Below are positions 1-64,000 of a DNA stretch of 64,000 nt, in pieces. This DNA comes from Elusimicrobiales bacterium (GTDB taxonomy: Bacteria > Elusimicrobiota > Elusimicrobia > Elusimicrobiales > UBA9959): positions 62,001 through 126,000 of the forward strand of contig JAQTZB010000007.1 in assembly GCA_028688015.1 (NCBI GenBank), written 5' to 3'. A program made the position numbers and the translations under genes. Within the stretch, counting starts at the first letter, position 1; the number at the start of each line of letters is the position of its first letter. Below the pieces are notes generated by a model that searched no databases, was not told where the DNA came from, and saw nothing but the letters and a program-made list of their open reading frames with translations.

Positions 1-250
1 AAGGGCGGGGCCCCCTTCCCAAAAGTCGCACGGAACCCCTCCCCTGCCGTCCCCTCCGCATGTTTGTCAGTACTATACCAAGCGAGCAACCAGCGGAGAC
101 CGCAGGGGGTAGGGTTAGCAAAACCCTCATGAGCCCGACGCTTGCGTAAGCGCGGAGGGCGAATGCGGAGCGAGCGCACGGTGTGCGCAAGCGCGTTTTG
201 CGTTCCTACCCCCTGCGGTAGGCCGCCAAACCACGAGCGACCCTAGCTAT
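1..250. repeat. Dispersed palindromic intergenic repeat, copy 1 (truncated by window edge)
   Basis: This non-coding segment is clearly homologous to 29921-30213: both begin with the same roughly 50 bp GC-rich block and share many later blocks. It carries a perfect 14-bp inverted repeat (100-113 with 205-218), an internal palindrome at about 174-188, and at the right end a 30-bp unit followed by a decayed second unit. The short reading frames through it are low-complexity and unconvincing. The left end lies outside the window. Confidence 0.8.
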
Positions 251-269
251 AGGCCGCCCTCTGAGATGT

Positions 270-1013
270 TTATTTAGGCAACAGGGGAGAGTCGGGAGGG
301 AGGCCGTAGGCTTCGGCAAGGTTAGAGGGCTGCAGCATGACCGCGGCGGGGCCGAAGGCGTATTGGCCTGCGCCTTTGAGCACCAGGGCCTTGTTGCAGC
401 CCAGGGCCGCCAGGGCCGGCTCATGCAGCACGGCAGCCACCGCCAGGCCCTTGCCGGCCAGGCGGCGCAGCAGGGCCATCACTTCCGACTTGTATTTCAA
501 GTCCAGGTGAGAGGTCGGCTCGTCGAGCAGCAGCACTTTGGCCTCCTGCGCCAGGGCCTGCGCTATGAAGGCCAGCTGGCGCTCTCCGGTGGAAAGCGTG
601 TTCACAGAGCGCCCGGCCAGCCTGGCTATGCCGGTCTCCTCCAGCGCCAGGTCCGCCGCGGCGCCGTCGTCGGCCGAATAGCCGCGCCAGAAACCGGCGC
701 GGGCCGTCCGCCCGAGCAGTACCATCTCGCGCACCGAAAAGTCGTAGGGCGTGGCCGTCTCGCTGGCCACGTAGGCCGCCAGGCGCGCCAGCCGTCCCGG
801 TTTCAGCGCGTAGACCTCTTCCCCTCCCAGCCTCACCGATCCTCCCGCTGGCTTTATATAGCCGGTCAGCAGCCGCAGGAGCGTCGACTTGCCGGAGCCG
901 TTGGGCCCCAGCACGCACATGAAATCCCCGGAGCGCAGCTCGAAGGACAGGTCCTCCAGCAGCGGTCCGCCGCTGAAGGAGAAAGTCAGGCCTGAAGCCC
1001 GCAGCACAGGCAT
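270..1013 (-). CDS. btuD: Cobalamin ABC transporter ATP-binding protein BtuD
   Basis: ATPase subunit of a FecCD/BtuCD-type importer, powering uptake of vitamin B12 from the periplasm. The 247-residue protein shows Walker A (GPNGSGKST), the signature LSTGERQ, Walker B (VLLLDEPTSHLDL) and the switch His in VLHEP. I chose the ATG at 1011-1013, which overlaps the btuC stop (TGATG), over an in-frame start 36 nt upstream that lies inside btuC. It is the last gene of btuF-btuC-btuD. The family also includes siderophore importers; the cobalamin riboswitch upstream of btuF decides the substrate call. Confidence 0.9.
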   Translation of the reverse strand: MPVLRASGLTFSFSGGPLLEDLSFELRSGDFMCVLGPNGSGKSTLLRLLTGYIKPAGGSVRLGGEEVYALKPGRLARLAAYVASETATPYDFSVREMVLLGRTARAGFWRGYSADDGAAADLALEETGIARLAGRSVNTLSTGERQLAFIAQALAQEAKVLLLDEPTSHLDLKYKSEVMALLRRLAGKGLAVAAVLHEPALAALGCNKALVLKGAGQYAFGPAAVMLQPSNLAEAYGLPPDSPLLPK

Positions 1014-1948
1014 CAGGCCCTCCCCCGCGAACCGCGCCAGAGCAGCCACATAAAGAAAGGCGCACCCGCCAGCGCCATCACCACCCCGGCCGGAACCTCC
1101 GACGGAGGGAAAAGGGTGCGGCCGGCCGCGTCGGCGGCCGCCAGCAGCGCCGCCCCGCCCACGGCTGCCGCCGGCAGCAGCGCCCTCGCGGACGGGCCCG
1201 TCAGCAGGCGCACAATATGCGGCGTCATCAGCCCCACGAAACCGATAGTCCCGCCCAGCGCCACCGCCGCCGAGGTGGCGGCGCAGGCCAGCGAAAAGAA
1301 CAGCACTCTTTCGCGGGCGGGGTCCACCCCCAGGTGGTAGGCGCTTTCCTCGCCCAGCGCCATGGCGTCAAGCGACCGCCAGCGCAGCATGGCCAGCAGC
1401 GCGCAGACGGCTATGATGCCGGCCGAAGCCGCCAGCACGCCGGGCTGCGACGGGTACAGTCCGCCCAGCACGAAGTAGAACAGGGAGAAGGAGCGCTCGC
1501 GCGCCGCCGTCAGAGCCAGCATTACCAGCGCCGACAGGAAGGCGCTCACGGCCACGCCGGCAAGCACCAGCGCCGCGTCGGACAGGCGGCCGGCCAGCCG
1601 CGCCAGCCAGTAAGAGAGGAAGGTGGCCCCGAAGGCGCCGGCGAACACCGCCGCGAAGAACAGCGGCGAGGTGCGCTCTATCCCGGCCATGAAGCAGAGC
1701 ACGGCCGCCGCCGTCGCGCCGGAGGAAGTGCCCAGGATGTACGGGTCGCTGAGCGGGTTCTTCAGCGCGCCCTGGAACAGCGCTCCGGCCAGCCCCAGGC
1801 CGGCCCCCACCGCCAGCGCCGCCAGCGTGCGCGGCAGCCGGAGGTTCCAGACTATGTCCGGCGCCAGCCCGGCGGGCCCGGCGGCCAGCGAGAACAGGCA
1901 GGCCGCGGCCAGCGCGGCCAGCAGCAGCGGGAGCCTATTTTTTCTCAT
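1013..1948 (-). CDS. btuC: Cobalamin ABC transporter permease BtuC
   Basis: Inner-membrane permease of the FecCD/BtuC family, 311 residues with many hydrophobic helices. Family hallmarks visible are the early GAxLGLAGALFQG segment, GTSSGA, and near the C-terminus GFVGLMTPHIVR, the region contacting the ATPase. A shorter homologue than E. coli BtuC, but full-length for the family. The start overlaps the 3' end of btuF by 14 nt, so translation is probably coupled. Function is inferred from family plus riboswitch context. Confidence 0.9.
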   Translation of the reverse strand: MRKNRLPLLLAALAAACLFSLAAGPAGLAPDIVWNLRLPRTLAALAVGAGLGLAGALFQGALKNPLSDPYILGTSSGATAAAVLCFMAGIERTSPLFFAAVFAGAFGATFLSYWLARLAGRLSDAALVLAGVAVSAFLSALVMLALTAARERSFSLFYFVLGGLYPSQPGVLAASAGIIAVCALLAMLRWRSLDAMALGEESAYHLGVDPARERVLFFSLACAATSAAVALGGTIGFVGLMTPHIVRLLTGPSARALLPAAAVGGAALLAAADAAGRTLFPPSEVPAGVVMALAGAPFFMWLLWRGSRGRA

Positions 1949-2726
1949 TCAGGAGCTTTTCCAGTTTCGCTATCTCTGCGAAAAGGCGCGGCCCGGGGCG
2001 CGCGAAGGCGTCCCTGTCGAGCGTAGTGATGACGCGGCCGGCCTTGACCGCCGCAAGGTCCTTCGCCATCGGGCGGGCGGCGAATTCTTCCGCCGTGCCC
2101 GCCAGCAGGATCACGGCCTCGGGGTCCAGCAGCAGGGTTTCCTCCCAGGAAGCCTGGAAATAACCGCGCTTCTCCCCGCCGAACACGTTCCTGCCGCCGG
2201 CCAGCCGCACGGCGTCCGACAGGAACGACAGCCCGCCGGTGGTCCAGCCGCCGGCGTCGGCCTCTATGTAAACCTTCAGCGGCTTTTCCGGGGCTTTGCG
2301 CGCGGCCTTAGCGGCCAGCTGCTTGGCCAGGCGCTCCCCTTCCTTCTTAAGCCCCAGTTCCGCGGCTATCAGCCGCACGGTGTTCAGGATATCCGCCGCG
2401 CTCTTCTCTTCCGGCAGGGAGACCACTTTGAGGCCCAGCGAAGCCAGCTGCTTCGCCGTGGACTGGCCGGCCCAGGCGCCGGTAAAGATCACGTCTGGCT
2501 TCAGCGAGTAGACTTTTTCCACGTTGGGGCGCAGGTAATCCCCGGTCTTCTCTATCTTCAGCGCCGCGGGCGGCCAGTTGCAGAAGTTGGACACCCCCAC
2601 CAGGTCGCCCCCGGCGCCAAGTTCGAAGATGATCTCGGTATAGGACGGCATCAGCGAAACGACGCGGCGCGCCTGCGCCTGCCCGGCCAGCAGAAGTAAC
2701 GCCGCAGCGATAAACATGTTTCTCAT
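1935..2726 (-). CDS. btuF: Periplasmic cobalamin-binding protein BtuF
   Basis: Substrate-binding component of the importer, 263 residues, with a signal peptide (MRNMFIAAALLLLAGQAQA, cleavage near residue 19) and the class III binding-protein start RVVSLMPSYTEIIFELGAG. The ATG at 2724-2726 directly abuts the U-tract of the riboswitch terminator, and its only SD-like bases (AAAGGG) lie in the terminator's 3' arm. A second ATG at 2715-2717, three codons later, is a possible start. Without the riboswitch this family could equally bind a siderophore or haem. Confidence 0.9.
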   Translation of the reverse strand: MRNMFIAAALLLLAGQAQARRVVSLMPSYTEIIFELGAGGDLVGVSNFCNWPPAALKIEKTGDYLRPNVEKVYSLKPDVIFTGAWAGQSTAKQLASLGLKVVSLPEEKSAADILNTVRLIAAELGLKKEGERLAKQLAAKAARKAPEKPLKVYIEADAGGWTTGGLSFLSDAVRLAGGRNVFGGEKRGYFQASWEETLLLDPEAVILLAGTAEEFAARPMAKDLAAVKAGRVITTLDRDAFARPGPRLFAEIAKLEKLLNEKK

Positions 2727-2757
2727 AAAAAAAGCCCTTTCTCCGGTGAGAAAAGGC
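2727..2757 (-). terminator. Intrinsic terminator of the cobalamin riboswitch
   Basis: Minus-strand RNA would form a 10-bp stem (2748-2757 with 2734-2743, one G-U pair) with a 4-nt loop, followed by seven U residues at 2727-2733. It ends exactly at the btuF start codon, so it can act as a transcription attenuator, and it also buries the only SD-like bases for btuF. Confidence 0.9.
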
Positions 2758-2880
2758 CCTGTTTTCCCCTCGGAAGCCCCCGCTTCCGGCGGAGGTTCGC
2801 AGTAGACCGGGCTAGCCTTGCGGCATTACCGTTGCGGGGCAGCCCCGGGATCGCACCGGGTTCCTTCTGCGCTACGCTAT
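2758..2880 (-). promoter_or_regulatory. Cobalamin (B12) riboswitch
   Basis: On the minus strand the leader contains the hallmark cobalamin aptamer blocks: AACCCGGTGCGATCCCGGGG, then GCTGCCCCGCAACGGTAA, and further on a B12-box-like stretch AGCCCGGTCTACTGC. These match the conserved core as I know it (GGTG-GAA-CC, GCTG-CCCGCAACTGTA, B12 box). It lies between the fadL-like gene and btuF, directly upstream of an intrinsic terminator, so B12 binding most likely stops btuFCD transcription. Confidence 0.93.
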
Positions 2881-2887
2881 TATGATA

Positions 2888-4129
2888 CTAAAATTTGTAC
2901 TTAACTTCCCCCATCACGTAGCCCCCCCCGAGGCCGTACTTGACCCCGCCGGCCTTGCGGGTGGTGAAATCCCCCGCCAGCGCGCCCAGCGTGCCCTGCA
3001 GGCCGCCCCAGCGGCGGCTGACCGCCGCGGAGAAGCGGTGCATGTGCACGTCTATGGCCGCGGAATGGTCCAGGGAGCCCGCGTCTATGGCCGGCGTGTC
3101 GTAGGCGTAGCCGGCCAGGAAGTCGGTGCGCTCGTCGTAAGCCCACAGCGCGCCGGCCCGGAACTTGTAAGAGTTCTTCCAGTCGAAGGTCTTGGCCTGG
3201 TCGGCCAGCAGGGTACCGGGGTTATCGTAGGTGGTCTTGTTGGAGAAGCCCTTCCACCAGGTCTGGGTCAGGTCGCAGGTCAAGGTGAGGTCCTTGCGGA
3301 ACTTCCAGGCCGCGCCCACGCCGGAGGTGGGCGGCTGCATCAGGGAGAATTTAAACCCTGTAGCCTCCGTCATGGCCAGGGCCGGCCAGGACGCTTCCGC
3401 GTCGCCCTCTATCTTAACGTCGGCGCCGGTCCGGAACACCGCGCCGAGAGAAAAGGAATCGTTCAACTGGTACTTGCCGCCGAATATACCTTCGACGCCA
3501 TAGCCGGTTCCGTCCATCTCCTTGTCTATGGTCCCCGCGCCGACGGCACCTATTTTAGCGTCGCTGGCTATATCGCCGCGGATGGCGTTTACGCCCAGGG
3601 CCAGCGAAATGTTTTCTGTTAATTTGCGGGCGTAGGAGATGTTCGCCACCGTTATACCGGCGAAGCCCTTGTAGTCTATGCTGTCGTACGTCGTGTTGCC
3701 CGGCAGGCCGGCGTCCTTGAAATCAGAGCCCTGCAGCAGCGGCATATAGAGGCCGGCGCCCAGCGCGGAACCCTTGCCGAGGGGAACCACGGCGCCCAGG
3801 GATCCGAAAAAGAAAGAGGACCGGGAATGCTTCTTGGCAAAGCGGTCAGTGGTGGCCGGGAGGCTGAACGAGTTACCGTCGTAGGAGTGGCTGTTTCCTT
3901 TCTTCAGTTCCAAACCCGCCTCGCGCGCTTTCACGTCCGCCAGGTTGGCAGGGTTCCAGTAGATGGCGCTCCAGTCCGCGGCGTCGGCGATAACGGCGCC
4001 GCCGCGCGCTATGGAGCGGGCCCCTATGCCGTCGAACTCGTAGCCGGAGGCCGCGAGGAACTCCGGGGCGGAGACCGAAAGCAAAAAGAAAAGAGCGGCG
4101 GCGCGGTTGCGGTGCGTGCTGTGTGTCAC
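2888..4129 (-). CDS. OmpP1/FadL/TodX-family outer-membrane protein
   Basis: A 413-residue secreted beta-barrel. It has a signal peptide ending near EFLAAS and the FadL-family N-terminal plug motif, seen as GARSIARGGAVIADAADWSA followed by IYWNPANLA. The C-terminus ends in an amphipathic strand with terminal Phe (VMGEVKYKF), the usual outer-membrane sorting signal. FadL relatives import hydrophobic compounds such as fatty acids or aromatics; the substrate here is unknown. The start is GTG, preceded by a strong GAGGGGG ribosome site. It lies 42 nt after the histidine-kinase gene on the same strand, so may be the last gene of the hypA operon. Confidence 0.85.
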   Translation of the reverse strand: MTHSTHRNRAAALFFLLSVSAPEFLAASGYEFDGIGARSIARGGAVIADAADWSAIYWNPANLADVKAREAGLELKKGNSHSYDGNSFSLPATTDRFAKKHSRSSFFFGSLGAVVPLGKGSALGAGLYMPLLQGSDFKDAGLPGNTTYDSIDYKGFAGITVANISYARKLTENISLALGVNAIRGDIASDAKIGAVGAGTIDKEMDGTGYGVEGIFGGKYQLNDSFSLGAVFRTGADVKIEGDAEASWPALAMTEATGFKFSLMQPPTSGVGAAWKFRKDLTLTCDLTQTWWKGFSNKTTYDNPGTLLADQAKTFDWKNSYKFRAGALWAYDERTDFLAGYAYDTPAIDAGSLDHSAAIDVHMHRFSAAVSRRWGGLQGTLGALAGDFTTRKAGGVKYGLGGGYVMGEVKYKF

Positions 4130-4171
4130 AGGTCCCCCTCGCTGAATTAAAAGCCCCGAATTGACGACCGT

Positions 4172-5440
4172 TCAGGCGGCGCGCAGCGAAACGGCCACGG
4201 TCAGGCCGCCGCCCTCACGGTTGCGCAGCTTTATGTCCCCGCCGTTGCGCACCAGCAGGTCGCGGGCGATTATGAGCCCGACCCCGGTCCCGCCCTTCTT
4301 GGTCGTGATGGATTTGCGGAAGGCGGCCCGCAGTATTTCCTCAGGCACGCCGGGGCCGTTGTCGGAGACGGAAACCAAAACTTCTTTATCCTTCACTTCG
4401 ATACCGATCTCTACCGTCTTGGCGTCCGGGTTGTCGCTGACGGCTTCCACGGCGTTCTTGACGATATTGAAAAAAGCCTGCTGGAGGTCGGCCCGGGAGG
4501 CCACCGTGGCGGCCGGCTCGCCCGGCCGGTAGCCTGGCGAGAACTTTACCCAGCGCGCCTGCGGGGAGAACGTGACGATGGCGAGCAGGTCGCGCAGGAA
4601 CTCGGCCAGCACTATTCGCTCCGTGCTGGGCCCTCCGGGCTTGCCGAAACGGGTGATCCCGTGCAGGGACTCCACCATGGCCTCCACGGTCTCGCTGACC
4701 GACTTGAGGTCGGCCAGTTCCTCCGGGGATTTTTTCCTGAGCCCCTCCATCTCCAGGTAGCCGGAAACCGAGGCGATGGGGCCGCGCAGGTCGTGGGCAA
4801 TACGGTGGGCCAGCACGCCTATCTGCGCGGTAGAGTTAAGCTCCGAGAATTTCCGCAGCAGGGCGTCTTTGTCCGCGGCCTCCTGGGTTACCTTTTTCCG
4901 CAGGTTGGCCAGGATGAGCCGGGAGGTCAGCCGCGTAAGCACCAGGTAGGCGGTCGTGATGCCGGCTATCAGCGCCGTTACCGGCAGGCTGGCGTAGATC
5001 TCCAGCGCCCACGGGTTGGAACTGGCCAGCACCCCCGAATATTCCCCGGCGACGACCAGCAGGTAGCCGGCGAGGCTGGCCTGCAGCGTCCAGGTTTCGT
5101 CCAGGCCGTAGAGCGCTTCCGAAACCAGCACGCTGAAAAACATGAAGACGAAAGGCGAGACTATGCCGCCGGTCAGGTGCACCGCAGGCGTCAGGATAGC
5201 CGCGGCCAGCAGGCCCATCATGGAGTTGCTCCAGCGCGAGTCCTTCGGAGGATAAAAGCGCAGGACCAGGTAATAGCAGGAGTACGCGGCAGCGCTGAGC
5301 AGCCCCAGGTAGCCGAGCGCCCTGGGCAGCGGGCCGCCCAGCAGGAAGATGACCCCGGCCGCGGCGAGGGAAATGCCCGACGCCAGCACGACCTGGGTCC
5401 GGATCAGCCTGGCGTATTTAGCCGTCTCTTGGTCGTTCAT
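4172..5440 (-). CDS. Membrane sensor histidine kinase (copy 1 of a tandem pair)
   Basis: 422 residues. The first 170 or so contain about six hydrophobic segments and no obvious periplasmic sensor, so the membrane domain itself may sense. The HisKA box is IAHDLRGPIASVSGYLE, with the phospho-acceptor His at residue 216. The HATPase domain shows the N box (FFNIVKNAVEAV), G1 (VSDNGPGVPEE) and G2 (GGTGVGLIIARDLL). It is a close paralogue of the gene just upstream, separated by 10 nt. No response regulator is adjacent. The signal is unknown. Confidence 0.88.
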   Translation of the reverse strand: MNDQETAKYARLIRTQVVLASGISLAAAGVIFLLGGPLPRALGYLGLLSAAAYSCYYLVLRFYPPKDSRWSNSMMGLLAAAILTPAVHLTGGIVSPFVFMFFSVLVSEALYGLDETWTLQASLAGYLLVVAGEYSGVLASSNPWALEIYASLPVTALIAGITTAYLVLTRLTSRLILANLRKKVTQEAADKDALLRKFSELNSTAQIGVLAHRIAHDLRGPIASVSGYLEMEGLRKKSPEELADLKSVSETVEAMVESLHGITRFGKPGGPSTERIVLAEFLRDLLAIVTFSPQARWVKFSPGYRPGEPAATVASRADLQQAFFNIVKNAVEAVSDNPDAKTVEIGIEVKDKEVLVSVSDNGPGVPEEILRAAFRKSITTKKGGTGVGLIIARDLLVRNGGDIKLRNREGGGLTVAVSLRAA

Positions 5441-5450
5441 AGTTCCCGGG

Positions 5451-6725
5451 TCAGGCCAGCGGCAGCACGGCTTCCACGGTCAGGCCGCCGCCGGGGCCGT
5501 TGCGCAGCCGGATCTCCCCCCGGTTGCGAACCAGCAGGTCCCTCGTGATCAGCAGGCCGATCCCGGTGCCGTCGTGCTTTGTAGTGACCGGCTTCCTGAA
5601 AACGGTGTTCAGCGTCTCTTCGGAGATGCCGGGCCCGTTGTCGGCAACGGTCACCCGGGCGTCCTTGCCGGCCCGCGCTATGGTTATGCGCACGTGCTTG
5701 TCGTCCGGATTGTCGCCTACGGCCTCTACCGCGTTCTTGATCACGTTAAAAAAAGCCTGCTGCAGGTCGGCCCGGGCGGCGGTGACGGCCAGCCCGTCGC
5801 CCCCCGGCTCCACGATCTCCAGCCGGACGCCCTTGGCGCGCGGTGCAAAAGCGGCTATGGCCACGATGTCGCGCATGAAATCAGGCAGGTGTATTTTCTC
5901 TTCGCTGGGCCCGCCCGGCTTGCCGAAGCGGGTAATGCCGTGCAGGGTCGCCACCATGCTGTCCACGGTTTCGCTGACCGTGCGGAGCTCCTCCCGTTCC
6001 TCCGGCGTCCGCTGCTTCAGGGCCGCCAGCTCCAGGTAGCCGGAGACGGACGCTATGGGGCCGCGCAGGTCGTGCGCGATGCGGTGGGCCAGCACGCCCA
6101 GCTGGGCGGTGGAATTCAGCTCGGAGAATTTGCCGAGCAGCGCGTCTTTCTGGGTCGCCTCGGACTCTATCTTGGCGCGCAGGTGGCTGATAATCTGCCC
6201 GGTAAGGTTCTTGGTCATCGCCAGGTAGGACACCAGCAGGGCCGAAATTATAACAAGAAAAGCCGGGCTGGCGTTGGCGGGCGCCGCCCAGGGGGTCGGG
6301 TTCGGCAGGACCCCGTAGTAAATGCCCCACACGGCGGTCAGGTAACCCGCAGCGCTGACCGGCACCGTCAGTTTATTCTCCAGGCCGTAGATGGCCTCGG
6401 AGACCAGGACAGCCATGTAGAGGAAGGCCAGGGGCGACACGGCCCCGCCGGTGTAATAAACGGAGACGCTGATTATCAAGGCGCCGATCTGGCTGAGCGC
6501 CACCCCGGCCACGCGGTAACAGTGCCGGCAGATCAGTTTGAAAGCGAAAAAATAAGTGAAGTAGCAGCAGACCGAAAAGAGGCTGAACCAGGCCACCGTC
6601 CTCGGGAAAGGGAGCCGGCCCAGGAAGAGCAGCACGGTGGCGACCAGGCCCAGGAAGCCGGCCAGCAGCGCGTTCAGGCGCAGGGCTTTGCGGGTTTTCT
6701 CGTCCTGGTCCGCGGCGGAGTTCAT
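5451..6725 (-). CDS. Membrane sensor histidine kinase (copy 2 of a tandem pair)
   Basis: 424 residues, the same layout as its downstream neighbour: about six N-terminal membrane segments, HisKA with His218 in IAHDLRGPIASVSGYLE, N box FFNVIKNAVEAV, G1 VADNGPGISEE, and G2 DGTGIGLLITRDLL. The first ATG overlaps the stop of the HypB-like ATPase gene (ATGA). The near identity around the H box with divergent membrane domains suggests a tandem duplication followed by sensor divergence, or two kinases that heterodimerise. Cysteines in the membrane part (CC at 53-54, CRHC at 66-69) are absent from the paralogue. Confidence 0.88.
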   Translation of the reverse strand: MNSAADQDEKTRKALRLNALLAGFLGLVATVLLFLGRLPFPRTVAWFSLFSVCCYFTYFFAFKLICRHCYRVAGVALSQIGALIISVSVYYTGGAVSPLAFLYMAVLVSEAIYGLENKLTVPVSAAGYLTAVWGIYYGVLPNPTPWAAPANASPAFLVIISALLVSYLAMTKNLTGQIISHLRAKIESEATQKDALLGKFSELNSTAQLGVLAHRIAHDLRGPIASVSGYLELAALKQRTPEEREELRTVSETVDSMVATLHGITRFGKPGGPSEEKIHLPDFMRDIVAIAAFAPRAKGVRLEIVEPGGDGLAVTAARADLQQAFFNVIKNAVEAVGDNPDDKHVRITIARAGKDARVTVADNGPGISEETLNTVFRKPVTTKHDGTGIGLLITRDLLVRNRGEIRLRNGPGGGLTVEAVLPLA

Positions 6726-7432
6726 TTGAAGAGCCCCAGTTTTCGGGCGGCGCGCCCCAGGTCGCGGGCGAAGGCGGTCTTCAACAGGGCGGCTGGGCGG
6801 CCCAGCGCCCGCTCCAGGCCCGGGTCGCGGCGGATGACGGCGTCGGCGCCTTTAGCCCGGCCGCCGGAGGACAGGTTCTCCACCACTCCGAGCACCGGCA
6901 CTTTCAGTTTTTTATAGAGTTCCAGGGAGCGGGCCAGCACGTCGTGAGCCAGCAGCGAAGGCGCGGTTATCGCCAGCACCTCGGCGCCGGCGGCGAAGCG
7001 CATCACGTCCAGCGCGGCGTCGTTGATGCCGGGCGGCATGTCCAGCACCAGGAAATCCAGCTCCCCCCACTGAGTTATGGCGAGCAGCTCTATGATGGCG
7101 TCGGAGACGTTGGCGCCGCGCAGCGGCACGGCCTTGTTCTCAGAGAAGAAGACCACCGACATGAACTTCACGCCCCGGAACACCGGCGGCTCCAGGCCCT
7201 TCTCCTCTTTGGGGAAGAGGCCCTTGGCGCCCAGCACCAGGTGGTCGGAGGCGCCGGCGAAATCCAGGTCGAACAGGCCGGTCTTGAAACCTTTTTGAGC
7301 CAGCAGCAGGGCCAGCGTCGAGGCGGTGACGCTCTTGCCTATGCCGCCCTTCCAGCCGGTCACGGCGACAATGCGCTTAACGCCTCTGAGCCGCTCGGCT
7401 ATCACCGTCGGGCGCGGGTCGATGTCGGTCAT
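6722..7432 (-). CDS. MinD/Mrp-type ATPase, probable archaeal-type HypB (nickel insertion)
   Basis: 236-residue P-loop ATPase with the deviant Walker A KGGIGKS (first Lys at residue 28), the aspartate-rich FDLDFAGASDH, and LDFLVLDMPPG. Such Mrp/MinD-type proteins adjacent to hypA act as the HypB partner in Thermococcus (mmHypB), helping HypA deliver Ni to [NiFe] hydrogenase; I infer the same role. I chose the ATG overlapping the hypA stop (ATGA at 7429-7432) rather than a frame running 74 codons back through hypA. No G-domain HypB is present in the window. An alternative role is a generic Fe-S carrier (Mrp), but the hypA coupling argues against that. Confidence 0.75.
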   Translation of the reverse strand: MTDIDPRPTVIAERLRGVKRIVAVTGWKGGIGKSVTASTLALLLAQKGFKTGLFDLDFAGASDHLVLGAKGLFPKEEKGLEPPVFRGVKFMSVVFFSENKAVPLRGANVSDAIIELLAITQWGELDFLVLDMPPGINDAALDVMRFAAGAEVLAITAPSLLAHDVLARSLELYKKLKVPVLGVVENLSSGGRAKGADAVIRRDPGLERALGRPAALLKTAFARDLGRAARKLGLFK

Positions 7433-7833
7433 TTTTCGCCCTTGATATAGCTGATGGAAACGCCCCGCCCCCTGGCTATCTCGAAGTCGGGGCTCGCGCA
7501 CTTGGGGCATTTCAGGAAGGTGTGGGCCATCTCCGGCACGAAGTGTATGAACTCGGCCTCGTCCTTGGTCTTTCTGAGGCCCTTCAATGGGAATTCGTGC
7601 GCGCAGGCCTTGCAGCGGAAGACCGCGGGCTGTTTTATGATCTTGAATTTGCACAGCTTCGCGGCCGGGAACTGCGCGCGCAGCTCTTCCAGCGCGAACT
7701 TGAAGATCTCGCCGTCTATGGCCTGCAGCTCGCCGAAAACCACGCCGGCCTCTTTTAATTTTTTAAGTTTTTCCGCCGCGGAGTGTTCCACGGCCGCCTT
7801 GATCACGGACTCTGCGAGGGCCCATTCATGCAT
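7429..7833 (-). CDS. hypA: Hydrogenase nickel-incorporation protein HypA
   Basis: 134-residue zinc-binding nickel metallochaperone for [NiFe] hydrogenase maturation. It begins MHEWALAESV, retaining the N-terminal Met-His-Glu nickel site. The zinc site is two CxxC pairs, Cys74/77 and Cys109/112. The 31-residue gap between the pairs is much longer than in E. coli HypA and resembles Thermococcales HypA, which pairs with a MinD-type HypB. The gene starts nine nt after a TATAAT element with no SD, suggesting a nearly leaderless mRNA. It heads an operon with the ATPase and the two kinases. Its client hydrogenase lies about 10 kb away. Confidence 0.93.
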   Translation of the reverse strand: MHEWALAESVIKAAVEHSAAEKLKKLKEAGVVFGELQAIDGEIFKFALEELRAQFPAAKLCKFKIIKQPAVFRCKACAHEFPLKGLRKTKDEAEFIHFVPEMAHTFLKCPKCASPDFEIARGRGVSISYIKGEK

Positions 7834-7842
7834 AGTGCTTCA

Positions 7843-7848
7843 ATTATA
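7843..7848 (-). promoter_or_regulatory. -10 element of hypA operon
   Basis: TATAAT on the minus strand, nine nt before the hypA ATG; no SD sequence lies between. No convincing -35 box was seen. Confidence 0.55.
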
Positions 7849-7890
7849 CTAGTTATCCGGCAGGAGTTTCACGACGGACGGCGGTTTTCC

Positions 7891-8553
7891 TTATTTCCAG
7901 GTCACCGTCAGGGAATTTTTACCCCGGTCGTATTTGAAGGCCAGGCCGGCGGCCTCGGCGGGCAGGGCCTTTACGGTGTAGCCCTTTAACTTTTTAGGCA
8001 GGTCCGCGGCGCAGAGGCCGTCCAGGGAGGCGGCGTCCGCCATCCACGGGTGCGTGCGCAGCAGGCGCACTTTCAGCGGCCCCAGGGCCAGCGTCTCGTC
8101 CTTTATGGCGAAGTCGGCCCCGGGCCCGCGGGGCAGTTCCATGCTGGCCCCCTTGTAGCCCAGGTAGCGACCGCCGGAGCAGAACACCGTGGCCCAGGAG
8201 AGGGCGGGCGTCTTGTCGCCTTCCAGCTTGATGAACAGCGAGGCCCGGTAGCCGGCCGAGCGCTCCGGCGCCGCGGCCTTCGGGAAGACGATGTCCGCGC
8301 GCCCCGCCCCGTCGCGCACCACCACGGTCACGGAGCTTTCCATGCGCGCTGCGCCCACGCCGTACCGGGCGTAGTAGCCGGTGTCGGTGGGCGCCGGCAC
8401 GGCGGGTACGCGGTCCTCGTTGAACTTGTAGACGTGGGCGACGCGCTTGGAGTTGAGGTTGAAGTCAGGCAGGTACTGCTCGGCGGAGGCGCGCCCCGCC
8501 CCCGCCGCGCAGAGCGCGGCGAGCAAGACCAGGGTCTTCAGGGCGGGGTGCAT
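7891..8553 (-). CDS. Secreted protein of unknown function
   Basis: 220 residues with a clear Sec signal peptide ending about AGRASA. The mature part has alternating beta-strand character and a single Cys; I recognise no family. The start ATG has a good GGAGG site seven nt upstream. It is the last gene of a run with the ECF sigma factor, the putative anti-sigma factor and two RcpC/CpaB-like proteins on the same strand (21-nt gap), so it probably belongs to the same regulon or surface structure. It ends 57 nt before the hypA start, with no strong terminator. Confidence 0.7.
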   Translation of the reverse strand: MHPALKTLVLLAALCAAGAGRASAEQYLPDFNLNSKRVAHVYKFNEDRVPAVPAPTDTGYYARYGVGAARMESSVTVVVRDGAGRADIVFPKAAAPERSAGYRASLFIKLEGDKTPALSWATVFCSGGRYLGYKGASMELPRGPGADFAIKDETLALGPLKVRLLRTHPWMADAASLDGLCAADLPKKLKGYTVKALPAEAAGLAFKYDRGKNSLTVTWK

Positions 8554-8574
8554 AAGTCCTCCGTGCGGTCATCG

Positions 8575-9576
8575 TCACTTTATCAGCTTGCGGAAGCTGG
8601 CTATCTCCATGGGGCGCATCTCCAGGTCGCCGGGAGCGCGGCGCACCAGGTTGATATTGCTGCCCTGGGCCAGGCTGAGCGCGGCGTACTGCGCTTCGTT
8701 GGGGTTGCACAGCAGCTGTACCACGCCGGTTTCTCCGGCGTTAGCGGGCTTCTTGACCCCGGTCACCAGTACGTTCTGCAGGATCGTGGCGGTGACTTTT
8801 TCCTTCATGTCGCCGCTCATGATCGCCTCGAACGTGACCAGCATGTCCACGCGGTCGCCCTTTTGCAGGAAGAGCGCCTGCGAGCCGGACAGGCCCAGGC
8901 TGACGCCCCGGTAGCCTGGCAGCACGCGCGCCTCGGGGCTGTAACGGGCCTCGGGTTTCCGGCCGGCGCCCTTGCGGGGTGCTTCGAAGAGCTGCGCGAA
9001 CAGGTCGCGGGCGCGGCGCAGCAGCTCGGCGGTCTTCAGCTCGCCGCCCTTGCGGTTCGCCTGCGCGACGGCCTGGGTGAGCTCGTCGAAGTCCCGGCTG
9101 ATGCCGTCGAACGTCGCCAGCATGGTGCCGCCGCGCCCGTAGAAGGAACCCTCCAGGTTGGCGCGGGTAATGCGGTCCACGCTCATATTGAAGCGGATGC
9201 GCATGTCCTGCAGGTCCGCCTCCAGGTCCAGCGGGTTTCCGGCCTTGCCCGCCTTATCGGCGAACTCGTAGAGGATGGAGACGGGCGTCTGCCACAGGGC
9301 GGCCTCGCTCAGCTCACCTTCCTCCGGGTCCTTCCACGCCTTGCGCCCCAGCATGCCGGGCACGTCCTTCTCCAGCCAGGCCGGCATCTGCAGCGCGGTC
9401 TTGCCGGGATGGCAGGAAGTCGGGCGGTCCTTCACCTTGGCGTCGGCCATCGGGGACAGGTAGTAGTAGAACACCTGCATGTCCTCGGCGGCGCAGGCCG
9501 TCTCGGCCGAGGCCGCGCTGGCCTGGCCGGGGGCCGCCAGCGCGGCCGCTATGATCAGGATTATAAGGTAGTTCAT
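8575..9576 (-). CDS. Secreted RcpC/CpaB-like protein (long paralogue)
   Basis: 333 residues: signal peptide to about residue 20 (ending PGQASA), then a helical region of about 190 residues not shared with its neighbour, then a C-terminal domain from PGYRGVSLGLSGSQALFLQK onward. That domain (GDRVDMLVTFEA, KVTATILQNVLVTGV, GVVQLLCNPNEAQYAAL, RAPGD) matches the pattern of the RcpC domain of CpaB/RcpC Flp-pilus proteins. No SAF domain or pilus genes are nearby. It ends in the tail PMEIASFRKLIK, shared with the next gene. The start has an AGGAGG site. The role is presumably periplasmic or envelope assembly. Confidence 0.72.
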   Translation of the reverse strand: MNYLIILIIAAALAAPGQASAASAETACAAEDMQVFYYYLSPMADAKVKDRPTSCHPGKTALQMPAWLEKDVPGMLGRKAWKDPEEGELSEAALWQTPVSILYEFADKAGKAGNPLDLEADLQDMRIRFNMSVDRITRANLEGSFYGRGGTMLATFDGISRDFDELTQAVAQANRKGGELKTAELLRRARDLFAQLFEAPRKGAGRKPEARYSPEARVLPGYRGVSLGLSGSQALFLQKGDRVDMLVTFEAIMSGDMKEKVTATILQNVLVTGVKKPANAGETGVVQLLCNPNEAQYAALSLAQGSNINLVRRAPGDLEMRPMEIASFRKLIK

Positions 9577-9585
9577 AAGGCCTCC

Positions 9586-10110
9586 TTACTTTATCAGCCT
9601 GCGGAAGCTGGCGATTTCCATGGGGTGCAGCTCCGTGTCGCCGGGCGCGCGCACGCTGATGGTGATGTCGCCCTGCGCCACTGCCAGCCCGGCATACTGC
9701 GCCTCTACGGGGTTAAGCAGCAGCTCCACCGCGCCGGCGTCGCTGAGCTTCTCGGGCTTCTGCACGTTTATGACGACGATGTTCTGGAGGAAGGTGGCGG
9801 TGACTTTCTCTTTGCGCTCCTTGCCGTTCTCCTCCATCTTCGCGTCGAAGGTCACCAGCACGTCCACCCTGTCGCCCTTCTTAAGGAACAGGAGCTGCGA
9901 GCCTGAGACCGTCAGCGAGGTGCCGCGGTAGCCCTTCACCAGTCCGACGGGCAGCTTCTCCGCCCTGGCCGGCGCGTCCTTGGCCTCGGCCGGCGCTTCC
10001 CTGGTGGCCGCGGCCGCCGGCTTGCCGGGGGCGGCCAGTTCCGCCGCGTTCGCCAGGCCGGGCACGGCCAGCGCGGCGGCGCACACCACTGCGAGTCTGA
10101 GCGTTTTCAT
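9586..10110 (-). CDS. Secreted RcpC/CpaB-like protein (short paralogue)
   Basis: 174 residues from the ATG preceded by GGAGGAG; an upstream in-frame ATG overlaps the previous gene and has no site. Signal peptide to about residue 21, a 40-residue Ala/Pro/Glu-rich linker, then the RcpC-like domain (GYRGTSLTVSGSQLLFLKKG, DRVDVLVTFDA, KVTATFLQNIVVINV, VELLLNPVEAQYAGL, RAPGD) and the tail PMEIASFRRLIK. It is a paralogue of the next gene downstream, which carries an extra helical domain. In CpaB the equivalent domain sits in the periplasm near the secretin; here the partner is unknown. Confidence 0.72.
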   Translation of the reverse strand: MKTLRLAVVCAAALAVPGLANAAELAAPGKPAAAATREAPAEAKDAPARAEKLPVGLVKGYRGTSLTVSGSQLLFLKKGDRVDVLVTFDAKMEENGKERKEKVTATFLQNIVVINVQKPEKLSDAGAVELLLNPVEAQYAGLAVAQGDITISVRAPGDTELHPMEIASFRRLIK

Positions 10111-10129
10111 AACTCCTCCTTTTCCTTTT

Positions 10130-10747
10130 TTACAGAGTTCTGCGTTCAAAAATTTCTTCGGCCGAAACGGGCCTGTTCTCTATCGGGAACGGCGCGCTCT
10201 CGGTCTGCAGCACCACCCCCCCGCCGCGCGCCTGCGGTATCGGGCGGCCCTCGGCCAGCGTCATGGGCAGGCCCGCCCCGGCCTGGCCTATCGGGAACTC
10301 TTTCAGGGGCTGGGCCTCCAGCCTGCCCATCGGCAGCGAGGCGAACAGCCCGGCGCCGGGCGCGCCGCCCGAGACTTTGGCCCGCGGCAGGGGCGGCAGC
10401 GCGGCCACCGACTGCGGCGTAACCCGCGGGAGCGCCGTTTCAGGGCCGGGGCCGGGCTGGCGGCGGGCCAGCGGCAGCAGCGCTATAAGCAGCGCGGCGG
10501 CGGCGAAGGCGGCGCGGGCGTAGGGATTGGCGAACAGGCCCCTGAGGTAGCCGGCCAGGGAAGCGCCGCCGACGAGGCGCTCGCGCAGGCTCTCCCGGAT
10601 CAGCGACTCGCCGCTGAAATCGGCGCGGGCCAGCTCCCCGGCCAGCGCCAGGGCGCCGGGGTCGCCGCTGGAAACGGGGCCCCTGCCGTCGCGCAGCAGG
10701 GCGTCCAGTTCCTCGTTAAAAAGTTTTGCCGCTTCCGTCTCGTTCAT
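10130..10747 (-). CDS. Putative membrane-anchored anti-sigma factor
   Basis: 205 residues with an acidic helical N-terminus (about 1-75, cytoplasmic), one transmembrane helix at about 77-94, and a Pro/Gly/Ala-rich C-terminal part that should be periplasmic. Its start overlaps the ECF sigma gene stop by four nt. Topology and coupling are those of an anti-sigma factor, but no zinc (HxxxCxxC) motif is visible. The C-terminus [16 protein letters not shown] loosely recalls the PMEIASFRRLIK tails of the two RcpC-like proteins downstream, which could be chance. The function is inferred from context. Confidence 0.6.
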
Positions 10748-11244
10748 AACTTTCTTTTGCCTTCTATGTCCTGCTGCATTTTCTTGACCGCCCTGTAGAG
10801 GATTATTCCCACATTGCTCTCGCCCAAGCCGGTCATGGCCGCTATCTCCCTGTTGTTCATCCCCGAATTGAATTTGAGGGCTATGATGTCCCGCGCCCTT
10901 TCGTCCAGCCCCGCTATGGCCGCCAGCAGCTGAGCTTTCTCTTCCTTGCGCTCCAGCGCGGCCTGCAGGCCGGGGTCGCCGGAAACCGGTTCGGGGCTGT
11001 CGTCCAGGGAGACTTCCCCCCTGCGGCTGCGGGCCCTGGCCCAGTCTATCACCGCGTTGCGCGCTATCCCGAACAGCCAGCCCTGCTCCGGCCCCTTCGC
11101 CGCGTCGTAGGTGCCGTACCCGCGCAGCGCCGCTTCAAAGATCTTCCCGGTCACGTCGTCCGCTTCCGAAGAGGGCCAGACATGGCAGCGGACATAGTTA
11201 TATATCCTGCTGAACCACCGGTCGTAGAGTGAGGCAAAATCCAT
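10744..11244 (-). CDS. ECF-type RNA polymerase sigma factor
   Basis: 166 residues with region 2 (LYDRWFSRIYNYVRCHVW, then EADDVTGKIFEAAL) and region 4 (LDERARDIIALKFNSGMNNR, then a helix-turn-helix ending GLGESNVGIILYRAVKKM). Region 3 is absent, as expected for ECF sigma-70 factors. A GAGGGA site precedes the ATG. It is the first gene of a five-gene run with the anti-sigma candidate and three secreted proteins, so it likely controls their expression in response to an envelope signal. It is divergent from trmO. Confidence 0.9.
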   Translation of the reverse strand: MDFASLYDRWFSRIYNYVRCHVWPSSEADDVTGKIFEAALRGYGTYDAAKGPEQGWLFGIARNAVIDWARARSRRGEVSLDDSPEPVSGDPGLQAALERKEEKAQLLAAIAGLDERARDIIALKFNSGMNNREIAAMTGLGESNVGIILYRAVKKMQQDIEGKRKL

Positions 11245-11331
11245 ATCCGTTCCCTCTATACTAGTAAATACGGCGGAATCGAAAAAGTATTACACCCCGC
11301 GCTCCCATGTTTCCTACAATATCCCTGACCA

Positions 11332-12090
11332 ATGACTTCACAGGACAAAAAAAACGCGCCGGACTTCCCGCAGCTGCGCCCCATAGGCGTGCTCGAATCC
11401 TGCTTCAGGGAAAAGTTCGGCACGCCCCGCCAGCCGCACCTGGTACCCGGCTCCACGGCCAGGCTGCGCATCCACCCGTGCTACAGTCCCGAGCACTCGC
11501 TGGCGGGCCTCGCGCAGTTCAGCCATGTCTGGCTGCTCTCCTGGTTCCACCTCAACACCAACAAGACCTTCCACCCCAAGATCCACCCCCCGCGCATGAA
11601 GGGCGGCAAGATAGGCGTGTTCGCCTCGCGCTCGCCGCACCGCCCCAACCCGCTGGGCCTGTCGCTGGCCAAGCTGGAGAAAGTGCAGGGCGACACCCTC
11701 TACCTGTCCGGCATAGACCTGATAAACGGCACGCCCATCCTGGACATCAAGCCGTACCTGCCCTTCAGCGACGCGGCGCGGGAGCCGAGCACCGGCTGGG
11801 TGCCGGACCACGCCTTCCCGGAGCTGGAAGTCGCCTTCTCGGCGCGCGCCGAGCGGGACCTGGCCGGCGCCGCCCCCGGCCTGCGGGAACTGATAGCCGA
11901 CGCCCTCCGGCACGACCCCCGCAACCGGCGCGACGCCACGCAGATGAAGGAAGGCGCGGAGCTGGAATTCTTCCTGTGCGACCGCGAGGTGCATTTCTCG
12001 GTGGCCGGCGAGAAAGCCACGGTGTCGCGCGTGGAAGCCGCTACCGCTTTCGAAAAGAAATTCCGCCGCAAGAAACCGGAGGCCCGGTGA
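11332..12090 (+). CDS. trmO: tRNA (N6-threonylcarbamoyladenosine37-N6)-methyltransferase TrmO
   Basis: 252-residue TsaA/YaeB/VirR-family protein that methylates t6A37 of tRNA using SAM. Family features: PIGVLESCF near the N-terminus, FSHVWLLSWFHLN, KIGVFASRSPHRPNPLGLS, and LDIKPYLPFSD. The C-terminal part, from about residue 165, matches the small accessory domain. A TACAAT element ends 11 nt before the ATG with no SD, suggesting a short or absent leader. The stop overlaps the GTG of the next gene (GTGA). Confidence 0.9.
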   Translation: MTSQDKKNAPDFPQLRPIGVLESCFREKFGTPRQPHLVPGSTARLRIHPCYSPEHSLAGLAQFSHVWLLSWFHLNTNKTFHPKIHPPRMKGGKIGVFASRSPHRPNPLGLSLAKLEKVQGDTLYLSGIDLINGTPILDIKPYLPFSDAAREPSTGWVPDHAFPELEVAFSARAERDLAGAAPGLRELIADALRHDPRNRRDATQMKEGAELEFFLCDREVHFSVAGEKATVSRVEAATAFEKKFRRKKPEAR

Positions 12091-13361
12091 AAGAGCAGCC
12101 GCCCGGCAATTCGGTGATCGTGATAGGCGGCGGCCCCGCCGGCCTGATGGCCGCCGGCCGCGCGGCCGAGCTGGGCGCGCGCGCCACCGTGCTGGAGAAG
12201 AACCAGCGCCTCGGGCTCAAGCTGCTGACCACGGGCGGCGGCAGGTGCAATGTCACCAACAGCGCCGGCCTGAAAGGCTTTATCGCGGCGTTCGGCCCCA
12301 ACGGCAAATTCCTCTACCGCGCGCTCACCGTCTTCTCCAACGCCGGCCTGACCGGCTTTCTCAAGTCTTTCGGCGTGCCGGTGCGCACCGATCCCGACGG
12401 CAAGGTCTTTCCCGCCGACGACAAGGCGCAGAGCGTGCTGGACGCCCTGCACTGCTACGTCAGCCGGGGCAAGGTGACCACCCTCTTCGGCGCGCAGGCC
12501 TCAGCCCTGGTGCTGGGCCCGGATTCCGCCGTCGCGGGCGTGAAGACCGCCGACGGGCGCGTGGTGCGCGGCTCTAAAGTCATAATCGCCACAGGCGGCC
12601 TGTCCTACCCGGCTACCGGCTCTACCGGAGACGGCTACGCACTGGCCAGGCAATGCGGCCATACCATCACCCCCCTGCGCCCCGGGCTTACCGCCCTTGA
12701 ATCGGCCGAACCTTTCATCAAAGACCTGCAGGGCCTGACCCTGCAGGGGATCACCCTCACCCTTATCATCAACGGTAAGCGCGGCAAACCGCAGGCCGGC
12801 GACCTGCTCTTCACTCATTTCGGCGTCTCCGGCCCGCTCGTCCTCGTGATGAGCGGCCCGGCCTCCGACGCCCTTGCCGAACCGGGCGGCAAGGCGGAAT
12901 TCTCCGTGAATCTCAAGCCCGCGCTCAGCCGCGAGGCCCTGGCGGCGGAAATGCAGGCTTATTTCGCGTCCAACGGCGGCAAGCAGTTCGCCAGCTATGT
13001 CAAGGCGAGCCTGCCGGCCTCGCTCGCCCCTGTGTTCGAGCGGCGCTGCGGCATAGACAGGGCCCGCCAATGCGCCTCGGTAACCGCGGCCGAGCGCAGG
13101 CAGGCCGCTGAGCTGCTGGGCGACTTCAGGATAAAGCTCTCCCGGGCGCGCCCCCTGCGGGAAGCCACCGTCACGCGCGGCGGAGTGGCCCTGGGAGAGG
13201 TGAACCCGCAGACCCTGGAATCCCGGCTGGTGCCCGGGCTGTATTTCTGCGGCGAAGTCCTGGACCTGGACGGCATAACGGGCGGCTACAACCTGCAGGA
13301 AGCGTTTTCGACCGGCTACCTGGCCGGCCAATCGGCCGCGGAGGCCGGCGGCGCCGCCTGA
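12087..13361 (+). CDS. HI0933/YhiN-family NAD(P)/FAD-dependent oxidoreductase
   Basis: 424 residues starting at a GTG that overlaps the trmO stop; the open frame continues upstream only as a shadow of trmO. The N-terminal Rossmann FAD motif is VIVIGGGPAGLMAAG, followed by the family-specific GGGRCNVTNS and, at the C-terminus, GLYFCGEVLDLDGITGGYNL, with the conserved Cys before GEVLD. The family is widespread (BaiN-like) but its physiological substrate is mostly unknown. Translation coupling to trmO may be merely operon packing. Confidence 0.88.
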   Translation: MKEQPPGNSVIVIGGGPAGLMAAGRAAELGARATVLEKNQRLGLKLLTTGGGRCNVTNSAGLKGFIAAFGPNGKFLYRALTVFSNAGLTGFLKSFGVPVRTDPDGKVFPADDKAQSVLDALHCYVSRGKVTTLFGAQASALVLGPDSAVAGVKTADGRVVRGSKVIIATGGLSYPATGSTGDGYALARQCGHTITPLRPGLTALESAEPFIKDLQGLTLQGITLTLIINGKRGKPQAGDLLFTHFGVSGPLVLVMSGPASDALAEPGGKAEFSVNLKPALSREALAAEMQAYFASNGGKQFASYVKASLPASLAPVFERRCGIDRARQCASVTAAERRQAAELLGDFRIKLSRARPLREATVTRGGVALGEVNPQTLESRLVPGLYFCGEVLDLDGITGGYNLQEAFSTGYLAGQSAAEAGGAA

Positions 13362-13372
13362 CACCCCTTTTC

Positions 13373-13401
13373 TTGCACCGCAGGCCCGTTTTTGCTATAC
13401 T
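13373..13401 (+). promoter_or_regulatory. Sigma-70 type promoter of the 13584 gene
   Basis: TTGCAC at 13373-13378 and TATACT at 13396-13401 with exactly 17 nt between, plus an extended -10 TGC. This is the best consensus promoter in the window. Predicted transcription start is near 13408, giving a leader of about 175 nt. Confidence 0.75.
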
Positions 13402-13407
13402 ATTCCA

Positions 13408-13580
13408 AGTTGGTTCCGTACCTTACAAGTCGCGAAGGTATCCCTAAAAGTCCAAAGACTACCCGCGCGATGATGTTCTTCCCAGCTAGTATTCGGAAGA
13501 CGCGTTAAGTTTCCACCCACCTCAGGAACTTAGCACAAAGTATCGGAAATATAAGAAACATTATATTTCGGAGGCTTGTC
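13408..13580 (+). ncRNA. Long structured 5' leader or small RNA of unknown type
   Basis: Non-coding and less GC-rich than its surroundings. By eye the RNA could form TACCTT/AAGGTA (13429-13450), AGTC/GACT, TCTTCC/GGAAGA extended by CGCG pairs, GTTTCC/GGAAC, and AAATATA/TATATTT just before the GGAGG ribosome site of the next gene. No T-tract terminator ends it, so a 5' leader with a regulatory element is likelier than a free sRNA. I do not recognise a known riboswitch core. Confidence 0.4.
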
Positions 13581-13583
13581 GCT

Positions 13584-14291
13584 ATGAAAAAGTTCGCAAA
13601 ATCGGTTATTTATATATCCCTTATGCTGGTCCCGGCTTTCGCCGCGGCCCAGCAGAGCGCCCTTAACAATGTCGTGAACGCCACGGACCCCGCCCTGGCG
13701 GCCGCCTTCCAGGCCGCCCAGCAGGGGATGCCGGCCTTCACCGTGCCCCCGCCGGTCAGCATCTCCGCGGACGAGCGCTACAGCGACACCCCCGCGGCCG
13801 AGTACCTGCCGCTGGCCAAGCGCGCCGTGCTGGAATACGAATACACCTCCAGCGAGTTCCTGGCCCCCAAGGTCATACGCGTCGAATACATGTCCTATTC
13901 CGAGAAGGACGCCACCGCCGCGGTCAACATGATCATCTTCAACAAGACCAAGCCGCGCGTCACCAACTTCGTAACGGTCGCCGCCAAGGACGGCCTGCGC
14001 TCCTCGGATTCCCCGCTCTACGGCCCCCGCCTCGAGTTCCCCGTCCCGCTCGCCTATAACGCCGTCTGGAACGAGGGCCCGGACCGCAGCCGCGTGGCCG
14101 CGCTTAACGCCAAGGTCACGGTGCCCGCCGGCACCTATAACGGCTGCCTCAAGATCACCACCCGCCTCAGCGGCGGCGACGCCGGCGCGGCCGAGCGCTA
14201 CTACGCCCCCGGCGTGGGCCTGGTCTACGAGCAGATCATCTCCGAGGAAAAGCAGGAGACCCTGAAGCTCACCTCCTACCAGCTGAAATAA
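13584..14291 (+). CDS. Secreted protein of unknown function
   Basis: 235 residues with a signal peptide ending PAFAAA (about residue 22). The C-terminal half has the pattern VPAGTYNGCLKITTRL, ERYYAPGVGLVYE and LTSYQL, seen in many uncharacterised periplasmic proteins that begin with a treatment-of-text-like beta domain (DUF3108-like fold is possible, not proven). It has a good GGAGG site, a consensus promoter 180 nt upstream and a strong terminator, so it is a monocistronic, probably well-expressed gene. Confidence 0.75.
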   Translation: MKKFAKSVIYISLMLVPAFAAAQQSALNNVVNATDPALAAAFQAAQQGMPAFTVPPPVSISADERYSDTPAAEYLPLAKRAVLEYEYTSSEFLAPKVIRVEYMSYSEKDATAAVNMIIFNKTKPRVTNFVTVAAKDGLRSSDSPLYGPRLEFPVPLAYNAVWNEGPDRSRVAALNAKVTVPAGTYNGCLKITTRLSGGDAGAAERYYAPGVGLVYEQIISEEKQETLKLTSYQLK

Positions 14292-14304
14292 GCTTACAAG
14301 CCCA

Positions 14305-14338
14305 ATAAAAAACCCGGCCGCCAAGCCGGGTTTTTTAT
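14305..14338. terminator. Bidirectional intrinsic terminator
   Basis: CCCGGC at 14313-14318 pairs with GCCGGG at 14325-14330, flanked by an A-run and a T-run, so it works for the 13584 gene and for ybaB on the other strand. Confidence 0.9.
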
Positions 14339-14353
14339 TGAGACTGGCGCGGC

Positions 14354-14641
14354 CTACATGCCGAGGCCGGGAATGCCGCCCAGCGCGCTCATCTTCTGCG
14401 CCGCGGCCTTCTGGCTTTCGCGCACGGCGCGGTTCACCGTGTCGGCCAGCGCGGCCTCTAGCTTGCCCTTGTCGGCGCCGGCCAGGTCGCCCTTTATTTC
14501 CACGCACTTCACTTCCTGCGAGCCGGTGATGGTGACCTTCACCAACTTGTCCTCGCTCGCCAGTTCCAGCGAGTCCAGCTCCTTCTTCAGGTCGTCCATC
14601 TTCTTCTTCATTTCCCAAAGCTGCTTCATTTTATCGATCAT
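14354..14641 (-). CDS. ybaB: YbaB/EbfC-family nucleoid-associated protein
   Basis: 95 residues. It starts MIDKMKQLWEMKKKMDDLKK and has the family core (VKVTITGSQEVKCVEIKG, then LEAALADTVNRAVRESQ), ending in the flexible IPGLGM tail. EbfC/YbaB dimers bind DNA and help organise the nucleoid. AAGGAGC precedes the ATG. Unlike in many bacteria it is not next to dnaX or recR; here it follows the amino-acid permease by 13 nt. Confidence 0.9.
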   Translation of the reverse strand: MIDKMKQLWEMKKKMDDLKKELDSLELASEDKLVKVTITGSQEVKCVEIKGDLAGADKGKLEAALADTVNRAVRESQKAAAQKMSALGGIPGLGM

Positions 14642-14654
14642 AAGTGCTCCTTGT

Positions 14655-16148
14655 TTAGCTGCACGCCGCGGCGTTGTTGCGCAGGCGGGAATTCCGGTAG
14701 CCGTAAGCGAAATAGATGACCAGGCCGATGGCCAGCCAGCCGAAGAAGCGCACCCAGGTGTTGAACCCCAGGCCGAGCATCAGGTAGAGGCAGAAGCCGA
14801 TGCCCAGCAGCGGGGTGGCGGCGCCGCCGGGAGCCCGGAAGGGGCGGGGCCGGTCGGGCTCCTTATGCCGGAGGATCATCACGCCGATGCAGACCAGCAC
14901 GAAGGCGAACAGCGTGCCGATGTTGCACAACTCGGCCATGGCGTCCAGGCTGAAGAAGGCGGAGAACACGCCCACGAAGATGCCGGTCCAGATCGTGGTC
15001 ACGTGCGGGGTCCTGTGCACCGGGTGCACCCGCGCGAAGTACTTGGGCAGCAGCCCGTCGCGGCTCATGGAGAAGAAGATGCGCGGCTGGCCCATCTGGA
15101 ACACCAGCAGCACGGCGGTGGTGGCCACCACGGCGCCGAGCGAAACCAGGCCTATCAGCCAGCGGCTCGCGTGGTTGTATTCCAGGCCGGCCACCAGCGG
15201 CTCGGCGATCTTAAGTTTCAGCTCGCCGAAGGGCATCATGCCGGTCAGCACCACCGCCACTAGTATATAGACGATAGTGCAGATGATCAGCGAACCGATG
15301 ATGCCTATCGGCATGTCGCGCGCCGGGTTCTTGGTCTCCTCGGCCACGGTGGAAACGGCGTCGAAGCCGATGTAGGCGAAGAAGATGTACGCCGCGCCGG
15401 CCTGGATGCCGGTCCAGCCGCCGGGGGCGAAGGGCGTCCAGTTGTCCGGGTTGAAATAGACGAAGCCCGCGACGATGAAGACGGCCAGCACGGCCAGCTT
15501 GATGCCCACCATCAGCGAGTTGAAGCGCGTGCTCTCCTTGATGCCCAGCACCAGCACCCAGGTGATCAGCGCCGTCACGGATACCGCCAGCAGGTTCACC
15601 ACTATCGGTATGCCGAAGAAGTGCGGCACGGCGGCCAGCGAGGCGGCGGCCTCCTCAGCGGGGAGGCCCTTCAGGCTTAGCAGGAAGGTGTGGTAGTCCA
15701 GCCGCAGCCAGACCGGGATATCCAGCCCTATAAGGCTTTTCAGCAGGTCGTTGAAATAGCCGGACCAGCTGATGGCCACGGCCACGTTGCCGATGGCGTA
15801 CTCCAGGATCAGGTCCCAGCCTATGATCCAGGCCACCAGCTCGCCCATCGTGGCGTAGGCGTAGGTATACGCGGAGCCGGCTATCGGCACCATGGCGGCC
15901 AGTTCGGCGTAGCAGAGCGCGCAGAAGCCGCAGGCGACGGCCGTTATGATCAGGGAAATTATCAAAGAGGGCCCGGCGCTGCCTTTTACGGCCGCGGCCC
16001 CCACCATCGCGAAGATGCCGGCGCCGATGATGGCGCCGATGCCTATCATCGTCACGTCGAAGGAGCCCAGCACGCGGGAAAGTTTCTGCCCGGCGCACTC
16101 GGACTCGGCCACGATGCTGTCCACGGATTTGATCTGGAATAAAGACAT
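14655..16148 (-). CDS. APC-family amino acid permease (cationic amino acid transporter type)
   Basis: 497-residue membrane protein with about 12 hydrophobic helices. The start region SFDVTMIGIGAIIGAGIFAM, the GSAYTYAYATMGELVAWIIG segment and FIGFDAVSTVAEE-like FAYIGFDAVSTVAEETKNPA identify the CAT/YfnA branch of APC transporters. The substrate is probably a cationic or branched amino acid, not decided by sequence. The ATG follows a TAAGAT element by exactly 6 nt with no SD, so it may have its own leaderless transcript in addition to readthrough from the hydrogenase operon. Confidence 0.88.
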   Translation of the reverse strand: MSLFQIKSVDSIVAESECAGQKLSRVLGSFDVTMIGIGAIIGAGIFAMVGAAAVKGSAGPSLIISLIITAVACGFCALCYAELAAMVPIAGSAYTYAYATMGELVAWIIGWDLILEYAIGNVAVAISWSGYFNDLLKSLIGLDIPVWLRLDYHTFLLSLKGLPAEEAAASLAAVPHFFGIPIVVNLLAVSVTALITWVLVLGIKESTRFNSLMVGIKLAVLAVFIVAGFVYFNPDNWTPFAPGGWTGIQAGAAYIFFAYIGFDAVSTVAEETKNPARDMPIGIIGSLIICTIVYILVAVVLTGMMPFGELKLKIAEPLVAGLEYNHASRWLIGLVSLGAVVATTAVLLVFQMGQPRIFFSMSRDGLLPKYFARVHPVHRTPHVTTIWTGIFVGVFSAFFSLDAMAELCNIGTLFAFVLVCIGVMILRHKEPDRPRPFRAPGGAATPLLGIGFCLYLMLGLGFNTWVRFFGWLAIGLVIYFAYGYRNSRLRNNAAACS

Positions 16149-16154
16149 AGGCCT

Positions 16155-16160
16155 ATCTTA
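16155..16160 (-). promoter_or_regulatory. -10 element, leaderless-type, of the permease gene
   Basis: TAAGAT on the minus strand, six nt before the start ATG; the same spacing as at sixA, the 24422 gene, the 34609 gene and the 40433 gene. Confidence 0.45.
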
Positions 16161-16188
16161 TTAAATATCCCCGCCGCGTTTGAAGGGG

Positions 16189-17229
16189 CTAGCGGGCGCC
16201 GGGCGCGGCGGCCCGCTCGCGCTCTTCCTGCGCCTGCGTCCAGGCGGTGAAGCCGGCCGAGGCGGCCGGGAAGGCGGACTGTTCGTCGCCGGCGCGGTAG
16301 CTCCAAGCCCAGGCCCCGGCCAGGCCGGCGCGCAGCGCCGCGTCGAGGTAGAACTCCGCCGGGCGGCGCCCGGCCGTGCCGAATTCGCCCAGCACGCAGG
16401 GACGGTCCAGGCGGGCGCTCCCGGGCCCGGGGTCCCCGTTCATGTGCTCGTAGTAATGGTACTGGTAGAAATCCAGGCCCAGGCCGCGCCAGCGCCGCAG
16501 GTCGGCCGCGCTCGCGCTGCCCACCGTCACCGGCTGCCGCGCGTGCTCGTGGACCAGCTCCGCGGCCCGGCGCACGAAGTCGCGCACTTTGTCGCCCGGC
16601 AGGCCGTCCTTGTCCATCCGCCACTCCGGCTCGTTCATGATCTCCCAGGCCAGGATCTCCTGGCGCGCGCCGTAGCGCTTGAGCAGCGGCCGCAGGGCGT
16701 TGTCGAAAAGGGATCGGGAGGCGGCAGGGTTTGCCAGCAGGGCCGCCCTCCCGCCCAGTTGAGCGCCGTTGACCAGCCGGGCCTCGTCGAGCAGGTGGAA
16801 ATCGAACAGCACCAGGACCAGCCGGACGCCGCTGCGCCCGGCTATCTCCAGCGCGGCGTCCAGGTCCCGGTAAAAGCGTTTATCGAAGCCGGTGACCCGG
16901 CCGCGGGCGTCGAACTCGGGCGCGGCCCGGCCGTCGCACAGCACGAACCAGCGCGCCACCCGGGCGCCGGCCGTGCGCATCGCGGCGAAATCCTTCTCCG
17001 CCTCGGCCCGCCCCTCCGGAGACGAGACGCCGCGGTGCCCCCACGGCGACGCGCCGAAGTCCCAGCCGTAATTGATCCAAGGGTAGTTCAGGCCGGCGGC
17101 GAAGCCGTCCATGATGCGGCCCGCCGGGCGGGGGCGCTCGCCGCAACGGACGGGGCTCCAGCAGCGGAAGGCCAGGGCGGCCGCCAGGAAGAGAGCCCCG
17201 GCTGCGGCCGCCTGAAGGGCGCGGCTCAT
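16189..17229 (-). CDS. GH5-like glycoside hydrolase, membrane-anchored or secreted
   Basis: 346 residues with a hydrophobic N-terminus (about 5-22). It has a TIM-barrel hydrolase pattern of clan GH-A: acid/base Glu200 in AWEIMNEPEW and nucleophile candidate Glu282 in CVLGEFGT, with FYQYHYYEHM on the intervening strand. Cellulases and mannanases of GH5 and related families share these motifs; the substrate cannot be told. Its ATG overlaps the stop of the hydrogenase maturation protease by four nt, an unexpected operon partner. Confidence 0.75.
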   Translation of the reverse strand: MSRALQAAAAGALFLAAALAFRCWSPVRCGERPRPAGRIMDGFAAGLNYPWINYGWDFGASPWGHRGVSSPEGRAEAEKDFAAMRTAGARVARWFVLCDGRAAPEFDARGRVTGFDKRFYRDLDAALEIAGRSGVRLVLVLFDFHLLDEARLVNGAQLGGRAALLANPAASRSLFDNALRPLLKRYGARQEILAWEIMNEPEWRMDKDGLPGDKVRDFVRRAAELVHEHARQPVTVGSASAADLRRWRGLGLDFYQYHYYEHMNGDPGPGSARLDRPCVLGEFGTAGRRPAEFYLDAALRAGLAGAWAWSYRAGDEQSAFPAASAGFTAWTQAQEERERAAAPGAR

Positions 17230-17714
17230 GACGCGTCCTCCAGGGAGTTGAAATAGGCGGCCAGCTCCGCCGCCGCCCGCTCCGCCTCGGGTGAAAGGCC
17301 TTCTTTATAATCCAGCGATTTGGCCTGCACGCCGACCACCGCCAGTTCCGCGCCGGTGTCTTCCCTGATTATGGAGAAGGTCACCGAGAGCGGGAAGCTG
17401 TGCGTGGAGATGGGCATGGCCTGATTGATGGCCTCCAGCGGGATCACGCGGACTTCCCCCGCCCTGCCCTGGAAATGCGCGGCGTCTACGAGGATGACCT
17501 TGTCGGGCTTCCAGTTTATGGCGGTCTGGGCTATGTTCTCCGGCGTGGTTCCGGCGTCGAGCAGGCGCAGCTCAGGGCGCGTGAATTTGACATGGGAGCA
17601 AACGTAAGGGCCGACGCCATCGTCGGCCCTCAGCGTACTGCCCAGCGTTATCACCAGCGTCCGCCCCTTCGGGGCGAGCGCGGCGGCGACTTCCTTATTC
17701 CACGAAGGTGACAT
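17226..17714 (-). CDS. [NiFe] hydrogenase maturation endopeptidase (HycI/HyaD family)
   Basis: 162 residues. Such proteases cut the C-terminal peptide from the hydrogenase large subunit after nickel insertion. The N-terminal motif GSTLRADDGVGPY corresponds to the family's GNxLxxDDGxG, with the conserved metal-binding Asp, and a second site is VILVDAAHF. Its ATG lies inside the last codons of hydA (20-nt overlap), consistent with acting on that subunit. It most resembles the HycI branch that serves group 3 and 4 enzymes. Confidence 0.88.
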   Translation of the reverse strand: MSPSWNKEVAAALAPKGRTLVITLGSTLRADDGVGPYVCSHVKFTRPELRLLDAGTTPENIAQTAINWKPDKVILVDAAHFQGRAGEVRVIPLEAINQAMPISTHSFPLSVTFSIIREDTGAELAVVGVQAKSLDYKEGLSPEAERAAAELAAYFNSLEDAS

Positions 17715-19023
17715 CGAGGAAGTGCGCGGAGCAGGAGATGCACGGGTCGTAAGCCCGCACGAGCATCTCGAGCTTGAGGCGGATCTTGTCCTTCCCCTCG
17801 CCCAGGATCTCGGGCAGGAACTTGGCGAAGTCGTGCTCGATATTATTCACGTTCTGGTTGGTCGGGATGATGCAGTTGGCGGTCTTGATCATGCCGTTCT
17901 TGTCCGTCACGTAGTTATGGTGCAGGATGCCGCGCGGCACCTCCACCGAGCCCACGCCGTCGCCGGCGCGCACCGGCACGGCGCCCTTCTCGTTGACGCC
18001 CACGGTGAGCTGCTGGCTGTAGTCCAGGCCGTTCTTCTTGAGGTCCTTGAGGATCTCGAGCGCGTGGTAATAGCAGTGCACTATCTCCACCACCTGCGCC
18101 ACGGTGTTCAGGAAGGGGTTCTTGCAGACCGGCTTGAAGCCCAGTTCCTTGGCAAGCGCCTTGGCCTTGGGGTGCAGCTTGTGCGCGTTCAGGTTGAAGC
18201 GGGCCAGCGCGCCCACGAACAGGCTCTCGCGGCTCCACTTCGACCACTTGGCGGACGAGCGCGGGTCTATGAACTCGTTGGTGGACTTCTTATAGTCCTT
18301 ATAGCTGACGCGCTTGCCGTCGGTGGAACCGATGTCGCCGTTGAGCAGCGGATACTCGTCGTCATCCGAGACCAGCGCCACGAACTCGGTGTCGCGCTCG
18401 AAATCCGGGAACTTCAGGGTCTTGGCGAGCTTGAGCACTTCGCCCAGGTCCTCAGCCATGCCCTCGAGCAGCTTTATCTGCGTGTCGATCTCTTTCTTCG
18501 AAGGCAGCTTGGTCCAGCCGCCGGCGATCATGGTGATCGGATGGATGTGGCGCCCGACCAGGATGTCGCAGCAGTCGTTGACGGCCTTCTTCAGGCGCAG
18601 CACCTGGCGCACGGTCTTGTTGTGCGAGGCGATGAGCGGGATGAAGGACGGCACGCCCAGCACGTCGGGGGCGGCCAGCAGGTAGACGTGCAGGATGTGG
18701 CTGTCGAGGAACTCGTAGTCGAGCAGCAGCTTGCGCAGCTTCACGGTCTGCTCGGTCGGCGTCACGCCCAGCGCGTCCTCGGCCGCCTTCACGGAGGCCA
18801 GCGAGTGGCCGCAGGAGCAGATGCCGCAGATGCGGCTGGTGATGTGCTGCGCCTCGAAGATGCTGCGGCCGCGCAGCATGCCCTCGAACAGGCGGGGCGT
18901 CTCCACCACGTGGAACTCGCACTTCTCGATCTTGCCGTTCTTGACGTTGGCGACTATGTTGCCGTGGCCTTCGACGCGGGTGACGTATTCAACTTTGATG
19001 TCGAGATCTTTTACGTTAGCCAT
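17695..19023 (-). CDS. hydA: Group 3b-type [NiFe] hydrogenase large (alpha) subunit
   Basis: 442 residues from the ATG that overlaps the small-subunit stop (TAATG). It binds the Ni-Fe active site through RICGICSCGHS (Cys66, Cys69) and DPCISC (Cys428, Cys431). The chain ends SAHFLDVTFVE, so cleavage after His434 would remove eight residues, and the protease gene follows. Gene order beta-gamma-delta-alpha matches the cytoplasmic NADP-linked sulfhydrogenases of Pyrococcus (HydBGDA). It can in principle evolve H2 from NADPH, or oxidise H2. Confidence 0.95.
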   Translation of the reverse strand: MANVKDLDIKVEYVTRVEGHGNIVANVKNGKIEKCEFHVVETPRLFEGMLRGRSIFEAQHITSRICGICSCGHSLASVKAAEDALGVTPTEQTVKLRKLLLDYEFLDSHILHVYLLAAPDVLGVPSFIPLIASHNKTVRQVLRLKKAVNDCCDILVGRHIHPITMIAGGWTKLPSKKEIDTQIKLLEGMAEDLGEVLKLAKTLKFPDFERDTEFVALVSDDDEYPLLNGDIGSTDGKRVSYKDYKKSTNEFIDPRSSAKWSKWSRESLFVGALARFNLNAHKLHPKAKALAKELGFKPVCKNPFLNTVAQVVEIVHCYYHALEILKDLKKNGLDYSQQLTVGVNEKGAVPVRAGDGVGSVEVPRGILHHNYVTDKNGMIKTANCIIPTNQNVNNIEHDFAKFLPEILGEGKDKIRLKLEMLVRAYDPCISCSAHFLDVTFVE

Positions 19024-19814
19024 TATTTCACACCTTCCTTGCACTTGTTGTACATATCGAACTTAGCTTTGATTAGTTCGGGCTTGAGATTGTACTTGCT
19101 TATGACGTCGTTGGCGTTCTTGGCGGGATTGCTCACCTCGCCGCGGCAGCCGTAGCAGATGTTGCCGTTATTGACGCACCAGGAATTGCAGCCGGCCTTG
19201 GTCCAGGGGCCCAGGCAGGCCAGTCCCCGCTCGTACATGCAGACGTTCTCGTTGAGCTTGCACTCGGCGCAGACCGGGTTGTCCGGCACGGTGTAGGGCA
19301 GGCCGCGCAGCGCGGACTTGAGCACTTCCACCAGTTCGGGCGCGTAGATCGGGCAGCCGTTGATGGAGTAATCCACCTTGACCACCTGGTGAATGGCCTT
19401 CGTCGGAGTGCTGTCGAACAGCTTGTAGTCCTTGCCGTACACGCTGGCCCGGATCTCGTCGAGCTCGAAGGAGTTCTTCATGCCATTGACGCCGCCGGTG
19501 CAGGCGCAGGCGCCGTAGGCGATGAGCACCTTGGCCCTCGCGCGGATCTTCTTGAGGCGCTCCTCGGCGTGGTGGTCCCCGATGGAACCTTCTATGAAGA
19601 CCACGTCGTAGTCGCCGTCCCATTTCTCGCTGATGGCCTCGCGGAACTCGACCACGTCAACCGCGCCGAGCACGTCAAGCAGGAGCTCGCCGAGGTTGGT
19701 GATCTGCAGCTGGCAGCCCTCGCAGGAGGCGAAGTCGAAGAACGCCACCTTGGGCTTGGCGGCGGCCTTGGGGGCCTTCGCCGGGGTCTTTACGGGTTTC
19801 TTGGTATTTTTCAT
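19023..19814 (-). CDS. hydD: [NiFe] hydrogenase small (delta) subunit
   Basis: 263 residues beginning with a Lys/Pro/Ala-rich tail of about 22 residues that is not typical of the family. The proximal [4Fe-4S] ligands are in CEGCQ (Cys31, Cys34), CAC (103-105) and NGCPIYAPE (Cys154). Eight more Cys between 182 and 223 (CAEC, C192, C200, C209, C213, CYGC) suit two further clusters. No twin-arginine signal, so the enzyme is cytoplasmic. It passes electrons between the Ni-Fe site and HydG/HydB. Confidence 0.94.
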   Translation of the reverse strand: MKNTKKPVKTPAKAPKAAAKPKVAFFDFASCEGCQLQITNLGELLLDVLGAVDVVEFREAISEKWDGDYDVVFIEGSIGDHHAEERLKKIRARAKVLIAYGACACTGGVNGMKNSFELDEIRASVYGKDYKLFDSTPTKAIHQVVKVDYSINGCPIYAPELVEVLKSALRGLPYTVPDNPVCAECKLNENVCMYERGLACLGPWTKAGCNSWCVNNGNICYGCRGEVSNPAKNANDVISKYNLKPELIKAKFDMYNKCKEGVK

Positions 19815-19827
19815 GGGTATCTCCGTA

Positions 19828-20670
19828 TTAAAGCTTCTTCGATTCCTTCACCTCTTCGTAGGTGAAGGTGGGGCCGTCTTTGCAGCAGTAGTAGTTCTTG
19901 GGGTGATCTATCTGGCAGTGGCCGCATTTCCCCATGCCGCATTTCATGTGCCGCTCGAGGGACAGGATGATCTGGCGCTCGGGCAGGTTCTTCTTGAGCA
20001 GCTCGGCGATGACGAACTTGTACATGATCGGGGGACCGACCACTACGCCGAAGGTCTTTTCCGGGTTGATGGTCACGCCGGGGATCAGGCTGGTGATCAG
20101 GCCGACGTTGCCCTTCCAGTCGGGGGCCGTGCGGTCCACCGTGCAGGAGAAGTTGACGTCCAGGCGCTTCTGCCAGGCCTTGATCTCGTCGCCGAACAGC
20201 ATGTCGGTGGGAGTCTTGCAGCCGAGCAGGATGTCCACCTTGCCGAACTCGCGGCGGTTGTCCATCACGTAATTGATCAGCGAGCGCAGCGGCGCGATAC
20301 CTAAGCCGCCCGCCACGAACAGCAGGTCGTTGCCGGTCATCAGCTTCACCGGGAACGGCTTGCCGAACGGCCCGCGGATGCCCAGCCAGTCGCCCTTGCC
20401 CAGCGAGTGCATGTGCTTGGTCAGACGGCCGGCCGCGCGCACGGTCAGTTCGAAGGAGCCGCGCTTGGTGGGGCTGGAGCAGACGGAGATGGGCGCTTCG
20501 CCCACGCCGTAGAGCTCTACCTGCACGAACTGCCCGGGCTCGTGGTCCAGGTCGCCGTCCTCGAGCTTTATGTCGAACCATTTTTCGGTGGCCGTCATCT
20601 GCCTGGCGGCGATTATCTGGCCCTTGCGGAGCCTCCAGTTGGAATTTTCGATGTGGATGTTCTCGGTCAT
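19828..20670 (-). CDS. hydG: Hydrogenase gamma subunit, FAD/NAD(P)H-binding
   Basis: 280 residues of the ferredoxin-NADP reductase/PyrK type: a flavin-binding barrel (GQFVQVELYGVGEAPISVCS), an NAD(P) domain (FVAGGLGIAPLRSLI), and a C-terminal [2Fe-2S] site (KCGMGKCGHC, Cys244, 249, 252, plus Cys262/263). It links the hydrogenase module to NADP(H). The gap to hydB is nine nt and to hydD 13 nt. Do not confuse with the [FeFe]-hydrogenase maturase also called HydG. Confidence 0.93.
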   Translation of the reverse strand: MTENIHIENSNWRLRKGQIIAARQMTATEKWFDIKLEDGDLDHEPGQFVQVELYGVGEAPISVCSSPTKRGSFELTVRAAGRLTKHMHSLGKGDWLGIRGPFGKPFPVKLMTGNDLLFVAGGLGIAPLRSLINYVMDNRREFGKVDILLGCKTPTDMLFGDEIKAWQKRLDVNFSCTVDRTAPDWKGNVGLITSLIPGVTINPEKTFGVVVGPPIMYKFVIAELLKKNLPERQIILSLERHMKCGMGKCGHCQIDHPKNYYCCKDGPTFTYEEVKESKKL

Positions 20671-20679
20671 GATATCCCC

Positions 20680-21777
20680 TTATTTATGCTCGGCGGCCAG
20701 GGCCTTCAGGGTGTCCTTCAGGTTGATCTTGGCCATGCAGGGGCGCGTGCAGCGGCCGCAGCCGGTGCAGAAGGAGCGGTAGAACTTGTCGAGCGGGTAC
20801 TTGAACTTGCGGTAGAAGCGGTGCCGCTGCCGGTTGGCGCGCTCCTCGCGGAAGTTCTCGCCGCCGGCCACGGTGGCGAACGTCTCGAACTGGCAGGAAT
20901 CCCAGGTGCGGTTGCGCGACCCGGTCTTCAGGTCCAGGTTGATCGTGTCGGCCATGTCGAAGCAGTAGCAGGTGGGACAGACGTTGGTGCAGTTGCCGCA
21001 GCTGACGCACTTGCCGCCCAGGTCGTGCCAGACCTTGCTCTCCGTGCCTTTCGCGAAGATCTCGGGGAGTTTCTTCGGGTCGACGCCGATCTCGTTCTGG
21101 AAGGCGTGCTTCTTGTTCTCGCGCACCTTGTCCAGCGCGGCCATGTCGGCCACGGAGGCCTTGCCGAGCCCCATGTTCTCCACGAGCTCCTCGCCCTTCT
21201 GCGTGTTCACGTGGATGATCCACTTGTCGCCGATGTCGGTGAAGAACAGGTCGTAACCGCCGTTGGGGTAGTGGTTCCCGACGAGCGCGCAGCTGGCGTT
21301 GCCGTCGCAGTATTTGTTGCACTCGAGGCCGATGATGATGATGTTCTCTTTGCGCAGCAGGTAGTTATAATCGCGGGGGCGCTCGGAGAAAACCATGTTC
21401 AGGCACTGTATGCCGGCCAGGTCGCAGGTATGCACGGCGAAGATGGCCAGCTTCTCGGCCTCCAAGTCCGCCTTGTCCTGGGGCTTCTCGCCGGAGAGGT
21501 CAAAATCCAGCATCTTCTCGCGCGGCGGCATGAAATATTTCTTCGGAGGGAGTATCGTCGGGATATACTCCATCGATATCTCCGAGGCTTCTTCGACTTC
21601 CTCGAAAGCGTAGTTATTATACCCCTTGGCTACAGGGGCATAGACCTTCATCTGCTTGGCCAGACTCTTTATAAAGCAGTTCAGGTTGTCTTTCTGCAAT
21701 ATGTGGTAATTCACTCTGGTGACCTCCGTTGACAGATTAACGAATACCGCTTCTATATTATATGTAAATTTCCTCAT
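20680..21777 (-). CDS. hydB: Hydrogenase beta subunit, iron-sulfur electron-transfer protein
   Basis: 365 residues of the sulfhydrogenase beta/AsrA-like family. Two ferredoxin-type motifs are present: CVSCGNCTNVCPTC (first Cys at about 257) and CTGCGRCTRPC (first Cys at about 337). Family members pass electrons between the FAD subunit and external acceptors, including sulfur in Pyrococcus. I use the second ATG (21775-21777); the codon before it is another possible start (TTG). No clear SD is present. It heads the operon hydBGDA-protease-GH5. Confidence 0.93.
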   Translation of the reverse strand: MRKFTYNIEAVFVNLSTEVTRVNYHILQKDNLNCFIKSLAKQMKVYAPVAKGYNNYAFEEVEEASEISMEYIPTILPPKKYFMPPREKMLDFDLSGEKPQDKADLEAEKLAIFAVHTCDLAGIQCLNMVFSERPRDYNYLLRKENIIIIGLECNKYCDGNASCALVGNHYPNGGYDLFFTDIGDKWIIHVNTQKGEELVENMGLGKASVADMAALDKVRENKKHAFQNEIGVDPKKLPEIFAKGTESKVWHDLGGKCVSCGNCTNVCPTCYCFDMADTINLDLKTGSRNRTWDSCQFETFATVAGGENFREERANRQRHRFYRKFKYPLDKFYRSFCTGCGRCTRPCMAKINLKDTLKALAAEHK

Positions 21778-21780
21778 CAA

Positions 21781-22014
21781 AAATAAACCGCCGCGCCGGG
21801 CTGGAACGCACGCGAGGGAGCGGTATTAGCGGCGCTTATAACCGCCGGTCCCTCGCCCCCCCCCGCTGAAAGGGGCCCGCGGCCCCAAGGCGCGAAAAGC
21901 CGCCTGGCCGCGGGGATTAGAAGAATTAATAACGGCGGAGAATCGTTATAAAATAACGGGGTCCGGGAGCGCCGGAAAAGAGCCGGACGCCCCCTAAATT
22001 TGTAAAATATAAGC
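21781..22014. other. Divergent intergenic region between hydB and sixA
   Basis: Contains a GC-rich imperfect inverted repeat around 21865-21917 (GCCCGCGGCCCC against GCCTGGCCGCGG) and then an AT-rich stretch leading to the sixA -10 element. No gene is visible. The hydrogenase promoter should lie here, but I could not pick a convincing -35/-10 pair for it. Confidence 0.4.
22003..22008 (+). promoter_or_regulatory. -10 element, leaderless-type, of sixA
   Basis: TAAAAT six nt before the sixA ATG. The 15-nt context AATTTGTAAAATATA is repeated exactly before the 40433 gene. Confidence 0.6.
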
Positions 22015-22500
22015 ATGACTGAACTGGTCTTCATGCGGCACGGCCACGCCCTCTCCCGGCAGGAAGCCGGCGCCGCCTCCGATTCGGAACGCCCCCTCTC
22101 GCCCCGCGGCGAGCGCGAGGCTTTGGAATCGGCCAGGCGCCTGCAGGCCGCGGGCTTCGCTCCGGACCGGATCGTTTCCAGCCCCTTCCTGCGCGCCTGC
22201 CGCACCGCCGAGATAGCCGCGGGCGTGTTCCCCTCGGCCTCGCGCGAGACAGACCGGGCCATCTCGGACGGGCCCGCCCAGGCCCTGTTGGACCTGGCGC
22301 AGGGCTTCTACGCCGGCAAGGACCGCGTGCTCCTGATCGGGCACCAACCCCTGCTGGGGGCGGTGGCGGCCTACCTCCTCGGCGACGACCCCTTCGACCT
22401 CTCCCCCGCCGGTTTCGTGCGGCTCAAATGCGAAGGGGAGCCGGGCTGCGCCACGCTGCTGGAATTCTACGCCCCGCCGCCCTCCAAGGACGGCCGTTGA
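22015..22500 (+). CDS. sixA: SixA-type phosphohistidine phosphatase
   Basis: 161-residue histidine-phosphatase-superfamily enzyme. The catalytic RHG (FMRHGHA, His9) and the second His in LIGHQPLLG are present, as is SSPFLRACRTAEI. In E. coli SixA dephosphorylates phosphohistidine of the nitrogen PTS protein NPr; a target here is unknown, though an EIIA domain is encoded at 40433. Start is six nt after a TAAAAT box, no SD. The stop overlaps the TTG start of the SpoIID-like gene. Confidence 0.85.
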   Translation: MTELVFMRHGHALSRQEAGAASDSERPLSPRGEREALESARRLQAAGFAPDRIVSSPFLRACRTAEIAAGVFPSASRETDRAISDGPAQALLDLAQGFYAGKDRVLLIGHQPLLGAVAAYLLGDDPFDLSPAGFVRLKCEGEPGCATLLEFYAPPPSKDGR

Positions 22501-23630
22501 AACTCCTGCTGCTGCTGTTCCTGCTGCCCGCCCCCGCCCGCGCCGCGGACCGGGAAGTTGCCGTCAACATCTATTCCCTGCACAAGTTCTCGTCCGTTAC
22601 CGCCGAGCCCGCCGGCGGCGGCTCAGAGGCCGCCGGCCACGCACTCTCAGCGGCGGGCCGATTCTCCGCCAAAGGCTCCTTGGTCAGTTTCGACGGGCGC
22701 CACAAGGCCGGCCCCGCGAAGATATTGCGCGCGTCCGGAGGGATCTGGCTCTCGGGCAAGGGCCTGCCGCGCCGGCTCTATAACGGCGACCTGATCTTCA
22801 CGGCCGACAAGGGCCGCCTCAGGATCGCCAACCTGCTGAGCCTGGAGCCCTACATCGCCGGGGTCGTAAGCGGAGAAGCCGCCGACTTTTCCCACCCGGA
22901 AGCCTACAAGGCCCAGGCCGTCGCCGCCCGCACCTACGCGCTGAAGCATTACAAGGCCCACTCCGGCGAGGGCTATAACCTCTGCGACTCCACCCATTGC
23001 CAGCTCTATACAGGGGCCGCCAAGGTCAGCCCCAAGGCGCGCGCGGCCGCGGAGGCCACCGCCGGAGAGATCCTGCTCTACAAAGGCGCGCCCGCGGAAA
23101 CCTATTACCACTCGGCCTGCGGCGGGCGCACCGAGGACATGGCCTTCGTCTGGCCCTTCGAGGCCAAGCCCTACCTGGTTTCGGTGAAGGACGGCCCCAC
23201 GGGCCGCCCCTACTGCTCCATCGCGCCCGGCTTCAAGTGGAAGACCAAGATCTATTACACCGGGCTCACGCGCCTGGCCCGGCAGGCGGGGTGGCTCGTG
23301 TCCGACGAGGAAGCCAAAGGGCTGCGCATCACGGCCTGGGGCACCTCGGGCAGGGCGGCGGAACTGGAGATCACCACGCAGCGCCGCAAGGTGGCCGTCC
23401 CGGCCACCGAGTTCTACCACGGCGTCGGCCGGCGCGCCGGCTGGAACGCCGTCAGGAGTTCCTGGTTCCGCATCCTCAACGGCCGCGACTATGTTTTTCT
23501 CGACGGGGTGGGCAGCGGCCACGGCGTCGGGCTCTGCCAGTGGGGCGCCGAAGGCATGGCGCGCAGGGGCTTTAAATACCGGGAGATCCTGAAGCACTAC
23601 TATCCCGGCACGGAGATAAACCATGACTAA
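22497..23630 (+). CDS. SpoIID/LytB-domain secreted protein
   Basis: 377 residues if translation starts at the TTG overlapping the sixA stop (TTGA), which gives a proper signal peptide (KLLLLLFLLPAPARA); a longer upstream frame is a shadow of sixA. The SpoIID domain is clear: YIAGVVSGE, KAQAVAARTYALKH, DSTHCQLYTG, TYYHSACGG, and at the end GSGHGVGLCQWGAEGMARRG. SpoIID is a glycan-strand lytic transglycosylase acting on denuded peptidoglycan; in non-sporulating bacteria its homologues trim cell wall. It is followed with an 8-nt overlap by uppP. Confidence 0.87.
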   Translation: MKLLLLLFLLPAPARAADREVAVNIYSLHKFSSVTAEPAGGGSEAAGHALSAAGRFSAKGSLVSFDGRHKAGPAKILRASGGIWLSGKGLPRRLYNGDLIFTADKGRLRIANLLSLEPYIAGVVSGEAADFSHPEAYKAQAVAARTYALKHYKAHSGEGYNLCDSTHCQLYTGAAKVSPKARAAAEATAGEILLYKGAPAETYYHSACGGRTEDMAFVWPFEAKPYLVSVKDGPTGRPYCSIAPGFKWKTKIYYTGLTRLARQAGWLVSDEEAKGLRITAWGTSGRAAELEITTQRRKVAVPATEFYHGVGRRAGWNAVRSSWFRILNGRDYVFLDGVGSGHGVGLCQWGAEGMARRGFKYREILKHYYPGTEINHD

Positions 23631-24399
23631 CATCCAGGCCATCGTGCTCGGCGTCCTGCAGGGGGCCGGGGAATTCCTCCCGATCTCCAGCTCCGCCCAC
23701 CTCGCCATCGCGCCCAAAGTCTTCGGCTGGGCATACCAGGGGCTCGCCTACGACGTGATGCTGCACCTGGGCACGCTGCTCGCAGTGCTCATCTACTTCG
23801 CCAAGGACTGGCTCAAGATCTTCCGCGACGCCTGGGCCGCGCCCCGCTCGCCCGAAGGGCGCGTCCTCTGGCTGCTGGCGCTGGCCTCGGTGCCGGCCGG
23901 CCTGGCCGGCGTCCTGCTCAACGACTACGCCGAGACGGTCTTCAGGAACCCGCTCTGGATCGCCTTTAACCTGGTCTTCTTCTCTTTCGTGATCTACGCG
24001 GCGGACCGCAAGCCGGCCCAGGTCCTCGACGAGGCCGCCTTCTCCCCCCGGCACGCGCTGCTCATCGGCCTGGCGCAGTGCGTCGCCCTGATGCCGGGCG
24101 CCTCGCGCTCGGGCATGACCATCATGGCCGCGCTGTTCCTCGGCTACACGCGCTCGGCCTCCGCCCGGCTGTCCTTCCTGCTCTCCACCCCGGTCATCCT
24201 GGGCGCGGGCCTGCTGGAGGCCCGCAAGATAACTCCTGACCAGCTCAACGCCGCCTTCGCCTGGGGCCTGGCCGCCTCTTTCCTGGCCGGCCTCGCCTTC
24301 ATCTGGCTGCTGATGGCGTGGATGAAGCGGCGCACGCTCGCCCCGTTCCTCGCCTACCGCGTGCTGCTGGGCGCGGCCATATTCTTTTATTTCAAATAA
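23623..24399 (+). CDS. uppP: Undecaprenyl-diphosphatase UppP (BacA)
   Basis: 258-residue polytopic membrane enzyme that dephosphorylates undecaprenyl diphosphate, recycling the lipid carrier for peptidoglycan and O-antigen. Both signature loops are present: EFLPISSSAHL near the N-terminus and PGASRSGMTI in the middle. It overlaps the SpoIID-like gene by 8 nt, so two cell-wall genes are coupled. Confidence 0.95.
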   Translation: MTNIQAIVLGVLQGAGEFLPISSSAHLAIAPKVFGWAYQGLAYDVMLHLGTLLAVLIYFAKDWLKIFRDAWAAPRSPEGRVLWLLALASVPAGLAGVLLNDYAETVFRNPLWIAFNLVFFSFVIYAADRKPAQVLDEAAFSPRHALLIGLAQCVALMPGASRSGMTIMAALFLGYTRSASARLSFLLSTPVILGAGLLEARKITPDQLNAAFAWGLAASFLAGLAFIWLLMAWMKRRTLAPFLAYRVLLGAAIFFYFK

Positions 24400-24409
24400 C
24401 CCGTAATTG

Positions 24410-24415
24410 TATAAT
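24410..24415 (+). promoter_or_regulatory. -10 element, leaderless-type
   Basis: TATAAT six nt upstream of the ATG at 24422, preceded by AATTG; no SD sequence fits between them. Confidence 0.55.
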
Positions 24416-24421
24416 GGACCT

Positions 24422-25504
24422 ATGACCGCAATCCCGCCGCCCCCGAAACTGCTCAAGTTCGACAAGGCCCAGCTCTTCAGCTTCTTTTTCTTCGGCATCC
24501 TGCTGTTCCTGCTCTACCAGCTGCTGCACATCCTCTCCCCCTTCATCGGAGCCCTGGTGGTGGCGGCCGCTTTCGCCCTCATCTTCTTCCCGGTGCACCA
24601 GTGGATCAGAAAAAAAGTGGCCTCCAACCGCTCGGCCGCCGCGGCCCTCTCCACCCTGCTGGCCGTGCTGACGCTGGCCCTGCCGCTGCTGCTCTTCGGC
24701 GGGCTGCTGCTCAGCGAATCGAGGGAGCTCTACCCCAAGACCAACCAGTGGCTGAACGCGGTCTCCCAGAAGGACCTGGACATCACCATCCCGGAAAATT
24801 TCAAGGCCTACATCACCGTAGACCCCAATGAGATCCTGACCAACAGCCTCAAGGGCATCCAGGAAAAGATCACCAAGTCCGGCGCGGGCCTGATCAAGAA
24901 CATCTTTTTCTTCCTGATCAATTTCGGCGTGATGACCTTCTCCATGTTCGCGCTGTTCCGCGACGGCGAGCGCTTCCTGCACTGGCTCATCGACCTCATC
25001 CCTATGGACCAGGAGCACAAGCGCCGCGTGGCCAACCAGCTCTACATCACCACCATGGCCGTGGTGCGCGGCCTGCTGCTGACGGCCATCATCCAGGGCT
25101 TCATCGGCGCCTTCGGCTACTGGCTGGCGGGTGTGAAAGCCCCGGCGCTGTTCGGCCTGCTCACCTCTTTCGCGGCCCTGGTCCCGTTCGTAGGCACCAG
25201 CCTGGTCTGGATCCCGCTGAGCATAGCCATGTATTTACTCGCCGGCTTCAAGACCGGCCTCTTCGTCCTCATGTGGGGCGGCCTCGTCGTCGGCCTCGTG
25301 GACAATTTCCTGCGCCCCATCCTCATCGGCAAGGGCGCCAAGCTGCCGGTCTTCCTGCTGTTCCTCGGCATCATCGGCGGCATGAAGGTCTACGGCCCGC
25401 TGGGGCTGTTCCTCGGGCCGCTGCTGATCTCCTGCGTGATTGTGTTCCTGCAGATCTACAGCGAGGCCAAGAACCTGCCCCACCTCCCCCCGCCCACGCA
25501 GTAA
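24422..25504 (+). CDS. AI-2E/PerM-family membrane protein
   Basis: 360 residues. I chose the ATG at 24422 rather than an in-frame TTG 15 nt earlier that overlaps the TATAAT box. Typical AI-2E transporter family layout: two N-terminal helix pairs, a soluble middle segment (about 95-160), then five helices with FGLLTSFAALVPFVGTSLVW and DNFLRPILIGKGAKLPVFLL, which are characteristic. Members include E. coli YdiK, PerM and TqsA and Na+/H+ antiporter-like proteins; the substrate here is unknown. Confidence 0.87.
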   Translation: MTAIPPPPKLLKFDKAQLFSFFFFGILLFLLYQLLHILSPFIGALVVAAAFALIFFPVHQWIRKKVASNRSAAAALSTLLAVLTLALPLLLFGGLLLSESRELYPKTNQWLNAVSQKDLDITIPENFKAYITVDPNEILTNSLKGIQEKITKSGAGLIKNIFFFLINFGVMTFSMFALFRDGERFLHWLIDLIPMDQEHKRRVANQLYITTMAVVRGLLLTAIIQGFIGAFGYWLAGVKAPALFGLLTSFAALVPFVGTSLVWIPLSIAMYLLAGFKTGLFVLMWGGLVVGLVDNFLRPILIGKGAKLPVFLLFLGIIGGMKVYGPLGLFLGPLLISCVIVFLQIYSEAKNLPHLPPPTQ

Positions 25505-25522
25505 GGGCGCGAGGCGTGAAAT

Positions 25523-25553
25523 AAAAAAGCCCGGGCTGCCCCGGGCTTTTTTT
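25523..25553. terminator. Bidirectional intrinsic terminator
   Basis: AAGCCCGGG and CCCGGGCTT pair around a short loop, with A-run and T-run flanks, between two convergent genes. Confidence 0.9.
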
Positions 25554-25565
25554 CGCCGCAGATCT

Positions 25566-26288
25566 TCAGGTTCCCTTGGCTTCCGACTCCGGGCAGAGGT
25601 TGCGCACCGCGCAGCGCGCGCAGGTTCCCTTGCGGGACATGTCCTGCGCCAGCATCTTCTCTCCGGTCTCGCGGATCAGGGCCAGCGTTTTTTCTTCGGA
25701 GGCGGGGTCGTAGGGGGCCGTCACCTTCTGCAGCGAGGTGAGGATAAAGTAGCCGACGGACCCGACCTTCTGCTTCAGCGCCCGGGCCAGGCCCAGCGCG
25801 TATATGGAGAGCTGCAGGCTGCCGGCCACGTCCCACTCGTTGCGGTCCTCGAAGCCCATCTTGTAGTCCAGCAGCTCTACGAGGCCGCCGGGCAGGCGGT
25901 CCACCCGGTCTATCGTGCCCTTCACCAGCCATTTCTCGAAAGGGAACTGGAAGTGCTTCTCGGAGTAGATCACCTGCGTCGTGTTCTGCTGCCAGTGCAG
26001 CCACCAGTCCTCCAGCACTTTGGCCCCGCGGTTGTAGAACTCCATGCTCGCCTGCGGCGTGGCGTAGCCCTGGTGCAGCCAGTTGTCCTCGTAATACTGC
26101 AGCAGGTCGCCCAGGTCGCCGGGGCGGGCGTGGAAGGCCCCGAGCGCCTTGTGGACGCTCAGCCCCAGAGAAGAGTAGGGGGTCTGCGGGGCGAACTTGC
26201 GCTCGACGTAGATGAACCGGTAGAGGAAGGGACAGTCCAGGTAGGCCCGTATCTTGCTGTAGTTCAGCTCAAGCGGGTCGAAGATCAT
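25566..26288 (-). CDS. PD-(D/E)XK nuclease with four-Cys iron-sulfur site
   Basis: 240-residue single-domain protein of the RecB-nuclease/Cas4 type. Active-site residues visible: His46 (LGLSVHKALG), Asp127 in GTIDRVD, and Asp141-Tyr-Lys143 in VELLDYK. A Cys at 19 and three at 223, 226, 232 (CARCAVRNLC) match the AddB/Cas4 [4Fe-4S] staple. No CRISPR array or cas gene lies in the window, so a general DNA-repair role is likelier than adaptation. The start is ATG within ATGA, overlapping the rsmD stop. Confidence 0.85.
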   Translation of the reverse strand: MIFDPLELNYSKIRAYLDCPFLYRFIYVERKFAPQTPYSSLGLSVHKALGAFHARPGDLGDLLQYYEDNWLHQGYATPQASMEFYNRGAKVLEDWWLHWQQNTTQVIYSEKHFQFPFEKWLVKGTIDRVDRLPGGLVELLDYKMGFEDRNEWDVAGSLQLSIYALGLARALKQKVGSVGYFILTSLQKVTAPYDPASEEKTLALIRETGEKMLAQDMSRKGTCARCAVRNLCPESEAKGT

Positions 26289-26866
26289 TTCTTTAAACGG
26301 TAAAAGTCCACGTCGGTATCGCCGTACCTTTCATGGCGGACGTGGTCCAGCCCCGGCACTTCGGAGAGGAGCTCTTTCTTGTGGTGCTGCACCGCCACCA
26401 TCCCGGTCGGCGTGAGGATGCCGGCCTGAGCGACCATGGTCAGAGTTTCCATGCTGTAAAAAAGCGGGAGGTTTTCCGCCGTGCGGTACGGCGGGCCCAT
26501 GAAGATCAGGTCGTAGCCCTTATAATCCGCGAAATGCTCCAGCCACTTCAGGCCGCTGAGCACGTCGGCCTTCAGCACCTTCCCTTTCTCCGTGAACTCC
26601 AGCGCAGCCAGGTTTTTTTCTATGATCTTTACGCAAAGGCCGTCTTTCTCGACGAAGACCGCCTTCGAAGCGCCGCGCGAGAGGGCCTCCAGGCCCACCG
26701 TGCCGCACCCGGCGAAGAGGTCCAGCATCACGGCGCCGGTGACGTAGGGGCGCACGATATCGAAGAAAGACTGGCGGATCCGGGCCGAGATCGGCTTGAC
26801 GAATTTGTCTTTTGGCACCGAGAAGATCTTCCGGCCGCGGTGCGTGCCGGCAATAATACGCATCAT
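26285..26866 (-). CDS. rsmD: 16S rRNA (guanine966-N2)-methyltransferase RsmD, atypical catalytic motif
   Basis: 193 residues with RsmD features: RIIAGTHRGRKI at the start, PISARIRQSFFDIV, the SAM-binding loop DLFAGCGTVGLEALSRGA, and FVEKDG. The usual catalytic (D/N)PP(Y/F) motif reads GPPY (Gly124), from codon GGC where GAC would give Asp. In N-methyltransferases that acidic or amide residue holds the target amine, so activity may be altered, or this is a base error. The second codon is also ATG; either start is possible. Confidence 0.85.
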   Translation of the reverse strand: MMRIIAGTHRGRKIFSVPKDKFVKPISARIRQSFFDIVRPYVTGAVMLDLFAGCGTVGLEALSRGASKAVFVEKDGLCVKIIEKNLAALEFTEKGKVLKADVLSGLKWLEHFADYKGYDLIFMGPPYRTAENLPLFYSMETLTMVAQAGILTPTGMVAVQHHKKELLSEVPGLDHVRHERYGDTDVDFYRLKK

Positions 26867-26947
26867 AAATTAATGGGGCTGTAACATTTCCTTAACGGCT
26901 GGGTTTTATACTATTATAGTAAATAGAGCCGGCAAGCGGAGAACACA

Positions 26948-28279
26948 ATGGCTAACCCCGACATAATCATCGTAGACGACGACCCCATGGTGGGAGAGCT
27001 CTCCCGCGACCTGCTCACCGACGCCGGCTACACCGTGGGCCTGGTGCAGGACTCCCTGGAAGCCATCCCCACCATCAAGGCCCAGATGCCCCGCCTGATA
27101 GTGACCGACATCATGATGCCCGGCATCACGGGCATGGACATCTGCAAAGCCATAAAGTCGGACCCCTCCCTCAAGCACATGAAGATCATCGTGGTCTCCG
27201 GCAAGTCCTACGAGGTGGAGAAGCAGCGGGCGTTCCAGCTGGGCGCGGACTTCTTCCTCCAGAAGCCGTACAACGTGGAGACTTTCTCCAACACGGTCAA
27301 GAGCATCCTCGACGGGGCCGCCCCGCAGCGCGAGCCCTCCGCCTCACCCGCCGACGCCCCCGCCATCATCAGGGAGGAAGAACACGCCCAGGCCAGCGAC
27401 CTTAGCGCCGGCCAGATCCGCGTAACCGCCTGGGGCGCCCGCGGCCTGCCGATGGAAATGCCCAACACTATTTCGCGCTACGGCCACCAGACCTCGTGCC
27501 TGTCCGTAGAGACCAGGGAGCACCTTTTCATCTTCGACGCCGGCACCGGCATAGTAGCGCTGGGCAAGGAGATAGCCGAGAAGAAGCGCTACTACAAGGA
27601 CATCTGGGTCTGCCTGACCCATTTCCACCTGGACCACATCCTGGGCCTGGGCCGCTTCGCGCCCATCCACGACCCGCATTTCAATATCCACCTGATCGGT
27701 TCCAACGACCCCGAGAAGACCCTCAAGGAAGTGGCGCAGGCCACGTTCTACAGCTCTTTCTCCCTCACCAAGCAGGCCCCCAAGGCCAAGATCGACATCT
27801 ACGAGATCCTCGAGGACAATTACGAGCTGTTCCCCGGCGTGAAGTTGTCCGCCATGTACGCCAACCACCCCACCAGCACGCTGGTCTACGTCTTCGACAT
27901 CAACGGCCGCCGCATCTCCTACTGCCCGGACAGCGAGATCTGGGGCGACGCCACCGCCTTCCAGGACTACGACGAGAAGCTGGGCGGTTTCGTGAAGGGC
28001 TCCGACATCTTCGTCCACGACGCCGTCTACAACGACCGTGACTATGAGACCGCCAAGCATCAGGGCCACTCCGGCCTGTCGATTGTGGTGGACTTCGCAG
28101 TGGAGAAAGCGCAAGCGCGCGACCTGGTCCTCTGGCACGCGCATCCCGACTATACCGACGAGCAGCTGGACCAGATGCTGGCCGCGGCCCAGGCGCGCAT
28201 ACAGCAGAAAGGCTACCAGTTGACCTGCCACCTGCCCTCGGAAAAGCAGAGCTTCCTGCTGCAGGGCCAGGCGAAGTAG
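26948..28279 (+). CDS. Response-regulator receiver fused to a metallo-beta-lactamase-fold domain
   Basis: 443 residues. Residues 1-123 are a CheY-like receiver with Asp10-12, phospho-acceptor Asp54 (IVTDIMMPG) and Lys106 (LQKPYN). A 30-residue Ala/Pro/Glu linker follows. From about 157 comes a metallo-beta-lactamase fold with THFHLDHILGL (His225, His227, Asp229, His230), SYCPDSEI and a late WHAHPDY His, resembling cyclic-nucleotide phosphodiesterase/RNase Z-like hydrolases. Phosphorylation may control hydrolysis of an unknown phosphodiester or other substrate. It has a GCGGAG site. No cognate kinase is adjacent; the orphan kinases at 4172-6725 are candidates. Confidence 0.87.
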   Translation: MANPDIIIVDDDPMVGELSRDLLTDAGYTVGLVQDSLEAIPTIKAQMPRLIVTDIMMPGITGMDICKAIKSDPSLKHMKIIVVSGKSYEVEKQRAFQLGADFFLQKPYNVETFSNTVKSILDGAAPQREPSASPADAPAIIREEEHAQASDLSAGQIRVTAWGARGLPMEMPNTISRYGHQTSCLSVETREHLFIFDAGTGIVALGKEIAEKKRYYKDIWVCLTHFHLDHILGLGRFAPIHDPHFNIHLIGSNDPEKTLKEVAQATFYSSFSLTKQAPKAKIDIYEILEDNYELFPGVKLSAMYANHPTSTLVYVFDINGRRISYCPDSEIWGDATAFQDYDEKLGGFVKGSDIFVHDAVYNDRDYETAKHQGHSGLSIVVDFAVEKAQARDLVLWHAHPDYTDEQLDQMLAAAQARIQQKGYQLTCHLPSEKQSFLLQGQAK

Positions 28280-28296
28280 CCCCGGGCGCCCGGAGC

Positions 28297-28336
28297 AAAA
28301 AAAGAAACCCCGCGACAGTCGCGGGGTTTCTTTTGG
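28297..28336. terminator. Bidirectional intrinsic terminator
   Basis: A 15-bp stem (28301-28315 with 28319-28333) flanked by A and T runs, serving the receiver-MBL gene and the convergent DUF3467 gene. Confidence 0.92.
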
Positions 28337-28351
28337 GTTAGCCCCCCCTGT

Positions 28352-28648
28352 TCAGCTGTGGCCCTGCGTCAGGGTCACGGGGCGCTCGGGGATCACGCCG
28401 AACCGCTCCTCGTAGCGCTTGATATTCTCCTGCAGGGCCTGCAGGAAGCGCTTAGTGTGCACGGGGCTGGAGATGATGCGCGAGCGCAGCTTGGCCTTGG
28501 GCTGGTTGGGCTGCAGGAAAAGGAAATCAAAAATGAACTCGGTCTCGCTGTGCGTGACGCCGGCGAGGTTGGCGTAGGTGCCCTGGGCGGTGGCCTCGTC
28601 CATCTGCACTTCCAGCTGCATCGGCTTCGCTTCCTTGTTGTCGGACAT
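28352..28648 (-). CDS. DUF3467 family protein
   Basis: 98 residues from the ATG preceded by AAGGAGG; a longer frame upstream lacks a site. The core YANLAGVTHSETEFIFDFLF, then RSRIISSPVHTKRFLQALQE, NIKRYEERFG is characteristic of DUF3467, small cytoplasmic proteins widespread in bacteria with no assigned biochemical role. Confidence 0.82.
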   Translation of the reverse strand: MSDNKEAKPMQLEVQMDEATAQGTYANLAGVTHSETEFIFDFLFLQPNQPKAKLRSRIISSPVHTKRFLQALQENIKRYEERFGVIPERPVTLTQGHS

Positions 28649-28727
28649 TGGTCCTCCTTGAAGATCCGCCCGTTTCACCGGGCGCAAGTAAAAGTATAAT
28701 ATATTTGTCTGTCGCAAGGGAGAGAAA

Positions 28728-29732
28728 ATGAAACCTGCTTTTTACGCCTTTTGCCTGTCCGTCTTCGCCCTCTCGCTGCCTGCCGCAGCCCAGGCGGACC
28801 TGAAATGCCCGGAGCTCAAGCCCAAGACGCGCCAGCTGAAGGTGCTCCGCATGCAGCCGCAGCGCCGGGGCAAGGACTGGCTGGAGGGCTTGCCCAGGAA
28901 CACCAACTCCGTCTCCTGCGACCTCTACGGCATGAAGACCGAGGAGGCCGAATACGACGGCAAGAACCTGGTGCTCAAACACGCCTACGTTTACACGGAG
29001 AAAGAGGAGGCGAGGGCCTTCTGCGAGCGGCGCAAGTCAGAGGAGAAGCTCACCACCACCTTCAGCGACGAGGCGCAGTCGTCCGTGGACGATTTCTGCC
29101 GCAAGTACAGGAAGAAGGACTTCGGCATAGTGCGGGTCTTCGACGCCTCCCCTTCCCAGGCCAAAGAGAGTTCCCGCAAGCCGGTCCGCCTGATCATGCG
29201 CCTCTACACCAAGGCCGGCTTCACGGCCGAGGAACACGCCTTCGACCCGCTGCTGAACCTGGAGAGCGTGACCGTCTACGCCTACGACAAGGCGAACAAT
29301 CTCTCGGAAATGACGGTGAACGACTTCGAGGGCCGGCAGCTGCGCCGCGAGACCTGGGCCTGGAACAAGGCGGCGGCGGCGCGCACCCACTCGGTCTTCG
29401 GCGAGACCAACGAGCTGCGCAGAAAGACGGTCTATGAGCTGCGCGAGGACGGTGCGCTGCGGCGCGAGGTGCGCTCGACCTACGACTCGGGTGAGCAGCC
29501 GGTCACCCGCAGCGAGATCTACTGCGACGCCAAGGGCCGCCCCGAGAAGGAGCTGATCTACGACGCCGACGCGGCCGAACCCAAGTACGACTACACCTAC
29601 GCCTACAAGTACGACGCCAAAGGCAACTGGACCGAGGAGCGCCGCTCCCGCGTCCTCGTCTTCAACGGCAACCGCATGAAAGACTCCCAATCCCCCCCCG
29701 AGATCACCAAGCGCGAGTTCATTTATTACTGA
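28728..29732 (+). CDS. Secreted protein of unknown function with YD-repeat-like C-terminus
   Basis: 334 residues with a signal peptide ending about AAAQA. The N-terminal third is Cys-containing and Lys/Glu-rich. The C-terminal half has successive strands such as YDKANNLSEMTVNDFEGRQL, YDSGEQPVTRSEIYCDAKGR and YKYDAKGNWTEERRS that recall RHS/YD repeats. I know no specific function. It has a TATAAT at 28695-28700 and a GGGAGA ribosome site seven nt before the ATG, so is likely monocistronic. Confidence 0.72.
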   Translation: MKPAFYAFCLSVFALSLPAAAQADLKCPELKPKTRQLKVLRMQPQRRGKDWLEGLPRNTNSVSCDLYGMKTEEAEYDGKNLVLKHAYVYTEKEEARAFCERRKSEEKLTTTFSDEAQSSVDDFCRKYRKKDFGIVRVFDASPSQAKESSRKPVRLIMRLYTKAGFTAEEHAFDPLLNLESVTVYAYDKANNLSEMTVNDFEGRQLRRETWAWNKAAAARTHSVFGETNELRRKTVYELREDGALRREVRSTYDSGEQPVTRSEIYCDAKGRPEKELIYDADAAEPKYDYTYAYKYDAKGNWTEERRSRVLVFNGNRMKDSQSPPEITKREFIYY

Positions 29733-29789
29733 CCCTCACCCCTTCATCCGGGCGCGCCCTCAAAAGCGCGCCCGTATTTTTATATCTAC

Positions 29790-30215
29790 GCAATGAAACA
29801 CTCAAGATCCTACCCGAGAGAAAGATCCGCGAGAAGCCCAGTCGGGGCCAGCAGGGGAGGGGCCCCGTGCTCCTGGGCAGAGGGGAACCGTTGCGCGGTT
29901 CCCCCCGCCCTTGGGAAATTAAGGGCGGGGCCCCCTTCCCCAAAGTCGCACGGAACCCCTCCCCTGCCGTCCCCTCCGTATTCTTTGTCAGTGTTGTTAT
30001 AGCGAGCCACTGGCGGAGACCGCAGGGGTAGGACAACCAAAACCGTCGCGAGCCCGACGCTTGCGTAGCGCGGAGGGCGGGTGGAGCGAAGCGACACCGC
30101 AGTGTGCCGAGTGAGCGCACGGTGTGCGCGAACGCGTTTTGCGGTCCTATCCCTGCGGTAGGCCGCCCAACAACGAGCGCCCCTGCGGTAGGCCGCCACC
30201 CCACGAGCGCCCCTC
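29790..30215. repeat. Dispersed palindromic intergenic repeat, copy 2
   Basis: Second, longer copy of the element at 1-250. Homology is direct over 29921-30213; the left part (29790-29920) includes a perfect hairpin at about 29881-29903 and may belong to the element, since copy 1 is cut off there. It carries a 15-bp inverted repeat (30019-30033 with 30145-30159, one mismatch), the same GCGCACGGTGTGCGC palindrome, and two tandem 30-bp units at the right end. This fills the 566-bp gap between genes; no gene is credible in it. Confidence 0.8.
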
Positions 30216-30245
30216 CCCTATTGCCCCCCCCAAAAAAATGGATAT

Positions 30246-30275
30246 AAAAAAACCGGCCCCGCGAACGGGGCCGGT
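30246..30275 (-). terminator. Intrinsic terminator of cspA
   Basis: A 10-bp GC stem (30252-30261 with 30266-30275) around CGAA; on the minus strand it is followed by seven T. Confidence 0.92.
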
Positions 30276-30298
30276 CTGTGGTCCAGATAAGCTATGGC

Positions 30299-30514
30299 TT
30301 ATTTGGCGGGAGCAGACTTCCTGACGTTGACGGCCTTGGGGCCCTTGTCAGTGTTCTCGGTGTCGAACTCGACTTCCTGGTTTTCAGCCAGGGTCTTGAA
30401 GCCTTCGCCTTGAATCGAAGAGTGATGAACGAAAAGGTCCTTGGAACCATCCTCCGGGATGATGAAGCCGAACCCTTTCTTGTCGTTGAACCACTTTACT
30501 TTACCTTTTGCCAT
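30299..30514 (-). CDS. cspA: Cold-shock-domain protein (CspA family)
   Basis: 71 residues. It starts [18 protein letters not shown] and has both RNA-binding motifs (KGFGFI and LFVHHSSI), then GPKAVNV. Full-length for the family; an RNA chaperone acting on single-stranded RNA or DNA. A GAGAGG site lies 13 nt before the ATG, and the AT-rich leader is typical of this class. It has its own strong terminator. Confidence 0.95.
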
Positions 30515-30615
30515 TTGCTTATTTACCTCTCTATTTATTTACCGCATGCTACCGGGCCGTTTCCGGCCGTTACAACCATTATATATAAATTCGCGCTTAA
30601 AGAAGCAAGCGGAAT

Positions 30616-33162
30616 TTATTCCTCCCCCCACTTGAGGTACAGGGGCATCAGCGCGTTGACCGCGTCCGGGTGCCGCCCGACGACGCGCACCGCGAAGTCG
30701 TGCCGGCCGCTCTTGTAGCAGGGCACCTCGCCCTTGTAGACGTAGGCGTCGCCCATGCGCGCGTCCTGAACCATCGAGACGGACTTGCCGTCCTTGAACA
30801 GCGCCTCGCCGCCGGCCGTGCCGATGTGCAGCTGCACATCCACGTCCTCCGGCTTCAGGTCGCCCAGCCAGACCACGGCGCTGACCGGCAGCTTGGCGCC
30901 GGCCCGCACTTCCATCTCCGGCTTGAACTGGTCGGTCACCACCTTAACGCGCGGCCAATTCTCTTCCAGCTTCTTGCGCCAGCGGGCGATCTCGGCCACG
31001 CGGGAGTTCTCCAGGAATTTCTTGGACGAGCGGTGCGCGTGGGAGTAGAACTTCTCGTGGTACTCGCGCAGCATGCGGTTGGTGTTGAAGTGCGGCACCA
31101 GCTTCTGCACGCAGCTCTTCATCATCTTGATCCACCCGCGCGGCAGGCCCGAGGCGTCGCGGTCGTAATACAGCGGGGCCACCATCTTCTTGATATTGTT
31201 ATAGATGGACTCGGCCTCCACGTAGTCGCGCTCCTCCTCGCTGTTATAGGCCTCCGTGCCGCCGATGGCCCAGCCCACGTCGGGCGAGTAGCCTTCCGGC
31301 CACCAGCCGTCCAGCACGGAGAGGTTCATCACGCCGTTGATCACGGCCTTCATACCGCTGGTGCCAGAGGCCTCGAGCGGCCTGATCGGGTTGTTCATCC
31401 ACACGTCCACACCCTGCACCATGTAGCGCGCCACGTTCATGTTGTAATCTTCCACGAAGATGATGCGGTTCTTGAAGCGCTTATCCAGCGACAGCCGCGC
31501 CACCTGTTTGATGAATTCCTTGCCGTGCACGTCGGCCTGGTGCGCCTTGCCGGCGAACACGAACTGCACCGGCATCTTTTCGTCGGTGACCAGCTGCAGC
31601 AGCCGCTCGAGGTCGCGCATGAACAGCGTCGCGCGCTTGTAGGTGGCGAAGCGGCGGGCGAAGCCGATCGTCAGGTACTCGGGGTTCAGCACGGTCTCGA
31701 TCTCGGCGAGGATGGTACGGTCCGCTCCGAGGCGCATGTGCTGGCGCTTCAGGCGCTCGCGCACCAGCTTCACCAGCTTGACCTTGCGCGTCATGTGCGT
31801 ATCCCAGAATTCCTTGTCGTCGATATCAGTGATCTTGGGCCAGTCGCAGGAATCCGGCACTCCGTTATGGCCGCCGGCCAGCGACTTGCTGTAGAGCTGG
31901 TGGTGCTCGTGGCTTATCCAGGAGCAGGTATGCACGCCGTTGGTGATGCCCTCTATCGGGATCTCGTAGCGCGGCAGCTGCGGCCACAGTTTGTGCCACA
32001 TGTCGCGGGACACGTCGCGGTGCAGCAGGCTGACGCCGTTAAGGAAGGCGCAGAGGCGCATCGCCACGACGGTCATGCAGAAGCCCATCGAGGTGTGCTC
32101 CTCCTTGCCTATCTCGAGGAACTCCGGGAAGCTGAGCCCGAGCTCCTTGGAATAAGACTCCAGGTACTTGCGCACCAGGTCGAAGTCGAAATACTCGTTG
32201 CCGGCCATCACCGGGGTATGGGTAGTGAACGCGGAAGAGGCCCACACTATCTCGCGCGCCTCCGGGTAGGACAGGCCGCGGTTGCGCATCAACTGCCGGA
32301 CCCGCTCGAAGAGCAGGAACGCGCTGTGCCCTTCGTTGACGTGGAACACGGTGGGCTTGAGGCCCATGGCCTCCAGGGCCCGCGCGCCGCCGATGCCCAG
32401 CACTATCTCCTGGCGGATGCGGTTCTCGCGGTCGCCGCCGTAAAGCTGTTCGGTTATCACCCGCGCCGCCGGGGAGTTTTCGGGCAGGTTGGTGTCCAGC
32501 AGGAACAGCGAGCAGCGCCCTACCGGCACCTTCCAGACCCCCACCAGCACGCGTTCGCCCGCCAGGTCCACCTCCACGCGCAGCGGCTTGCCGGAGCCGT
32601 CCTTCACTATCTCCACGGGCATGTTGTACCAGTCGTTCTCGGGGTAGCGCTCCACCTGCCAGTTGTCGCGGTTGAGCACCTGCTGCACGTAGCCCTTCTT
32701 ATAAAGAAGGCCCACGCCCACCAGCGGGATGCCGAGGTCGGAGGAGGATTTCAAATGGTCGCCCGACAGCATGCCGAGGCCGCCGGAATAGATAGGCAGG
32801 CCTTCGCCGATGCCGTACTCCATAGAGAAGTAGGCCACCAGCATGTCCTTGTCCTGGGCGTCGGCGTTCTTGGCGTACCAAGTCTCCTTGGTGGCCATGT
32901 AGGATTCGAACTTGTTCTTGATCTCGCCCAGGCGGCCCAGGAAATTATTGTCCTTGCTGAGCGCGTCCAGGCGCTCGGGGGCCAGCGTGCCCAGGATCCA
33001 CTTCGGGTTGCGGTGGGAGCGGTGCCACAGTTCCTCGTCTATGCCTACGAACATCATGATCGCGTCCCAGTTCCAGGTGAACCACATATTGGTGGACAGT
33101 TCGTCCAGGGCTTTCAGGTTTTCCGGAAGGTTCGGGATTACATTGAACGATTTGATCTTCAT
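30616..33162 (-). CDS. glgP: Alpha-glucan (glycogen/maltodextrin) phosphorylase
   Basis: 848-residue GT35 enzyme that releases glucose-1-phosphate from storage glucan. It belongs to the branch with an extra N-terminal domain (starting NLPENLKALDELSTNMWFTW, DUF3417-like). Conserved parts include GGLGMLSGDHLKSSSDLGIP, HVNEGHSAFL, the phosphate/PLP region EASGTSGMKAVINGVMNLS with the PLP-binding Lys, and DGWWPEGY. A long C-terminal extension after about 690 is family-typical. Single gene with a CGGAG site; it implies glycogen storage. Confidence 0.94.
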   Translation of the reverse strand: MKIKSFNVIPNLPENLKALDELSTNMWFTWNWDAIMMFVGIDEELWHRSHRNPKWILGTLAPERLDALSKDNNFLGRLGEIKNKFESYMATKETWYAKNADAQDKDMLVAYFSMEYGIGEGLPIYSGGLGMLSGDHLKSSSDLGIPLVGVGLLYKKGYVQQVLNRDNWQVERYPENDWYNMPVEIVKDGSGKPLRVEVDLAGERVLVGVWKVPVGRCSLFLLDTNLPENSPAARVITEQLYGGDRENRIRQEIVLGIGGARALEAMGLKPTVFHVNEGHSAFLLFERVRQLMRNRGLSYPEAREIVWASSAFTTHTPVMAGNEYFDFDLVRKYLESYSKELGLSFPEFLEIGKEEHTSMGFCMTVVAMRLCAFLNGVSLLHRDVSRDMWHKLWPQLPRYEIPIEGITNGVHTCSWISHEHHQLYSKSLAGGHNGVPDSCDWPKITDIDDKEFWDTHMTRKVKLVKLVRERLKRQHMRLGADRTILAEIETVLNPEYLTIGFARRFATYKRATLFMRDLERLLQLVTDEKMPVQFVFAGKAHQADVHGKEFIKQVARLSLDKRFKNRIIFVEDYNMNVARYMVQGVDVWMNNPIRPLEASGTSGMKAVINGVMNLSVLDGWWPEGYSPDVGWAIGGTEAYNSEEERDYVEAESIYNNIKKMVAPLYYDRDASGLPRGWIKMMKSCVQKLVPHFNTNRMLREYHEKFYSHAHRSSKKFLENSRVAEIARWRKKLEENWPRVKVVTDQFKPEMEVRAGAKLPVSAVVWLGDLKPEDVDVQLHIGTAGGEALFKDGKSVSMVQDARMGDAYVYKGEVPCYKSGRHDFAVRVVGRHPDAVNALMPLYLKWGEE

Positions 33163-33275
33163 TACTTTTGACTCCGTTGCCGCAAAGATTAAGATAATCT
33201 TACAAAACTTGCCCCCTCTCCCTCAAAAGACCTGCGTCAACCGAGGCGGGCGGCAGCGGCGCAAGAATTTAATAC

Positions 33276-33304
33276 TTGAACCTGCACGGGTTTTTTTATA
33301 AAAT
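33276..33304 (+). promoter_or_regulatory. Promoter of tRNA-Ala
   Basis: TTGAAC at 33276-33281 and TAAAAT at 33299-33304, spaced 17 nt; predicted start about 40 nt before the tRNA. Confidence 0.6.
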
Positions 33305-33349
33305 ATATTCAGTTCTTTAAAGAAGCAGTGGTAAAGCAGTCGGATTTTC

Positions 33350-33425
33350 GGGCGTGTAGCTCAGCTGGGAGAGCGCCTCCATGGCATGGAGGAGGTCGCA
33401 GGTTCGATCCCTGTCACGTCCACCA
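33350..33425 (+). tRNA. tRNA-Ala (anticodon GGC)
   Basis: 76 nt. A 7-bp acceptor stem (GGGCGTG with CACGTCC, one G-U), D arm, anticodon stem CCTCC/GGAGG with loop ATGGCAT (anticodon GGC), T arm with TTCGATC, and an encoded CCA at 33423-33425. Confidence 0.97.
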
Positions 33426-33430
33426 ATTTA

Positions 33431-33457
33431 AAAACCTCGCGCAAGCGGGGTTTTTTA
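33431..33457 (+). terminator. Intrinsic terminator after tRNA-Ala
   Basis: Stem AACCTCGC with GCGGGGTT (one wobble) followed by six T, directly after the tRNA and before the next gene. Confidence 0.85.
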
Positions 33458-33467
33458 TTAACACACA

Positions 33468-34592
33468 ATGGAACATAAACGGCTTAACGCCGGGATAGTG
33501 ATACGCAAGTTCAAGGGCCTGAGCGGCGCGGTGAACTACGCCGCCGAGCTGGCCCGCCGCCTGCCGGCCCATGGCTTCGACATGACCGTGCTGGCCCAGC
33601 GCGCCGACGCCGCCCTGGCCGCGGGCTGCGGCGCGCAGCTGCGCAAAATACCCTCCCTGCCCTTCGGCTGGCCCGGCAGCCGCGCCCTCTTCTCAGCCGC
33701 CGCCGGCTGGCGCAGCCGCGGCCTGGACCTGGTGCACGGCCAGGGCGACACCCTCTCCCAGGACGTGCTCAGCCTCCACAACTGCGTGCACGCCGCCCAC
33801 GAAGCCGTCTACGGAACCCCCCTGCCGGAGGGCAACGGCGTAGGCCGCCTGCACGAGCGGCAGCTGCGCGAGCGCCGCTTCGGGCTCCTGGTAGCCAACT
33901 CCAGCCTGATGAAGCAGGAAGTAGCCCGCCGCTTCGGCGTGCCCGCTGACCTCATCCGCGTGGTTTACCCCGGCATGGATCCTGCCCGCTTCGCGGCTAA
34001 AGCCCCCGGCCTGCGGGCCGAACTCGGCTTTTCTCCCGCCGACGTGATAGCGGGCCTCGTCACCTCCGGCGACCTGGCCAAGCGCGGCGCGGGAGCCTTC
34101 CTTAAGGCCCTCGCCAGAGCCCGCGGCGATGTTCCGGCGCTCAAAGGCCTGATAGTGGCCGGCGCGGCCCAGGCCGCGGAACTGCGCCCGGCGGCGGCGG
34201 CGCTGGGCCTCTCCTCCGCCCTCGTCTTTACCGCGCCCAGGCCGGAAGTGGAGCGCCTCTACGCCACCATAGATTTCATGGCCTACCCGGCCCTCTACGA
34301 AGAATTCGGCATCACCGTGCTGGAGGCCTGCGCCTGCGGCCTGCCGGTATTACTGCGGGCCGCCCGCGTGGGCGCTGCGGAAACGCTGGCCCCCGCCCTG
34401 CGCGCCGAACTGGATTTTTCAGGCGACGAGGAGCTGGCCGCCAAGATGGCCGCGCTGGCCAGCTCGCCAGAAAAGCGCGCCGCGCTGGGCGCGGCGGCGC
34501 GCGCCTGCGCCCTGCCCGTCACCTGGGACGCGGCGGCGGCGGCCGTAGCCGCGGTCTACCGCGAGGCCCTCGCCCAAAAACTGCCCCGGTAA
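33468..34592 (+). CDS. GT4-family glycosyltransferase (first of a four-gene set)
   Basis: 374 residues with a GT-B fold. The N-terminal acceptor domain starts NAGIVIRKFKGLSGAVNYAA; the C-terminal donor domain has the EX7E motif in YEEFGITVLEACACGLPVL. Resemblance to heptosyl/glucosyl transferases of LPS core (WaaG-like) is general only. It lies between a terminator and the next GT, with no SD visible at its ATG. Together with the following three genes it probably builds the LPS inner or outer core. Confidence 0.85.
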   Translation: MEHKRLNAGIVIRKFKGLSGAVNYAAELARRLPAHGFDMTVLAQRADAALAAGCGAQLRKIPSLPFGWPGSRALFSAAAGWRSRGLDLVHGQGDTLSQDVLSLHNCVHAAHEAVYGTPLPEGNGVGRLHERQLRERRFGLLVANSSLMKQEVARRFGVPADLIRVVYPGMDPARFAAKAPGLRAELGFSPADVIAGLVTSGDLAKRGAGAFLKALARARGDVPALKGLIVAGAAQAAELRPAAAALGLSSALVFTAPRPEVERLYATIDFMAYPALYEEFGITVLEACACGLPVLLRAARVGAAETLAPALRAELDFSGDEELAAKMAALASSPEKRAALGAAARACALPVTWDAAAAAVAAVYREALAQKLPR

Positions 34593-34608
34593 TTGTTAGA
34601 ATATCCTT

Positions 34609-35766
34609 ATGGACAACCGCCTCACCGTGTATCACCTCGACGACGGCAAAGAGCTGCGCGGCGGCCAGCGCCAGCTGCTCTACCTCGTAAAGGAGCTGCA
34701 GGCGCTGGGCCACGACAACACCGTCGTCTGCCGCCACGGCTCGCCCCTGCACGCCGCCGCCGCCCGCAAGAATTTCAAGACCTTCACGCTGCCCTATTAT
34801 TTCGAGTGGGACCCGGTCTCGGCCCTGCTGCTGCGGCACGCGCTGAAGGCCCTGCCGCCCGCCGGCGCACCGCCCATCCTTCACTCCCACACCGGCCATA
34901 CCGCCGCCGTCTCCTGGCTGGCCTCGGCCGGACTCGACTGCGTGCGCGTCGCTCACCGCCGGGTGGACTTCGTTCCGGGCGCTTTCACGGCGCGCTATAA
35001 ATATTCAAAGGCCCACTCCGTCATCGCCATCTCCGAAGCGGTCAAGGACATCCTGCTCAACGCCGGCGTGCCGGAAGAGAAGATCGCCGTCGTCAACAGC
35101 ACCATAGACCTCGACGACACGCCCTGGCGGCCCGGCGAGCTGGAGGCCTACCGCGAGGCGGCCCGCGCCGGGCTCGCGGCAGAGCTCTCCATTCCCAAAG
35201 ACGCCTTCTGGGCCGGTTCGCTGGTGGCCCTGGTCCCCCACAAGGACCCGGAGAACCTGGTGCGCTCGGCGGCCGCGGTGCTCAAAGAGGCCCCGCAGAC
35301 CTATTTCTTTCTCGCCGGCGACGGCCCCCTGCGCGAAAAGACCGAGCACCTGGCCCGCATGCTGAAGATCCAGGACCGCTTCCTTTTCCTGGGCCAGCGG
35401 CAGGACCCCTACAAGGTGCTGGCCGCGCTGGACCTGTTCGTGCTGGCCTCCTGCGAGGAAGGCATGGGCAGCGTGCTGGTGGAAGCCATGAACGCGGCCC
35501 TGCCCATAGTGGCCACCACGGCCGGCGGCATCACCGACGTGGTGGAAGACGGCGCCAACGGCCTCACCGTGCCGCCCAGGAACCCGGAGGCGCTCGCCGC
35601 CGCCCAGCTCCGCCTGATACGGGACCCCGCCCTGCGCGCCCGCCTCGCCGCCGAGGCCCACCGGCGCCGCGAGGACTTTTCCTCCCCCCGCATGGCGGCC
35701 CTTACCCTCAAATGTTATGAAACGGCAATTGAAAATCTTAAGCGTCATCGACATCCCCTGGAATAG
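34609..35766 (+). CDS. GT4-family glycosyltransferase
   Basis: 385 residues with GT-B fold: KELRGGQRQLLYLVKELQAL at the N-terminus, HSHTGHTAAVSWLAS, and the donor-site segment SCEEGMGSVLVEAMNAALPI with EX7E, then GGITDVVEDGANG. It begins six nt after a TAGAAT element with no SD. Its last 50 nt overlap the next gene in another frame, which is unusually long for tight packing; both frames look real because each carries intact family motifs to its end or start. Confidence 0.85.
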   Translation: MDNRLTVYHLDDGKELRGGQRQLLYLVKELQALGHDNTVVCRHGSPLHAAAARKNFKTFTLPYYFEWDPVSALLLRHALKALPPAGAPPILHSHTGHTAAVSWLASAGLDCVRVAHRRVDFVPGAFTARYKYSKAHSVIAISEAVKDILLNAGVPEEKIAVVNSTIDLDDTPWRPGELEAYREAARAGLAAELSIPKDAFWAGSLVALVPHKDPENLVRSAAAVLKEAPQTYFFLAGDGPLREKTEHLARMLKIQDRFLFLGQRQDPYKVLAALDLFVLASCEEGMGSVLVEAMNAALPIVATTAGGITDVVEDGANGLTVPPRNPEALAAAQLRLIRDPALRARLAAEAHRRREDFSSPRMAALTLKCYETAIENLKRHRHPLE

Positions 35767-36760
35767 CGGGCTCGCCGCCTACGCTTTCGCCCAGGCCGGC
35801 GCCCTGCGGGACGCCGGGCACGGCGTGGTTTTCGCTTGCCCGGCCGGCAGCGCCGCGCTGGAGTTCGCGGCGGCCAACAACTTCAAGGCTTACGAGATCC
35901 CCGGCCGCAAACAGCATCACAAGCTGCCGCTGGCCCTGCTGCGCCTGCGCGCCATCGCCCGCGACGAAGCCATCGACCTGGCCGCCGCTCACACCGGCCG
36001 CGCGCAGACGCTGGCCTTCCTGCTGGGCCTGCCGCTGGTTCGCGTCAAGGCCGACGCCAAGCGCCCTTCCGCCGGCTTTACCTTCGGCTCCGTAAAAAAA
36101 GTCGTCGCCGCTTCTTCCTACATCGAGGGGCTGTACCTCGCCTCCGGGCTGGACCGCGCCAGGCTGGCCGTCATCCGGCAGGGGATCTCCCTGCCGCCGG
36201 AGACCCCTATCCGCACCACACCGCCGTACCGCGTCGGCCTGCTGGGCCGCCTGGACCTGGTTAAAGGCCACGACTGCTTCCTGCGCGCGGCCGCCGACCT
36301 GCTGCGAGGCGGGGCGCAGGCGGAGTTCCATATCGCCGGCTACGAGGCCAACCTGAAATACTCCGAGCTGCGCCGCGCGGCCGCCGACCTGGGCATTGCG
36401 GAGAAAGTTTTTTTCCACGGCCGCACCGAAGGCCCCTTCGGCTTCATGGCCGCCTGCGACATAGGCGTCATCCCGTCGCTGGGCAGCGAGGCCGTCTCGC
36501 GCGCCGCGCTGGAATGGCTGGCCGCCGGCCGCCCGCTGGTAGCCTCCGCCGTGGGCAGCCTGCCCGAATACGTACCCGCCGAGCGGCTGGTCCCCCCCGG
36601 CGACCCCGCCGCGCTGGCCGCCGCCCTGGCGCCGCTGCTGGCCGACCCGGCCCTGCTGGCGCGCCTGGGCCGCGAGAACCGCGCCCGGGCAGCCGGCGAC
36701 TTCTCGCAAGAGGGCTTCGCCGCAGCCACGGCGAGGATCTTCGAGGAGGCCGCCGCCTGA
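35717..36760 (+). CDS. GT4-family glycosyltransferase
   Basis: 347 residues starting inside the preceding gene (50-nt overlap). N-terminal ILSVIDIPWNSGLAAYAFAQ, central YRVGLLGRLDLVKGHDCFLR and donor site SLGSEAVSRAALEWLAAGRP with SEAVSRAALE as the EX7E-like element. This looks like the LPS-glycosyltransferase branch that lacks a long N-terminal acceptor domain. It ends TGA sharing bases with the ATG of the GT2 gene. Confidence 0.83.
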   Translation: MKRQLKILSVIDIPWNSGLAAYAFAQAGALRDAGHGVVFACPAGSAALEFAAANNFKAYEIPGRKQHHKLPLALLRLRAIARDEAIDLAAAHTGRAQTLAFLLGLPLVRVKADAKRPSAGFTFGSVKKVVAASSYIEGLYLASGLDRARLAVIRQGISLPPETPIRTTPPYRVGLLGRLDLVKGHDCFLRAAADLLRGGAQAEFHIAGYEANLKYSELRRAAADLGIAEKVFFHGRTEGPFGFMAACDIGVIPSLGSEAVSRAALEWLAAGRPLVASAVGSLPEYVPAERLVPPGDPAALAAALAPLLADPALLARLGRENRARAAGDFSQEGFAAATARIFEEAAA

Positions 36761-37506
36761 TGCCCACCGTAACGATCGCCATGATCGCCCACAACGAGGA
36801 GCGCAACCTGGCGCGCTCCCTGGCCAGCGCCGCCTGGGCCGACGAGGTGATCTTCGTGGACTGCGGCTCCACGGACGGCACCGCGCTGGCCGCCCGCGAC
36901 TTCAAGGTAAAGTTTTTCGCCCGCCCCAACAGCCAGGCCGTCTACGTCAACAAGCAGTTCTCGGTGGACCAGGCCTCCTCGGACTGGATCTTCATCCTGG
37001 ACGCCGACGAGGAGATCTCCCCCGCCCTGCGCGCCGAGATCAAGCGCTTTATCTCCGCCCCGGGCGGCGCGGCGGCGGCCGAGCTGCCGCGCAAGAACTT
37101 CTATTTCGGCCGCTGGCTCAGGCACGGCGGCAAGTACCCGGACACGCAGCTGCGCCTGTTCTCCCGCGGCCGGGCTAAATTCCTGCCGCTGCCCGTGCAC
37201 GAGCGCCTGCAGGTGGACGGCCCGGTGGCCCGCCTGAAGGAGCCCCTGCTGCATTACCCCTACGCCACGCCCGCCGACATGGAGAAGAAGCGCGCCTTCT
37301 ACTGCGAGATCCTCACCCGGTCCTACGCGCTCAAGAACCGCAGCCGCCTCGCCATTCTCTTGCGGCCGTTCACGCGCTTCCTCTCCTCCTACGTGTTCAA
37401 ACTGGGCTTCCTGGACGGGGCCGAAGGCCTTAGGACCGCGCTGATGGATTTCCGCACCGTCCTGGCCTCGGCGCTGCTCTATCTGCGCACCCCGCCCGAG
37501 GCCTAA
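36760..37506 (+). CDS. GT2-family glycosyltransferase, WaaE/KdtX-like
   Basis: 248 residues from the ATG overlapping the previous stop (TGATG); the longer upstream frame is a shadow. GT-A fold with VTIAMIAHNEERNLARSL, FVDCGSTDGT, and the DxD region ILDADEEISP. The C-terminal LRHGGKYPDTQLRLFSRGRA and HYPYATPADM are typical of the LPS-core beta-1,4-glucosyltransferases of the WaaE/KdtX group. Last gene of the four-GT set. Confidence 0.87.
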   Translation: MPTVTIAMIAHNEERNLARSLASAAWADEVIFVDCGSTDGTALAARDFKVKFFARPNSQAVYVNKQFSVDQASSDWIFILDADEEISPALRAEIKRFISAPGGAAAAELPRKNFYFGRWLRHGGKYPDTQLRLFSRGRAKFLPLPVHERLQVDGPVARLKEPLLHYPYATPADMEKKRAFYCEILTRSYALKNRSRLAILLRPFTRFLSSYVFKLGFLDGAEGLRTALMDFRTVLASALLYLRTPPEA

Positions 37507-37569
37507 ACCCGCCTGGGCCTTTGGGCCCTGCCGCCGGCGCCCCGTATTCGGTTATAATTGATACAGACT

Positions 37570-38688
37570 ATGCTGAAACTGCTTACCGCCCTGCTGCTCA
37601 CCCCGCTGGCCGTTTTCGCCGCCGGAGACGAGAAGGACCTCTCCTTCCCGAACCTGCCCTACCCTATCACCTTTACCGTCAACGCCGCTCCCAAGACCGG
37701 CGCCGTGGCCTACGAGACCCGCTACAGCGAACCCCTCGAGAGGGATTACGACACGGTGCTGCTGCAGGGCCTGATGCCGGACCCTGAGTTGCGCCTTGAA
37801 GTACTGGCCAAGCCCAGGTCCTTCTTCCAGGCCGCCGCCCGATACGAGCTGGACGGCTTCAGCCGCCATCCCAACGGCCGTTTCTGGGCCCGCTACAAGG
37901 CCCCCGCCCCCAGCCGCCAGCCAGTCCGCCTGAGCGTGGTGGACCTCGGCCTGGACAAATCGGGCTCAGAGCTTACCATCTACTCTACCGAGCTGCTGCT
38001 GCGTTCGGACCTGCGCGAAGGCGAGCCCGCCGTCTCCACTGCCGCCTACGTTCCCGAGCCGGACCTCTCCGTGCCGCTGGCCGCCCCCTTCACGCTGGTG
38101 CGCCGCGCGGAGTGGCAGGCCAAGCCGCCCAAAGAGCCCTTTTCCCGCCACACCCCTTACTACTTCACCCTCCACCACACGCAGGGCCACTACCCCGCCA
38201 CCTTCGACGCTTCCCTCGCCGAGGTCCGCTTCATCCAGGACTACCACCAGAACGCCAAGGGGTGGAACGACATCGGCTATCATTTCCTGATAGACCCGCG
38301 GGGCAATATTTTCGAAGGCCGGCCCATCGGCGTGATCGGCGCGCACGTGCTCAACCGCAACTCCGGCAACGTGGGCATCTCCATCCTGGGCAACTACCAC
38401 CCGCCCTCCAAGGACGTTTTCACCCCAGCCACCCAGGAGTCCTTCGTCTCCGTGGCCCGCTACGTCAAGGACACTTACTCCGTGAATATCAGCAGCTTCT
38501 TCGCCCACCGCGACATAGGCAAGACCGACTGCCCCGGCGACAACCTCTACGCCAAGAAGAACCTGCTGCGGGACCTGGTTTTCACCCCGGCGCCGCAGGA
38601 TGTGCCTGTAACGCCGGCCGAAGGAGAACTCTCCCCCGCCCAGGCCGAGGCCGTGCGCGCCCTCTACGACCGCCTCAACGGCCGCTGA
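37570..38688 (+). CDS. N-acetylmuramoyl-L-alanine amidase (PGRP/Amidase_2 type)
   Basis: 372 residues from the ATG at 37570; a TTG 12 nt upstream lies in the TATAAT box and is unlikely. Signal peptide ends about VFAA. An N-terminal beta-rich segment (about 25-170) of unknown fold precedes the amidase domain (RRAEWQAKPP onward). The zinc ligands appear as His in FTLHHTQGHY, His in FAHRDIG and Cys in DCPGDNLY; GWNDIGYHFLIDPRGNIFEG is typical. Acts in the periplasm on peptidoglycan stem peptides. It has its own promoter-like box and terminator. Confidence 0.88.
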   Translation: MLKLLTALLLTPLAVFAAGDEKDLSFPNLPYPITFTVNAAPKTGAVAYETRYSEPLERDYDTVLLQGLMPDPELRLEVLAKPRSFFQAAARYELDGFSRHPNGRFWARYKAPAPSRQPVRLSVVDLGLDKSGSELTIYSTELLLRSDLREGEPAVSTAAYVPEPDLSVPLAAPFTLVRRAEWQAKPPKEPFSRHTPYYFTLHHTQGHYPATFDASLAEVRFIQDYHQNAKGWNDIGYHFLIDPRGNIFEGRPIGVIGAHVLNRNSGNVGISILGNYHPPSKDVFTPATQESFVSVARYVKDTYSVNISSFFAHRDIGKTDCPGDNLYAKKNLLRDLVFTPAPQDVPVTPAEGELSPAQAEAVRALYDRLNGR

Positions 38689-38700
38689 CAGCCCCCGCCC

Positions 38701-38738
38701 CAAAAGAAAACGCCCCTGCGAAGGGGCGTTTTCTTTTG
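38701..38738. terminator. Bidirectional intrinsic terminator
   Basis: A 16-bp perfect stem (38701-38716 with 38723-38738) with A and T runs inside the arms, between the convergent amidase and lysA genes. Confidence 0.92.
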
Positions 38739-38751
38739 GGACCGGCGCCGC

Positions 38752-39975
38752 TCAGGGTTTTACTTCGGCGGCCACCAGGTCGGCGTAGGTCTCGCGGCGG
38801 CGGATCAGCCTCCAGGACGCCGGGCCGGTGAGCAGCGCCTCGGCGGCGCGCGGGCGGGAATTGTACTGAGAGCTCATCGAGAAGCCGTAAGCCCCGGCGG
38901 AATACACGGCCAGCAATTGGCCGGGCGCCGGCTCGGGCAGCGTCACGCCTTCGGCCAGGAAATCGCCGCTCTCGCAGACCGGGCCGACAATGTCCCAGCG
39001 CTTGGCCGGGCCGCGGCCGCGGCCTATCAGCGCGGCCGGGTGCTTGGCGCCGTACAACGCGGGCCGCACCAGGTCGTTCATAGCCGCGTCGGCGATTATG
39101 AAATTCTTTTTGCCGCCGGTCTTGCGGTAGATGACGCTGGCGAGCAGCAGGCCGCAGGGGGCCGCCACCGAGCGCCCCGGCTCCAGCACCAGCTTGAGCC
39201 CGGTGCCGCCGAAAACCCCGCCCACGGCTTTGGCCAGGGACGAGGGGTCGGCCATCTCGCCGCCTTCTTTCACGCCCCAGCCGCCGCCCACATCGGCGTA
39301 TTTCAGATTCACCCCGCGAGAGGCCAGCTTCACCATGAAGGCCGCCAGCCGTCCGGCCGCCAGCGCGTAGGGCGCGGCGGAATGCACCTGCGAGCCGATG
39401 TGGAACTGCGCCCCCACCGGCTTCAAATGCCTGGACTCGGCGGCGTAGATGTAGATCTTCAGGGCTTCGTCGAAGGACACGCCGAACTTGCTGCCCAGCA
39501 GGCCGGTGGAAATGTATTTATGGGTATGCGGGTCCACGTCGGGGTTGATGCGAAGCGAGACCGGGGCCCGCAGGTTCAGCTTGGCGGCCACGCGCTCGAG
39601 CTCCAGGACTTCCTCGAAGGATTCGGCGTTGATGAACAGGATGCCGGCCTTCAGCGCGAGGGCCAGCTCTTCGGGGGTTTTGCCCACTCCGGAGAAGATG
39701 ATCTTGCCGGGCTTGAAGCCCGCGCGCAGAGCGCGGTGTAGTTCGCCGCCGCTCACCACGTCCGCGCCCCAGCCTTCCTTGGCGGCCAGCGCGCACAGGG
39801 CGCCGGTGGAGTTGGCCTTCATGGCGTAGCAGAACAGCGGGTCCAGCCCGGCGAAGGCCTTCTTGTAAGCGCGCACCTGCTTCAGGAACACCGCCTCCGA
39901 ATACACATAGGTCGGTGTCCCTATCTTATCGGCGATACTTTTCAGGAGCGCAGGCTTAAAGTATTTGGAAAGCAT
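38752..39975 (-). CDS. lysA: Diaminopimelate decarboxylase LysA
   Basis: 407 residues, a fold-III PLP enzyme making L-lysine from meso-DAP. The PLP Lys is in FCYAMKANSTG; FSGVGKTPEEL, LRINPDVDPHTHKYISTG, VGAQFHIGSQV, and the substrate motif VCESGDFLA are all present. The start ATG lies six nt after TATCAT with no SD, so the message may be leaderless. No lysine riboswitch is visible upstream; instead a palindromic element fills the gap to tRNA-Leu. Confidence 0.95.
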   Translation of the reverse strand: MLSKYFKPALLKSIADKIGTPTYVYSEAVFLKQVRAYKKAFAGLDPLFCYAMKANSTGALCALAAKEGWGADVVSGGELHRALRAGFKPGKIIFSGVGKTPEELALALKAGILFINAESFEEVLELERVAAKLNLRAPVSLRINPDVDPHTHKYISTGLLGSKFGVSFDEALKIYIYAAESRHLKPVGAQFHIGSQVHSAAPYALAAGRLAAFMVKLASRGVNLKYADVGGGWGVKEGGEMADPSSLAKAVGGVFGGTGLKLVLEPGRSVAAPCGLLLASVIYRKTGGKKNFIIADAAMNDLVRPALYGAKHPAALIGRGRGPAKRWDIVGPVCESGDFLAEGVTLPEPAPGQLLAVYSAGAYGFSMSSQYNSRPRAAEALLTGPASWRLIRRRETYADLVAAEVKP

Positions 39976-40016
39976 AGGTTAATGATATAAAAAACAGCAA
40001 AGGGTTGGTATCAGCA

Positions 40017-40205
40017 GGCCGGGCAGGCGTCTGCGAGCGACTTTAGTGCGCAGGGCCAAGGTCCGGAGCGGACCGCCTATCATTAGGGCGGCGGCCGAGA
40101 TTGTTTGAGCGAGGCACTGTGTGCCGAGCGAGTTCGAGGCCGGCGGAGGACCGCGGGTCCTCTTCTGCCGCGCACGCTTATGAGCGAGCGGACGCCTGCC
40201 CGGCC
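40017..40205. repeat. Palindromic MITE-like intergenic element
   Basis: A 189-bp segment bounded by perfect 15-bp inverted repeats (40017-40031 with 40191-40205). Inside are further palindromes (GGTCCGGAGCGGACC, GGCACTGTGTGCC, GAGGACCGCGGGTCCTC) and GAGCGAG words also found in the 1-250 and 29790-30215 repeats. No coding capacity. It resembles a non-autonomous mobile or REP-like element; no transposase is in the window. Confidence 0.65.
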
Positions 40206-40226
40206 GGACAGGCTCAGCGCGACCAA

Positions 40227-40262
40227 GCAAAAAGGCGAGGGATCTTTCCCCCGCCTTTTGCG
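40227..40262 (-). terminator. Intrinsic terminator after tRNA-Leu
   Basis: On the minus strand AAAAGGCGGGGG and CCCTCGCCTTTTT pair around a short loop just downstream of the tRNA, ending in T. Confidence 0.8.
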
Positions 40263-40277
40263 GTACCAGTTTAAATC

Positions 40278-40359
40278 TGCGCGGGGCGGGAATCGAACCC
40301 GCAAGCCGTTAGGCACACGCCCCTCAAACGTGCGTGTCTACCAGTTCCACCACCCGCGC
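40278..40359 (-). tRNA. tRNA-Leu (anticodon GAG)
   Basis: 82 nt without CCA. Acceptor GCGCGGG/CCCGCGC, D arm with TGGTAGAC, anticodon stem CACGT/GCGTG with loop TTGAGGG (anticodon GAG), a class II variable arm, and T arm GCGGGTTCGATTCCCGC. A TAAAAT element at 40394-40399 on the minus strand is the probable -10. Confidence 0.95.
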
Positions 40360-40420
40360 GAAAATCGTTCAACGTATTTAAAGAACTTTCTATATTTTAC
40401 CAAATTGCCGGTCTAATTTG

Positions 40421-40426
40421 TAAAAT
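40421..40426 (+). promoter_or_regulatory. -10 element, leaderless-type, of the CNNM-EIIA gene
   Basis: TAAAAT six nt before the GTG start, in the same AATTTGTAAAATATA context as sixA. It lies back to back with the tRNA-Leu promoter. Confidence 0.6.
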
Positions 40427-40432
40427 ATAGGC

Positions 40433-41950
40433 GTGATATACCTCGTAGAACTAGGCATCGCCGCCATCCTCATCATCCTCAACGCCGCCTTCGTCCTGTC
40501 CGAATTCGCGCTGGTGAAAGTGCGTTTCACCCGCCTCGAGGAACTGGCCGCAAAGGGCATAGCCAGCGCCAAGCTGGCCAAAAAGCAGGTCCAGCACATC
40601 GACGCCTACCTCTCTTCCATCCAGCTCGGCATAACCATGGCCAGCCTCGGCCTCGGCTGGGTCGGCGAGCCGGCCCTGGCCGCCCTGCTGCAGCCCGGCT
40701 TCCACTGGCTGAACCTCCCCATCTCCGCCGCCGCCCTCCACACGGTCTCCTTCGTCATCGCCTTCGCCGCCATCACCGGCATCCACGTGGTGGTGGGCGA
40801 GCAGGCACCCAAGTACCTGGCCATCCTGATGCCGGAAAAGATAACGCTGGTCTGCGCCATCCCGCTGGAGCTCTTCTACAAGCTGACCTACCTGCCGATG
40901 CTCGCCATCAACAAAAGCGCCAATTTCTTCCTGGGCCTGTTCAGCATAAAGCCCGGCGAGAGCGAAGCGCTGCACTCCGACGAGGAACTGCGCATGATCC
41001 TCGGGCAGAGCCAGGAGCACGGCAAGATCTCCCTCGGGCGCCTCATGATGTTCGAGCACCTCTTCGACTTCGGCAAGACCCGGGTGAAGGAAGTCATGAC
41101 GCCCCGCGGCGCCATCAGCTTCATCACGCTGGGCTCCCCCGCCGAGGAGACCCTGAAGCTCATCAAGGAAAAGCGCTACTCGCGCTACCCGCTGGTGGCC
41201 AAGGACGGCACCACCGTCGGCTATATCCATTTCAAGGACCTCTACGACTGCCTGCTCACCCCGAAGTGCCCGGTTCCCGATCTCAACGCCGTGAAACGCC
41301 CGCTGGCCGAAGTCTCAGAGGAGATCTCCGTGGAGCGCGCGCTGCGCGACTTCCAGGAGAAGCGCATCCAGCTGGCCCTGGCCAAGAACGCCAAGGGCGA
41401 GACCACCGGCCTGCTGACCATGGAAGACATCGTCGAAGAGCTCACCGGCGAGATCCGCGACGAGTTCGAGCAGCCGCCCAAGCTGCTGCTCAGCGGCATT
41501 CTGCAGCCGCAGGCCTGCCGGCTCGACCTCAAGGAAGCCGGCCGGTTCGAAGCCATCGAGGAAGTGCTCAAGGCCCTGCACGCCTCCGCCCCCGTGTTCG
41601 ACAAGGACGAGGCGCTGAAGGCCATCATCAAGCGCGAGACCAATTTCTCCACGGCCCTCGGCCACCAGACGGCCTTTCCCCACGCCCGCCTGGCCTCGCT
41701 GTCCAAGCCGCTGCTGGCCATAGGCAAAAGCCGGGAGGGCATCTATTTCCCCTCGCCGGACAACCAGCCGGTCAAGGTCATCTTCCTCATCCTCACGCCG
41801 TTCAACGAGCCGCTGCTGCAGCTGAACATCCTGTCGCAGCTCTCGGGCCTCATTTCCAACCTCACGCTGCGCAAGCGCCTGCTGTCGGCCAAGACCCCGG
41901 AGAACCTGCTGGACATCGTCCGCACCTTCGAGAACAAAGTGATGAAATAG
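40433..41950 (+). CDS. CNNM/CorC-type membrane protein with CBS pair fused to a PTS EIIA domain
   Basis: 505 residues, GTG start. Residues 1-about 175 are a DUF21/CNNM membrane domain (FVLSEFALVKVRFTRLEELA, VVVGEQAPKYLAI). 185-345 hold a CBS pair (VKEVMTPRGAISF, YSRYPLVAKDGTTVGYIHFK, LLTMEDIVEELTGEI). Instead of the usual CorC/HlyC transporter-associated domain, the C-terminus (about 370-505) is an EIIA fructose/Ntr-like domain, with GHQTAFPHARL carrying the expected phospho-His (His417). CNNM proteins export or sense Mg2+; the EIIA part suggests control by phosphotransfer. Confidence 0.87.
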   Translation: MIYLVELGIAAILIILNAAFVLSEFALVKVRFTRLEELAAKGIASAKLAKKQVQHIDAYLSSIQLGITMASLGLGWVGEPALAALLQPGFHWLNLPISAAALHTVSFVIAFAAITGIHVVVGEQAPKYLAILMPEKITLVCAIPLELFYKLTYLPMLAINKSANFFLGLFSIKPGESEALHSDEELRMILGQSQEHGKISLGRLMMFEHLFDFGKTRVKEVMTPRGAISFITLGSPAEETLKLIKEKRYSRYPLVAKDGTTVGYIHFKDLYDCLLTPKCPVPDLNAVKRPLAEVSEEISVERALRDFQEKRIQLALAKNAKGETTGLLTMEDIVEELTGEIRDEFEQPPKLLLSGILQPQACRLDLKEAGRFEAIEEVLKALHASAPVFDKDEALKAIIKRETNFSTALGHQTAFPHARLASLSKPLLAIGKSREGIYFPSPDNQPVKVIFLILTPFNEPLLQLNILSQLSGLISNLTLRKRLLSAKTPENLLDIVRTFENKVMK

Positions 41951-42025
41951 GGGAGCGGGGAGGTTAGGCGGTTGACAGGCGCAGCCCAGAAGTCCGCGGC
42001 CCTACCGCCCAGCCGCCCAACTGCC

Positions 42026-42075
42026 AGAGACAAAAGAAGAAGCCCCGCGCGAGCGGGGCTTCTTCTTTTGTCTCT
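42026..42075. terminator. Long bidirectional intrinsic terminator
   Basis: A perfect 23-bp inverted repeat around GCGA with A/T-rich outer arms, ending both the 40433 gene and the gap-pgk-secG operon. Confidence 0.93.
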
Positions 42076-42083
42076 TCCGTTCC

Positions 42084-42461
42084 TTACTTCGCGGCCGGGG
42101 CTTCGGCGGATTTTGCCGGAGCGGGCGCGGCAGGGGCCGGGTTGGCGGCGCCGGGCTGGGCCGGGGCGGCCTGCTGCTGCGGCGGGGGCGCCTGCAGCTG
42201 GTTGCCGGGGTCCATCACCACCGAGCGGAAGCGGTTGTTCGCCCCGAAGATGGTCAGCAGGATGGAAGTCAGGGCGAAAAGGCCCGCCGCCACCGCGGTG
42301 AACTTCTTTATGAAGGAAGTCCCGCTGGCCGCGTTGAACAGCGCGTCGCCGCCGCCTCCGAACATGCTCAGGGCCGAGCCCTTGCTGGTCTGGAAGACCA
42401 GGATCGAGATGATGATGACGAACGCGAGTATTACGTGCAGTGTTACTATAAGGGTGTACAT
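42084..42461 (-). CDS. secG: Protein-export membrane protein SecG
   Basis: 125 residues: two transmembrane helices (about 3-22 and 53-72) joined by the SecG loop QTSKGSALSMFGGGGDALF, then a long Pro/Ala/Gln-rich cytoplasmic or periplasmic tail of about 40 residues not needed in short SecG proteins. Accessory subunit of SecYEG. It has an AGGAGA site and follows pgk by 19 nt; the gap-pgk-secG order is common in bacteria. Confidence 0.93.
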   Translation of the reverse strand: MYTLIVTLHVILAFVIIISILVFQTSKGSALSMFGGGGDALFNAASGTSFIKKFTAVAAGLFALTSILLTIFGANNRFRSVVMDPGNQLQAPPPQQQAAPAQPGAANPAPAAPAPAKSAEAPAAK

Positions 42462-42480
42462 CGTTTTTTGTTCTCCTAAG

Positions 42481-43698
42481 TTATTTCTGAGACAGCGCCA
42501 CTAAGCCGGGCAGCTGCTTTCCTTCCACGAACTCCAGGCTGGCGCCGCCGCCGGTAGAGCAGTGGGAAATGTTCTCTGACTTCACCTTGGCCGTCTTCAG
42601 CACGCTCAGGGTGTCGCCGCCGCCGAGGATCGTCGTCGAGCCGGCGCGGGTGGCCTGCGCCATCGTGTTGGCGACGGTCACGCTGCCGCTGGCGAAGGCG
42701 GGCGTCTCGAAGATGCCGACGGGGCCGTTCCAGAAGATGGTCTTGGCGCCCTTTATCTTGTCGGCGAACAGCAGCTCGGTGCGCGGGCCGATGTCCACGC
42801 CTATCCAGCCGTCCGGCACCGCCATCGCCTGCGTCACGTCCACCTTGGCGTCGGGCTTGATCTCCTGCACCACGCGGTGGTCCGCCGGCAGCAGCAGCTC
42901 CACGTTGTTGCGGTGGGCTTTCAGAATGATGTTCTTTGCTTCCTCTACCTTGTCGGCCTCCAGCAGCGAGCCGCCGATATTGGTGTTCTGCGCGGCCAGG
43001 AAGGTGTAGGCCATGCCGCCGCCGATGATCAAAGTATCAACCTTCTCGATGAGGCTGTAGAGCACGGACAGCTTGTCGGCCACCTTGGCGCCGCCGATGA
43101 TGGCGAGGAAGGGCCGCACGGGGCTGACCATCGCCTTGTCCAGGTACTCCAGCTCCTTCTGCACCAGGAAGCCGATGGCCCCGGGCAGGTGCGCGGCAAT
43201 GGCCGCAGTGGAGGCGTGCGCGCGGTGCAGCGCGCCGAAAGCCTCCTGCACGAAGAACTCGCCGTGCTTGGCCAGTTGCTTCGCGAAGGCGTCGTCGTTC
43301 TTCTCTTCCTGGGCGTGGAAGCGGAGATTTTCAAGGAGGACTATCTCCCCCTTCTTCGCGGCGGCCACCACCTTGTCGGCTTCGGGCCCCACGCAGTCGG
43401 GAGCGAAATGGACCTTGGCGCCGGCGAGCTCCTCGAGCTTCGCGGCGACGGGCTTCAGGCTGTATTTCTCGACGGGCTGGCCCTTCGGGCGGCCCATGTG
43501 CGCCATCAGCACCACGCGGTTGTTGCCCTCGAGCAGCAGCTTCAGGGTCTTCAGGGTTTCGCGGATGCGGGTGTCGTCCTTGATGACGCCGTCCTTGATC
43601 GGCACGTTGTAATCCACGCGCATCAGGACGTTCTTGTCCTTAAGCCTGGCGTCCTGCACTTTGGCGAGCTTCAGCACCGTCTTGTTTTCCGTGGTCAT
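42481..43698 (-). CDS. pgk: Phosphoglycerate kinase
   Basis: 405 residues, glycolytic ATP-forming enzyme. Signature RVDYNVPIKDG, substrate arginine region LMAHMGRPKGQ, VLLENLRFH and the nucleotide-site GGGDTLSVL, with the STGGGASLEF loop at the C-terminus. GAGAGGTG site before the ATG. Lies between the cPGS-like gene and secG in one operon. Confidence 0.97.
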   Translation of the reverse strand: MTTENKTVLKLAKVQDARLKDKNVLMRVDYNVPIKDGVIKDDTRIRETLKTLKLLLEGNNRVVLMAHMGRPKGQPVEKYSLKPVAAKLEELAGAKVHFAPDCVGPEADKVVAAAKKGEIVLLENLRFHAQEEKNDDAFAKQLAKHGEFFVQEAFGALHRAHASTAAIAAHLPGAIGFLVQKELEYLDKAMVSPVRPFLAIIGGAKVADKLSVLYSLIEKVDTLIIGGGMAYTFLAAQNTNIGGSLLEADKVEEAKNIILKAHRNNVELLLPADHRVVQEIKPDAKVDVTQAMAVPDGWIGVDIGPRTELLFADKIKGAKTIFWNGPVGIFETPAFASGSVTVANTMAQATRAGSTTILGGGDTLSVLKTAKVKSENISHCSTGGGASLEFVEGKQLPGLVALSQK

Positions 43699-43760
43699 TC
43701 TACACCTCTCAAATTTGAACCGCGCCCGGGCCGGTTAAGACGGCCCGGGGCGGGTTTAGC

Positions 43761-45074
43761 TTATATTACTTTCTTCAGGGCGGCCTTCAGGCCGCCGGCC
43801 TTGCGCTCTTTCAGCTCGTAGGTCACGCGGACGGACGGCTTGTTGAACTTCAGGTGGCGCGCCAGGTCTATCGGCGTGCCGACTATCACCACGTCGCAGG
43901 GGACGGCGTTGATGGTCTTGTTCAGCTCGGCCATCTGCTTGTCGCCGTAACCCATGGCGGGCAGGATGTCCGTGATCTGCTTGAAGTTCTCGTAGACCTT
44001 CTTGATGGTGCCGACGGCGTACTTGCGGGGGTCCACTATCTTCGCGGCCTTGTACTTCTTGGCGGCCACGTGGCCGGCGCCGAAGTGCATGTCGCCGTGG
44101 GTCAGCGTGGGGCCGTCTTCGACGACCAGCACCTTCTTGCCCTTCACGGCGACCGGGTTGTCCACGGTCACCGGGCTCTCGGCCTCGATGATCTGCGCCT
44201 TGGGGTTCATCTTCTTGATGTTCTCCCGCACGACGGCGATCTCTTTGGCGGAGGCGGTATCTACCTTATTGATGACCACCACGTCGGCCAGGCGCAGGTT
44301 GGTGGCGCCGGGGTAGAAGGTGGCTTCGTGGCCGGAGCGCAGCGGGTCCGTCACGGTGATCTGCAGGTCCGGCTTGTAGAACGACATGTCGTTATTGCCG
44401 CCGTCCCACAGGATGACGTCCGCTTCTTTCTCGGCGCGCTTGAGGATCTCGCCGTAGTCCACGCCGGAGTAGATGATGTGGCCGGCCGCTATGTGCGGCT
44501 CGTACTCTTCCATCTCCTCGATGGTGCACTCGTGCTTCTTCAGGTCCTCCAGGGTCTCGTAGCGCTGCCAGGTCTGCTTGACCAGGTCGCCGTAAGGCAT
44601 GGGGTGGCGGATGGCCACCACTTTCTTGCCCATGCCCTTGAGCATGGAAGCGATGGCGCGGGTGGTCTGGCTCTTGCCGCAGCCGGTGCGCACGGCGCAG
44701 ACGGCGATCACGGGCTTCTTCGACTTTATGTAGGTATGCTCGCCCGAGAGCAGCTTGAAGTCGGCGCCGCAGGCCAGCACCAGCGAGCCCTTGGCCATCA
44801 CGGTATTGAAGGCCACGTCGGAGTAGGAGAACACCACCTCGTCCACCTTGAACTTCTTGATCAGCTCCGGCAGTTCCTTCTCTTCGAAGATCGGGATACC
44901 CTTCGGGTACATCTTGCCGGCGAGTTCCTTGGGATACTTGCGGCCCGCTATGTTGGGGATCTGGTAAGCGGTGAAGGCCACCACTTCCACGTCCTTATTG
45001 TCGCGGTAATAAACGTTGAAGTTATGGAAGTCGCGGCCGGCGGCTCCCATGATCAGCACTCTTTTCTTAGCCAT
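43761..45074 (-). CDS. Cyclic 2,3-diphosphoglycerate synthetase-like P-loop protein
   Basis: 437 residues from the ATG with an AGGAG site 10 nt upstream; a 47-codon upstream extension is not supported. An N-terminal Rossmann-like part starts RVLIMGAAGRDFHNFNVYYR; a P-loop domain follows with AVRTGCGKSQTTRA (about 127-140), VILWDGGNNDMSFYKPDL and VVINKVDTA. This family includes methanogen cPGS, which ligates 2,3-bisphosphoglycerate using ATP, but bacterial members are mostly annotated only as GTPases. Position between gap and pgk supports a role around 1,3-/2,3-bisphosphoglycerate; the exact reaction is unproven. Confidence 0.78.
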   Translation of the reverse strand: MAKKRVLIMGAAGRDFHNFNVYYRDNKDVEVVAFTAYQIPNIAGRKYPKELAGKMYPKGIPIFEEKELPELIKKFKVDEVVFSYSDVAFNTVMAKGSLVLACGADFKLLSGEHTYIKSKKPVIAVCAVRTGCGKSQTTRAIASMLKGMGKKVVAIRHPMPYGDLVKQTWQRYETLEDLKKHECTIEEMEEYEPHIAAGHIIYSGVDYGEILKRAEKEADVILWDGGNNDMSFYKPDLQITVTDPLRSGHEATFYPGATNLRLADVVVINKVDTASAKEIAVVRENIKKMNPKAQIIEAESPVTVDNPVAVKGKKVLVVEDGPTLTHGDMHFGAGHVAAKKYKAAKIVDPRKYAVGTIKKVYENFKQITDILPAMGYGDKQMAELNKTINAVPCDVVIVGTPIDLARHLKFNKPSVRVTYELKERKAGGLKAALKKVI

Positions 45075-45154
45075 TGTTGCTCTCCTGTCGCTGCACGAAC
45101 AAGCCGGGCGTCTTAGGGTCGGCGCTGGGCGCCGACCCGACCCCCAGGCGAATC

Positions 45155-46207
<1,053 letters not shown>

Positions 46208-46277
46208 GTGTTCTATATCTCCTTTTAATTACGAACCGCGTGAATAATTAACGAAATCTATATTAAGACCGCATACA

Positions 46278-46283
46278 ATTGTA
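46278..46283 (-). promoter_or_regulatory. Probable extended -10 of the gap operon
   Basis: TGC-TACAAT on the minus strand, about 70 nt before the gap ATG. No strong -35 was found. Confidence 0.45.
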
Positions 46284-46326
46284 GCAAATTTGAATTTCCC
46301 CCGCCCTTGACCGCCCTCAAACAGAA

Positions 46327-46356
46327 GGGCCCGGCTCCCTTACGGAACCGGGCCCT
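46327..46356 (-). terminator. Possible terminator of the UXS gene
   Basis: GGGCCCGG at 46328-46335 pairs with CCGGGCCC at 46348-46355; the following T-tract is poor (TTCTGTTT), so confidence is moderate. Confidence 0.5.
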
Positions 46357-46372
46357 CCGCTGCGCGGGGCTC

Positions 46373-47317
46373 CTATTTCAGCGTCCTGCGGAAATAGTCC
46401 ACGGTCTTCCGCAGGCCCTCTTCGAGTTTTATCTTGGGCGCCCAGTTCAGTTTTTCCTTGGCCAGGCGGATGTCGGGCTGGCGCTGCTTCGGGTCGTCCT
46501 GCGGCAGCGGGCGGTAGACCAGCTTGCTCTTGCTCTCCGGGATCAGGGTGAGGACCTTCTCCGCCAGCTGTTTCATGGTAAATTCGTCGGGGTTGCCGAT
46601 ATTGACCGGGCCGGTGAACTCGGCCGGGCTGGCCATCATGGCCAGCAGGCCAGCCACCAGGTCGTCGACGTACTGGAAGCTGCGGGTCTGGCTGCCGTCG
46701 CCGTAGATGGTGAGGTCCTGCCCCTGCAGCGCCTGCACTATGAAGTTGCTCACCACGCGCCCGTCGTTGGGGTGCATGTTGGGGCCGTAGGTATTGAAGA
46801 TGCGCACCACCTTGATCTGCAGCTTGTGCTGCCGGTGATAGTCGAAGAACAGCGTCTCGGCGCAGCGCTTGCCCTCGTCGTAGCAGGCGCGCGGGCCCAC
46901 GGGGTTCACGCGGCCCCAATAGCTTTCCGGCTGCGGGTGGATCTCCGGGTCGCCGTAGACCTCGCTGGTCGAGGCCTGCAGGATGCGGGCCTTGGTGCGG
47001 CGCGCCAGGCCCAGCATGTTGATGGTGCCGTTCACGGAGGTCTTGGTGGTGTGGACGGGGTTGAACTGGTAGTGGATGGGCGAGGCGGGGCAGGCAAGGT
47101 TGTAGATCTGGTCCACTTCCACGCAGAGCGGGGTTACGATGTCGTGGCGCAGGAACTCGAAGTTCTTGTTCCCCATCAGGTCGGCGATGTTATCCTTGGT
47201 GCCGGTGAAGAGGCTGTCGGCGCACAGCACATCGTGCCCGTCCGCCACCAGCCGCCGGCACAGGTGCGACCCTATGAAGCCGGCGCCGCCCGTAACAAGT
47301 ATCTTCGATCCGCTCAT
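46373..47317 (-). CDS. UDP-glucuronate decarboxylase-like extended SDR (UXS)
   Basis: 314 residues. NAD site [18 protein letters not shown]; the UXS-typical [19 protein letters not shown] and the catalytic [11 protein letters not shown], then [23 protein letters not shown] converts UDP-glucuronate to UDP-xylose, which feeds surface polysaccharide. GGGAGA site. It is divergent from the O-antigen ligase-like gene and 3' adjacent (convergent side) to the glycolysis operon promoter. Confidence 0.9.
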
Positions 47318-47385
47318 TAGTTTCTCCCTTATGCCGAGGTTAAATTTTAGCAGTATACAGGGTACTAATCAACAGAAGTCAGTAT

Positions 47386-47394
47386 TGCTATAAT
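47386..47394 (+). promoter_or_regulatory. Extended -10 of the O-antigen ligase-like gene
   Basis: TGCTATAAT ending at 47394. It makes the in-frame ATG at 47395 (immediately adjacent) an unlikely start and favours the ATG at 47404. Confidence 0.55.
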
Positions 47395-47403
47395 ATGCCG
47401 GTC

Positions 47404-48651
47404 ATGCAAACAGGCCCCGCCGCCAAAGCCACCTGGAACTCGCCCGACAGCCTCCTCGCCGCCGCCCTGGGCCTCTTCGCTTTCGCCGCGGTCTTTTCCG
47501 TCACGCTGGTCGAACTCGCCCTGTTCCTGGCCCTGGCCGTTTTGCTGTACAAGAACTACCGGGAGCGCTCCCTCGGCGCCCTCCTCCCAGCCGTGGCCGG
47601 CCACCCGCTGGCCCTGCCGTGGCTCATCTACCTGGCGGCCTGCCTGCTTACCGCGCTGACCGCGTATTACCCGGCCAAGGGCTTCGGCCAGCTCAACTCG
47701 GATTTTCTTAAATTCCTCTGCCTCTTCACGCTGCTCGCGGCGGTCAGGAAGGAACACCTGCCCAGGCTCGGCGCCATCTACGTGCTGGGAGCGCTGCTGT
47801 TCGTTTTTTCCGGCCTGACGGAAGTGGCCAAGGCGGCCTTGGAGGGCTGGGAGAAGCTGCCGCGGGCCAACGCCTTCATGAACGCCATCCGCTTCGGCGA
47901 GATCATGACGGTCGCGTTCATCTATATCGTCTGCCGCGTGCTGCTGCCGGCGGCGGAAAATTTCAGGCGCGAAGGACTCTTCTACAAACTGGCGGCGCCC
48001 GCCGTTTTCGCTGGAATCATTCTAAGCCAGGCCCGGGGCGCCTTTCTCGCGCTGCTCGCCGCGCTGCTGACCATGTTCGTCTTCGCCGCCGGTACCAGGA
48101 AGAAGCTGCTCGCGCTGGCCGGCCTGATGCTGGCCGCCGGCGTGGCGGCTTCAATCTTCGTCCCGGCCGTAAGGCAGCGCCTGGCCGCTATCGTGAACGT
48201 GGACCGCACTGAAGATACCACCTACAGCTCCCCCTCCACCGCCATCAATATCCGCTTCGAGCTTTGGAACCTCGGCCTGACCATGTTCAGGGCCCACCCC
48301 GTGCTGGGCGTGGGCCCCGACAATGTAAAAAAAGTCTTCACAAAATTCCACCCCGAGCCTATCGCCTACGAGAAGACCTGGGGCAGCCTGCACAACCTCT
48401 ACATCCACCAGGCCGCCGAGCGCGGCGTCGTCGGGCTGGGGGCGCTGCTGCTGCTGTTCGGCTCGCTGTTCGCCTTCGCAGTAAAGCGCTTCAGGGCGGC
48501 GCCGGGCGCGCATACGCTCTGGGCCTTATGCGTCCTGCCGGCTTTCTTTGTGATGAATTTCACCGAGATCTCTTTCCAGCACGTGCACACGTCCTTCGCC
48601 ATTTTCCTGGCGCTGGCTTTCGCGGCCGCCGCTGAAAAAGAAACCGCCTAG
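47404..48651 (+). CDS. O-antigen ligase/polymerase-family membrane protein (Wzy_C)
   Basis: 415 residues from the ATG at 47404 (see the -10 element). About 10-12 hydrophobic helices and the large periplasmic loop (about 250-330) with VLGVGPDNVKKVF and the conserved His in SLHNLYIHQAAERGVVGL. Could be WaaL ligase or Wzy polymerase; the two cannot be told apart by sequence alone. Its stop codon overlaps the stop of the sugar transferase gene on the other strand. Confidence 0.8.
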   Translation: MQTGPAAKATWNSPDSLLAAALGLFAFAAVFSVTLVELALFLALAVLLYKNYRERSLGALLPAVAGHPLALPWLIYLAACLLTALTAYYPAKGFGQLNSDFLKFLCLFTLLAAVRKEHLPRLGAIYVLGALLFVFSGLTEVAKAALEGWEKLPRANAFMNAIRFGEIMTVAFIYIVCRVLLPAAENFRREGLFYKLAAPAVFAGIILSQARGAFLALLAALLTMFVFAAGTRKKLLALAGLMLAAGVAASIFVPAVRQRLAAIVNVDRTEDTTYSSPSTAINIRFELWNLGLTMFRAHPVLGVGPDNVKKVFTKFHPEPIAYEKTWGSLHNLYIHQAAERGVVGLGALLLLFGSLFAFAVKRFRAAPGAHTLWALCVLPAFFVMNFTEISFQHVHTSFAIFLALAFAAAAEKETA

Positions 48652-50048
48652 ACGGAGGAGCGCCGCGCCATCGCGGCGTCCTTCTGGAACACCCTGCGGA
48701 AAGTCCTGAGTATTATCCCCAAGTCCAAAGCCAGCGACATGTTCTTGACGTAGTAGAGGTCGTAGTGCAGCTTCTGCACCGACTCCGCCGAACTCGACGT
48801 GGCGTGGTAATTGATCTGCGCCCAGCCGGTCACGCCGGGCTTGATCAGGTGGCGCAGGTGGTAATGCGGCACGCTGCGCTCCAGGATGCGCACCTCGCGC
48901 GTCCACTCCGGGCGCGGCCCCACCAGCGACATGTCGCCCTTGAAGACGTTCCACAGCTGCGGGATCTCGTCGAGGCGCGTGGACCGCAGGAAGCGGCCCA
49001 GGCCCGTTATGCGCGAGTCCCCGCCCTGCGCCTTGTAGAGCGGCCCGGCCTTGCTGGCGCCCTGCACCATCGTCCGGAATTTCCAGATCACGAAGCGCCG
49101 CCCCAGGTGCCCCACCCGCTTCTGCACGAAGAAAACAGGCGCGTGTAAACCATCTCCGAGCTTGACCGCGGCGAACACCGCCAGCGTCAGCGGCAGCGTC
49201 AGGATAAGCCCTATGGCCGAGAAAAGGATATCGAGGAAACGCTTAAAGACCGAGTAGAACCGGTTGCCCTGGTGCAGCACGTTGCTCAGCAGCCAGCTCG
49301 GCTTGGCGGCGCTCTCTGGCGGGATCTTGCCGTAGAGGTCCTCGTAGAAGTCAAGGTGCGTGATGATCGGTATCTCTTCCATCACGGCGGTGGACAGCAG
49401 CAGACCGGCAACTCCGGGGTTGCCCTCCGCCTGGTCGGCGTCCAGCACCAGCACGTCTACCTTGGAGGCCAGGTCCACGCAGCAGCGCCCGGTGGGGCGC
49501 CAGTAGCCGGCCTCCTGGCCGCGCGCGTCCTTCAGGTCCGGCAGCGGCACCACGCAGAAGCCCAGGTGCGGCGTTACCGGCAGGTCTTTCTTGATCTCCT
49601 CCACCAGCGGATTGGTGCCCAGGAAGGCCACCTTCTGCACCAGCAGTTTAGAAAGCACCGCCCGGGTCCAGACGCGGCGCCAGACAGTGGCGAAGACGTG
49701 CAGGTACAGGAAGGTCAGGAACAAATGCGTCTTGGGGGTCAGGCCGATCTGCAGATAGAAGGCGTAGAACAGCGCGCTGGCCGCGGCCAGGTTGGCCGCG
49801 AACGCTATCAGCGAGGAGTTAATAAGGTTGACCAGCCGGTTGATGCGGCGCACGTCGTAGAACCCGACGGCGTAGAACACGCCCACCCAGGCCGGCAGGA
49901 AGATGGTGAAGACCTTGACGTGCTCGAGGTAAAACTCCAGCGGGATCAGGCTGAAGCGCCTGGTCATCAGAGCGAGCGCCAGCGCCGCGTAGAAAAGCGG
50001 GATATCCCCCAGAAAAAGCAGGAAACTGCGCCAGCGGTAGATCAGCAT
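48648..50048 (-). CDS. Polyprenyl-phosphate sugar-1-phosphate transferase (WcaJ/WbaP type)
   Basis: 466 residues starting at the ATG for MLIYRWRSFLLF (an upstream ATG 33 nt earlier is possible). Four to five N-terminal helices, a Rossmann-like middle, and the C-terminal bacterial sugar transferase domain: FKRFLDILFSAIGLIL, VWKFRTM-type VIWKFRTMVQGA, TRLDEIPQLWNVFKGDMSLV, GPRPEW, and LIKPGVTGWAQINY. It starts repeat-unit synthesis on undecaprenyl phosphate at the inner membrane. Confidence 0.9.
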   Translation of the reverse strand: MLIYRWRSFLLFLGDIPLFYAALALALMTRRFSLIPLEFYLEHVKVFTIFLPAWVGVFYAVGFYDVRRINRLVNLINSSLIAFAANLAAASALFYAFYLQIGLTPKTHLFLTFLYLHVFATVWRRVWTRAVLSKLLVQKVAFLGTNPLVEEIKKDLPVTPHLGFCVVPLPDLKDARGQEAGYWRPTGRCCVDLASKVDVLVLDADQAEGNPGVAGLLLSTAVMEEIPIITHLDFYEDLYGKIPPESAAKPSWLLSNVLHQGNRFYSVFKRFLDILFSAIGLILTLPLTLAVFAAVKLGDGLHAPVFFVQKRVGHLGRRFVIWKFRTMVQGASKAGPLYKAQGGDSRITGLGRFLRSTRLDEIPQLWNVFKGDMSLVGPRPEWTREVRILERSVPHYHLRHLIKPGVTGWAQINYHATSSSAESVQKLHYDLYYVKNMSLALDLGIILRTFRRVFQKDAAMARRSSV

Positions 50049-50119
50049 TCGTGAAACCCTTTCATTGCTATCATTATACAACTTGGCTTAAGAGCAACCG
50101 TATAGGTCCTACAGAACAA

Positions 50120-51580
50120 TCAGCGACCCGAAGCAAAGCCCCTCAAGGTCAGGATAAGTTCCCGCATATAGGCGGAATACAAGGTATCACTATCCATCAC
50201 TTGTATAGGGTCCTTTCCCAAAGCGGCAGTCACAATATAAGCGGCAACTCCCGGTCTGGCAATACCATGAGAGCGCATCGTTTTGCGGCCGGAATATATA
50301 GCCACCAGATTTCCGGAGAATAGAATAAGCACTGCGAGCAACAAGATTGGCCTACGACCATTGGCAACTGACCTGGAAAAATACCAAAGAAGCGCCACTA
50401 AAGACACCGCCGTCAAAGAGACTATCGGGATGGGGTAATACCACATTTTAAGAAAGGAAATCGCCGCATGCGGCGCGATAAAACCGAACCTGGCATCTTG
50501 GCTGTCAGACAGGGTCATCAAAAAAAGCAGAAGCCATAGCATGAAACCTGAATACAGAAAAAACGGGACAGCTGACCGCCATAGCCTGCCGGGAAGTGAG
50601 CCTGTAACATGGCTTTCGGGGCCTACCCCACCCCCAGATAAAGATTTCAACAAGCCAATGAGAAGTAAAGCCACGATGGCTTTGGGGAGGCGCCAGAGTA
50701 TGTTTGAAAAATAACTTAGAAGCAATAGAAAAGCATTCTTAGCCACAGAGAGGTATTGCGCGACCCTTAGGCTTTGGAACTCGGGGTCAAATCTGTGAGC
50801 CGAAAGGCCGGCGAAATTTGCGGCTAGTAGTTGTCCTATAAAAAAGCGATATCCTAGCAACACCGCGCCAGACATTGCTGCCCCCAGCAGCAGTCTGTTA
50901 GCGTTCTTTATTCTGCCCTGGAGCATCAATAGGAACATTCCACCGCTAAGTGTAAAAGTCAGAAAGAGGCCTTGTTCGTCGGAAAGCCCGGCGAACAAAG
51001 AAACCAAAGAGTACATTACTGCAAAACCTAAAGAGGGGCGGCAAGTGTCGCCTTGAGCCTGGCGCAGATATAAGCTCAGTATAAGCCAAGCCTGCCAGAA
51101 AAGAAAAAAACCGGCGAGCATTTTACCGGTCCTGAAATATTGCGTGGAAAAGAAGATCGTAGGTGACGCAAGGAACACAAGAAAAAGACCAAGGGCAGCG
51201 GCAAAAAGCACCGGATCATTGCCGAAATGCCGCCTGGTAAAGCGCACGTGAATGCCGGCGGCCAGCAACAGACAAAGGAAATAAGTGCCGGACAAGAAAT
51301 GAGGAATACCAGTTTTAAAAGAAAACCGTATAAACTGGGCGTCCCAAAGGTTAAACAAATAACTAAATTCTCTTGCACGAAACACATAACCAGGTCCCTC
51401 GGTTCCAGGCGCATAAAAAACTTTCCAGAGCAGCGGTTTCGCCGAAAGGTAGTGATTAAGTAATGGCCCGCTCTCCTCTACATAGAAGCATCCATTATGA
51501 ACCATGTAGAAAGCGGAGGCGCCAAGGAGGACAACCACCACCGCCCAATAGAGGAAGAGAACCCGTTTTTCGAGTGTCAT
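50120..51580 (-). CDS. Polytopic membrane protein, possible ArnT/GT39-like, low-GC
   Basis: 486 residues with about 11 hydrophobic segments. The short luminal loop after helix 1 (NGCFYVEESGPLLNHYLSAK) and TQYFRTGKMLAGFFLFWQAW are weakly like the GT-C class of lipid-linked sugar transferases, but no decisive motif is present. The coding sequence is visibly less GC-rich than all neighbours and uses more A/T-ending codons (AAA, ATA, TTT), suggesting recent acquisition as is common in O-antigen loci. Function unknown. Confidence 0.6.
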   Translation of the reverse strand: MTLEKRVLFLYWAVVVVLLGASAFYMVHNGCFYVEESGPLLNHYLSAKPLLWKVFYAPGTEGPGYVFRAREFSYLFNLWDAQFIRFSFKTGIPHFLSGTYFLCLLLAAGIHVRFTRRHFGNDPVLFAAALGLFLVFLASPTIFFSTQYFRTGKMLAGFFLFWQAWLILSLYLRQAQGDTCRPSLGFAVMYSLVSLFAGLSDEQGLFLTFTLSGGMFLLMLQGRIKNANRLLLGAAMSGAVLLGYRFFIGQLLAANFAGLSAHRFDPEFQSLRVAQYLSVAKNAFLLLLSYFSNILWRLPKAIVALLLIGLLKSLSGGGVGPESHVTGSLPGRLWRSAVPFFLYSGFMLWLLLFLMTLSDSQDARFGFIAPHAAISFLKMWYYPIPIVSLTAVSLVALLWYFSRSVANGRRPILLLAVLILFSGNLVAIYSGRKTMRSHGIARPGVAAYIVTAALGKDPIQVMDSDTLYSAYMRELILTLRGFASGR

Positions 51581-51617
51581 TTAAGTCAGGGGACAACAAT
51601 TACGCCACGAGACACTG

Positions 51618-52322
51618 CTATTTCCAGTAGAACAGTTCGCGCCAGAACTGGAAGTAGTACGCCGCGCCCCACTTCAGGATCTTCAGCTTGCGCACGCCGC
51701 CTATGCGGTCGGGTTCGTCACCGGGGATCTCGGCTATCTTCATTTTGCGCTTGGCCGCGCGCACGGACATAAGCGGCTCCCAGCTGATGCGCGTCTGGAA
51801 CAGCCACTCCGGCAGCGTGTAAGGGTCTTCCTTGTTGAGCTCAAGGTCGTAGATCAGTTGCTTGGTGAAGGCGCGGTACATCACCATCACGTCGGTGTAA
51901 TGCCCGCCGTGCAGCACGTTGACCGTCTTGGTGAACAGCCAGTTGCCGAAGGCCGTCACGATGTCGTCATCCTCGCTCTTGGCGCCATCAAGGTAGCGGG
52001 AGACTATCACCAGGTCATAGCCTTCCTTCATCTTCTCTATCAGCGGCGGGATGCGGTCCGCCACGGAATTGCCGTCCGGACTGAAGCAGATGACCACGTC
52101 GCCCTTGATATGCGGCAGCACGTCGAAATAGGCAAAGCGCACGCCCGGTTGGCTTTGAACCACCACCTCGTAGCCCTGATCGCGGGCCCACTCGGCGGTG
52201 CCGTCGGTGGACTGGCCGTCCACCACTATGATCTGGTCCACCCATTCCCTTTTCACCTGGGGCATGATCTGCTTCATGCCCTCAAGTTCGTTCAGCGCGA
52301 GTACGAGGAGCGTGGTTTTCAT
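51618..52322 (-). CDS. GT2-family glycosyltransferase (dolichol-phosphate mannosyltransferase-like)
   Basis: 234 residues, GT-A fold: TLLVLALNELEGMKQIMPQV, IIVVDGQSTDGTAEWARDQG, and the acidic CFSPDGNSVADRIP in place of a classic DxD. No C-terminal membrane helices. It is the last gene of the eight-gene coupled operon and so is the likely transferase for the sugar the other genes make, or a polyprenyl-phosphate loader. The ATG overlaps the aminotransferase-like stop by four nt. Confidence 0.82.
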   Translation of the reverse strand: MKTTLLVLALNELEGMKQIMPQVKREWVDQIIVVDGQSTDGTAEWARDQGYEVVVQSQPGVRFAYFDVLPHIKGDVVICFSPDGNSVADRIPPLIEKMKEGYDLVIVSRYLDGAKSEDDDIVTAFGNWLFTKTVNVLHGGHYTDVMVMYRAFTKQLIYDLELNKEDPYTLPEWLFQTRISWEPLMSVRAAKRKMKIAEIPGDEPDRIGGVRKLKILKWGAAYYFQFWRELFYWK

Positions 52323-53533
52323 TTAATTTTTATCCCCTTTTCCTTGAAGAAAGCTTCCATGGTCTTGATAAAATAGTTCACGTGCGCCGGGCCCAGGTCC
52401 TGGTGCACGCCTATGTGAAGCCCGTTATTGCCCATGTACTCGGCGTTGGGGAAGTCGCCCAGCTTGTGGCCCAGGTAGGCGAAGCCGGGACACTGCGTCG
52501 GCATCGACGAGAACAGGTGCCGCGTGTCTATGCCCGCCTTTTCAAGGTAGAGGCCCAGCTCGTTGCGGCTGAACGGGGCCTTCTCCCCCAGGATAATCGC
52601 GAACGCGTGCGGCCCTATCTGTTCGTGCTTCTCTTCCTTGATGGTGTAGAGCCAAGGCGAGAACTTCTGGAATTTCTCTATCATCGAGATCAGGTTGCCG
52701 TGGCGCTTGGCGATGATCTTCTTGTAGTTGGTCATGCTGCCTATGCCGACGGCGGCTTCCAACTCGTTCATCTTGGCCGAGTAACCGATGCGTTCGAACA
52801 CGAAGCGGATGTCGGAGCCCTCGCCGTACTTAAAGCGTTTGTCGCAGTAACTGGCTGCGCCGCAGTTCATAACGCACACCTTGCACTTGCAGGCGCGGCC
52901 GTGGCTGCGCAGCGAGCGCAGCACCTCGGCAAAGTCGGCCCGATCCGTTGTGACGATGCCGCCCTCGATGGTGGTGATAATGTGCGCTATGTAGGTGCTG
53001 TAGGCCGCCATATGCCCCAGCGTGCCGATATTGCGGCCCTTGTACACCGCGCCGTGCGCCTCGGCCGCGTCCTCTATGACGTAGAGGTTATGCTTCTTCG
53101 CTATCTTGTTGATGGTGTCCATCTCGGCCGGCTTGCCCATCAGGTGCACCGGCATTATGGCGCGGGTCTTCTTAGTTATGGCCCTCTCGATCTTCTTCGG
53201 GTCGATGTTAAGCGTGTGGCGTTCGATGTCCACGAACACCGGCTTGAACCCGGCGTGCACCACGGCGTTGCCGGTGGCCACGAAGGACAGCGCGGGGATG
53301 ATTACCTCGTCGCCGCGCTTCGCGCCGAAATCGTGCAGCACGGCCAGGGCCAGGATATCGGCGTCGGTGCCGGTGCTGACGGCCACGGCTTCCTTGGTGC
53401 CGGTCAGCGCCGCGAATTTAGATTCGAATTCTTTCACCAGCCTGCCGCTGGAAAGCCTGACGGAGTCCAGGGCTTCATTGATAAGTTTGCGTGATTCTTT
53501 AGTAATAGCGATGGTGCCGAACGGTATTCTCAT
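52319..53533 (-). CDS. DegT-family PLP protein, E1/ColD-like sugar 3-dehydratase with extra Cys cluster
   Basis: 404 residues, fold type I. PLP-pocket parts: STGTDADILALAV, PALSFVATGNAVVHAGFKPV, VIEDAAEAHGA. Where aminotransferases have the PLP Lys (SFxxxKxITxGEGG) this protein has His184 in STYIAHIITTIEGG. That His is the hallmark of dehydratases ColD and E1 (AscC/DdhC/RfbH). Residues 215-230 contain five Cys (CKCKVCVMNC and YCDKRF), recalling the [2Fe-2S] segment of E1, while the earlier E1 Cys (in DNC) is Ala here. Predicted to remove the C3 hydroxyl of a nucleotide 4-keto sugar. Confidence 0.82.
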   Translation of the reverse strand: MRIPFGTIAITKESRKLINEALDSVRLSSGRLVKEFESKFAALTGTKEAVAVSTGTDADILALAVLHDFGAKRGDEVIIPALSFVATGNAVVHAGFKPVFVDIERHTLNIDPKKIERAITKKTRAIMPVHLMGKPAEMDTINKIAKKHNLYVIEDAAEAHGAVYKGRNIGTLGHMAAYSTYIAHIITTIEGGIVTTDRADFAEVLRSLRSHGRACKCKVCVMNCGAASYCDKRFKYGEGSDIRFVFERIGYSAKMNELEAAVGIGSMTNYKKIIAKRHGNLISMIEKFQKFSPWLYTIKEEKHEQIGPHAFAIILGEKAPFSRNELGLYLEKAGIDTRHLFSSMPTQCPGFAYLGHKLGDFPNAEYMGNNGLHIGVHQDLGPAHVNYFIKTMEAFFKEKGIKIK

Positions 53534-54222
53534 TTCAGTTTCTCTCCTGCCTGTTTATAGCCTTCCGGGGTGCCTATGTCTATCAGTTCCCCCGGTACTT
53601 CAAAAACGTTCACGCCGCCTTTCGCGGCCAGCGCGGGAAACAGGTCCCGCTCCAGGGAGTATTTCTTCCCCTCCGGGACCAGTCCCAGCACTTCCCTCTC
53701 GAAAATATAGATGCCGGCGTTAACCAGCCCGGACGCGGCCGCCGCTTTCTCCCTGAAAGCCAGCAGTTTGCCGTCGCCCCCCACCTGCAGCGTCCCGAAC
53801 GCGGAGGCGTCCTCTTTTTTAGCAGCCGCCAGCGAGGCCAGCGGCCGCTTCGCCTCGTGAAAAGCCGCGAAGGCCTTCAGGTCCGCGTTCACTATCGAAT
53901 CCCCGTTCATCGCCATGAAGCGCCCGCTCTTTATAAGCCCTTCGGCGTTCTTTACCGCCCCGGCGGTATCCAGCGGCTCGGCTTCTATTGCTACCGCCAC
54001 CTCGTAAGGCAACTTGCGCCCGGCGAAATAGTCCCGGATCATCTCCCCCATGTAGCCCGCGCACAGCACGAAGCGGCCGAAGCCGTAGCCCGCCACGTAA
54101 TCCATCAGCAGTTCCAGGAACGGCTTGCCGCCTACGGCCGCCATCGGCTTGGGGCGGTCCGACACCACGGCCCGCAGCCGCGTGCCCTTTCCCCCGCAGA
54201 GTATCACCACGTCCATGCTCAT
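53530..54222 (-). CDS. hddC: Sugar-1-phosphate nucleotidyltransferase, HddC-like
   Basis: 230 residues with the nucleotidyltransferase start VVILCGGKGTRLRAVVSDRP, KPMAAVGGKPFLELLM, FVLCAGYMGEMIRDYF and MNGDSIVNAD. It best fits D-glycero-alpha-D-manno-heptose-1-phosphate guanylyltransferase (HddC), chiefly because a HddA-type kinase precedes it; a glucose- or mannose-1-phosphate specificity remains possible. Coupled by ATGA overlaps on both sides. Confidence 0.8.
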   Translation of the reverse strand: MSMDVVILCGGKGTRLRAVVSDRPKPMAAVGGKPFLELLMDYVAGYGFGRFVLCAGYMGEMIRDYFAGRKLPYEVAVAIEAEPLDTAGAVKNAEGLIKSGRFMAMNGDSIVNADLKAFAAFHEAKRPLASLAAAKKEDASAFGTLQVGGDGKLLAFREKAAAASGLVNAGIYIFEREVLGLVPEGKKYSLERDLFPALAAKGGVNVFEVPGELIDIGTPEGYKQAGEKLK

Positions 54223-55202
54223 GACTTGTAGAAGATGATAGAGCTCCCGGAAAAGTCGAATTTGAACGGCACGTGCAGCAGGTTCTTCAGCGCCTTGCGC
54301 ACGCGGCCCTGCCGCTCAGGCGGCACGAAGAACAGCATGAAGCCGCCGCCGCCGGCGCCCAGGATCTTGCCGCCCAGCGCCCCGGCTTTGCGGGCCGCCA
54401 CGTAGGCGTCGTCGATAAAGCTATTAGTGATCTTGTCGGTCAGGCTGCGCTTGAGCTTCCAGCTCTCGTGCAGCAGCCGTCCAAAACCGTCTATATTGCC
54501 GCCGCAACTGAGGATTTCAACGGCGTGGTCCACCATCTCTCCCATCAGCGTCAGCTCGCGCTTGCGCAGGTGGGTCTTGCGGATCTGCTCTCCGGCGATG
54601 TCGTTGGCCGTGCGGGCTATGCCGGTATAGAACAGCATCAGCCTGTCCTGCAGTTCGCCCAGGCGCTCATCTTTCAGAGTCAGCGGACTCACCTGCAGGT
54701 GGGTTTTATCACCGAACTTTATAACGTTGACGCCGCCGTAGGCCGCTATCACCTGGTCCTGCGCGCCCACGTTCTCCTTCAGCATCACCTGCTCCACATG
54801 GATGGCGTCGCGCGCCACCTGGTTGGAGGAAACAATGTGTCCCTTCAGTGCGTAAAGCCCCTTCAGCAGCCCCACGGTAAAGGCCGAACTCGACCCCAGC
54901 CCGGAGCGGGCCGGCAAGTCGCCGTCATGGTGGATCTCCACGCCGTCCCTGATCTTCATGAACTGCAGGCATGCCCGCACCGACGGGTGAACTATATCCT
55001 TTATGCGCGTCACATTCTCTATCTTGGAGTAGACGATGCGGTGCTTGTGCTCGTGGAAGGGCGGCAGATTGCGGCAGGTGATGTAGCAGTACTTGTCTAT
55101 CGTGGTGCTGAGCACCTGCCCTTTGTTCTCGTTGTACCAGGAAGGATAGTCCGTTCCTCCCCCGAAGAACGAGATGCGGTACGGCGTCTTGCTGATTATC
55201 AT
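54219..55202 (-). CDS. hddA: GHMP kinase, HddA-like (heptose-7-phosphate kinase)
   Basis: 327 residues. GHMP pattern: N-terminal RISFFGGGTDYPSWY, ATP loop DLPARSGLGSSSAF (about 95-108), and C-terminal GGKILGAGGGGFMLFF. The N-terminal and loop sequences are those of D-glycero-alpha-D-manno-heptose-7-phosphate 1-kinase. The isomerase GmhA and phosphatase GmhB are not in the window. Coupled to the radical SAM gene upstream by a four-nt overlap. Confidence 0.83.
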   Translation of the reverse strand: MIISKTPYRISFFGGGTDYPSWYNENKGQVLSTTIDKYCYITCRNLPPFHEHKHRIVYSKIENVTRIKDIVHPSVRACLQFMKIRDGVEIHHDGDLPARSGLGSSSAFTVGLLKGLYALKGHIVSSNQVARDAIHVEQVMLKENVGAQDQVIAAYGGVNVIKFGDKTHLQVSPLTLKDERLGELQDRLMLFYTGIARTANDIAGEQIRKTHLRKRELTLMGEMVDHAVEILSCGGNIDGFGRLLHESWKLKRSLTDKITNSFIDDAYVAARKAGALGGKILGAGGGGFMLFFVPPERQGRVRKALKNLLHVPFKFDFSGSSIIFYKS

Positions 55203-56677
55203 TTCCCCGTCCCAGCGGCGTATTTCCGCTTTATCTTAAGTTTGAGCATTTCCTTCACGTGTTCCACGGTCTTCGGGCCGAACTTCTTTTCCATCATCGC
55301 CAGGTAGGCCGGCGAGGAGTGGAACTCGTCGAAGGCCGCGTCCCGGAAGGCCAGCACCTCGCCGCTAGACAAATGCCTGGTCGGCAGCGGCAGCGTCTCC
55401 TCGCTGAACTGGGCGTAGCCCAGCCAGCTGTCAGGCAGTTTGATGCCGTTCTTAACGGCGTCGTTATACAGCGCCGAGCCCGGGTAGGCCATGGCGGTGT
55501 AGAAGTTGGTATAGGCGCAGTTGAGCGCCTTGGCCATGTCCAGCGTCTCGCGCATGCTGTCCAGATCGTCTTCGGGCAGGCCGAAGATGAAGTTTGCCAC
55601 TATGGCGATGTCGGCCGCGTGGATGCGGTCCACCGCCTCGCGGATCTTGTCCTGGGTGTAGTTGCGCGTCTTCTCGGCGCCGCGCACCTTCTCGCTGCCG
55701 GACTCTATGCCCAGCGCCAGCCAGTTCACCCCGGCCTTCTTCAGCTTGGCCAGGAGCGCCGGGTCTATGGTGTCCACGCGCGCGTACGCCCAGATGTTCA
55801 GGTCGTAGCCGCGCTCTATGATCAGATCGCAGATCTTTTCCACGTGCGCCCGGTTCAGAATGAAGCACTCGTCCAGCACCTTGATGTTGCGCACGCCGTA
55901 GTTCTTAACGAGGACATCTATTTCCTCTATGACCTTTTCCGGCGGGCGGTAGCGGACCTGCGGCTTACCGAACAGCGCCTTCAGGGCGCAGAAGTGACAG
56001 TCGAAAGGGCAGCCCAGGCTAGTATAGAGCACGGCGTAAGGAGTGCGGCGGTCCAGGTCGTCGAAGCAGTGCCAGTTGTGCGCGCGGTACCTGGCCATCG
56101 GCACTAGGTCCCAGGCGGGCATGGGCAGCGCGCCCAAGTCGGCCACCAGGGGCTCGCGCGGGTTGGGCACGGCGGCGCCGCCCTTCATATACCACACGCC
56201 GGGCGTGTCGAACTCGGAGCGGCCGGCCTTCAGCCGCTCCAGCAGCCCTACGGTGGCGGAGAAGCCCTCGCCCTGCATCACAAAATCGGGTTTATCTTCT
56301 TTCAGCGTGCGCTCGGGCAGCGCAGACGGGTGCAGGCCCCACAGAAAAGTCTTCAGCCCTGGAACGGCCTGACGGATAAGGCCCAGCAGCTGCGAGGCGC
56401 CGGGCATGGCCTGCGTGGAGGCGGACAGGTTGGAGCCGGCGGCTATCACGCCGCACAGCAGCGGGTCAGCGGCCTTGATCTTCGCGGCGGCTTCGTCGGG
56501 CGTCAGGTTCTCGGCCTCGGCGTCCAGCACGCCCACGGAATAACCTTTCTCCCGGGCGAAGGCGGCCAGCAGCAGGCCCCAAAGCGGCGGCTCCACGGCC
56601 GCCAGCGTGTCCTTGAAGACGCTGTACTGCTTGCGCGAGCTGCCTGGCTTCACTATCAGCAGGTCCACTTTTGACAT
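55199..56677 (-). CDS. B12-binding-domain radical SAM protein
   Basis: 492 residues. Residues 1-about 140 form a Rossmann-like cobalamin-binding domain without a DxHxxG motif; the radical SAM core has LGCPFDCHFC (Cys223, 227, 230), and later VLDECFILNR, and LGIESGSEKVRGAEKTRNYT. Members of this class methylate unactivated carbons or phosphinates, or do rearrangements in natural-product and polysaccharide loci. In this operon a C-methylation or ring edit of the sugar is conceivable. It needs cobalamin, which the cell imports (btuFCD). Confidence 0.82.
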   Translation of the reverse strand: MSKVDLLIVKPGSSRKQYSVFKDTLAAVEPPLWGLLLAAFAREKGYSVGVLDAEAENLTPDEAAAKIKAADPLLCGVIAAGSNLSASTQAMPGASQLLGLIRQAVPGLKTFLWGLHPSALPERTLKEDKPDFVMQGEGFSATVGLLERLKAGRSEFDTPGVWYMKGGAAVPNPREPLVADLGALPMPAWDLVPMARYRAHNWHCFDDLDRRTPYAVLYTSLGCPFDCHFCALKALFGKPQVRYRPPEKVIEEIDVLVKNYGVRNIKVLDECFILNRAHVEKICDLIIERGYDLNIWAYARVDTIDPALLAKLKKAGVNWLALGIESGSEKVRGAEKTRNYTQDKIREAVDRIHAADIAIVANFIFGLPEDDLDSMRETLDMAKALNCAYTNFYTAMAYPGSALYNDAVKNGIKLPDSWLGYAQFSEETLPLPTRHLSSGEVLAFRDAAFDEFHSSPAYLAMMEKKFGPKTVEHVKEMLKLKIKRKYAAGTGK

Positions 56678-57642
56678 CAGGCGGCCAGCTCCTTTTCCAG
56701 CAGGGCGGCCAGGCTCTTGGCGTCCAAGCCGTAGAGGGAATGCAGGTATTCGCGCGGGCCGTGCTCGAACACGAATTTATTGCGGAAGCCGAGGGACCTG
56801 ATCTTGAGGTTCAGGTCGGAGGCGTTCACCAGGCCGGCGACTATGGCGTCCATGCCGCCGGCGCCGATAAAGCCTTCCTCTATCGTTATAACCTTCTTGT
56901 AGCGCCCGAGAATCTTCAGCAGGCCGGCGCCGTCGAGCGGTTTCAGCAGGAACAGGTCCACCAGACCCGGCTTCAGGCCGGGCGGCAGCCGCTTCAGGGC
57001 ATCCAGCGCCACGTGCGTCATGTAGCCGGTGGAGACCACGCAGACGCCTTCCCCCTTCTGCAGCTCGCAGAAGCAGTCCTCTATCTTCACTTCGGGGCGG
57101 GTGTCGTAAATGGCCGGCACGGGCTTGCCCTCCAGGCGCAGGTACTTCGGGACCTTGTGCGCCAGGGCGTAAGCGTGGAACTTCTCGGCCAGCACCCAGT
57201 CGCTGGGAGAGAAGAGGGTGATGCCGGGCAGGGAATTGACTACAGAGATATCCTCCAGGCCGTGGTGCGTCGGGCCCGAAATGTCGTAGCTGAGGCCGGC
57301 GCCCACGGCCACCAGGTTCACGTTCACGTCGCGGATATGCGAGTGCAGCGACAGGTTGATCTTCACCTGCTCGAAGGCCCGCGTGGCCAGGAACGACGAG
57401 ATCGCGTACGCGTGCACGGTCATGCCCTCGAAGGCCAGGCCGGCGGCCACGTTCACCAGGTTCTGCTCGGCTATGCCCACGTTGAGGAAGTTGCAGGGAT
57501 ACTCCTTGCGGATGCGGTCCAGCAGCGGCGCGCCGAAGTCGGCCGACAGGAAGTACAGGTTCTTTTCGGAGGCCATGGCCTCCAGCGCCTTGCCTATAAA
57601 GGCGTCGCGCATCGCTTTTTTAACGGGCATGGGAGCGTTCAT
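56677..57642 (-). CDS. Transketolase C-terminal half (pyrimidine-binding subunit)
   Basis: 321 residues, the Pyr and C-terminal domains of a two-subunit transketolase. The TPP-activating Glu59 lies in VGIAEQNLVNVAAGLA, and SGPTHHGLEDISVVNSLPG and FSPSDW follow. The N-terminal half is the preceding gene, with a four-nt overlap. Split transketolases occur both in central metabolism and in sugar clusters; placement inside the polysaccharide operon favours a dedicated role such as C2-unit transfer to a keto-sugar. Confidence 0.87.
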   Translation of the reverse strand: MNAPMPVKKAMRDAFIGKALEAMASEKNLYFLSADFGAPLLDRIRKEYPCNFLNVGIAEQNLVNVAAGLAFEGMTVHAYAISSFLATRAFEQVKINLSLHSHIRDVNVNLVAVGAGLSYDISGPTHHGLEDISVVNSLPGITLFSPSDWVLAEKFHAYALAHKVPKYLRLEGKPVPAIYDTRPEVKIEDCFCELQKGEGVCVVSTGYMTHVALDALKRLPPGLKPGLVDLFLLKPLDGAGLLKILGRYKKVITIEEGFIGAGGMDAIVAGLVNASDLNLKIRSLGFRNKFVFEHGPREYLHSLYGLDAKSLAALLEKELAA

Positions 57643-58463
57643 TTATGGTCCTCCATCAGGCCGTCCACCTGCTCGGGGGTCAGGTTGCGGATGTGGCAGA
57701 GCGGGTCCGCCTCCAGTTGGGGCACGCCTTTACCCTTTACCGTATCGGCCACGAATACCTTCGGCTTGCCGTTGCGCGCCGGAAGGAGCTTGGAAAGCGT
57801 TCCGTGCACGCCGGCCGCGCTGTGGCCGTCTGCCGTCACCGTCTCCCAGCCGAACGCCCGGAACTTCTCGTCCAGCGGGTCCATGTTTATGATCTCGCGC
57901 GTCAGGCCCAGCATGGATTTCTTGTTGCGGTCCACTATCAGCGTCAGGTTGTCGAGCTTGTGAAAGCCGGCAAACATCGCGGCCTCCCACACCGACCCCT
58001 CGGACAGCTCGCCGTCGCCCATCACCACCACCACGTTGGCGGCCGAACCTTTGCGGTACAGCGCCAGCGCCGAGCCGCTGCCAACGCCCAGGCCGTGGCC
58101 CAGCGAGCCGTTGATGGTCTCGAAACCGGGGATCTCGTCCGGGATGCCGCACAGGATGGACTCGGGGGTGCCGATCTTGTCCAACTGGTCCTTACCGAAG
58201 AAGCCAAGGTCGGCCAGGATCGGGTACAGCGAAATGCCGCCGTGGCCCTTGCTGATGATCACGCGGTCGCGGGTTTCGTCCTTAGGGTTCTTAGGGTTGA
58301 GCTTCAGCAGCCCGCCGTAGTACAGCGCCACGAAGATCTCCACGTCGGACAGCGAGGAGGCCACGCGGGTCTCCGGGGCCAGTTTATGCAGGCGCAGCGT
58401 CTCGCGCCGCACCCATTTAGCCCGCTTCTCCAGTTCGGCAGCGGCGGTAGTTGTATTAGACAT
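57639..58463 (-). CDS. Transketolase N-terminal half (diphosphate-binding subunit)
   Basis: 274 residues, the PP domain. SDVEIFVALYYGGLL, ISKGHGGISLYPIL, GSLGHGLGVGSGSALA, and the TPP-Mg motif GDGELSEG (149 on) to Asn180 in VDRNKKSM are intact, so the pair should be catalytic. It overlaps its SDR neighbour upstream by eight nt. See the C-terminal half for function. Confidence 0.88.
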   Translation of the reverse strand: MSNTTTAAAELEKRAKWVRRETLRLHKLAPETRVASSLSDVEIFVALYYGGLLKLNPKNPKDETRDRVIISKGHGGISLYPILADLGFFGKDQLDKIGTPESILCGIPDEIPGFETINGSLGHGLGVGSGSALALYRKGSAANVVVVMGDGELSEGSVWEAAMFAGFHKLDNLTLIVDRNKKSMLGLTREIINMDPLDEKFRAFGWETVTADGHSAAGVHGTLSKLLPARNGKPKVFVADTVKGKGVPQLEADPLCHIRNLTPEQVDGLMEDHK

Positions 58464-59409
58464 TGGAGTACTGGTTCCTTTTGATTATGCGGAAGGCCTT
58501 CAGCAGCTCGGTGATGCCCAGATCCAGCGACACGTCCGGCTTGTAGCCCGTCTTCTCCAGCTTCTCGTTGCTGACGATATAGTCGCGCTTGTCCGGGTCT
58601 TCTCCGATGGTGGCCTCGGTCACGTAGAAACCCTTGACCTGTTTCTGGATGGCGGCGCACAGTTCCATCTTGCTCAGGTTGGCGTCGCTCAGGCCCAGGT
58701 TGTACATCGTGCCCTGCATCTTGTCGAAATTATCCATGCCGTGCATGAAGGCCTTGGCCACGTCGCGCACGTGGATGAAGTTGCGCTTGAAATGCGCCTC
58801 GAACAGCACTATGAACCGGTCGTTCACGGCGCGGTAGGTGAAGTCGTTCACCAGCAGGTCCAGCCGCATGCGCGGGCTCACGCCGAACGCGGTAGCCAGG
58901 CGGAAGGTCATGGAGTTGCCGGCGCCCAGGATCTTGGCCTCGGCGTCGTTCTTCAGGCGGCCGTACAACGAGACCGGCCGCAGCGGGGTCGCCTCGGTGC
59001 AGAACTTGCCGGCCTCGCCCACGCCGTAACCGCTGTTGGTGGTGGGGTACATCAGGCGCTGCTCTGCCGAGCGGAACTTCAGGATCGTATCGAGTGCGTC
59101 CAGTATTACGCCCTTGGCCTCGGCGGGGTTCTTGTCGCACAGCGGGGCCCCGGTCAGGCAGGCCAGCGGGATGATATAGTCCGCGCCACTCATCCCCTCT
59201 TTCACCAGCCGTTCGTCGCGCGCGTCGCCGCGCAGCATCTCGAAGCCGGGCTCGTGGCAGCAGTCCAGCAGCGAGGTCTGCCCGAACATCAGGTTGTCGA
59301 GCACCGTCACCCTGTACCCGGCGCGCAGCAGTTCGGGCGCCATGATAGAGCCGATATAGCCGGCCCCGCCTGTGATAAAAACTTTGCCTTTAGCGGACTT
59401 TTTGTTCAT
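58456..59409 (-). CDS. Extended SDR nucleotide-sugar epimerase/dehydratase
   Basis: 317 residues. NAD site VFITGGAGYIGSIMAPELL, DADYIIPLACLTG-like GADYIIPLACLTGAPLC, a catalytic YxxxK in SLYGRLKNDAEA and TNSGYGVGEAG. It belongs to a group often found in LPS loci; reaction (4,6-dehydration, epimerisation or decarboxylation) cannot be told. First gene of the eight-gene coupled operon, GGGGAG site before the ATG. Confidence 0.82.
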   Translation of the reverse strand: MNKKSAKGKVFITGGAGYIGSIMAPELLRAGYRVTVLDNLMFGQTSLLDCCHEPGFEMLRGDARDERLVKEGMSGADYIIPLACLTGAPLCDKNPAEAKGVILDALDTILKFRSAEQRLMYPTTNSGYGVGEAGKFCTEATPLRPVSLYGRLKNDAEAKILGAGNSMTFRLATAFGVSPRMRLDLLVNDFTYRAVNDRFIVLFEAHFKRNFIHVRDVAKAFMHGMDNFDKMQGTMYNLGLSDANLSKMELCAAIQKQVKGFYVTEATIGEDPDKRDYIVSNEKLEKTGYKPDVSLDLGITELLKAFRIIKRNQYSNV

Positions 59410-59464
59410 TATCTCCCCTTAGCGGTCGCCAGAGTAGCGTTCCGGCCCTTAATATAAATAATTG

Positions 59465-59470
59465 TATAAT
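59465..59470 (+). promoter_or_regulatory. -10 element of the GDP-fucose synthase gene
   Basis: TATAAT preceded by AATTG, 38 nt before the ATG at 59509; here, unlike the leaderless set, an SD (AGGACGG) follows. Confidence 0.5.
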
Positions 59471-59508
59471 TTAGGCAGCGGCTCTTACAAACAGGACGGG
59501 CAACACTT

Positions 59509-60444
59509 ATGAACAAGACCGATAAAATTTTCATCGCGGGTCACCGCGGGCTGGCGGGCACCTCCCTGGTCAAGACCCTGCGGGCGGCCGGCTACGACAA
59601 CCTGCTGCTGCGCACCCATGCGGAGCTTGAGCTGGAGGACCAGGCCGCCGTAGACCGATTTTTCGCTGCCGAAAAACCCGCCTACGTGGTGCTGGCGGCC
59701 GCCAAAGTCGGCGGTATAAAGTACAACAATACTTACCCCGCGGACTTCATCCGCGCCAACCTCTATATCACCGCCAATGTCCTGGAAAGCTCCCGCAAGC
59801 ACGGCGTCAAGCGCCTGGTCTACTTCGGCAGCGCCTGCATGTACCCCAAGGTCTGTCCCCAGCCCATGAAGGAGGAGCACCTGATGACCGGCGTTATGGA
59901 ACCCACCAGCGTGGCCTACAGCACGGCCAAGCTCGCCGGGGCGGTAATGTGCCAGGCCTATAACCGCCAGCACGGCACGCAGTTCCTCCCCGTCATCCCC
60001 GCCACGCTCTACGGTCCCGGAGACAATTTCAACCCGGAGCAGTCGCACGTGCTGCCGGCCCTGCTGCGCCGCGCGCACGAGGCCCGCCTCGCCGGCGCGC
60101 CCGCGCTGAAGATCTGGGGCAGCGGCAACCCGCGCCGCGAGTTTCTCTACATAGACGACCTCGCCTCCGCCGTGCTGTTCCTGCTCCAGAAGGACGGCTA
60201 CACCGAGACCACCAACATCGGCGCGGGCGGCGACCTCTCCATCCGCGAACTGGCAGAAACGGTCTGCCGCGTGACCGGCTACCAGGGCCGCCTCGAGTTC
60301 GACGCCTCGCAGCCGGACGGCACCATGTGCAAACTGCTGGACCCGTCCAGGCTGGACGCGCTCGGCTGGAAAGCGAAAACCCCTCTGCTCGAGGGGTTGG
60401 CCGCGACCTACAAATATTTTCTGGACACCTGCGCCGGCAAGTAA
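59509..60444 (+). CDS. fcl: GDP-L-fucose synthase
   Basis: 311 residues. The N-terminus FIAGHRGLAGTSLVKTLRAA, AAAKVGGIKYNNTYPADFI, LVYFGSACMYPK, and the catalytic YSTAKLAG are characteristic of Fcl/WcaG, the epimerase/reductase making GDP-L-fucose from GDP-4-keto-6-deoxymannose. The partner GDP-mannose 4,6-dehydratase is not in the window. It is divergent from the coupled operon and convergent on wbuB with no spacer. A related GDP-4-keto sugar could be its true substrate. Confidence 0.9.
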   Translation: MNKTDKIFIAGHRGLAGTSLVKTLRAAGYDNLLLRTHAELELEDQAAVDRFFAAEKPAYVVLAAAKVGGIKYNNTYPADFIRANLYITANVLESSRKHGVKRLVYFGSACMYPKVCPQPMKEEHLMTGVMEPTSVAYSTAKLAGAVMCQAYNRQHGTQFLPVIPATLYGPGDNFNPEQSHVLPALLRRAHEARLAGAPALKIWGSGNPRREFLYIDDLASAVLFLLQKDGYTETTNIGAGGDLSIRELAETVCRVTGYQGRLEFDASQPDGTMCKLLDPSRLDALGWKAKTPLLEGLAATYKYFLDTCAGK

Positions 60445-61659
60445 TCAGCGGCCGGGCGCCTCCGCCGCCACGCGTGTGCGCAGGCCGGCTATTATGCTCG
60501 CCCGGTCGTACTCGGTTTCCAGCAGCCGCCTGGCATTGGCGGAAAAATTATCCGTCCCACCCTGGCTGCTGAAATAAAATCGAAGGAAGCCGTCGCAGAT
60601 AGCTTCGGGGCTGTCGGGGTCTGCGCTCAACCCTATCCCATGCCGCTCGACCAGGTTCTTCACCTCTCCGTTCATCACCGCGAAGATCGGCTTATGGAAG
60701 GCCAGGTAGGCCTGAAACTTGGCCGGCACCACCAGATTCAGGCCGGGGGTATTGCTCAGCGAGACTATCATAACGTCGCTGGCCCTGAAGAAGGCGGGCA
60801 TCGCATGACTCGGGTGCCGCCCCCAAAAAGTAACGCCGGGGATGTCCCCTTCTTTCGCCAGGGTCTTCAATGTCTCCAGGCAGGAGCCGTCCCCGACGAT
60901 ATTGAGTTTAAGCTCCGGCTGTTGTTTAACGGCCAGTGCGAAACCGCGCAATATGTTTTCCAGGTTCTGCAGCTTGCCCACGTTGCCGGCGAAGGTAAAA
61001 TTAAAACCTTCAGGCAGCGGCATACGCTCCGCCCCGCCGTCGGGGACCACGGTGGGCCAGTTCGGGAAATGGGTCACACGCGCGCCGGGGACATACTCGG
61101 CTATGCGCCTGCCAAAACCCTCGCAGGAGACAAATATCTCCGCGCAGTTGGCGTATACAAAGCGGATAAGCAGGCCCAGGAGCCAGTCCAGCAGACGCGT
61201 CTTCTTAAACCCGTAGGAGTACACCATATCCGGCCAGATGTCCTGAGTCCAGATCGTGACCGGTATACCGTATAACCTGCCCGCCACTACCGCCGGGATG
61301 GCCAGCGTAAGCGGCCCTGTCTGATAGACGAAGATCCGGTCATAACCCCGCGCCTTTACAAGCGCGGCCAAGGTGCCTAGGAAGGCAAAACTTAAATAGT
61401 TGAGCAGCTTCAGCGCCAGCGAATCGCGGTAGCCCGTAACCGTGAAGAACCGGAAGATGTTCATCCCTTTCCAGTTCTCCGAAGAAAAAAAAGAGTTGGC
61501 GTAGCCGGGGAAGAGCCGCCCGGCCGGGTAACTGGGCGCTTGTGTGAGAACATCCACCGCCATCCCTCCGGCGGTCCACTCGGCCGCCAGGTCGTTGACA
61601 ATGAATTCCTCCGGATAAAACCTTTCGGTTACTATCAGAACCTTGAGTTTCTCCGGCAT
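60445..61659 (-). CDS. wbuB: GT4 glycosyltransferase, WbuB-like (L-FucNAc transferase)
   Basis: 404 residues. LIVTERFYPEEFIVNDLAAE, TQAPSYPAGRLFPGY, WTQDIWPDMVYSYGF, and the donor-site GITFWGR-like PGVTFWGRHPSHAMPAF are typical of WbuB, the N-acetylfucosamine transferase of E. coli O-antigen loci. It follows the 2-epimerase by seven nt in the same operon, as in E. coli O26-type clusters. Its stop directly abuts the fcl stop on the other strand. Confidence 0.82.
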   Translation of the reverse strand: MPEKLKVLIVTERFYPEEFIVNDLAAEWTAGGMAVDVLTQAPSYPAGRLFPGYANSFFSSENWKGMNIFRFFTVTGYRDSLALKLLNYLSFAFLGTLAALVKARGYDRIFVYQTGPLTLAIPAVVAGRLYGIPVTIWTQDIWPDMVYSYGFKKTRLLDWLLGLLIRFVYANCAEIFVSCEGFGRRIAEYVPGARVTHFPNWPTVVPDGGAERMPLPEGFNFTFAGNVGKLQNLENILRGFALAVKQQPELKLNIVGDGSCLETLKTLAKEGDIPGVTFWGRHPSHAMPAFFRASDVMIVSLSNTPGLNLVVPAKFQAYLAFHKPIFAVMNGEVKNLVERHGIGLSADPDSPEAICDGFLRFYFSSQGGTDNFSANARRLLETEYDRASIIAGLRTRVAAEAPGR

Positions 61660-61666
61660 CGCGGTC

Positions 61667-62800
61667 TCAGTTGGTTTTGCGCCAGACGGTGCGGTTAATA
61701 TAGTCCGTGTAGCTCAGGATTATCCGCAGGACTTTCTTGGAAACATTGTCCACGTCGTAGTCCCCGACCAGGCGGAACCGGCGCTCGGCGGCGGAATGCT
61801 GCTGCGTTACCACGGCCACCGACTCCAGCACGCGCTCGGCCTTCAGCCCGCACATGATCAGCGTGCCCTCGTCCATGCCCTCGGGGCGCTCGTGCGCCTG
61901 CCGGATGGTCACGGCGGGCACGTTGAGGATGGTGGACTCCTCGGTGATGGTGCCGCTGTCCGACACCACGCAGAAGGCGTTGAGCTGCAGCTTCACGTAG
62001 TCGTAGAAGCCCAGCGGCTTGAGGAAGCTTATGCGCTTGTCCAGGCCCTTAACACCGAGCTCTTCGAGCTTCTTGCGGGTGCGCGGGTGCGTGGAGACTA
62101 TGACCGGCATGCTGTACTTCTTCGCCAGCGCGTTCAGCGAGTCCAGCAGGTTGCGGAAATTCTCGGGGCTGTCTATGTTCTCCTCGCGGTGCGTGCTCAC
62201 CACGAAATAGGCGGTCTCTTTCAGCTTAAGCCGCTTCAGCACGTCGGACTTGAGGATCTTCGGCATGTAATAGGCCAGCACTTCCTTCATGGGCGAGCCG
62301 GTCTTTATCACGGTCTCGGGGCGCAGCCCCTCGCTTACCAGGTAGCGCCGGGCGTGCTCGGTCAGCGTCATGTTGATGTCGCTTAAATGGTCCACCACCT
62401 TGCGGTTGAGCTCCTCGGGCACCCGCTGGTCGAAGGAGCGGTTGCCGGCCTCCATGTGGAACACCGGGATCTTGCGGCGCTTGGCCGCCATCACGGACAG
62501 GCAGCTGTTGGTGTCGCCGTAGAGCAGCACGGCGTCGGGCCGCTCCTTCTCCATCACGGCGTCGGCCTTGGCTATGATATTGCCGATAGTCTCGCCCAGC
62601 GTCTTGCCGACGGAGTCCAGGAAGTAGTCCGGCTTGCGGATGCCGAGCTCTTTGAAGAAGATCTCGTTGAGCTCGTAGTCGTAGTTCTGGCCCGTGTGCA
62701 CGATCACGTGCTTCAGGTGTTGCTCGGCCTCGTGCATCACGCGGCTCAGTTTTATGATCTCAGGCCGCGTCCCGACGATGGTCATTAATTTCAAAGGCAT
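61667..62800 (-). CDS. fnlC: UDP-N-acetylglucosamine 2-epimerase family, FnlC/WecB-like
   Basis: 377 residues. IVGTRPEIIKLSRVMHEA, VHTGQNYDYELNEIFFKELG, VLLYGDTNSCLSVMAAKRR, FHMEAGNRSFDQRVPEELNR, DHLSDIN and GTITEESTILNVPAVTIR are all family hallmarks. Between the 4,6-dehydratase and the WbuB-like gene, the best fit is the last step to UDP-L-FucNAc (FnlC/WbjD/CapG). GGGAGA site. Confidence 0.88.
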   Translation of the reverse strand: MPLKLMTIVGTRPEIIKLSRVMHEAEQHLKHVIVHTGQNYDYELNEIFFKELGIRKPDYFLDSVGKTLGETIGNIIAKADAVMEKERPDAVLLYGDTNSCLSVMAAKRRKIPVFHMEAGNRSFDQRVPEELNRKVVDHLSDINMTLTEHARRYLVSEGLRPETVIKTGSPMKEVLAYYMPKILKSDVLKRLKLKETAYFVVSTHREENIDSPENFRNLLDSLNALAKKYSMPVIVSTHPRTRKKLEELGVKGLDKRISFLKPLGFYDYVKLQLNAFCVVSDSGTITEESTILNVPAVTIRQAHERPEGMDEGTLIMCGLKAERVLESVAVVTQQHSAAERRFRLVGDYDVDNVSKKVLRIILSYTDYINRTVWRKTN

Positions 62801-62828
62801 AGGTTCTCCCGGTTTCCCGACGCGCTCG

Positions 62829-63842
62829 CTACTTCAGCTCCGCCCGCACCTCGGGCAGCTTCAGCAGCATTTCCTTCACTTGCTTCACGTTCAGGCGCTC
62901 GGTGTTGTGCGAGGTATAATCCTCCAGCAGCGCCTCTTTCTTGTCTCCCTCGGTGAAATACTTGTTGTAGTTCAGGTCGCGGCTGTCCATGTTCACCCGG
63001 AAGTAGTCCCCCATGTCCTGGGCGCGGCGGAGCTCCTCGGTAGTGACCAACGTCTCGTAGATCTTCTCGCCGTGGCGGATGCCGATGGTCTTCACGGGCA
63101 CGTCCGACTTGAACAGGTCCTTGAGCGCCTGGGCCAGGTCGGCCACCGTGCAGGCCGGGGCCTTCCGTACGAAAATATCCCCCTGCCCGGCGTGCTTGAA
63201 GGCGAAGAGCACCAGTTTTATCGCCTCGGGCAGCGGCAGCAGGAAGCGCGTCATGTTCGGGTCGGTGACGGTGATCGGCTTGCCGGCCTTGATCTGCTTG
63301 ATGAACAGCGGGATCACCGAGCCGCGCGAGCACATCACGTTGCCGTAGCGCACGCAGGACACGGTGGTGTCCTTCTCCCCCAGCCCGCGGCACGCGGCCT
63401 GGGCCACCTTCTCCATCAGGGCCTTGGTCATGCCCATCGCGTTCACCGGGTAGACGGCCTTGTCGGTGCCCAGGCAGACCACGCTCTCCACCTTGTGTGC
63501 TATCGCGGACTCCACCACGTTGTGGCTGCCCAAAATATTGGTCATCACGGCCTGGATCGGGAAGAACTCGCAGGAGGGCACCTGCTTGAGCGCCGCGGCG
63601 TGGAACACCAGGTCCACGCCCTTCATCGCAGCATCCACGCTGTCGCGCTCGCGCACGTCGCCTATGTAGAACTTTACCTTCGGGTTATTGAGCTCTATGC
63701 GCATGTGCTCCTGCTTCAGCTCGTCGCGGCTGAAGATGCGCACCTCTTTGTACTCTTTGTCGAGGATAGTGTCGAGCAGCTCGTGGCCGAAAGAGCCGGT
63801 TCCGCCGGTGATCAGGAGGGTCTTGTTCTTCAGGTTGGGCAT
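62829..63842 (-). CDS. fnlA: UDP-GlcNAc 4,6-dehydratase/5-epimerase, FnlA/WbjB/CapE-like
   Basis: 337 residues. LLITGGTGSFGHELLDTIL, FSRDELKQEHMR, VFHAAALKQVPSCEFFPI, CLGTDKAVYPVNAMGMTKAL (Met in place of the SDR Tyr, usual for this branch) and VRYGNVMCSRGSVIPLF. It makes UDP-2-acetamido-2,6-dideoxy-4-keto sugar, the first step of the L-FucNAc route. Followed by the 2-epimerase 28 nt later. Confidence 0.9.
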   Translation of the reverse strand: MPNLKNKTLLITGGTGSFGHELLDTILDKEYKEVRIFSRDELKQEHMRIELNNPKVKFYIGDVRERDSVDAAMKGVDLVFHAAALKQVPSCEFFPIQAVMTNILGSHNVVESAIAHKVESVVCLGTDKAVYPVNAMGMTKALMEKVAQAACRGLGEKDTTVSCVRYGNVMCSRGSVIPLFIKQIKAGKPITVTDPNMTRFLLPLPEAIKLVLFAFKHAGQGDIFVRKAPACTVADLAQALKDLFKSDVPVKTIGIRHGEKIYETLVTTEELRRAQDMGDYFRVNMDSRDLNYNKYFTEGDKKEALLEDYTSHNTERLNVKQVKEMLLKLPEVRAELK

Positions 63843-63851
63843 TGTTTTCCT

Positions 63852-64000
63852 TTACTTGCGCCAGGTTTCGTACGGGGTGGCGTCCGCGGCCATTTCGGCC
63901 ATCATCTGTTTCCACGGCGGGCAGGCGAAGCCCGCGGCCGCCGCGAAGCGCTCCCCTTTCAGGTCGCGCCGCATCTCAAAACTGTCGTCGGGCTCTATCT
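63852..64000 (-). CDS. RmlD-like sugar-nucleotide reductase, C-terminal end only
   Basis: The last 48 codons of a gene cut by the window edge, stop at 63852-63854. The tail MRRDLKGERFAAAAGFACPP, then WKQMMAEMAADATPY, resembles the C-termini of RmlD/RfbD-type NADPH reductases, which often sit between a FnlA-type dehydratase and a 2-epimerase. A CapF/FnlB type with a C-terminal cupin is less likely from this tail. Nine nt separate it from the dehydratase start. Confidence 0.6.
   Translation of the reverse strand, partial: IEPDDSFEMRRDLKGERFAAAAGFACPPWKQMMAEMAADATPYETWRK

Follow-up and report, generated by a model that had tools for sequence, protein, structure and literature searches.

The locus analysed here, from an uncultured Elusimicrobia bacterium, raises the question of why two membrane histidine kinases are encoded directly behind a HypA–HypB pair of a type previously best known from archaea. 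In the window, i.e. the whole stretch of 64 000 nucleotides that was analysed, hypA and hypB overlap by ATGA, as do hypB and kinase 2, and kinase 1 follows kinase 2 after a gap of 10 nt (Table 1). All four genes, both overlaps and the gap, as described in an earlier reading of the sequence (the original prediction), proved to be exact on the minus strand, and they bear out the coupled operon that was claimed there.

Table 1. Features of the locus (positions in the window)
Feature	Position	Strand	Basis
btuF-btuC-btuD-like ABC transporter, probably for B12	270..2726	minus	Peripla_BP_2 behind riboswitch
Cobalamin riboswitch heading the btuFCD unit that bounds the slot	2716..2896	minus	RF00174, 34.1 bits (gathering score 31.5)
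FadL/OmpP1-type outer-membrane porin	2888..4129	minus	PF03349, 60.4 bits
Kinase 1, paralogous to kinase 2 but in another clade of the family	4172..5440	minus	Pfam, tree, motifs
Kinase 2, six-TM sensor with HisKA/HATPase_c	5451..6725	minus	Pfam, AF2 model, motifs
hypB, ATPase of the MinD/Mrp type, predicted to supply HypA with nickel	6722..7432	minus	Structure relatives and tree
hypA, archaeal (Thermococcus) type nickel metallochaperone	7429..7833	minus	NF003008 score
-10 box (TATAAT), presumed hypA promoter	7843..7848	minus	Conserved in congeners
Group-3b hydrogenase operon: beta, gamma, delta and alpha subunits and HycI-type protease	17226..21714	minus	Pfam

The HypA–HypB pair and its hydrogenase

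The closest solved relatives of both proteins are those of the Thermococcus kodakarensis HypA–HypB system (3a43, 3vx3 and the complex 5aun). HypA, which is nearest to T. kodakarensis HypA (TkHypA; 3a43, E 5e-32), scored 146 bits against NF003008 in a profile search (curated cut-off 125) and carries the MHE nickel motif and the long zinc loop of archaeal-type members, with the zinc motif CxxC-x31-CxxC. In an alignment with TkHypA, the nickel and zinc ligands of the latter are kept: His2, Glu3, His97 and the four zinc Cys residues are invariant, with the extra His corresponding to TkHis98. The profile score, the zinc Cys residues and the nickel motif confirm the Thermococcus-type HypA with a long zinc loop that had been predicted.

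The ATPase is nearest to T. kodakarensis HypB (TkHypB; 3vx3, E 4e-61), the best Mrp match having an E value of 5e-30. Its Pfam domain is named after the NUBPL iron-transfer NTPase, which would favour an Fe–S carrier of the Mrp/ApbC family over a HypB. However, this alternative is highly improbable, since the ATPase clusters with TkHypB apart from Mrp in the tree (SH-aLRT 100 for the split), by which an Mrp identity is ruled out; furthermore, the whole protein contains zero cysteines and lacks the CxxC cluster motif that follows the NTPase core in Mrp/ApbC, its adjacency to HypA is fixed and a distinct Mrp-like protein with CPHC is already encoded elsewhere in the genome. Grouping with Mrp had been named in advance as the outcome that would speak against a MinD-type HypB, and the tree instead upholds that assignment. 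The possibility that the genome encodes a G3E-type HypB at another site was also rejected: its sole PF02492 (cobW) match is weak and belongs to a protein of 437 aa other than HypB.

HypB is accompanied by an archaeal-type HypA in 75 of 80 bacterial and archaeal loci, at least four of the remaining five being cut by contig ends, and the two genes are adjacent in nearly all readable relatives, including Elusimicrobia, Bathyarchaeota and Thermoplasmata, among others. Judged from their sequences, HypA and the ATPase are a Thermococcus-type nickel-insertion pair that is conserved as a unit. Differences from T. kodakarensis lie in the bacterial host, in the encoding of HypC, HypD, HypE and HypF in another operon of the genome, together with a LysR gene, and in the kinases 3' of hypAB. 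The pair is presumed to have a conserved near-leaderless promoter of its own: the -10 box lies 9 nt 5' of the hypA ATG, and the box TTGTATAAT was found with no more than one mismatch over its 9 positions, 5–9 nt 5' of hypA, in 25 of 27 congeners, and at this level in no case 5' of hypB, btuF or the hyd genes.

hypAB lies downstream of a hydrogenase operon, about 10 kb away, which is classified as group 3b (sulfhydrogenase) by its beta–gamma–delta–alpha order, its nickel-ligand motifs and its closest similarity to SHI/HyhL. The alpha subunit carries the motifs CGIC and DPCISC, and its best match is T. kodakarensis HyhL (5yxy, E 4e-61), a known client of Thermococcus HypA. A group-4 hydrogenase is encoded elsewhere in the genome. 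By analogy with the HypAB nickel cycle published for T. kodakarensis (PMC7055735, PMC12134894), ATP-bound MinD-type HypB would bind two HypA molecules, creating a nanomolar nickel site from the MHE N-terminus and His97, and ATP hydrolysis would free Ni–HypA for loading of the group-3b hydrogenase and probably also of the group-4 enzyme; the iron half of the cofactor would come from HypCDEF. Thermococcus-type HypAB is documented here as the predicted nickel-insertion system of a bacterial lineage, with a conserved place beside a group-3b hydrogenase, and a mechanism structurally worked out in one archaeon would thereby be extended to bacteria.

The two kinases and their predicted sensor

Kinases 1 and 2 are about 50% identical, and both match HisKA and HATPase_c in Pfam, the HisKA match of kinase 1 falling just below the cut-off. 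The conserved kinase motifs are present in the family alignment, and these two proteins are the only convincing sensor-domain matches in the genome. The first 26.9 kb of the window showed no response regulator gene; the nearest one in the window lies 19 kb from the operon and carries a fused metallo-beta-lactamase domain, and receiver-domain matches number 119 genome-wide. Response regulators that lie between hypAB and btuFCD in relatives were rejected as partners, as they belong to cassettes with other kinases. The earlier description of two paralogous membrane kinases with no response regulator alongside stands.

Residues 1–212 of kinase 2 were modelled with AF2 as a six-helical sensor (pLDDT 87). 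The model is nearest to the six-TM membrane domains of the class III adenylyl cyclases AC9, AC5 and Rv1625c and of ImcA (Z 9.0–12.7 for the nine best chains, others ≤7.7), where, with helical bundles, Z values under about 13 may reflect a common arrangement only. Foldseek alone gave no match to the model at E < 0.001, and a Pfam search with the sensor domain alone returned nothing of note. The likeness is one of predicted fold, at ∼10% identity, and need not mean common ancestry; the output here differs in being a histidine kinase. Adenylyl-cyclase membrane domains have recently been reported to act as lipid receptors (PMC11606603, PMC12505454); a ligand class that can be tested would be of value for orphan six-TM kinases such as this Elusimicrobia family.

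The kinases also share a six-TM sensor and a kinase core with RegB/PrrB/ActS (NF033792). The sensor motif GGxxSP, invariant in 39 of 39 family sequences, the next residue being F in kinase 1 and L in kinase 2, is close to the RegB quinone heptapeptide GGXXNPF (PMC8191878). However, Asn is replaced by Ser, the full-length NF033792 scores are 81.7 and 62.6 against a cut-off of 350, and the cytosolic redox-box cysteine is absent: both kinases lack Cys residues beyond the membrane part, and the family alignment contains no column of conserved Cys. RegB membership was rejected on these three grounds. Neither is there a RegA-like gene beside the kinases. In the sensor, the family alignment revealed no conserved Cys or evident nickel-type ligand set. 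The hydrogen-sensing kinases HoxJ/HupT act with a regulatory hydrogenase (HoxBC/HupUV) and, as here, their genes are linked to hydrogenase genes; in contrast, HoxBC/HupUV was not seen in the present locus, and the present kinases carry their own membrane sensor.

Linkage of the kinases to hypAB

Recurrence of the four-gene order in relatives had been proposed as a check, and the exact order was found in one of 26 other hypA-bearing congeners (G025). A kinase of the family lies directly 3' of hypB in 12 of 27 hypA-bearing congeners and was not seen there in 15; in five of the 27 none was detected anywhere. Of the 37 family kinases in the genus, 30 are located no more than 11.2 kb from hypA, so that the linkage is real and beyond chance; it is not, however, a four-gene system. 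Independence of the kinases from hypA in most relatives had originally been named as grounds for refutation; two kinases were observed away from hypAB on other contigs, within lycopene-cyclase-like cassettes. In all 12 adjacent cases the gap to hypB is at most 96 nt, with an ATGA overlap in three congeners. These hypB-adjacent kinases interleave in the tree with kinases that follow lycopene-cyclase-like genes, and a single hypB-adjacent clade was ruled out by at least four changes on the tree.

Across Elusimicrobiota, all 26 genomes with a kinase of ≥30% identity also have MinD-type HypB, a count uncorrected for kinship, and no such kinase without HypB was found among 341 genomes. This phylum count was relied on because co-occurrence within the genus is weak (Fisher p 0.21, genomes <85% complete left out). 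Outside Elusimicrobiota, the phyla examined, archaeal ones included, have no family kinase beside HypAB, bar one weak unrelated match, and the titles and abstracts of literature on Elusimicrobia hydrogenases or kinases beside hyp genes offered nothing relevant.

The kinases occupy a variable slot between hypAB and the btuFCD unit, the latter being its conserved end in relatives. It may hold a kinase, a lycopene-cyclase cassette, a radical SAM gene or an opposite-strand TonB/kinase cassette, or it may be empty, with hypB followed directly by btuF in several lineages. In the present slot, the FadL-type porin starts 42 nt after kinase 1. In the genus, a FadL porin lies directly 3' of a family kinase for 15 of 17 porin matches, and 13 of 14 lycopene-cyclase-like proteins are associated with family kinases; these ties are tighter than that to hypAB.

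Possible roles of the kinases

The reading that we consider best, which as a whole may equally well hold or fail, is that two modules, the nickel-insertion pair and a lipophile- or quinone-sensing kinase module, share a single transcript. The slot would be transcribed in the present lineage by read-through from the hypA promoter, so that the kinases would be made during hydrogenase maturation, not necessarily acting on it. The ligand of the six-helix domain in this Elusimicrobia family is probably lipophilic (a fatty acid, a quinone or an isoprenoid), and the FadL porin encoded 3' of the kinases probably deals with a compound related to it; phosphate would pass to response regulators encoded elsewhere.

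It is somewhat unlikely that the linkage is purely positional, the kinases having arrived and duplicated in an insertion-tolerant slot and been kept by common descent with no shared regulation. The freely varying contents of the slot and its absence between hypB and btuF in several lineages agree with this; however, the same-strand overlapping or close joins after hypB in 12 genomes and several kinase clades argue for co-expression. A dedicated control of maturation by the kinases, which would respond to H2, nickel or redox state and tune the expression of hyp and hyd genes via a distant response regulator, is unlikely. Its case draws on the tight hypB–kinase joins, the RegB-like motif, the closeness of most genus kinases to hypA and the lack of such kinases of ≥30% identity in HypB-free genomes, and a functional tie to the hydrogenase is possible on the latter two counts. 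Against it are the hypA-bearing congeners with no detected kinase, the missing association in the archaea and further phyla that were covered, the kinases in lycopene-cyclase cassettes elsewhere in the genome, the closer partnership with FadL and lycopene-cyclase-like genes and the lack of a conserved Cys in the sensor. The kinases are probably not nickel or hydrogen sensors, and this part of the original prediction is weak; quinone redox sensing is possible owing to the RegB-like GGxxSP motif.

The two-module reading can be extended to kinases that are lipid or quinone receptors with an adenylyl-cyclase-like six-helix sensor, whose co-transcription with hypAB would let the lipid or redox state of the membrane set hydrogenase maturation. 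This is distinctly unlikely; if true, it would constitute a bacterial circuit coupling a hydrophobic signal to the assembly of a nickel enzyme.

The HypA–HypB pair and its hydrogenase context

The original prediction of a compact four-gene operon proved accurate in its coordinates, its two ATGA overlaps and its 10-nt gap. The source genome, from Elusimicrobia, comprises 3.34 Mb on 58 contigs (97% complete, 6.9% contamination), and its closest named relative is the MAG GWC2_64_44. Genes in relatives were called with a simple script of our own, and their starts may be misplaced.

The assignment of HypA to the Thermococcus type was upheld, as the protein scores 146 bits against the archaeal-type model (cut-off 125), stays under the cut-off for the other HypA models and has Thermococcus kodakarensis HypA as its top solved relative. 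Across the alignment, which runs from the window's protein to that of Thermococcus, His2, Glu3, His97 and all four zinc cysteines never vary; a review assigns nickel binding in the T. kodakarensis complex to the MHE motif and His98 (PMC7055735). The ATPase matches T. kodakarensis HypB with an E-value of 4e-61, versus 5e-30 for the best Mrp, and contains no cysteines. A 63-sequence tree places it with this HypB and the other HypA-linked proteins, split from Mrp/Cfd1 with an SH-aLRT of 100, which rules out the Fe–S carrier Mrp and bears out the predicted MinD-type HypB. The Elusimicrobia HypB proteins form a single clade inside the HypA-linked group. A distinct Mrp-like protein with a CPHC motif is encoded elsewhere in the genome, a search of which found no canonical G3E HypB.

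Searching the genome collection gave 373 occurrences of archaeal-type HypA, and the best 80 were retained for locus comparison; these span Elusimicrobia, Bathyarchaeota, Thermoplasmata, Methanophagales, Cloacimonadota, WOR-3 and a Desulfotomaculaceae MAG. MinD-type HypB is present at 75 of these 80, nearly always directly downstream of hypA, and the pair is thus a widespread unit; among the remaining five loci, at least four are cut off before this can be judged. We regard hypA–hypB as a nickel pair with very high confidence. In congener G002 the HypB frame is broken mid-way (L052, ∼6524–7160), and the kinase is likewise undetected.

A beta–gamma–delta–alpha hydrogenase operon with its protease lies 10 kb upstream of hypA on the same strand. 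Its alpha subunit is nearest to HyhL (5yxy) and Pyrococcus SHI, with both nickel-binding CxxC motifs present. The order in relatives without insertions is hydBGDA-hycI-permease-ybaB-hypA-hypB. A second, group-4-type large subunit (CGIC and DPCMSC) is located on another contig, C51, and hypC, hypD, hypE and hypF are grouped with a LysR gene on contig C39. The ECF sigma factor group is found upstream of hypA only in some relatives.

Coordinates of features in the window and on contig C39
Feature	Position	Strand
hypA	7833-7429	-
hypB ATPase	7432-6722	-
Kinase 2	6725-5451	-
Kinase 1	5440-4172	-
ECF sigma factor, small protein (usual anti-sigma place), further proteins, one weakly RcpC/CpaB-like	7891-11244	-
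Gene with TTGTATAAT-like box 6 nt before start, no Shine-Dalgarno	22015-22500	+
Gene with TTGTATAAT-like box 6 nt before start, no Shine-Dalgarno	24422-25504	+
Receiver domain (response regulator) fused to metallo-beta-lactamase fold domain	26948-28279	+
Gene with TTGTATAAT-like box 6 nt before start, no Shine-Dalgarno	40433-41950	+
hypC-hypD-LysR-hypE-x-hypF operon (LysR-type regulator inside)	L097:1808-8199	

Probable transcription from hypA and the slot after hypB

A TTGTATAAT-like box lies 5–9 nt 5' of the hypA ATG in 26 of 27 congeners, matching 8 or 9 of 9 positions in 25 of the 27; it does not reach this level before hypB, btuF or the hyd genes. Because no Shine-Dalgarno sequence was seen 5' of hypA in the window, the transcript is, judging from sequence, probably leaderless or nearly so. 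Three further genes share this arrangement, and leaderless transcription may be common across the genome. Furthermore, no additional promoter-like site was found from hypA to the end of the kinases in the window and the start of kinase 2 overlaps hypB, so read-through into the kinases is likely.

At its far end the variable slot is bounded by btuFCD, a unit that opens with a cobalamin riboswitch in the window. Among the 27 hypA-bearing congeners, hypB is directly followed by a kinase in 12, by an opposite-strand kinase/TonB cassette in four, by a lycopene-cyclase-like cassette in three, by a radical SAM gene in two and by btuF without insert in four; two could not be assigned. Loci from beyond the genus often have nothing in the slot (L139, L140 and L144), and three more carry a kinase there (L142, L145 and L147).

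The kinase family and its sensor domain

Both kinases match HisKA and HATPase_c and retain the conserved kinase motifs. The sensor was modelled by AF2 as a six-helix membrane domain running into a long helix (pLDDT 87). Its nine top structural matches are six-TM domains of the signalling enzymes AC9, AC5, ImcA and Rv1625c (Z 9.0–12.7; next row 7.7); Foldseek alone placed Rv1625c top (E 0.08). For the six-TM domains of adenylyl cyclases, responses to fatty acids have been reported (PMC11606603, PMC12505454). A GGxxSP motif, invariant in 39 of 39 sequences, resembles the ubiquinone motif GGXXNPF of RegB (PMC8191878); membership of RegB itself fails on score, motif and cysteine. The only convincing matches to the sensor domain in the genome are the two kinases.

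Our first choice is a lipophile- or quinone-sensing module, here co-transcribed with hypAB. A kinase lies downstream of 13 of 14 lycopene-cyclase-like LycC2 genes, two of these on contigs away from hypAB, and a kinase of the family directly precedes 15 of 17 FadL-type porins of the window's kind; the tightest partners are therefore membrane-lipid-type genes, not hypAB. A purely positional link to hypAB ranks second. The hypB-adjacent label requires five changes on the kinase tree. There, kinase 1 clusters with kinases of G025, G009 and G015; the group of kinase 2 contains those of G025 and G001 together with one lycopene-cyclase-linked kinase from G030. With a cut-off of E < 1e-40, 22 of the 32 congeners together hold 37 family members, 30 of them on the hypA contig and all 30 within 11.2 kb of hypA; of the five congeners lacking hypA, four are below 85% complete. 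The dedicated hydrogenase circuit of the original prediction is placed third. Across 341 phylum genomes, with kinship ignored in all counts, 33 have a kinase match; the 26 with at least 30% identity all carry MinD-type HypB, and the five matching genomes without it have 25–27%. For a controlling role in hydrogenase maturation, the LysR-type regulator in the hypC–hypF operon is a more direct candidate than the kinases.

In L037 (approximately 3906–8350), L102 and L142, a six-TM kinase and a FadL porin share the cassette with membrane proteins that have lycopene-cyclase domains, and in some cases also with a carotenoid-synthesis protein. An open frame at a contig end (L099:5596-7516) fuses a TonB-plug-like start to a kinase C-terminus, and is probably an assembly or gene-call artefact.
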